Below are positions 1 to 24,539 of a stretch of 24,539 bases of DNA, one piece after another; within the stretch, counting starts at the first letter, position 1; the number at the start of each line of letters is the position of its first letter. The translations under genes and the position numbers were made by a program. A model generated the notes under the pieces. The model was not told where the DNA came from and did not search any database. It was given only the letters and a program-made list of their open reading frames with translations. The stretch comes from a virus, in IMG/VR virus record IMGVR_UViG_3300009136_000242, positions 1-24,539 of that record, one strand, 5' to 3'.

Positions 1-164
1 GAGTATATATATACTCCCCCCAGACCCAGTGTGTGGTAAGACTTTGTAGCTACTAACCCCGCTTACTGAGTTGAGTTACGAGGTTCTGAGCTGCTCAGAG
101 AGCCAATCCTAGTACCTACGTCCAAATCTATGCAAGTTCAGCTCACGTGTTAGGGTTCTTGGTG
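1..164. promoter_or_regulatory. Non-coding leader upstream of terminase with three palindromes
   Basis: No convincing gene lies here. Three inverted repeats are visible. Positions 1-16 (GAGTATATATATACTC) form a perfect 16-bp palindrome followed by a run of C. Positions 46-53 (GTAGCTAC) are an 8-bp palindrome. Positions 85-99 contain TCTGAGC and GCTCAGA around a single T, and can also be drawn as a 6-bp hairpin with a CTG loop. The region directly precedes the terminase gene, a common place for packaging (pac/cos) or regulatory sites, but nothing proves that role. I found no good sigma70 promoter. The window edge cuts the first palindrome's left context. Confidence 0.35.
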
Positions 165-2384
165 ATGACAGCTCCTACTTCTCCTCCAAAGACCTATCAA
201 GGTCACTGCAAGAACTGTGGAGACCACTTTGAGGTCTATGGGTCAGGTGCTGGACAGCGGAGGTACTGTCTGACGTGCAGACCTTCCAAGTCGGTTGCTT
301 CTGTGACTGATAACCGTGCCTTCTGTCAGTTGGATTCCTGTAAGAGGAAGATTCCCAAGTCGAAGCCATCGAACACCATCTACTGCTCTAAGAAGTGTTC
401 TCAGAAGAACGCAATGCGTAGGTACAAGGCGAAGCAGAAAAGGGAAGCTGATGCGAAGTCAATCTTCGTGGCGCCTGATACGAACACGTATGTTCCTCAG
501 CAGCGGCAAGGTGAGATTTACGACTGGTTGATGGTCAATCACGAGACCAGAGAAGCACTTCTGGCCGGTGACATCACAGCATCAGCTGTTGCACTTGCAA
601 ATGGGTGGAGCACGGCGGGGGTCACCCGTGCCATGCAAGCAATCCTCACTCAACAGGCCATTGACGGTCAGCGTGACCTGTGGAGTCGCTCTCATTACGT
701 CGATGCCATGCTTCCTTCTGACAAGATGGCCCGACTCAAAGAGCTGGGTATGGCTGGTGACCACAAGACCAAGGAGTTCAAGCAGCTCCTCAAGGATGTG
801 GTGCGTGCCTACTCCGTGTTCTCCCGATTCTTCTTCCGCCTTGAAGGGAAGCGGCCTCTCATCATGTCATTCCACAAGAAGTGGATTGCCAGCATCATCA
901 GGGCGTGGGCGACGGGTGGCAAGCAGCTGATACTGTCTCCCCCTCGACACGGTAAGTCAGAGATGCTCGTCAGGTTCGTGGTCTGGTTCATCGTCATGGA
1001 CCCCAACATCCGCATCGGTTGGTTCTGCGCCTCCCGTGACGTTGCCGAGCTGATGCTTGGTGCCGTCAAAGACCACCTTGAGAACAACGAGCCTCTCATC
1101 AAGGCCGTGCTCCCCCCCGGCGAGCTGTTCGACCCCGGTCTGAAGTCAGGGAAGAAATGGAGCGCCAAGGAACTCAAGGTCGCACAGCAGAGTCACGTTG
1201 GACAGAAATCCTCGAGTCTGCTTGCCCTCGGCCTGACCTCCAAGTTCCTCTCAAGGGACATGGACCTGATTGTCATAGATGACCCTGAAGACTTCGACTC
1301 CACACAGGAGCCTGCACAGCGTAAGAAGGCCCGCTCCAAGCTGGCAGAGATTGGAACCCGTAAGGAGGAACACACAGCAGAGGTGTTCATCTCCTCACGC
1401 CAGCATCCCGATGACATCCCTGCACACCTCCTCGCCCTTGAGGGTGGGCGCCAGTCATGGAACGCCATCGTGGATTCTGCCCATGACCCCTCCTGCCCCG
1501 AAGACCCCGATGACTGGGACGCTCACAAGAACTGCACGCTGTTCCCAGAGGTGAGGAGCTACAAATGGCTGATGGAGAAGAAAGAGGAGATGGAAGTACT
1601 TGGTGTTCCGCACGCTTTCTCGATGCGGTACCTGAACCTGCCCATTCCCGAAGAAGGCCAAGTCTTCGATGTGAAGCTCATAAGGGAAGTCGCCCTGAAC
1701 AGGAACCGGGGTATTGGTCTCGATGGTCTTCCCCTTGGGCACCTAGTAGCTGGACTTGACCCTTCGGCCCGTGGCATCCAAGCGAGCTTCCTGTGGCACT
1801 ACCGAGCGGATGACGAGGATGCAACCAAGGTCCGCATGTCCATGGTTGACCTTGACGGCCAGAAGGCCGGTGGTGTCCAAGGAGCCATCGACATCATCTG
1901 CGACTGGCATGACATCTATGGAGTAGCCCTCTGGTTCTACGAAGTGAACTCCCAACAGATTGAGTTCTACAAGCTGGTCAAGGAAGGTGTGCGGAAGCGC
2001 ATGACTGCGCTCCTCGGGTACAACCCCATCATCATCAAGGAACACAGCACCGGGAAGAACAAGCAGGACGCAGAGTTGGGCATCTCATCCATGGCGCCGC
2101 TCTACCATGGCGGCATGATTGACCTCCCCTACGGAGACCACAAGGCACGGGTCAAAGTGAACATGTTGCTCCGTCAACTTGAACTGTGGACTTCCGATGG
2201 CGTAGAATCCAAGCGAGCACTGACAGACATAAAGATGGCCCAGTGGTTCCCGTTTGTTGGCAAGATTCAGGCTTTCATGCGTAACATCAAGAAACCGAAG
2301 ACAACACTCGCCAAAGAAGCGTCCTATCCCGGCTACGACGGGAACGAAGCTGCTTGGGGCGGGACCATCTACCCCGGAGGATGA
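165..2384 (+). CDS. terL: Terminase large subunit with N-terminal zinc-finger/HTH-like extension
   Basis: This is the ATPase-nuclease motor that pumps DNA into the prohead and cuts it. Counting from the ATG at 165 (739 aa), the Walker A-like motif SPPRHGKS is at 258-265 and the Walker B VIDDPED at 370-376. A coupling-type segment follows near 406-413. RNase H-like nuclease acids are plausible at D532 (GLDPS), E593 (FYEVNS) and D653 (MIDLPYGD). The first 200 residues are unusual. Two cysteine quartets (C15/C18/C35/C38 and C54/C59/C74/C78) look like zinc fingers, a basic stretch follows, and an HTH-like segment sits near 136-161. Usual large terminases have about 450-600 residues, so this one is long. 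A GTG at 147 would add six residues but has no SD. The ATG at 165 has a weak TAGGG about 9 nt upstream, so I prefer it. The fold assignment is firm; the extension's role is inference. Confidence 0.93.
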   Translation: MTAPTSPPKTYQGHCKNCGDHFEVYGSGAGQRRYCLTCRPSKSVASVTDNRAFCQLDSCKRKIPKSKPSNTIYCSKKCSQKNAMRRYKAKQKREADAKSIFVAPDTNTYVPQQRQGEIYDWLMVNHETREALLAGDITASAVALANGWSTAGVTRAMQAILTQQAIDGQRDLWSRSHYVDAMLPSDKMARLKELGMAGDHKTKEFKQLLKDVVRAYSVFSRFFFRLEGKRPLIMSFHKKWIASIIRAWATGGKQLILSPPRHGKSEMLVRFVVWFIVMDPNIRIGWFCASRDVAELMLGAVKDHLENNEPLIKAVLPPGELFDPGLKSGKKWSAKELKVAQQSHVGQKSSSLLALGLTSKFLSRDMDLIVIDDPEDFDSTQEPAQRKKARSKLAEIGTRKEEHTAEVFISSRQHPDDIPAHLLALEGGRQSWNAIVDSAHDPSCPEDPDDWDAHKNCTLFPEVRSYKWLMEKKEEMEVLGVPHAFSMRYLNLPIPEEGQVFDVKLIREVALNRNRGIGLDGLPLGHLVAGLDPSARGIQASFLWHYRADDEDATKVRMSMVDLDGQKAGGVQGAIDIICDWHDIYGVALWFYEVNSQQIEFYKLVKEGVRKRMTALLGYNPIIIKEHSTGKNKQDAELGISSMAPLYHGGMIDLPYGDHKARVKVNMLLRQLELWTSDGVESKRALTDIKMAQWFPFVGKIQAFMRNIKKPKTTLAKEASYPGYDGNEAAWGGTIYPGG

Positions 2385-2386
2385 GC

Positions 2387-2716
2387 ATGGCCGAAAAAGA
2401 ACTCTGGCTCCCCGACAGGGTTGCTCCCACCAAGGCCAAGGAAATTGGCAAAGAAGGTGGCACGTACTTCGATGATGAGCTGCTTGACGCAAAGGTTGAG
2501 CGGGCGAAGCTCGTGAAGATGGCTGGTGAGATGGCAGCTCATATCAACGAGCGCCCTGACCATGTGGTGTATGTTGGTAGCTCAAAGGACCGCACCGAGA
2601 TGCGGGAAGTCTTCAACTGGTGGAAGAAGGAAGGCATCATCAACCACAACCCCAACATCAGGATTGAGTATGGGGTACCAGAGGGTGCCGTGCGTGTGGC
2701 TGAGGACAGAGAATGA
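2387..2716 (+). CDS. Small conserved-position protein between terminase and portal, unknown function
   Basis: A 109-residue soluble, charged protein with no signal peptide or membrane segment. The start at 2387 is chosen because GGAGG (2376-2380) lies 6 nt upstream. The in-frame ATG at 2381 directly abuts that SD and is unlikely to be used. It begins 2 nt after the terminase stop and its TGA overlaps the portal ATG (ATGA), so the three genes are translationally coupled. The C-terminal half has an alternating hydrophobic pattern (VVYVGSSKD, then a Trp-rich EVFNWWKKEG helix) that could be a small alpha/beta domain. I do not recognise the family. Its position suggests a packaging or portal accessory role, but that is guesswork. 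Confidence 0.75.
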   Translation: MAEKELWLPDRVAPTKAKEIGKEGGTYFDDELLDAKVERAKLVKMAGEMAAHINERPDHVVYVGSSKDRTEMREVFNWWKKEGIINHNPNIRIEYGVPEGAVRVAEDRE

Positions 2717-4488
2717 TGAAGGACTTCAACGATGCCATAGAGCGAGCATCGGCGCTCCGCTCACAGACCGACCTCAATGACCGACATCGCATCCGTGCCA
2801 TCATGAACGGTGGCCCCCAAGGTGTGAACGCTGTCCTCAACCCGAACGCCAACGGCGCCCAACTCCAGTCCCTCGGCGTTGACCTCCCCACAGCCAACAT
2901 CATGCACTCTGGCCTTGAGCGCCTTGCACAGAAGATTGGCCGTGAACCGACCCTCAAGACCGACATGATTCCCATAGCCGACACGAACGTGGCAAGGGAC
3001 AAGGCAGAGAAGCGTGCCCGCATCGTGCGTGGCTGGGATGACATGTCCCGCATGGAGCTGCAGTACCCACAGATTGGTCGCTGGCTCCCCGGCTACGGAT
3101 TCACCTTCCACGTGATTCGTGAGAAGGACTTCGGCGGGACCATGTATCCCGTGGGCGAGCTGCGTGACCCCTATGACGTACACCTCGGCCAGTGGGGTGC
3201 AGACCAGCAACCCGTCGAAGCTGCCGTCTATCGACAGGTATCTCGCAAGCGCCTCCGTGAGGCGTACCCGAACTTCCGTGAGCAGATGGACAAGAAGTTT
3301 GCCGCAAAGTCCGACTCCCAGCCCATCATCGGTGTGAGCGGAAACTGGGAAGGCAACGCCAACAAGGGCGTCACCGTCATCGAGTACATGTGCGACAGTG
3401 GAACCTACGTGCTGTGCCCCGAGCTGGGCGCCATCATCAGCTACGTGCCGAACCCGCTCCTCTCTGGACCGGCCTTCGTGGTCACCAAGAAGTTCTCCTT
3501 CGACAAGCTCCAGAGCCAGTACCACCACGTCGTGGGACTGATGGCGATGATGGCGAAGCTCAACATCTTGGGCCTGATAGCCACAGAGGACGCCACCTTC
3601 CGTGAGACCAACATCATCGGTGAGATGGTGGGCGACACGTATGAGCGTGGGCGCAAGGCCGTGAACCTGTTCGAGCCGGGGACGAGGGTCGAGAAGCCCG
3701 TGTCCGACCAGCTCCAGCAGCAGTGGCAGGCCATCAACATCCTTGAGCGTCAAATCAGAATTGTCTCCGGTTACCCAGTTGCGGACGACGGCCAATCACC
3801 TAACTCATTTGCAACAGGCCAAGGAATCCGTGAACTGGGAGCCGGGGCCAACGAGAACGTGCGTGAGTTCCAGACCGCCATCAAGCACTCCATCGAGCTT
3901 GTTGACCGCAAGCGCCTTGAGTGGGACTACGAGATGCACAAGCATTCCCGCAAGAAGGTCTACTGGTACGAGGGTGGCAACCACTTCGAGGAGACCTACA
4001 AACCTGACACCGACATCGACAAGGATTTCCGCACACGACGGGTGTACGGGGCAATGGCCTCCTTCGATGAGAACCAGAAGATTATTGCGGGACTCCAGCT
4101 CCTCCAAGGCCGCATCATCGACAGGCGCACCATGCAGGAGAACCTTGACGGCCTCGACAACGTGGGCCTCATCAACGAGCGCATCGACCAAGACATGGCG
4201 AAGGAAGCCCTCATCGGTGGACTCGGTGAACGCTTCGGCCAGATGGACGCTGCAGCTGGCATGGCACTGGTGGAGATATTCGACAAGCCGGGGGACACCG
4301 GCAAGACCCTCAAGAAGCTGTTCACCCCAGAGGAGCCACAGATGTCTCCCGAGGAGGAGGCAATGGCAGCTCAAGGCGCCGGTCCACCGGGAGCTGGCGG
4401 AGACATGGGTCCACCACCGGCAGTGCAAACTATTCTCGCCCAGATGGAATCTGCCGGTGGCGGGGTCCAGTCAGTGGGGCAGCTCTAA
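2713..4488 (+). CDS. Portal protein
   Basis: A 591-residue protein, a usual length for a podovirus or siphovirus portal. The portal is the dodecameric ring at one capsid vertex through which DNA enters and leaves and to which the tail binds. Support comes from its place after the terminase, its length, and portal-like segments: an N-terminal helical part, the aromatic-rich WLPGYGFTFHVIREKD segment from residue 124, a long central helix region (about 330-420), and an acidic, Gly/Pro-rich disordered tail from about 545. The start is ATG ATG at 2713, with GAGGA (2702-2706) 6 nt upstream. The ATGA overlap with the preceding stop implies coupling. I judge it by context and overall character rather than by a unique catalytic motif. 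Confidence 0.85.
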   Translation: MMKDFNDAIERASALRSQTDLNDRHRIRAIMNGGPQGVNAVLNPNANGAQLQSLGVDLPTANIMHSGLERLAQKIGREPTLKTDMIPIADTNVARDKAEKRARIVRGWDDMSRMELQYPQIGRWLPGYGFTFHVIREKDFGGTMYPVGELRDPYDVHLGQWGADQQPVEAAVYRQVSRKRLREAYPNFREQMDKKFAAKSDSQPIIGVSGNWEGNANKGVTVIEYMCDSGTYVLCPELGAIISYVPNPLLSGPAFVVTKKFSFDKLQSQYHHVVGLMAMMAKLNILGLIATEDATFRETNIIGEMVGDTYERGRKAVNLFEPGTRVEKPVSDQLQQQWQAINILERQIRIVSGYPVADDGQSPNSFATGQGIRELGAGANENVREFQTAIKHSIELVDRKRLEWDYEMHKHSRKKVYWYEGGNHFEETYKPDTDIDKDFRTRRVYGAMASFDENQKIIAGLQLLQGRIIDRRTMQENLDGLDNVGLINERIDQDMAKEALIGGLGERFGQMDAAAGMALVEIFDKPGDTGKTLKKLFTPEEPQMSPEEEAMAAQGAGPPGAGGDMGPPPAVQTILAQMESAGGGVQSVGQL

Positions 4489-5663
4489 TGGCTGACCAGT
4501 TCGTCACGCTCGCTGGGCTGTCATGGCTCTCAACTGACGATGTGAACCTCCTCAACGCAGATGCGGCCCATACCCAACAGGGCACAGGGGGGATGACCAC
4601 GACAGTAGGCATGGACTTCCTCAGCCTTGTCGCTGCTCCTGCCGGGAAGCCGTATGGCGACAATGCCATCATGATGCGTAAGAGCGTTGCTGCTGGTCAA
4701 GAGATGACGATACGCCTCAACCCGACTCATCAGGTAGGAACTCCGGGTAGCGTTGAGTATGTCGGAGGCTACCTGTTATACATAGACGCTGACCCCGTGG
4801 CTGACACGGGAGCGTCAGCAGGCATCGAATACTTCGATGTCGGTGATGTCTATATCAACGGAACCTACAAACCGTTTACGCCGAAGTTCCGTGAGTGGTT
4901 CTACGTTGACACTGGTTCATTTATCACTGGTGCCCAGACAGTTTGGGGTCGTTCATACATCAGGTTCCCCGACGACCTCCCCGATAATGCAGAGGTGTAT
5001 TACGGTGCCGGAGTTATTCGTAAAGGTACTAACCCCACCTTCACCCCGTCGTTGAGGGTCACCGGGATACTCGACCAAGAGATAGATGTCTCCCTTGTCG
5101 ATTGGTCACCGGCAGTAGACCAAGCATTCATTGGACGTTGGGGGTCACAGAAGTCGCATCTTCTCGTTGCCGCTGCTGGTGGTGCCGCCGTGCAATACAT
5201 GTCTGATGATGGAGTAACAACACGAGGCTTGAGCGCAGCTGCCGGCTGGGGTGTTGCCGATGGGGTGCGGGCGCTTATCGCCACCATCGTAGACCCAGAT
5301 GATGGTGCCAATTCCAAGGCAGAGTATTTCGTTGATGCCGCCCCTATTGCTACCGGAACAAGCACTCAGTTCTCGGGAATCTGGCCGGGGAACCAACCTC
5401 TTAGGATTGGCGCTGACGCAGCCAACTCTCGCTGGTACATGGATGGCAACATATACGGGTTCACCCAGAGGGATGGTGTCGGTGGACCCATCATTGCCGC
5501 ACTCGATATCGAGAACTACTACGGACCAGATACGGATGTGCCTGACGGTCACCAGTGGGCCAACTCAGCCGATGGTCGGATATGGACAGTCCACGGCGAT
5601 AACGTCAGCGTGACGGGTGTCGGTGGAGCCAGTAAACGCAACAGTCAAGTCATGATGAGGTGA
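4488..5663 (+). CDS. LamG/concanavalin-like beta-sandwich virion protein
   Basis: A 391-residue protein starting in a TAATG overlap with the portal stop; its SD is weak. Residues about 199-345 read like a laminin-G/concanavalin-type sandwich: a W-containing first strand, a GRWG turn, a segment of the type YMSDDG, an alternating-hydrophobic strand, YFVDA, then PLRIGADA and the closing WYMDGNIYGF. Such folds bind carbohydrate or decorate particles. The N-terminal 180 residues are also beta-rich (GGYLLYIDADP, YINGTYKPF). There is no signal peptide. The place next to the portal suggests a virion surface or neck-associated protein, for example capsid decoration or a glycan-binding appendage. The fold call is moderate; the exact location in the particle is unknown. 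Confidence 0.7.
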   Translation: MADQFVTLAGLSWLSTDDVNLLNADAAHTQQGTGGMTTTVGMDFLSLVAAPAGKPYGDNAIMMRKSVAAGQEMTIRLNPTHQVGTPGSVEYVGGYLLYIDADPVADTGASAGIEYFDVGDVYINGTYKPFTPKFREWFYVDTGSFITGAQTVWGRSYIRFPDDLPDNAEVYYGAGVIRKGTNPTFTPSLRVTGILDQEIDVSLVDWSPAVDQAFIGRWGSQKSHLLVAAAGGAAVQYMSDDGVTTRGLSAAAGWGVADGVRALIATIVDPDDGANSKAEYFVDAAPIATGTSTQFSGIWPGNQPLRIGADAANSRWYMDGNIYGFTQRDGVGGPIIAALDIENYYGPDTDVPDGHQWANSADGRIWTVHGDNVSVTGVGGASKRNSQVMMR

Positions 5664-5668
5664 CACAG

Positions 5669-5824
5669 ATGGAAAAGAAAGAATCGACAGACCCAAGGGC
5701 AGAGGCTGACTTCAGCCAGAACCCTCCAACGGAAACCTCCGACATGGACACAGATGTCGAGGCCGAGGCCCGCAAGATGGGCACCAACCCCGACGAGTGG
5801 ATGAGTAGGGAAGGTGCGGAATGA
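5669..5824 (+). CDS. Acidic 51-aa minigene product, unknown
   Basis: A short gene with a good SD (GAGGTGA, 5657-5663) about 5-8 nt before the ATG at 5669. Its stop TGA overlaps the next ATG (ATGA at 5821-5824). The 51-residue product begins MEKKESTDPRAEADFSQNP and is rich in Asp, Glu, Thr and Ser in its first 35 residues. It ends with a small helix-like segment (MGTNPDEWMSREGAE). It has no cysteines and no membrane segment. The tight packing and SD support translation. Its acidic character contrasts with the strongly basic product of the next gene, so an interaction between them is possible but not shown. Confidence 0.6.
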   Translation: MEKKESTDPRAEADFSQNPPTETSDMDTDVEAEARKMGTNPDEWMSREGAE

Positions 5825-5937
5825 GCAGAGCGCAAGAGTGGCTTGCCATTGCTGAAGTCAAACCGAAGGCCAAGCCGAAAGCCAAGAAGAAAGCCCCGGC
5901 AAAGAAGAAGACCACTACCAGTAAGGCCAAAAAATGA
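5821..5937 (+). CDS. Lys/Ala/Pro-rich 38-aa histone-tail-like protein
   Basis: An SD-like AAGG (5811-5814) lies 6 nt before the ATG, and both ends overlap neighbouring genes by 4 nt (ATGA), so it sits inside a coupled series. The 38-residue product has a short N-terminal helix (MSRAQEWLAIAE). The remaining part is dominated by Lys, Ala, Pro and Thr (KPKAKPKAKKKAPAKKK), with 13 lysines in total. This resembles the tails of histone H1 or of bacterial HU/AlgP-like proteins, which neutralise DNA charge. In a virion operon it could bind packaged DNA, nucleic acid in the prohead, or the acidic partner encoded just upstream. The function is inferred from composition only, and low-complexity tails converge easily. 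Confidence 0.6.
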   Translation: MSRAQEWLAIAEVKPKAKPKAKKKAPAKKKTTTSKAKK

Positions 5938-6326
5938 CGACACCCACAATCCAAACCGTCACGGTTCCGCACTGCGGGGCGTGTGGTCGTGACATCATTG
6001 CCTATGACGACGGCGACGACGTGTGGTGCGATGGCTGCGGTCACCCACTGACGTACTTCGGTTTCGGTGGCTTGCTTCCCCCAACAGACCTTGCCGCTGT
6101 TGGTGGCTCCCTGACAGTGACGTTCACATGGACGGCAGCTGACGACACCCAAGACCTGCTGTACCAGATTGACGGTGGCACTCCGGTGCTCATCGAAGGC
6201 GCAACGGCAGCGGGCGAAGTCGTGGCTGCAACCGCAGGACAGAAGGTTGCGGGCGCAGTGCGTACCGTGCTCAACGGCGTGGCCGGTCCGTTCACAGAAA
6301 TCGTCGCTGCAACCGCAACGGCATAG
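5934..6326 (+). CDS. Zinc-ribbon plus Ig/Fn3-like domain protein
   Basis: A 130-residue protein starting in an ATGA overlap, with AAGG (5923-5926) 7 nt upstream. A treble-clef/zinc-ribbon signature is visible: C14-x2-C17 and C32-x2-C35, the second pair in WCDGCGHPL. From about residue 52 a compact beta-domain follows, with strands LTVTFTWTA, LLYQIDGG, TPVLIEG and VAGAVRTVLNG, typical of Ig- or fibronectin-III-like modules on phage particles. The end is Ala/Thr-rich. A small zinc-anchored Ig-like protein in a head operon would fit a capsid decoration protein, but a neck or tail accessory role is also possible. The zinc motif is clear; the Ig-like assignment is moderate. Confidence 0.7.
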   Translation: MTTPTIQTVTVPHCGACGRDIIAYDDGDDVWCDGCGHPLTYFGFGGLLPPTDLAAVGGSLTVTFTWTAADDTQDLLYQIDGGTPVLIEGATAAGEVVAATAGQKVAGAVRTVLNGVAGPFTEIVAATATA

Positions 6327-6335
6327 GGAGATGAC

Positions 6336-6764
6336 ATGGCAGACAGAGGGAGAGGTGGGCTTCAACAGCCCAAGCGACCAGCTCCGGTCAGCAACCCACA
6401 GTCGGGCGCACGTACCGATGGAGGAGCTGGAAGCAAGGGCCAACCGCTTCGTGTCCCTACTGGCGGGAAGTACGGTGAAGCCAAAGGTCTCACCGAGCAG
6501 CAGCAAGCTGCGCCCCTCGCAGCTGGCGGTCCCGGCGTTCCCGCTCAGGGCGGACCTCCTGCTGGAGCGCCTGTTCCGCAAGCCGGGGGAGCCTTCGGGC
6601 CAACCCAGCGACCCAACGAGCCAAACAACGTAGGCGGCGGTGAGGCATATCCAGATGCCACCACCCAGAACCCGCAGGCTGCGCTTCGTGTCCTGTACTC
6701 GAAGTTCCCGCACCCTGCCATATCCAACCTGATTGACTGGACTTCAGGCAGTGAGCAGAGATGA
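6336..6764 (+). CDS. Disordered Gly/Pro/Gln-rich protein with short C-terminal conserved-looking segment
   Basis: AGGGAG (6325-6330) stands 5 nt before the ATG at 6336, which begins 9 nt after the previous stop. Its TGA overlaps the next ATG (ATGA). About the first 108 of 142 residues are low-complexity and rich in Gly, Pro, Gln and Ala, with basic residues near the start, and should be disordered. The last 30 residues form a more ordered piece (ALRVLYSKFPHPAISNLIDW). Such architecture suits a flexible linker or a scaffold- or portal-associated peptide whose C-terminus docks to a partner. It lies directly before the giant ejection-type protein and may be its chaperone or anchor, which is speculation. 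No family recognised. Confidence 0.65.
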   Translation: MADRGRGGLQQPKRPAPVSNPQSGARTDGGAGSKGQPLRVPTGGKYGEAKGLTEQQQAAPLAAGGPGVPAQGGPPAGAPVPQAGGAFGPTQRPNEPNNVGGGEAYPDATTQNPQAALRVLYSKFPHPAISNLIDWTSGSEQR

Positions 6765-9700
6765 GCAGGTATTCATATTTCACTGACCCGTCCCAAGAGT
6801 TCTTCCTAGACCAAGAACGCAAGAAACGGGAATCGAGTCAACGCCAGTTCGAGCAGCTGGCTACTGACCCGTACCTTCTGTCGAACCTCGCCCAGTTCGC
6901 AACGAACTACCCGACCAGCTCAGCAGAGCTTGGCCTTGCCGTGGCTCGTGGAGGCATCCCCGCATCTGACCCCAGCGTGCAGAAGATGGTCACCGACGAG
7001 CTGTCCACCCGTGAAGTGCTCGGCCCCATCTCTGAGAGTGGCGGCGGCTGGTGGAACAGCCTTGCCAACACGTGGGATGAGGCTGTGGACAACACGGTCA
7101 AGGGCGCCTCAAGGTGGGGCTTCGGGCTGTGGGATGCCACCTATCAGATGATTGCCGGTGGTGCTCCCATCCGTGCCAACCAGCTCGCACAGCAGGAAGG
7201 CATCTCATTCTTCGATGCTTGGAAGCAGCAAGACCCCTACATCTTTGAGGCGCTTGGCAGCGTCATTGCAGGACAGGAAACGAACCTCGGCTCCGGTTGG
7301 ATGCCGAACTCTGATGTGGCTGAAGACGTACAGATGAACGTCAACGCAGGCATGGAGCAAGTGGAGCGTGACACTGCCCACCTCGATGCGAACGAGAAGT
7401 ACACGCAGCGCCTTGAGGCATCCCCCGGCATCTGGCGTGACTCCGTATCCAACTCCCTTGAGCAGCAGCAGATGGGTGACCCCCTCACGCAGATGAACTA
7501 CGCCGACACTGAGTCGGTCATGTTCGACATCGACTCATTCTCAGGCAACAAGGTGCGTACCCCGTGGTCCCTCGGACGAGTGGCAGCAGCCAACTTTGTC
7601 GAGCCGGGAACATCGCCCTTCGGCAAGATTTCCGGTGTTGGTGACTTCGGTGCTCAGGTATTCCTTGACCCCATCGACTGGGTTGGTGGAGCTTGGGCAA
7701 AGGCAGGCATCTCAGGCAGGAAGATTTGGGCGACAGGACGAGCAGCGTCCGTGACCCCAGAGACTGCCATTGCAAGGAACCTCGTATCAGAACCAGCTGG
7801 ACTCCCCGCCCCACCGAAAACGCTGGCGCTGGGCACGGGCGAGCCTTCCCCCCTCGCTCGTGCCCTCACCGGCGACGAGATGGGTCCACCGACCGTCCAG
7901 TACACGACCCGTCGGGTTGTGGGTGTTGACGATGAGGGATTCAACATCATTGACGACGTGGTTGAGGAGTTCCCCGCAGCCCTCCCCGGCAGGCCCGCTT
8001 ATCAGGTAGCCGAGGAAGGCAAGAAGATTCCATGGTGGCTCTCACCAGTCGAATCAGCCAAGAGAACACTGTCGGCAATCGACCCTCCTGACTGGTTCAT
8101 CGACATGCACCAACGCACCCGTCAAGGTGCAGCTGGCGGTGGTGGGGTCAAGCGGTCTATGGCCGGTCTCTACAAGGTTGACCTTCCACGACTCCCCGGT
8201 GGTCGAGCGCAAGAGCTTCGTATCACCCGCAGGGGCAAGGGCAAGAACGCCTACTGGGATGTCACCCGTCCTGACGGCACAAAGGTGCGAGAGGCAGTTG
8301 ACGACCCACGCTTCACACAGACCCAAGGCACCGAGCAGTTCGGCACGCTGGCAGAGGCCAAGCGGATAGCTGGTGAGGAAGTCGCTCGCTACGGCGACGA
8401 AGACCTCCGTGTCCACGGCATGACTGCAGACGAGTTCATTGACTCCGGTGAGGACTTCGTGGTTGACGAGTACCAGTCCCTTGCCCGCTCCTCGAACCCC
8501 ACTGGCCCAGACAGCGAGTCAGTACTTCATGGCGCCCGAAAGCGAGTGCCAGAGGATGCAACCAACGGCAGGAACGCCAACGTCCGTGTCTTCGGCAAGT
8601 CCGTTGACCTCTCTGATGGCAAGGTTCCCGATACGGTGCCCAAGCAACTCCGTGATGCTCTCGACGCTGACGGTCGCCTTGACATCGACAACGTGGTCGG
8701 CTTCGGTGACCCATATCTCGAGCGATGGGATTCCACGATGGCGTGGATGGAAGCCAATGGCGTGGGGAAGCTCAACCTTCCTGACGGCAAGGTGCTCGTC
8801 CATGACCGCTTCGTTGGTGGCAACTCTCGTGACCAGCTCGGTCGCATGTGGTTCACCGACCAGAACGGACCCATCCACACGATGTCTCAGGGTGACGAAC
8901 TCCTGACAGGACCGACCCCCGCAGAAATCAACAAGGTCGTAGACGACATTGACGAGCTGGCCCAGTCACGTGTTCCCGAAGGCGTCGGTGGCCCCGGTGT
9001 GGTTACTGACACGGGTGGCATACAAGGCGAAGGCTTCGGTATCCCCGGTATGCCCGAACCTCACCCCGGTGTTGTCGGCGCACAGGATGATGTGGCAAGC
9101 GCACTCCGTCAGGCTGACATCGAGAACGCAGCTGAAGTCACCGTCGATTCTGTGCGACCAGACTTCGACCCCGGCTACCAGCTTCACGGCAAGAAGGCCG
9201 ATGCCTTCATCGACCGACTCGCTGCTGCCTCCGCTGCCTACAAGGGTGGCAAGGACGGCTCGCTGCTTGACAACCTCCTGAGATTCCTGAGCAGGCAGAA
9301 CACGCCCGTCCCCACAAAAGTGAGACAGGCCATCCTCGATGCCGACAACAAGGAAGACATCAGGCGCATATTCTCTGAGTGGCTCGTGAAGGAAGGTGGG
9401 CAGGAAGTACTGCTCCCCGGTGGCCTCCAGTACGGTCGCATGGCTGCAGGTATCACCCCAACGAACCGACCTGTAGGTGTGGCCGCAAAGATTCCGACAG
9501 GCTTCAGGCGCCGGTTCGCAACCTCCATCTCTGGTCGTGAGCGCAACATGCTCGATGACCCCGATGGCGCATACGCACTGTTCGACTCGGCGCTGCCTCA
9601 CTACAACGTCAAGCGTGGCGGTCAGGTACAGAAGTACGACGCTGACGGCAAGATTCTCGAAGGCCAGTTCATTGACGTTGAGGAGCTGTTTCAGCGCCTC

Positions 9701-12700
9701 CGCAATCTGGTTCCCGGTGCCAAGCAGCAAGCCTTCGACCTCATGGGCGACTATTCGAGTATGTTCTTCTCAAGTCTCGTCGGTGACGGTGTGGACCCTC
9801 GCCTTGCTGAGCGGTCGGCTGTCTGGTGGCGTGACTCTGGTGGCAAGTCTGTCTTCGACTCTGAGCGCCTTGGCCGTATCGACCTCTCTGCTGGCCCCGG
9901 CGACAAGACCCTCATCAACGATGTGCAGATAGGTGGCATGGGACCACAGGTCACAGCCGACATGTGGGGTGGTGCCCTCCAGCCCGTATCTCCTCGTGAC
10001 ATGAAGCGCATCTCGAACGAATCAGACACGCTCGGCAAAATCAGCAACAGGATTGCCTTGAAGAAATACGTCGATGACGCTGGGGGTATGGAGTTCCACG
10101 AACGTGCCTCCATCCGTGCGCTCGACTACACCATCCAGAAGGTGTGGAAGCCTCTCGTCCTCCTGCGTGGAGCATGGACGCTCCGCATCCTGATGGATGA
10201 CCAGATGAGGATGGCTGCAGAAGGCTACTCAGCCCTCAACCACCCAGCTCGCATATTCAACTATGCCCTCTCGAACCCCAAGGACTGGCGTGACGCCTTC
10301 CTGAAGGGGAACATCGACGTACACGGTGTGAAGATGTCCGTGGACAACGTGGACGAGATGAAGCACGCAGAGCTGTTCGTTGATGCCCTCATGAAGAAGC
10401 GTGGTGCCAACTCGGGCGTGGGTGGATACGGCAATCAGGTACACACCATTGCAGGCAAAGGCACACCGGGATACATCGACGGAATGGTATTCGAGCTGAC
10501 TCACCTCAACGGAAGCCCAATGACACAGAGGCTTGCGAACTCGAAGTCTGACGACCCCGTGGATGAGGTTGTGCGTTGGCTCCAAGGTGCTGGCGGTGAC
10601 GAAGGCAACACGGCAGCACGCTCTGAGCTGATGAATCAGGCTGGACTTGTGGAAGGCATGGGAGGCGACGAGGCAGCGGACATGGCTTCACGGGTTCTAG
10701 CCGGTGAACGGGAAGCCCTTGAGATGGTTGTGAACAGGCAGTACGGACTCCTCCACCACAAGACGGGTGGCCTCGTCTACATGGATACCGGCAAGGGCGA
10801 GTACCTCGACTACGGCAATCTCAAGCTCGTGGCGAACGAGACTCCCAACCCGACAGGCGAAGCACGCTGGGTCGTCATCAAGGAAGGCGACGAAGACCTC
10901 CTAGAGGTTGTGCGTGGCGGCAGGGAGAGGGACATCGGTGGCCTCAACACAGAGGAGTCCATCAAGAAGCTCAAGGAGCTGGTCACCCCGAAGGTCAGAG
11001 CCTCCGAATACTTCCCGCCTACGATACGTGTACCGAAGACTCAGGCCGAGATGGGCAAGACCGAAGGGCTGTCAGCGGAACTCGACAAGGCCATATCGGG
11101 TATGTTCGACTGGCTGATGACGAAGCCATCGAACTACTTCTCCCGTGTGCCAGAGTTCCAACGGGCGTACTGGCAGAAGGTGGCTGACCTCTACCCCTAC
11201 ATGGACGATGCACTGAAGAAGCAGATTGACGAGGTAGCCAGAGGTGCCCGAGCAAACGACTTGCTCAAGCAGGCACGCAAGGACAAGCGTGGAGCTTCCA
11301 TCCAAGGACAGCTCACCGACCTCGACCAAGTGGATGCACACGCCAAGGCGTATGGACTCACGAACGTCGAGCGCACGCTGTTCAACCTCACTGAGGACAA
11401 GACCAACATTGCTGACTCGCTCAGGCTCGTCTTCCCATTCGTGGAAGCATGGGGTGAGTTCATCACACGCTGGTCGAGGCTGATGCTGACGGGCGACAAG
11501 AACGTCAAGAACCTCAACCGCCTCCGTCAGACCGTACAGGGCGCCCGACGCTCAGGCTTCTTCCAAGAGAACGACTTCGGCCAGGAGGTGTTCAACTACC
11601 CCGCCTTCATGACGAAGGGGCAGGTTGGACTCCACAACAAGCTCAATGACATCCCCGGCCTTGGTGGGTTCATGGGCGACGACGTATCCCAAGAGGTGGC
11701 AGGAGCAATCGAGGCAACCGGCAACGTCGAGTCCCTCAACTTCGCATCGACCATCATCCCCGGCTTCGGTCCTGTCTTCCAGATGGCAGCGAAGGCGCTT
11801 CCCGAGAACCCTGACTACGACTGGATACGAGACATCGTTGCGCCGTTCGGCACTGAGGGGCGCATCGGCACTGACATGATGCCAGCGTGGTTCAAGAGAG
11901 TCGTGACCGCCCAAGGTGGTGGTGACGACCCCCAGCTCCAGTACGCCTACAACTCTGCAGTCATCGACGTGATACGCACCAAGATTGACAGCGGAGACTT
12001 TGCGGGTGTCAGGGACCAGACAGAGGTGAACGAACTCATCCGTGAAGCCGAAGCTGAGGCACGTGGATTGGTCATGGTCCGAGCTGCAGCCACGTTCTGG
12101 AATCCTGCATCACCGACCTACAAGTTCCAGAAGGAAGATGTGGACGGTCTCATCTGGTCGTACAACAACCTCGGTGGTGCCTACTACGACATGCTGGAGG
12201 AGGCCGGTCGTGACGAAGCCCTTGCGGGCGACATGTTCTACGAGCGATTCGGGCTTCTCCCCCACGCCTTCTCGGGTGGCAAGACGTACAGCACTGTGGA
12301 CCGAAGCAGGTACGTCGAGGGCAACAAGTTCGAGCGGTCAGTCCCGGCCCTGTTCGAGGAGTACCCCGCAACCGCAATGTATCTCGACCCGAACATCGGC
12401 GCCACCCCTGAGTACGACCATGGGGCAACCATCAACCAGCTCCAGAATGGCGAGCGTGAGTCCTACTCGGGCGAGCAGTTCGTCTACCTCCAGCAAGACC
12501 AGCTTGGTGACCTCTGGTGGGACAACATCAACAAGTCGGCAGCACTCATCGAACATACCCCAACGAAGAAGGCGTACCTCGCTGGGTTCAAGGTTCAGGT
12601 GCAGGAGGCATACCCGTTCTGGAATAAGCCAGTGCCGGGGAAGGTGCCCACCACCTCGAACGATGTGCAGATGGCAGAGGTGGAGAGCTGGGTCAACAAC

Positions 12701-13039
12701 AGTCAGCTCGCCCACCTCGACGTTGTGCAGGCTTCCCAGCTGTACCTCATGGAACGTGCCGATGTCTTGGAGCGCATCAAGAGGGCAGGGGCATCGACCA
12801 TCAGTGGGGCAAGCTCACCGAACAGCGATGCCGGTCAGGTCTCTACGATTCTCCGTGGCTACCTGCGTGACATGGGCGCCCAGCTGACCTCGGAGTACCC
12901 TGAGTTCGGACCCCTGTTCGACAACGTGTTCTCATACGAAGTGTCAATAACCCACGATGAACCACAGGCTCCAGAGGAATTGGTTGCTATGTTTGGTGCC
13001 GACGATGGATTTCAGAACTTAGGAGTAGCCGATGGCTGA
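6761..13039 (+). CDS. Giant (2092-aa) putative internal virion / DNA-ejection protein
   Basis: The largest gene of the window, starting in an ATGA overlap. It has no convincing transmembrane helices and no repeats, coiled coils or tape-measure periodicity. Visible features: a charged N-terminus; a Trp-rich amphipathic stretch at 97-155; a segment near 290-330 (VFLDPIDWVGGAWAKAG); a Pro/Gly-rich central part (about 370-930) that looks like a string of small inserted domains; a helical part after 1100; and a C-terminal part opening with FPFVEAWGEFITRWSRLM near 1558. Similar FPF-x-AW segments occur, from memory, in very large uncharacterised structural proteins of marine and freshwater phages. 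Its size and the lysozyme in the same operon suggest a role like T7 gp16: carried in the capsid and ejected to form a conduit. A tail or neck protein is the main alternative. No catalytic motif was recognised. Confidence 0.75.
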   Translation: MSRYSYFTDPSQEFFLDQERKKRESSQRQFEQLATDPYLLSNLAQFATNYPTSSAELGLAVARGGIPASDPSVQKMVTDELSTREVLGPISESGGGWWNSLANTWDEAVDNTVKGASRWGFGLWDATYQMIAGGAPIRANQLAQQEGISFFDAWKQQDPYIFEALGSVIAGQETNLGSGWMPNSDVAEDVQMNVNAGMEQVERDTAHLDANEKYTQRLEASPGIWRDSVSNSLEQQQMGDPLTQMNYADTESVMFDIDSFSGNKVRTPWSLGRVAAANFVEPGTSPFGKISGVGDFGAQVFLDPIDWVGGAWAKAGISGRKIWATGRAASVTPETAIARNLVSEPAGLPAPPKTLALGTGEPSPLARALTGDEMGPPTVQYTTRRVVGVDDEGFNIIDDVVEEFPAALPGRPAYQVAEEGKKIPWWLSPVESAKRTLSAIDPPDWFIDMHQRTRQGAAGGGGVKRSMAGLYKVDLPRLPGGRAQELRITRRGKGKNAYWDVTRPDGTKVREAVDDPRFTQTQGTEQFGTLAEAKRIAGEEVARYGDEDLRVHGMTADEFIDSGEDFVVDEYQSLARSSNPTGPDSESVLHGARKRVPEDATNGRNANVRVFGKSVDLSDGKVPDTVPKQLRDALDADGRLDIDNVVGFGDPYLERWDSTMAWMEANGVGKLNLPDGKVLVHDRFVGGNSRDQLGRMWFTDQNGPIHTMSQGDELLTGPTPAEINKVVDDIDELAQSRVPEGVGGPGVVTDTGGIQGEGFGIPGMPEPHPGVVGAQDDVASALRQADIENAAEVTVDSVRPDFDPGYQLHGKKADAFIDRLAAASAAYKGGKDGSLLDNLLRFLSRQNTPVPTKVRQAILDADNKEDIRRIFSEWLVKEGGQEVLLPGGLQYGRMAAGITPTNRPVGVAAKIPTGFRRRFATSISGRERNMLDDPDGAYALFDSALPHYNVKRGGQVQKYDADGKILEGQFIDVEELFQRLRNLVPGAKQQAFDLMGDYSSMFFSSLVGDGVDPRLAERSAVWWRDSGGKSVFDSERLGRIDLSAGPGDKTLINDVQIGGMGPQVTADMWGGALQPVSPRDMKRISNESDTLGKISNRIALKKYVDDAGGMEFHERASIRALDYTIQKVWKPLVLLRGAWTLRILMDDQMRMAAEGYSALNHPARIFNYALSNPKDWRDAFLKGNIDVHGVKMSVDNVDEMKHAELFVDALMKKRGANSGVGGYGNQVHTIAGKGTPGYIDGMVFELTHLNGSPMTQRLANSKSDDPVDEVVRWLQGAGGDEGNTAARSELMNQAGLVEGMGGDEAADMASRVLAGEREALEMVVNRQYGLLHHKTGGLVYMDTGKGEYLDYGNLKLVANETPNPTGEARWVVIKEGDEDLLEVVRGGRERDIGGLNTEESIKKLKELVTPKVRASEYFPPTIRVPKTQAEMGKTEGLSAELDKAISGMFDWLMTKPSNYFSRVPEFQRAYWQKVADLYPYMDDALKKQIDEVARGARANDLLKQARKDKRGASIQGQLTDLDQVDAHAKAYGLTNVERTLFNLTEDKTNIADSLRLVFPFVEAWGEFITRWSRLMLTGDKNVKNLNRLRQTVQGARRSGFFQENDFGQEVFNYPAFMTKGQVGLHNKLNDIPGLGGFMGDDVSQEVAGAIEATGNVESLNFASTIIPGFGPVFQMAAKALPENPDYDWIRDIVAPFGTEGRIGTDMMPAWFKRVVTAQGGGDDPQLQYAYNSAVIDVIRTKIDSGDFAGVRDQTEVNELIREAEAEARGLVMVRAAATFWNPASPTYKFQKEDVDGLIWSYNNLGGAYYDMLEEAGRDEALAGDMFYERFGLLPHAFSGGKTYSTVDRSRYVEGNKFERSVPALFEEYPATAMYLDPNIGATPEYDHGATINQLQNGERESYSGEQFVYLQQDQLGDLWWDNINKSAALIEHTPTKKAYLAGFKVQVQEAYPFWNKPVPGKVPTTSNDVQMAEVESWVNNSQLAHLDVVQASQLYLMERADVLERIKRAGASTISGASSPNSDAGQVSTILRGYLRDMGAQLTSEYPEFGPLFDNVFSYEVSITHDEPQAPEELVAMFGADDGFQNLGVADG

Positions 13040-15029
13040 TGCTGGAGAGACCAGAGAATCCGACCTAGGCAACGTCGCCTACGATGACACGAGGACGATG
13101 TTGCTCGTCACCCTCATGGCCGATGGCGACATCACCAAGGACGAGGCTCTCGACGTTCTCAGGTGGACCCGTGACGACACCGACCCCAAGCGCATCATCG
13201 GCGTGATTGCGGGCGAGCTTGGCGTTGCGACAGGAGCCATCGAGAAGCGTCTGGAAGGCACCGACTGGGAGATGCAGGGCGAAGACATTGAGGCCACTGG
13301 TCGTGGGTTCAATGCGTGGAAGAACGACGTTGGTGAGACCTTCATCCAGACCGGGAACGTGATGGGTAACTTCCTTGCGTGGCCCGAGCGCAAGATGGCT
13401 GACTGGGCTGTCAACGCTGGACAGCTTGGCGGTGGAGTCTGGTCGGACTGGGACCAATTCGTTGGACGGAACCTCACGCCGAGCGCCGTCAAGGGAAAGC
13501 TCGATGAGTACAACGAAGGCAAGGAAGACCGCACCCGTGTCCGTGACCAGACCCGCCAAGAGATTGACCGCCTCCTTGAGGACGGCAAGATTGGCAAGGA
13601 CGAGGCGAAAGACCTCCGCAACCTCACGGGTGACTACGGCTCTGAGAACTACGAGGAGCTGGAGAAGCGGCTGAGGACTGTCTACGACAAGTACGAGAGT
13701 GAGGAGCAGGGCGAGAGTCGCATCCGTGAAGGCGTGCTTCGTGACCTCATCATGCGCCAAGATGCACCAGAAGCTGCTGCCGTCGAGGAAGAATCTGCAG
13801 CTGTAGCCGGTGCCACACAGGAATACCCAGAACAGTCATACGACCCACAAGGGAACCCCATCGTTGAAAGTCCTTCCGCAATTGAGGAAGGAGTTGGTGC
13901 AGCACCGACCGCACCAGAGAGTGACGTTGATGCCTACCTCCGTGCCAACGGCTACAACCCACAGGAAGTCGAGGGCGTTGACTACGGAGCAGACACACCA
14001 CGGTCAAGGTACTTCGCAGAGGACTTCGTGTACGACCCTTCGACCGGCAGCAACTTCTCCTCTGACCAATGGGCAGCAATCAAGCTGGACCCAAGGGCAC
14101 GTGCTGATTACATCGTCAACAAACAGGTCGAGCCTTCCGTCGAGCGCCTCTTGAACTCAGGGCGATTCAACGTACAGGAGCGCACCGACGCCGAGGGCAA
14201 GGGCACAGGCGAGTACTACGAGACCGTGAGCAGTGGCGGGCAGGGGCACATCCCCATCGAAGACCTTGCCATCCCATCGCCCGTGGTGACGAACCCGTGG
14301 GAGACCTCCAGCTACGACTACAAGGTTGGCTCTGGTCGTAGTGAGTGGATGGGCATGTCCAAGATGATGCAGAAGCGATACATCATCACCATGAAGCAGC
14401 AGGGTCTCATCTCTGAAGACCAGTACAACGACTGGACGCAGCCGATGATTGACCCCGGCAACTGGAGTGGTGGAGCACTCGACGTGAACATGAACTCCCA
14501 GTCGATGAACCTGACTGCCATGTCCATCTATGAGCGGGCAACGTCCCTCTCGTCACAGTTCCAGCGTGACCCTCTCACAGCACTTAGCGCAATGGGGCAG
14601 GAGGCTCGTCAGTATCGGGCATCAAGGGGCAGCGGAAGGTCGGCGCCGAAGTACTCCGTGCCTGCATCGCTGCGTGAGATTCCTGACTACAAGACGCTCG
14701 CCACCAGAACCAAGGGCGTGTTCTCGGCTGAGCTTGGCCGTGACATGGAGGACTGGGAGCTTGGCATCCTCGCTGACGAGCTGAAGGGCAAGTACGAGGA
14801 GGCGAACCGTGACCGCATCGCCATCCACAAGGAGGCTTGGAACGATGCCGTTGCCGGTGGCTCCACGGAGGTGGACTTCGGTGAAGTCGAGGAGCCGCTT
14901 GAAGGCTTGGAGTTCGACATCGGTGAGAAGTACGGCGCTGAGATTGACAGGTACGAGCGTGTCGAGGACAGGGCGAACAGCCGTCGTCAGCTCATCGACT
15001 CCATATCTGTTGGCGAAAGGATGATTTGA
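13032..15029 (+). CDS. Putative internal virion protein, 665 aa
   Basis: ATG at 13032 overlaps the end of the giant gene by 8 nt; AGGAG (13021-13025) lies 6 nt upstream. The protein is soluble and highly charged. Residues 1-85 form a small helical domain (MADGDITKDEALDVLRW). Residues 92-147 hold a Trp-rich amphipathic stretch resembling one in the giant protein. A Lys/Glu-rich helical region spans about 150-240 and may be coiled-coil. Residues about 240-300 are an acidic Ala/Pro/Glu-rich linker. The rest is mixed, with a helical C-terminal piece around GRDMEDWELGILADELKG. No enzyme motif is seen. Co-location with the giant protein and the lysozyme supports membership of the same ejection assembly. 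Function is inferred from context only. Confidence 0.7.
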   Translation: MADAGETRESDLGNVAYDDTRTMLLVTLMADGDITKDEALDVLRWTRDDTDPKRIIGVIAGELGVATGAIEKRLEGTDWEMQGEDIEATGRGFNAWKNDVGETFIQTGNVMGNFLAWPERKMADWAVNAGQLGGGVWSDWDQFVGRNLTPSAVKGKLDEYNEGKEDRTRVRDQTRQEIDRLLEDGKIGKDEAKDLRNLTGDYGSENYEELEKRLRTVYDKYESEEQGESRIREGVLRDLIMRQDAPEAAAVEEESAAVAGATQEYPEQSYDPQGNPIVESPSAIEEGVGAAPTAPESDVDAYLRANGYNPQEVEGVDYGADTPRSRYFAEDFVYDPSTGSNFSSDQWAAIKLDPRARADYIVNKQVEPSVERLLNSGRFNVQERTDAEGKGTGEYYETVSSGGQGHIPIEDLAIPSPVVTNPWETSSYDYKVGSGRSEWMGMSKMMQKRYIITMKQQGLISEDQYNDWTQPMIDPGNWSGGALDVNMNSQSMNLTAMSIYERATSLSSQFQRDPLTALSAMGQEARQYRASRGSGRSAPKYSVPASLREIPDYKTLATRTKGVFSAELGRDMEDWELGILADELKGKYEEANRDRIAIHKEAWNDAVAGGSTEVDFGEVEEPLEGLEFDIGEKYGAEIDRYERVEDRANSRRQLIDSISVGERMI

Positions 15030-15652
15030 TGGCCCAGAGTGAAATGGTGCAGGCCGTCATGGAGGGTCTCAAGCAGACCGAATCCGGTGGTGACTACAAC
15101 AAGCAGCAGCGCATCCGCACAGCTGATGGCGTGGACTACAAGGTCGGTGCCTACGGCATCCTCCTCTCGAAGTGGCCCGCCATGGCAGCAGCCGCTGGCT
15201 ATCCAGACGCACGGTGGCAGGACCGCACAGCTCAGGACGTGGTGGTGGGCAGGCGCATCGACTACGACTTCCAGAGGTTCGGTGCTGCGTACCCCGACAT
15301 GCAAGACGACCTCCCCATGATGGCTTCCATCTCATTCAAGTACGGGGCTGGCCTTGTGACTGAGATGGTGGACAACGGTATCACCACGCCAGACCAGATG
15401 GCGGGTGTCCGAGGGCTGGAGCCTGTCATCGAGTACGTTGGCGGGCTGTCCACGGGCGACCTTATCCAGCAGTCACCATCGCTCAAGAAGCAGAAGGACG
15501 AGAAGCCCAAGAACCTCACGAGAGCAGAAGACCGTATCCGACAGACCCTCGTAGCAATGCGAGACAGCGACAGAGAAAGGGGCGTGTCTGATGGCAGTGA
15601 CGAGGAAATCATCGAGAACGGAAATCAAGAATTACCAGCAACAGCTGAATGA
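15029..15652 (+). CDS. Virion-associated lysozyme-fold murein hydrolase (SLT/Rpf-like)
   Basis: The 207-residue product carries a lysozyme-superfamily signature. E18 in KQTESGGDY is the likely catalytic acid, followed by GAYGILLSKW (40-49), which matches the G-x-YGI/Q-x(n)-W pattern of soluble lytic transglycosylases and Rpf-type enzymes. A second helix pair follows (MMASISFKYGAGLV). The last 55 residues are charged and probably flexible. There is no signal peptide or holin-like partner. It sits among structural genes, so a role in local cell-wall opening at infection is likelier than lysis. The start at ATG 15029 overlaps the previous TGA (TGATG), with AAAGGA 7 nt upstream. An in-frame TTG at 15026 is less likely. 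Fold confidence is good; whether it is a transglycosylase or muramidase cannot be told. Confidence 0.82.
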   Translation: MAQSEMVQAVMEGLKQTESGGDYNKQQRIRTADGVDYKVGAYGILLSKWPAMAAAAGYPDARWQDRTAQDVVVGRRIDYDFQRFGAAYPDMQDDLPMMASISFKYGAGLVTEMVDNGITTPDQMAGVRGLEPVIEYVGGLSTGDLIQQSPSLKKQKDEKPKNLTRAEDRIRQTLVAMRDSDRERGVSDGSDEEIIENGNQELPATAE

Positions 15653-16919
15653 CGCTGGGGCCAAGCCAGCCCTTGTAATCGACGGCATCTGGGGACCGAA
15701 GACTCAGGCAGCTTCCGACAAGTGGGGCGACAGTACAGACGAGGGCACTCCCGATGCGGTAGAGGGCGACCCTCTCGAAGGCACTGGCCCCGAAGGTACG
15801 GAGCCACGCTTCGGCCTTGCCGGTGGAGCAGAGCTATGGAAGAACTCAGACACTGGCGATTCCTACATCGTGTACGTGGTTCCCGGCACCGAGGACGACC
15901 CCGTGTATATGCGCTGGCTCGTTCCCTCTGATGCTGATGTCCAATCGTTCTTCGGTCCCGGTCAGCCCGTCAAGTACCAGCAGACCTATGGAGGAAGCGA
16001 CAAGATTTGGGGAGACACCATCGACTTCGGTGGCTCTGACGATATTGCGAACACCTCCAAGAGTCCGTTCGATTCGTGGGCTTCCACCCTTGAGGCTGAG
16101 TCAGCATCGAAGCCTTGGATACTTGACGAGGACTATCAGAAGCTCCTCGCCATGTCCGTCATCGAGAACCGTGACCTCACCTCAGCCGAGCTGCAGACCA
16201 CGAAGTACTGGAAAGACCACGACGACTCCCAGCGTGAATGGATGCGAGTCCTTCATGGTGACCCCGCCACAGCCCAGCAAACGCTGGACGACAGAAGGCT
16301 CCAGACGAACCAGTGGATGCTCGACGCAGGTATCTCCAACCCTGATGAGGACTTGGTGAACTGGATGTCGGACAAGTACGCCAAGGGCGATTGGTCGAAG
16401 GTCGAGCTTGACCGACAGATACAGCTCCTCTCTGATGACTACTACTCAGATGTCCCCCTCAACGAAGACCTCCAGAAGTACATTGACGAGAACGAAGTCA
16501 CCGTTGATATGAACGAGGACATGGGCGCCGAGGTGCGTGGACTCGTGAAGCAATGGCTCGGTACGAACTTCGGGGAGTGGTCCGACGAACAGGTCAACAG
16601 CTGGGCAGGCAGGCTTCGCAACGAACCCGATGCTCGTGAAGCTCTCATGGAAACGCTGAAAGACCAGAAGACAGCCCTGTTCCCCGAGTACGACCGTGAA
16701 GCCGACTACCAGACCATTGCTTCCCCGTGGCGCACGCAGATGCGTAACCAGTGGGGCAAGGTGCCTGACGACTCTGATGCCATGCTCCACTCTGTCATCC
16801 GCATGAACGATGCGGGCGAGGCAGGCAAGCTCCTCACTCAGGAGGGGCTGAAGCGTGGCTATGACACGACGGTCAACTCCGTACAGTCAGCAATGTCCTA
16901 TGCGTTTGGAGGTAACTGA
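15591..16919 (+). CDS. Virion protein with N-terminal peptidoglycan-binding domain, 442 aa
   Basis: Residues 11-46 match a PG_binding_1-type three-helix module: EIKNYQQQLN, then the hallmark DGIWGPKTQAA (31-41). This would hold the protein to the cell wall. A beta-rich part (about 75-150), a helical region and a C-terminal domain containing FPEYDREADYQTIASPW and a LLTQEGLKRGYDT helix follow. That C-terminal style recurs, from memory, in uncharacterised phage structural proteins. ATG 15591 has AAAGGGG (15576-15582) 8 nt upstream. The gene overlaps the lysozyme gene by 62 nt in another frame. The pair looks like a hydrolase and its wall-targeting domain split over two adjacent genes. No catalytic residues are seen here. 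Confidence 0.78.
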   Translation: MAVTRKSSRTEIKNYQQQLNDAGAKPALVIDGIWGPKTQAASDKWGDSTDEGTPDAVEGDPLEGTGPEGTEPRFGLAGGAELWKNSDTGDSYIVYVVPGTEDDPVYMRWLVPSDADVQSFFGPGQPVKYQQTYGGSDKIWGDTIDFGGSDDIANTSKSPFDSWASTLEAESASKPWILDEDYQKLLAMSVIENRDLTSAELQTTKYWKDHDDSQREWMRVLHGDPATAQQTLDDRRLQTNQWMLDAGISNPDEDLVNWMSDKYAKGDWSKVELDRQIQLLSDDYYSDVPLNEDLQKYIDENEVTVDMNEDMGAEVRGLVKQWLGTNFGEWSDEQVNSWAGRLRNEPDAREALMETLKDQKTALFPEYDREADYQTIASPWRTQMRNQWGKVPDDSDAMLHSVIRMNDAGEAGKLLTQEGLKRGYDTTVNSVQSAMSYAFGGN

Positions 16920-17758
16920 TGGCTGAAATCATCAAAGAGCCGTGGATGACCGATGAGATGTTCAATGAGTGGGTCAACCTCTACGTCGATGCCGGTGGCT
17001 CCGGTGTGGCTGGCTCAGCTGGTCGTGCAACCGCCCTGTTCCGTGAGCTACCCGAGTACGAGAAGTGGTTCCCCGGCATCAAGCGGGAGGATGGCAACGT
17101 CCGGTACGACAACAACCCCGAGCTGACGTACTACAACAACATCAACGCCTTTCGCAACACCGTCGAGGGCTTCAAGATGACAGCCGATACCTTCAACGAG
17201 GACTACATCTCCCTCATCGAGGGGGACGTATCGCCTGCCGAGTTCGAGCAGCGCACCAACTCCCTCTACGACAGGGTGCTCAAAGGTGGCGCAGAAACTC
17301 GAGACTGGTACGCCCAGAACTTGGGTATCCCGATGACCGACGAGGGGATGCTTGCTTCCTTGATGTCCAACCGTGTCGAGACTGCACTGTTCAACCGTGA
17401 GATAACCCTTGCCGAGATAGGTGGGCAATCCTCGATGCAGGGCTTCGACCTCACCACCAGCTTCGTTGAGATGCTTGCTGATGAAGGTGGGATGGATAGG
17501 AAGGAAGCGAATCGAATGTTCGGCAGCGCAGCCTCACTCCTCCCTGCACTTGGCGCCCTTGCTCGCAGGCACGGCGACCCTGATGACACGTTCGACATCA
17601 CTGAGTTCGCTGAAGCCTCAGCCCTTGACGACCCAATCCAGCTGGCCCGCATGGGGAGGCTGCAATCAGCGGAGCAGAGTCAGTTCACGGGTGGTGCGGA
17701 AGTCGAGTTCGAGCGGAACCGAGCCACTGGTGGCGTGTCAGGTCTTGCACAAAGTTGA
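16919..17758 (+). CDS. Putative structural protein, 279 aa, last gene of the ejection cassette
   Basis: TGATG overlap with the previous gene and a strong GGAGG (16908-16912) 6 nt upstream. The protein is soluble, acidic and mostly helical. A central part contains LPEYEKWFPG, then a Tyr/Asn-rich helix, then DVSPAEFEQRTNSLYDRV. Proteins with a YPGxE-type motif followed by a DVSPxE-type helix are, from memory, common in actinophage and uncultured-phage structural operons, but their function is not known to me. The C-terminus is Gly/Ser-rich and basic. It ends just before the leader of the scaffold gene; the -35 of the proposed promoter lies within its final codons. Confidence 0.72.
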   Translation: MAEIIKEPWMTDEMFNEWVNLYVDAGGSGVAGSAGRATALFRELPEYEKWFPGIKREDGNVRYDNNPELTYYNNINAFRNTVEGFKMTADTFNEDYISLIEGDVSPAEFEQRTNSLYDRVLKGGAETRDWYAQNLGIPMTDEGMLASLMSNRVETALFNREITLAEIGGQSSMQGFDLTTSFVEMLADEGGMDRKEANRMFGSAASLLPALGALARRHGDPDDTFDITEFAEASALDDPIQLARMGRLQSAEQSQFTGGAEVEFERNRATGGVSGLAQS

Positions 17759-17774
17759 GTTCCATGCTTACAAT
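17745..17774 (+). promoter_or_regulatory. Sigma70-like promoter candidate before scaffold/capsid genes
   Basis: TTGCAC (17745-17750) and TACAAT (17769-17774) are separated by 18 nt. The -10 matches TATAAT in five of six positions; the -35 keeps TTG but is otherwise weak. Transcription would start near 17781, practically at the first base of the CTGATG hairpin of the leader. This coincidence, plus the 195-nt gap in an otherwise gapless operon, supports a dedicated promoter for scaffold and capsid. It overlaps the end of the 279-aa gene. Confidence 0.5.
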
Positions 17775-17819
17775 GACAGTCCTGATGGGTTATCGCCCTG
17801 TTTCATCAGCGTACTAGGG

Positions 17820-17866
17820 CAGGACATAGCGAGTGGTTCGAGTTGCGACTCCCACCTGTGTTTCTG
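17820..17866 (+). ncRNA. Bulged 18-bp RNA hairpin within the capsid leader
   Basis: Left strand blocks CAGG, ACATAG, GTGG and GAGT pair with an almost continuous right strand ACTC, CCAC, CTGTGT and TCTG. Two G-U pairs occur. Three-nucleotide bulges, CGA (17830-17832) and TTC (17837-17839), interrupt the left strand, and a single T (17862) the right. The loop is TGCG (17844-17847). Asymmetric bulges on one strand are typical of protein- or ligand-binding RNA stems. I tested a tRNA reading and rejected it. Confidence 0.4.
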
Positions 17867-17940
17867 TACCAAAGTCGCAGCCAGCTGATGAGAGTCCAGT
17901 AGCTCTCCTCAAGTACTGAAGTCCTACTGAGTGTTTATCA

Positions 17941-17948
17941 GAGGAGAG
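17941..17948 (+). promoter_or_regulatory. Ribosome binding site of scaffold gene, complementary to upstream CTCTCCTC
   Basis: GAGGAGAG is a strong SD with its AGGAG core 8 nt before the ATG at 17954. It is the exact 8-nt reverse complement of 17903-17910. The chance of a perfect 8-nt complement to a given site within a 190-nt leader is roughly 0.3 percent for random sequence, so sequestration deserves attention. Confidence 0.6.
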
Positions 17949-17953
17949 AGAAC

Positions 17954-18403
17954 ATGAGCGATACCGAAACCACAGAAGTCCAGACCGACCCCGACGAGCC
18001 AAAGGGACTGCGTAAGCAGCTCAACGTGGCGAACGAAAAGCTACGAGTAGCTAACGCACGGGAGATGTCACGGGCATTTGATGAAGTCGGCTTGAACACC
18101 GACTCAGGTCTAGGAAAGGCCATTGCCAAGGAATACGAAGGCGAAATCACCCCAGAGGCGATTGCTGCGTATGCCAAGGAAGAATACAAATGGGAAGGCA
18201 CCACGGTGTCCGAACATCCAGAGGCTCAGACCATCGCACAGGGACAGGCTGCACTTGACCAAGTTGGTGAAGCTGCAGGTTCTGTACCACTCGCTCCTAC
18301 TGAGGGACAGACACTCGCTGAGGCAGAGGCCAAAGGCGACTACCAGAAAACCCTTGCCATGAAAGGCGACCAAGTTGCCTCATGGTTCGGAAAAACCCCC
18401 TAG
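17954..18403 (+). CDS. Putative capsid scaffold protein
   Basis: A 149-residue acidic, soluble protein directly before the major capsid gene, which is the classical scaffold position. The first 18 residues are acidic and disordered. Residues about 19-47 form a charged amphipathic helix with heptad character (LRKQLNVANEKLRVANAREM), followed by a helix-rich part (GLGKAIAKEYEGEITPEAI). A long acidic Ala/Gln/Glu region follows, and the end is short and basic (ASWFGKTP), like the capsid-binding tail of scaffolds. The style resembles actinophage scaffolds. Scaffolds guide coat assembly and leave or are digested before packaging. It has its own strong SD and the structured leader described above. 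The assignment rests on position and composition. Confidence 0.72.
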   Translation: MSDTETTEVQTDPDEPKGLRKQLNVANEKLRVANAREMSRAFDEVGLNTDSGLGKAIAKEYEGEITPEAIAAYAKEEYKWEGTTVSEHPEAQTIAQGQAALDQVGEAAGSVPLAPTEGQTLAEAEAKGDYQKTLAMKGDQVASWFGKTP

Positions 18404-18418
18404 TACAGGAGTCACAAG

Positions 18419-19462
18419 GTGGCGGATTATACAATCCCAAGTACCCCGATTGAGGGTACCGGCGACGGCACAGATGCCAGCGCCACGACCTATGACCTTC
18501 CTAACTTCGTTGGTGAGCTATTCAGCCTCATCCCGGCGCAGACACCTTTCCTCTCGATGGCCGGTGGCCTGACGGGTGGACGGGGAGTCAGCTCCACGGA
18601 GTTCGGTTGGCAGGTCGAAGACAACAAGGCTGCAGCGGCGAACAACGCTCAGCTCGAAGGCCAGACGGTTGCGGCAGACCACATCCCCCGTCAGGAAGTC
18701 AAGAACGTGGTTGAGATTCATCAGGAATCTGTCAGCATCAGCTATTCCAAGCAGGGTGCAACGGGAATGGTCTCAAGGGCCGACCCAATCATGGCAGAGA
18801 ACTTCGAGCAGCTGGGCAGCCAGCCGGTCGGTTCTGAGGTTTCTCATCAGCTTGCGCTGAAGATTAACCAGATTGCTCGTGACGTTGAGCTGTCCTTCTT
18901 GAAGGGCGTGTATGCCAACCCAGCGGCCAACACTGGCACCGGAGTTCCCGGTGACGGAACGATGCGTCAGACCCGAGGCATCATCACTGCTGCGACAACG
19001 CATACAGCTGACACCATCGTTGGTGCGGCTGCGTTGAAGACGGCCATTGACAACTTGCTGATTGGCATGTTCGAGGATGAGACTGAGGTAGCTCCTCTCA
19101 TCCAGCCGGTCATCTTCGTCAACGGTACGGTGAAGGTGCTTCTCTCACAGGCGTACTCCAACAGCGGTGGTCTTGCTGACCGTTCCCGCACGGTTGGAGG
19201 CGTGAACGTCGAGACATTGGTCACGGACTTTGGCACCTTCGGTGTCGTCCTCGACCGTTACATCCCGGCGACGGAGTTCCTACTTGCTGACATGAGCGTT
19301 GTGAAGCCTTGCTTCATGGCAATCCCCGGCAAGGGACACTTCTTCACGGAGCCTCTGGCGAAGACGGGTGCCTATGACAGGGCACAGTTGTACGGAGAGA
19401 TTGGTCTGGAGTACGGCCCCGAGCAGTACCACGGCACGCTCACCGGCATCACAGCCGCCTAG
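18419..19462 (+). CDS. Major capsid protein, SU10/DUF5309-like
   Basis: A 347-residue protein with a GTG start; AGGAG (18407-18411) lies 7 nt upstream, 15 nt after the scaffold stop. It follows the pattern of the SU10-type major capsid family (formerly DUF5309): an early TPFLS (42-46); an EFGWQ strand (61-65); an EG pair (80-81); a strand with VVEIHQESVSISYS; a long helix with a conserved-looking ELSFLKG; a TRGII segment; and a C-terminal part with EIGLEYGPEQYHGTLTGI. The fold is HK97-like and would form the capsid shell. Context (scaffold before, fibre after) agrees. I see no protease gene in the window. Family assignment is by recognition of the pattern. Confidence 0.87.
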   Translation: MADYTIPSTPIEGTGDGTDASATTYDLPNFVGELFSLIPAQTPFLSMAGGLTGGRGVSSTEFGWQVEDNKAAAANNAQLEGQTVAADHIPRQEVKNVVEIHQESVSISYSKQGATGMVSRADPIMAENFEQLGSQPVGSEVSHQLALKINQIARDVELSFLKGVYANPAANTGTGVPGDGTMRQTRGIITAATTHTADTIVGAAALKTAIDNLLIGMFEDETEVAPLIQPVIFVNGTVKVLLSQAYSNSGGLADRSRTVGGVNVETLVTDFGTFGVVLDRYIPATEFLLADMSVVKPCFMAIPGKGHFFTEPLAKTGAYDRAQLYGEIGLEYGPEQYHGTLTGITAA

Positions 19463-19478
19463 CGGATAACATCAGCAG

Positions 19479-19512
19479 AGAGGGAGGGACGACCCAGAGC
19501 GTCCCTTCCTCT
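19479..19512 (+). terminator. Strong hairpin between capsid and tail-fibre genes (terminator or processing site)
   Basis: AGAGGGAGGGACG (19479-19491) pairs with CGTCCCTTCCTCT (19500-19512) over 13 bp with one G-U, around an 8-nt loop. It starts 16 nt after the capsid stop. No T-tract follows, so it is not a textbook Rho-independent terminator; it could be a tail-less terminator, an mRNA-stability or processing hairpin for the abundant capsid message, or a block to read-through into the fibre gene. Confidence 0.6.
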
Positions 19513-19517
19513 AAGCT
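19512..19517 (+). promoter_or_regulatory. TANNNT -10-like motif placed for a leaderless fibre transcript
   Basis: TAAGCT matches the TANNNT -10 form common in actinobacteria and ends 6 nt before the fibre ATG at 19524, so a start at +7 would be the A of ATG. No SD exists before this ATG, and an in-frame TAA at 19512-19514 rules out an earlier start in this frame. No -35 was recognised. A six-base TANNNT occurs by chance about once in 64 positions, so this is tentative. Confidence 0.3.
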
Positions 19518-19523
19518 GTCCAC

Positions 19524-22500
19524 ATGACAAGGCTCCACCACCCCGTAACGATTCCCGGCCTGCTGCTGGAGCTTCCGCAGCCGGGGACTGTTCTCGTCCT
19601 CACTTCTGGCGGGAATGTTGAGCTTGCCGGTTACGGTGGCGGTCCCGGCGACCCTGCCGACCCACCCCATCGTCCGGTAACCATTGAAGACCTCATGTAC
19701 AAGGAGCCGTGGCCGACCGGCCCAACGTCCGGTGGTGCCATCACGATTACCGGCTTGCAGGAAATCACCATTGCTGCGGGTGCGGGTGTCATCGTCAACT
19801 CTTGGGCTGACCCCTACAACATCGTTGTCGATGAGCTTGCTTGGGTTGAACAAGCACTCACCATCTCAGCCCTCCCGCTACGGGCTTACTCGTATGTCTA
19901 CATCAACCCGAGCGGTGTCCTTCTCTACCTGACGGACCAGCCGCAACCTGACCTGTTGCGTAAGAACATCTACATGGCACGCATCGTGCATGACATCTCG
20001 ACTGGCGAAATCATCGGCATCCGACCGGCGCACATGATTCCCGGTGGCACGTCACAGATGTTCGCTGACTTCATGCTCGCTGTTGGCATCCCTGTTCTCG
20101 TCCAAGGCGCTGATGTGGTCGGGAACGCTGACCTCACGTTCGATACGTCTGCGTCAAAGTGGTTCGGTCCCGGCGAGTCGTGGCAGCAGGACAAGGACGA
20201 CCCGAACATTGCCAACAACCCCGGTGGTGCTCCGCAACAGTTCTACTACATGCGGTCAGACGGTGTGCTTGAGCCTGCACCCATCCGTACCGATGTGTTG
20301 CCTGCAAGGTGGGAGTCTCCGCTTGGCACCGTCGATGATGTCTCTGCCCCACAGAACACGACAACCATCCAACGGTTGTGGACTTCCATTTCCGGTACGT
20401 TCGTGATGACGTATGGGCAGACTGAGTACGGCACCCTTGAGGAAGCACGCAACGCTCTCACTGAGGACAACGCCCTCTACGTCAAGCCCCAGTACCTCTC
20501 CGACGAACGTGCCACCCTCGTCGCCTACTTCCTCATGGAGCGGTCAGCGACTGACCTTCTGAACGGCATCGACGTACTCATCATCTCTCCCGAAGGCACG
20601 CCCGTCAGTGGCGGGGCATCCGGTCCCCACACCCACGATGTGACGTACCTGCGCCTCGATGCCTCGAATGACCCGATGCAAGCAGAGCTGTCAATGGGCA
20701 ACTTCGGCATCAAGGACATGCTCGACCCTGTGCTTGCCCAAGACGCAGCGACGAAGCTGTACGTGGATACCCAAGACCCTCACGACCTGTACTCGGGGCG
20801 ACACACCGACGTAGACGTAGTGACGGTGCTGGATTCCCGGCATATCCTCGCTGTTCCTGCGGGGTTAGGTGATTGGGAGCCTGAGCTGCGGTTGAACTGG
20901 CGCAACACTTGGATTCAGGGCACCTACTACACCCATGACACGGTGCGTGACGGCGACTACCTGATGGCTGCCAACAAGGAAACCACTGACCGTCCATCGC
21001 CTGTTGCTATCGGTGCCCCCTCGTTCCTGCTGCCTGATGCCCCGACATGGAACGTGTTGCAGTACACAGGCTCGGTGTTCTCCGGTATGCACATCGACGT
21101 ACCTGTGGGTGAGCTGTTCGAGGTTCAGGCTGTCCGTATCTGGATACAGAACATCTCAGCCGACGCCCACTATCAGGTCGTCATCTATGACGCAGTGACC
21201 GGCCTGTTCAGCATCGGGGACTCATTCGATGGTGACATTCTCCAAGCCCCCGGTTGGCTCACTGTCCAGTTCACACCGTTCTTCATCAGCTCCACTGATG
21301 ACTTCTTCATCATTGTCCACAACTCGAACTCGGCAGGCACAACCGACTTCAACCATCCGTGGGTCAGGACAGGAGACTCGAACCTTGATGCAGACCCCGG
21401 CGCTGGTAACTGGAATCAAGACAACAACTCCACCCGTCTGCGTATGTCCACCACTGACGACGATGCAGTGGGTCGTGTTGCCGAACTCGGGTCCGTGGTG
21501 CCGGGAACGCTCATCCAGCTCCAAGACGAAGCGAACCTCAGCGCCTACACACAGTACGAAGTCATTGCCATCACCGACAATGGGACATGGTTCCTGTTCG
21601 ATGTGATTCTGGTCGATACAGGTACCCAAGGGACAGCCACCATCGGGTTGAGGCAGCAAGCGTACTTCGAGGTTCCGATTGCAGCCGCCACCGATTACGT
21701 CACCCTCACCGACCACTTCTTGGCGAACCCTGACATTGACGGTTACCTCTCGTTCGACTCGCTTGTCGGTGGACTCGACACCGACGACGGGTACGGCATC
21801 GACATGCAGCTCCAAGAGTTTTCAGCGTCACCCGATTGGGACTTGATGGCTCAGACGGGCGGAGGTGGCGGTGGAGGTGAGGAAGGTGGCGGTGCGAACC
21901 CGTTGCCTCCCGGTGGCTCCGCTGACCAAGCACTCACCAAGGTCAATGCAGATGATTTCAACGTCCAATGGTCAGGGCCGTACATGCTGCCTGCCGACGA
22001 ATCGTTCCTCCACGACGACCTCGTTGATGTCAGCACCTCGCAGCACCATGTCAGGTACAGCGACAGTGAAGCGATTGCAGCCGTAGGCCCGCACACCACC
22101 ACCCACGGTGCGCTCGTAGATGTCACAGCAGATGACCACCACACTCGCTACACGGACCAAGAAGCGATTGACGCTGGCGCCGGCACCTATCTGCCCCTCA
22201 TCGGTGGGACACTCACCGGCTTCCTGACCCTCCACGCTGACCCAACGCTTGCCCTCCATGCAGCGACGAAGGATTACGTTGACACGGAGATTGCAGCAGC
22301 CACCCCTGACCTCGCCCTTGATGACCTCTCTGACGTTGACGTAATCGGGGTACAAGACGGACAGATACTCGGCTACAACTCGGCAGGGTTGGTGTGGGAG
22401 CCAGTCGAGAACCGTGGCAACAAGGGCATCATCTCCCTCGGGTTCCTGTGGGATGCTGGACAGACTGCCTCGCCTGCTACGGGTGACATCTCATCGGACG

Positions 22501-24089
22501 CAGCAACACCGGCACTCACCACCGTCCTACATATCTCAGACACAGACGAGAACGGTGACTCCATCGGGTTCATCCTCGACAACATCACAGCCGACGACCT
22601 CCTTGTGTTGGCTGAGCGTGCAGATGACACCAACCGACAGGACTACACCGTGGTGTCCTCTGTGGACATGGGCACCTACCACGACATCGCTGTCACGTAC
22701 ACCAGCGACGGCGGGCTGATTCCTGACAACGCACCCATCTTCATGTATCTGTTCCAGACGCTCCCTGACCTCGACGGGGTGTACCTCCGGTTGGATGCAA
22801 CGAACGACCCACTGACAGGGAGCCTCACCCTGTCAGGCGACCCGACAGGTCCGCTTGAGGCTGCAACGAAGCAGTATGTCGATGCCCTCGAAACGCTCCC
22901 TGCTGGTGGCGATGTGGGCGACCACATCTCCAAGATTGACCTCGCTGAAGGCAACGCTGATTGGGAGAAGCATGTCACCTTCCAAGAGATAGCGCCGGGA
23001 GTACCACGCCCCGGCGACCTCTGGTTTGACACCACTCCCGGTGGCTCCATCCCTGACCTTGACGACATCTACCTGCGCCTTGACGGTGCGAACCCGATGC
23101 TTGGACCGCTCGCTATGGGTGGCTTCCTCATCTCTGGTGTGTCTGACCCTGTAAATCCGCAAGATGCAGCGACGATGGCATACGCCGACCTCATGCTCCC
23201 CCTTGCGGGTGGGGCGCTAGATACCAACGCCGAAGTAGTCATCGGTGACTCGGGCATGAAGGTGACTGACAGGCTCAGTTCTCGTGTCTCATTTAGGACT
23301 GTCGCTGATGTCGTTGCGTTCGAGATAAGTGATTCTCAGGTGTTCTTCCCTGATGGCACCGAAGCCTCCCCCGGCTTGGCCCTTGCAACAGCGAATACCA
23401 CAGGCATATATCGTGTCTCGTCAACTGCGCTGGGCTTCTCGGCTGGTGGCAATCTCGTAATGACTGTCGGTTCAACATCCGTGTCCTTCGACCAAGAAGT
23501 TATCAGTACGGTAAAAACCCGAACTCCGATTGTTGCCGATGTCAACGGAAACACACGGCTGTTGATTAACACCAATGGTGTTCAGACATCGGGGTGGGGC
23601 TTCGGACTAGGTGTCAGCGGTTCAATATCATCACCAGCTGTCTACTTCGTTGGCGACGAGGACACAGGCCTGATCCTTCGTGGAACAAACTCCATGGCGC
23701 TGGTGTGCGGTGGTGTGGATGTGTTCTGGGTGGGAGGGAGTGGAACCTTTATCAGAGTTGCTCCGTCTACCGGATCGGCAGCCAACACTTACTTGGATGG
23801 GTCCAACCAGATCCAGAAGTCAACTTCTGCCCGCAAATACAAGAGTCAAATCACCTACGACGTAGCCGAACTGCTCGACATCGAACTGAAGCCAGCCAAG
23901 TTCTATCGTGAGGACGATGAGCGTTGGTTCTACGGACAGATAGCCGATGACCTCGAAGTTGAGGACGAGATATTCGCTCAGTACGGTGAGGACGGCGAGC
24001 TTGAGAACTACGATTCCGATGAGGTGTTGGCTGTGGTGATTGCACAACTCAACGATGCACGAGCACGACTGGAGGCAGCAGGACTATGA
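19524..24089 (+). CDS. Tail fibre/spike with C-terminal S74 intramolecular chaperone
   Basis: A 1521-residue receptor-binding fibre. The N-terminal 330 residues probably attach it to the particle. Residues about 495-640 look like a beta-sandwich. A Gly-rich linker lies at 779-790. Two HHxRY repeats follow (833-851, 864-882). Four trimerisation-type units of the form YLxL-DP-ATK-YVD start at residues 375, 889, 1087 and 1183; the fourth is divergent (ATMAYAD). A DDLSDVDV...LVWEP module lies at 933-960. The C-terminus (about 1433-1521) is a Peptidase_S74-type domain: STSARKYK with candidate cleavage Ser (S1433 or S1435) and Lys (K1438 or K1440), then ELKPAKFYRED and a final helix. S74 domains drive trimer folding and usually cut themselves off. 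The only plausible start is ATG 19524; it has no SD. The fibre call is firm; host receptor unknown. Confidence 0.9.
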   Translation: MTRLHHPVTIPGLLLELPQPGTVLVLTSGGNVELAGYGGGPGDPADPPHRPVTIEDLMYKEPWPTGPTSGGAITITGLQEITIAAGAGVIVNSWADPYNIVVDELAWVEQALTISALPLRAYSYVYINPSGVLLYLTDQPQPDLLRKNIYMARIVHDISTGEIIGIRPAHMIPGGTSQMFADFMLAVGIPVLVQGADVVGNADLTFDTSASKWFGPGESWQQDKDDPNIANNPGGAPQQFYYMRSDGVLEPAPIRTDVLPARWESPLGTVDDVSAPQNTTTIQRLWTSISGTFVMTYGQTEYGTLEEARNALTEDNALYVKPQYLSDERATLVAYFLMERSATDLLNGIDVLIISPEGTPVSGGASGPHTHDVTYLRLDASNDPMQAELSMGNFGIKDMLDPVLAQDAATKLYVDTQDPHDLYSGRHTDVDVVTVLDSRHILAVPAGLGDWEPELRLNWRNTWIQGTYYTHDTVRDGDYLMAANKETTDRPSPVAIGAPSFLLPDAPTWNVLQYTGSVFSGMHIDVPVGELFEVQAVRIWIQNISADAHYQVVIYDAVTGLFSIGDSFDGDILQAPGWLTVQFTPFFISSTDDFFIIVHNSNSAGTTDFNHPWVRTGDSNLDADPGAGNWNQDNNSTRLRMSTTDDDAVGRVAELGSVVPGTLIQLQDEANLSAYTQYEVIAITDNGTWFLFDVILVDTGTQGTATIGLRQQAYFEVPIAAATDYVTLTDHFLANPDIDGYLSFDSLVGGLDTDDGYGIDMQLQEFSASPDWDLMAQTGGGGGGGEEGGGANPLPPGGSADQALTKVNADDFNVQWSGPYMLPADESFLHDDLVDVSTSQHHVRYSDSEAIAAVGPHTTTHGALVDVTADDHHTRYTDQEAIDAGAGTYLPLIGGTLTGFLTLHADPTLALHAATKDYVDTEIAAATPDLALDDLSDVDVIGVQDGQILGYNSAGLVWEPVENRGNKGIISLGFLWDAGQTASPATGDISSDAATPALTTVLHISDTDENGDSIGFILDNITADDLLVLAERADDTNRQDYTVVSSVDMGTYHDIAVTYTSDGGLIPDNAPIFMYLFQTLPDLDGVYLRLDATNDPLTGSLTLSGDPTGPLEAATKQYVDALETLPAGGDVGDHISKIDLAEGNADWEKHVTFQEIAPGVPRPGDLWFDTTPGGSIPDLDDIYLRLDGANPMLGPLAMGGFLISGVSDPVNPQDAATMAYADLMLPLAGGALDTNAEVVIGDSGMKVTDRLSSRVSFRTVADVVAFEISDSQVFFPDGTEASPGLALATANTTGIYRVSSTALGFSAGGNLVMTVGSTSVSFDQEVISTVKTRTPIVADVNGNTRLLINTNGVQTSGWGFGLGVSGSISSPAVYFVGDEDTGLILRGTNSMALVCGGVDVFWVGGSGTFIRVAPSTGSAANTYLDGSNQIQKSTSARKYKSQITYDVAELLDIELKPAKFYREDDERWFYGQIADDLEVEDEIFAQYGEDGELENYDSDEVLAVVIAQLNDARARLEAAGL
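20646..23195 (+). repeat. Four dispersed YLRLD...ATKxYVD fibre repeat units
   Basis: Units start at 20646, 22188, 22782 and 23070, each about 34-42 codons. They begin Y-L-R/P-L, contain a DP, and three end in A-T-K-x-Y-V-D; the fourth ends in a divergent ATMAYAD. The third and fourth units are also preceded by the same PDLD segment. A fifth copy lies at 24152-24247 in the next gene. Such units are common in phage fibres as short trimeric coil or beta segments. Shared DNA stretches between copies could promote exchange of fibre parts. Confidence 0.75.
22020..22169 (+). repeat. Tandem HHxRY-type repeat in the fibre
   Basis: Residues 833-851 and 864-882 share the pattern L-V-D-V-x3-x-H-H-x-R-Y-S/T-D-x-E-A-I, with a spacing of 31 residues. 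Similar His-rich H-x-RYTDxEA units occur in many tail fibres. Paired histidines in an intertwined trimer could bind a metal ion along the axis, as known for the HxH motifs of the T4 long-fibre tip; for this motif it is inference. Confidence 0.6.
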
Positions 24090-24539
24090 GCCTCAAGACT
24101 TGGGACGGCACGCAGTGGGTAGACACAGCCACAGCTCACATCCACGACACCTACTTGCAGCTCATCGGTGGCTCAATGACGGGCGACATCACCCTCGTTG
24201 GTGACCCAACCCAGCCGTTGCACCCTGCCACGAAGCAGTACGTCGATGCGATACAGGACGGGCTACATACCATCGACACGATTGCCCCTGCGAACCCGAA
24301 CGAGGGTGATGTATGGGTGAACCCTGACGCAGTAGACGAGAACGCCTACCTCCCCCTCAATGGCACAGTGTCAATGCTCGGCCCGATTGTGTTCGCACCG
24401 GGAGACAACACTGATGGATTCCTCCAAGGGCAAGACACTGCGGGTCGGCAAGTCCTCACCCTCTCATCTGGCCTTGTTGGTGGCAATCTCCAAGCACGCA
24501 TCCAGCTATATGGCCCAAGCGATACGTCTGCTCCCAATG
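24086..24539 (+). CDS. Second tail-fibre protein (partial, runs off the window)
   Basis: The ATG at 24086 overlaps the fibre stop (ATGA); GGAGG (24071-24075) lies 10 nt upstream. The frame stays open for 151 codons to the end of the window. It begins MSLKTWDGTQWVDTATAH, typical of a short adaptor or fibre N-terminus. A YLQLIGGSMTGDITLVGDP...ATKQYVD unit follows (codons 23-54), almost the same as units in the large fibre, then a GDVWVNPD segment and another YLPLNGTVSMLGP start. It is probably a companion fibre or the next segment of a branched receptor-binding apparatus, perhaps arisen by duplication. The C-terminus and any enzymatic or chaperone domain are not visible. Confidence 0.8.
   Translation, partial: MSLKTWDGTQWVDTATAHIHDTYLQLIGGSMTGDITLVGDPTQPLHPATKQYVDAIQDGLHTIDTIAPANPNEGDVWVNPDAVDENAYLPLNGTVSMLGPIVFAPGDNTDGFLQGQDTAGRQVLTLSSGLVGGNLQARIQLYGPSDTSAPN

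Follow-up and report, generated by a model that had tools for sequence, protein, structure and literature searches.

The window analysed here is the whole 24,539-nucleotide stretch of virus DNA deposited as IMG/VR record IMGVR_UViG_3300009136_000242. It encodes a terminase large subunit (positions 147–2384) and contains a weak match to a portal protein (2713–4488). An open reading frame of 2092 aa at 6761–13039 had no Pfam match and a marginal PHROG match only (phrog_10618). Further downstream lies a gene for a major capsid protein (MCP) of the SU10_MCP family, directly preceded by a gene for a 149-aa protein (Table 1). The latter is referred to as the probable capsid scaffold gene; the label is positional, because the gene immediately precedes that for the capsid protein, whereas its product belongs to PHROG 7813, the function class of which is 'unknown function'. 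Homologues of this product directly precede the SU10-type MCP within this group of phages as well. The gene on the other side of the leader, at 16919–17758, encodes a PHROG 8424 protein (unknown function), for which no tblastn match was found in 50,697 phage records.

A σ70-like promoter is predicted close to the end of the PHROG 8424 gene. It is the sole plus-strand match to the sigma70-like consensus across positions 5600–24539, and its −10-like box (17769–17774) is followed after 7 nt by the first helix, P1, of the element described below. From this position we infer a transcript start at about 17781–17782, which would make P1 the 5′ end of the mRNA. Searches for terminator-like sites on the plus strand between 17781 and 17954 returned none. 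Since nothing in the leader terminates transcription, the element would act in cis on the scaffold-capsid operon.

Table 1. Coordinates of the features in the leader of the scaffold-capsid operon and of the two genes that follow it.
Feature	Position in the window	Strand	Details
σ70-like promoter (predicted)	17745–17774	+	−35 near 17745–17751 (TTGCAC / TGCACA); −10 TACAAT 17769–17774
P1	17782–17809	+	CTGATG 17782–17787 × CATCAG 17804–17809
K1 (pseudoknot 1)	17795–17820	+	GCCCT 17795–17799, in the P1 loop, × AGGGC 17816–17820
P2-P3-P4 hairpin	17824–17861	+	P2 17824–17829 × 17856–17861; P3 17833–17836 × 17852–17855; P4 17840–17843 × 17848–17851
K2 (pseudoknot 2)	17844–17879	+	TGCGACT 17844–17850 (P4 apical loop and part of the P4 3′ strand) × AGTCGCA 17873–17879
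P5 hairpin	17890–17907	+	GAGAG 17890–17894 × CTCTC 17903–17907
Shine-Dalgarno (SD) sequence	17941–17948	+	GAGGAGAG; RBS of the probable scaffold gene (ATG 17954); outside the conserved structure
Probable capsid scaffold gene	17954–18403	+	149 aa; role inferred from position ahead of the major capsid gene
Major capsid protein, SU10_MCP family	18419–19462	+	PF17236, E=3e-68; PHROG 1328, major head protein

The element occupies positions 17782–17879 and consists of two consecutive pseudoknots: P1 with K1, followed by the P2-P3-P4 hairpin with K2. Its strongest features, the complementary pairs TGCGACT/AGTCGCA (K2) and GCCCT/AGGGC (K1), were absent from the pairings listed in the first-pass annotation of this DNA. 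Plain minimum-free-energy folding does not reveal the conserved fold either; P1 is missed (probability of 0.0 in ensemble folding) because it belongs to a pseudoknot, and the leader folded without constraints is only mildly more stable than shuffled sequences (z=−1.48). A tRNA or tmRNA reading, prompted by the string GGTTCGAGT at 17835, was rejected; ARAGORN detected neither, and this common string falls in the P3-P4 region.

Homologues were sought in IMG/VR with three queries, namely the capsid protein, the probable scaffold protein and the product of the gene upstream of the leader. The same element was found in eight other uncultured phage contigs, in the same place ahead of the probable scaffold gene. 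In loci L001, L008, L009, L010, L167, L169, L341, L343 and, with a deletion of ∼35 bases, L170, the leader follows the upstream gene and precedes that for the scaffold. The clear members number only nine, all of them from metagenomes. Scaffold proteins of four homologues are 41–52% identical to that of the window, and capsid proteins of five homologues are 57–65% identical. A gene of the PHROG 8424 family adjoins the leader in the members where it was readable. The order of the parts in the homologues is −10-like box, P1, K1, P2-P3-P4, K2, usually P5, SD and start codon. In most of them the −10-like box is positioned 6–9 nt ahead of P1 (the spacing is larger in L167); K1 joins the P1 loop to a strand just 3′ of P1, with extra sequence intervening in L009, L010 and L167, and the 3′ strand of K2 lies 19–28 nt downstream of its partner in the P4 loop. 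Compared to L169 (2275–2387), L170 (2310–2387) lacks ∼35 bases, corresponding to the 3′ strand of P1, the downstream strand of K1 and the 5′ strand of P2, and retains P4 and K2; the gap is either a true deletion or a fault of metagenome assembly.

Compensatory changes were found in P1, P2, P4, K1 and K2. In the covariance-model alignment of nine sequences, 91.4% of the cells of the nested helices are paired and both sides change in 13 of the 18 pairs; P1 displays both-side changes in 8/8 columns with 90% of its cells paired, and P3 and P4 are paired in 100%. On four of five measures, none of 500 shuffles scored as high as the nested helices, the covariation score of which is 0.647 in register compared to 0.069–0.194 when slid. 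RNAalifold by itself predicted P1, part of P3, and P4. Hand placement of the helices in seven sequences, which for K1, K2 and P2 was done with pairing in view and therefore yields optimistic counts, resulted in paired cells of 50/50 for P1, 42/42 for P2, 23/23 for P4, 48/48 for K2, 32/35 for K1 and 24/28 for P3. In this alignment K1, P3 and P4, which vary little and for that reason fare weakly in such a comparison, are singly not clearly significant against letter shuffles.

Some rows are misaligned at K1 and K2 when MAFFT is used by itself; the strands of the two pseudoknot helices were therefore placed by hand for counting, with slid registers as controls. Against slid registers, a control that together with leave-one-out limits the bias of the hand alignment and does not remove it, K1 has 41/45 cells paired compared to at most 23/45, and K2 has 61/63 compared to at most 31/63, with 20 double-change cells. 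The versions of K1 include GCCC:GGGC, GTCC:GGAC and GTTCC:GGAAC. Compared to shuffled downstream sequence, the K2 match gave a combined p of 3.5e-7 over eight leaders, L001 contributing only 4 Watson-Crick bp (7 bp with one G-U). The use of G-U pairs in P1, P2, K1 and K2 favours selection acting on the plus-strand RNA over selection on DNA. Several unpaired bases are also conserved (CG before the first strand of K1, AG after its second strand, and GGT between P3 and P4), suggesting a specific tertiary fold or a binder. A hairpin corresponding in position to P5 is present in L008, L009, L010, L167 and L169, with 29/30 cells paired in the hand alignment.

A model (R2) built from six sequences excluding the window, with the structure chosen by RNAalifold, found positions 17769–17879 of the window at E=2.3e-11. 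It also found L343 (4.5e-10) and L341 (4.1e-8), both of which were unseen by R2 and had first been found with model R1. Among 62 loci, a seven-member model recovered its own members and L170. Each contig gave a single confident copy, invariably in the place upstream of the scaffold gene. At most other SU10-MCP loci the gap ahead of the gene that comes before the MCP is short, and no convincing element was detected by the model in 93 of them. When the scaffold protein by itself was used as the query, no confirmed relative was obtained, and a DNA pattern derived from the P2-P3 strand was discarded as a finder, having returned three known members and three unrelated matches. Judged from these comparisons, the conserved tandem-pseudoknot fold is almost certainly real, its fixed place between the promoter-like site and the scaffold gene is established at the level of sequence, and the element is probably regulatory.

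A group of AT-rich phages (L171/L350, L351, L353–L357 and L359) has a divergent leader at the same place. Here P1 occurs as two unlike sequences, AGTACC/GGTACT or TAGGG/CCCTA, K1 is GCAG/CTGC or GCGA/TCGC, and K2 is CAAGG/CCTTG. Members of the group gave no score with models R1 or R2, and taken singly their K2 matches are weak (p 0.05–0.14); on reading the sequences, these leaders are a probable divergent version of the element. In L342 and L346, 8-bp matches of the K2-like kind were seen between a loop and downstream sequence.

The first-pass annotation had proposed a different device, namely a two-state switch in which a local hairpin and a long-range helix exclude each other and thereby expose or hide the scaffold ribosome-binding site (RBS). 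All complementarities on which it was built are letter-exact: CTGATG (17782–17787), TTTCATCAGC (17801–17810), GCTGATGAGA (17884–17893), GAGAG (17890–17894), CTCTCCTC (17903–17910) and GAGGAGAG (17941–17948). Its local CTGATG/CATCAG hairpin is the conserved P1, as seen from covariation in nine sequences, and its GAGAG/CTCTC pairing is P5, which is conserved in position and has an ensemble probability of ∼0.8–0.9. The claim that the promoter-like site is followed by a structured RNA leader, and this in turn by the probable scaffold gene, also holds across the homologues. The long-range helix (17801–17810 × 17884–17893), on the other hand, is not conserved, had no counterpart when the other leaders were read, and has an ensemble probability of 0.00–0.07; it would moreover need to break the conserved P1. 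The helix proposed to mask the RBS (17903–17910 × 17941–17948) exists as an exact 8-bp match in the window but is not conserved, and its probability is 0.01–0.07. The probabilities of P5 and of these two helices were computed in three ways, with the upstream part unconstrained, forced into the conserved fold or omitted.

The 8-bp match to the RBS had been singled out as notable. It has p=0.05 against dinucleotide shuffles of the whole leader and p=0.13 against shuffles of the tail only. In eight homologous leaders, the best match that the SD region finds elsewhere in its leader is not elevated over shuffles, with a combined p of 0.21 (Watson-Crick) or 0.48 (G-U allowed). In L009, L010, L167 and L169 the promoter-like position and the RBS are both retained but the tail has no CTCC-type anti-SD, the best Watson-Crick match to the SD there being 4–5 bp; leaders of this kind had been named in the first-pass annotation itself as evidence against its switch. 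When the tails were folded, SD accessibility followed no pattern (mean unpaired 0.37–0.87). Of the four helices of the switch, only P1 and P5 are kept, and the compensated helices exclude the RBS. In spite of the exact SD complement and the interlocking complementarities in the window, the RBS-masking switch is already largely refuted and is scarcely tenable. At 17920–17945 of the window, a local hairpin (UCCU...AGGA) is predicted to take in the 5′ half of the SD; folding of the homologous tails revealed no evident shared equivalent.

Other leaders, found in front of scaffold homologues in further uncultured phages, are built differently. Type C leaders (e.g. L175, L191, L196, L206 and L207) share with the window a promoter-like site, a structured leader and a scaffold-like gene, but they precede a different capsid protein, are devoid of the tandem pseudoknot and contain one short hairpin, the constant CCTCC loop of which faces the SD AAGGAG. 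This hairpin is located ∼20–70 nt before the start of the scaffold homologue, and its stem varies by compensation while the loop keeps CCTCC. On sequence grounds, type C leaders are a better candidate for RBS masking than the window. A third type of leader (L172, L174, L188, L198, L202 and L204) has, ∼100–250 nt before the start of the scaffold homologue, a hairpin with a GGCT loop able to pair with a downstream AGCC.

The autogenous operators of gene 32 in T4, T2 and RB69 likewise consist of a pseudoknot in the 5′ leader of a DNA-phage mRNA, upstream of the RBS and not overlapping it. The spacing is also alike: the T4 pseudoknot lies ∼67 nt upstream of the start codon, and the 3′ end of the element described here, formed by K2, lies 60–90 nt upstream of that of the scaffold gene. 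However, in the gene 32 leader only one pseudoknot is present, and the A+U-rich tract after it is devoid of structure and is coated by the single-strand-binding protein, whereas the present leaders have two pseudoknots, predicted hairpins in the tail (in the window and in homologues) and a probable capsid scaffold gene, with no match in sequence or in Rfam. According to a 2010 review of T4 control, the gene 32 pseudoknot is possibly the sole viral pseudoknot involved in translational autoregulation.

We tentatively favour, as a real possibility, the reading that the element is a 5′-terminal cis-acting receptor with a protein binder on the scaffold-capsid mRNA, which does not work through masking of the RBS. 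In the late mRNA for scaffold and capsid protein, the double pseudoknot would begin approximately where transcription does and would form a compact folded receptor at the 5′ end of the message. A factor acting in trans, most likely a phage protein from the capsid operon, would bind the knot, as happens at the T4 gene 32 operator, and binding would alter translation or the lifetime of the mRNA; that the binder might be the scaffold or the coat protein is a guess based on gene order. When unbound, the knotted 5′ end may shield the mRNA against 5′-dependent decay. No anti-RBS helix would be swapped in the course of this action.

Protection could also be the whole function, in which case a knot on the first nucleotides would block 5′-dependent decay of an abundant capsid message in the absence of any regulator. 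We regard this as unlikely, even though P1 follows the −10-like box so closely that the 5′ end would be buried, and no T4 mRNA is more stable than that of gene 32, the 5′ leader of which contains a pseudoknot. The stability of the gene 32 mRNA is partly attributed to translation, and the conserved unpaired bases and the second, internal pseudoknot exceed the needs of a simple 5′ block. The second pseudoknot would be superfluous in a simple stabiliser, which is also a counterpoint to the combined receptor-plus-protector reading.

The putL and putR sites of phage HK022 offer another comparison. They are cis-acting nascent RNAs near a phage promoter (putL directly after PL), composed of consecutive structured units with no link to an RBS, as would be the element described here if its presumed cis action is correct. 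They differ in being two stem-loops without pseudoknots, on the early operons of lambdoid phages, whereas K1 and K2 are supported by compensation. In a Put-like scheme of processive antitermination, the nascent double pseudoknot would bind the elongating RNA polymerase, which would then ignore pauses and terminators in the long late operon. The location of the element directly after the promoter-like site, its length of ∼100 nt, its two consecutive structured units and the missing RBS link all agree with such a scheme, to which we nevertheless assign a low probability. Put elements are simple stem-loops; no strong plus-strand terminator was found downstream of the element in the window, where terminator-like sites do not exceed their number in shuffled sequence; and the element is present in one copy per contig, compared to two in HK022.

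The lack of a terminator bears on two further readings. The element might be a small RNA acting in trans (e.g. of the packaging type) that is cut by chance from the leader, as a complex structured RNA with its own promoter-like site, present once per contig and adjoining capsid genes, could suggest. This is very improbable, given that no terminator follows the element, which runs directly into the scaffold RBS, and that neither phi29 pRNA nor any other Rfam family was matched. A small-molecule riboswitch governing scaffold and coat synthesis would account for a 5′ leader with a fold that is compact, pseudoknotted and reminiscent of an aptamer, but is quite improbable too: the leader has no conserved expression platform (no plus-strand terminator at 17781–17954 and no conserved SD pairing), the genes downstream are structural rather than metabolic, and no Rfam riboswitch was matched even at E=10.

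Rfam release 15 gave no match at the gathering threshold over the window and none at E values up to 10 for positions 17740–17970. A description of the element was not found in the open-access literature on structured phage RNA, capsid leaders and pseudoknots. BLAST searches of 50,697 phage records with the leaders of the window and of L010, and tblastn searches of these records with a scaffold homologue, produced no match, so the family is known from metagenomic virus contigs alone. The element is an uncatalogued RNA family, although its general kind, structured phage mRNA leaders, is already known.

Conserved structured RNAs that control the capsid genes of dsDNA phages are barely known. In the phages described here, the RNA domain has been kept although 35–45% of positions differ between the capsid proteins and roughly half between the scaffold proteins. 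It is somewhat unlikely, in our estimate, that the double pseudoknot either adjusts scaffold-capsid synthesis during assembly by sensing the free scaffold or coat protein, or instead reprograms RNA polymerase; if true, either would amount to a new class of phage regulatory RNA, of which we found no description for phage capsid operons. The fold provides a concrete, mutable object with which questions about the timing and ratio of scaffold and coat may be approached in an uncultured group of phages.
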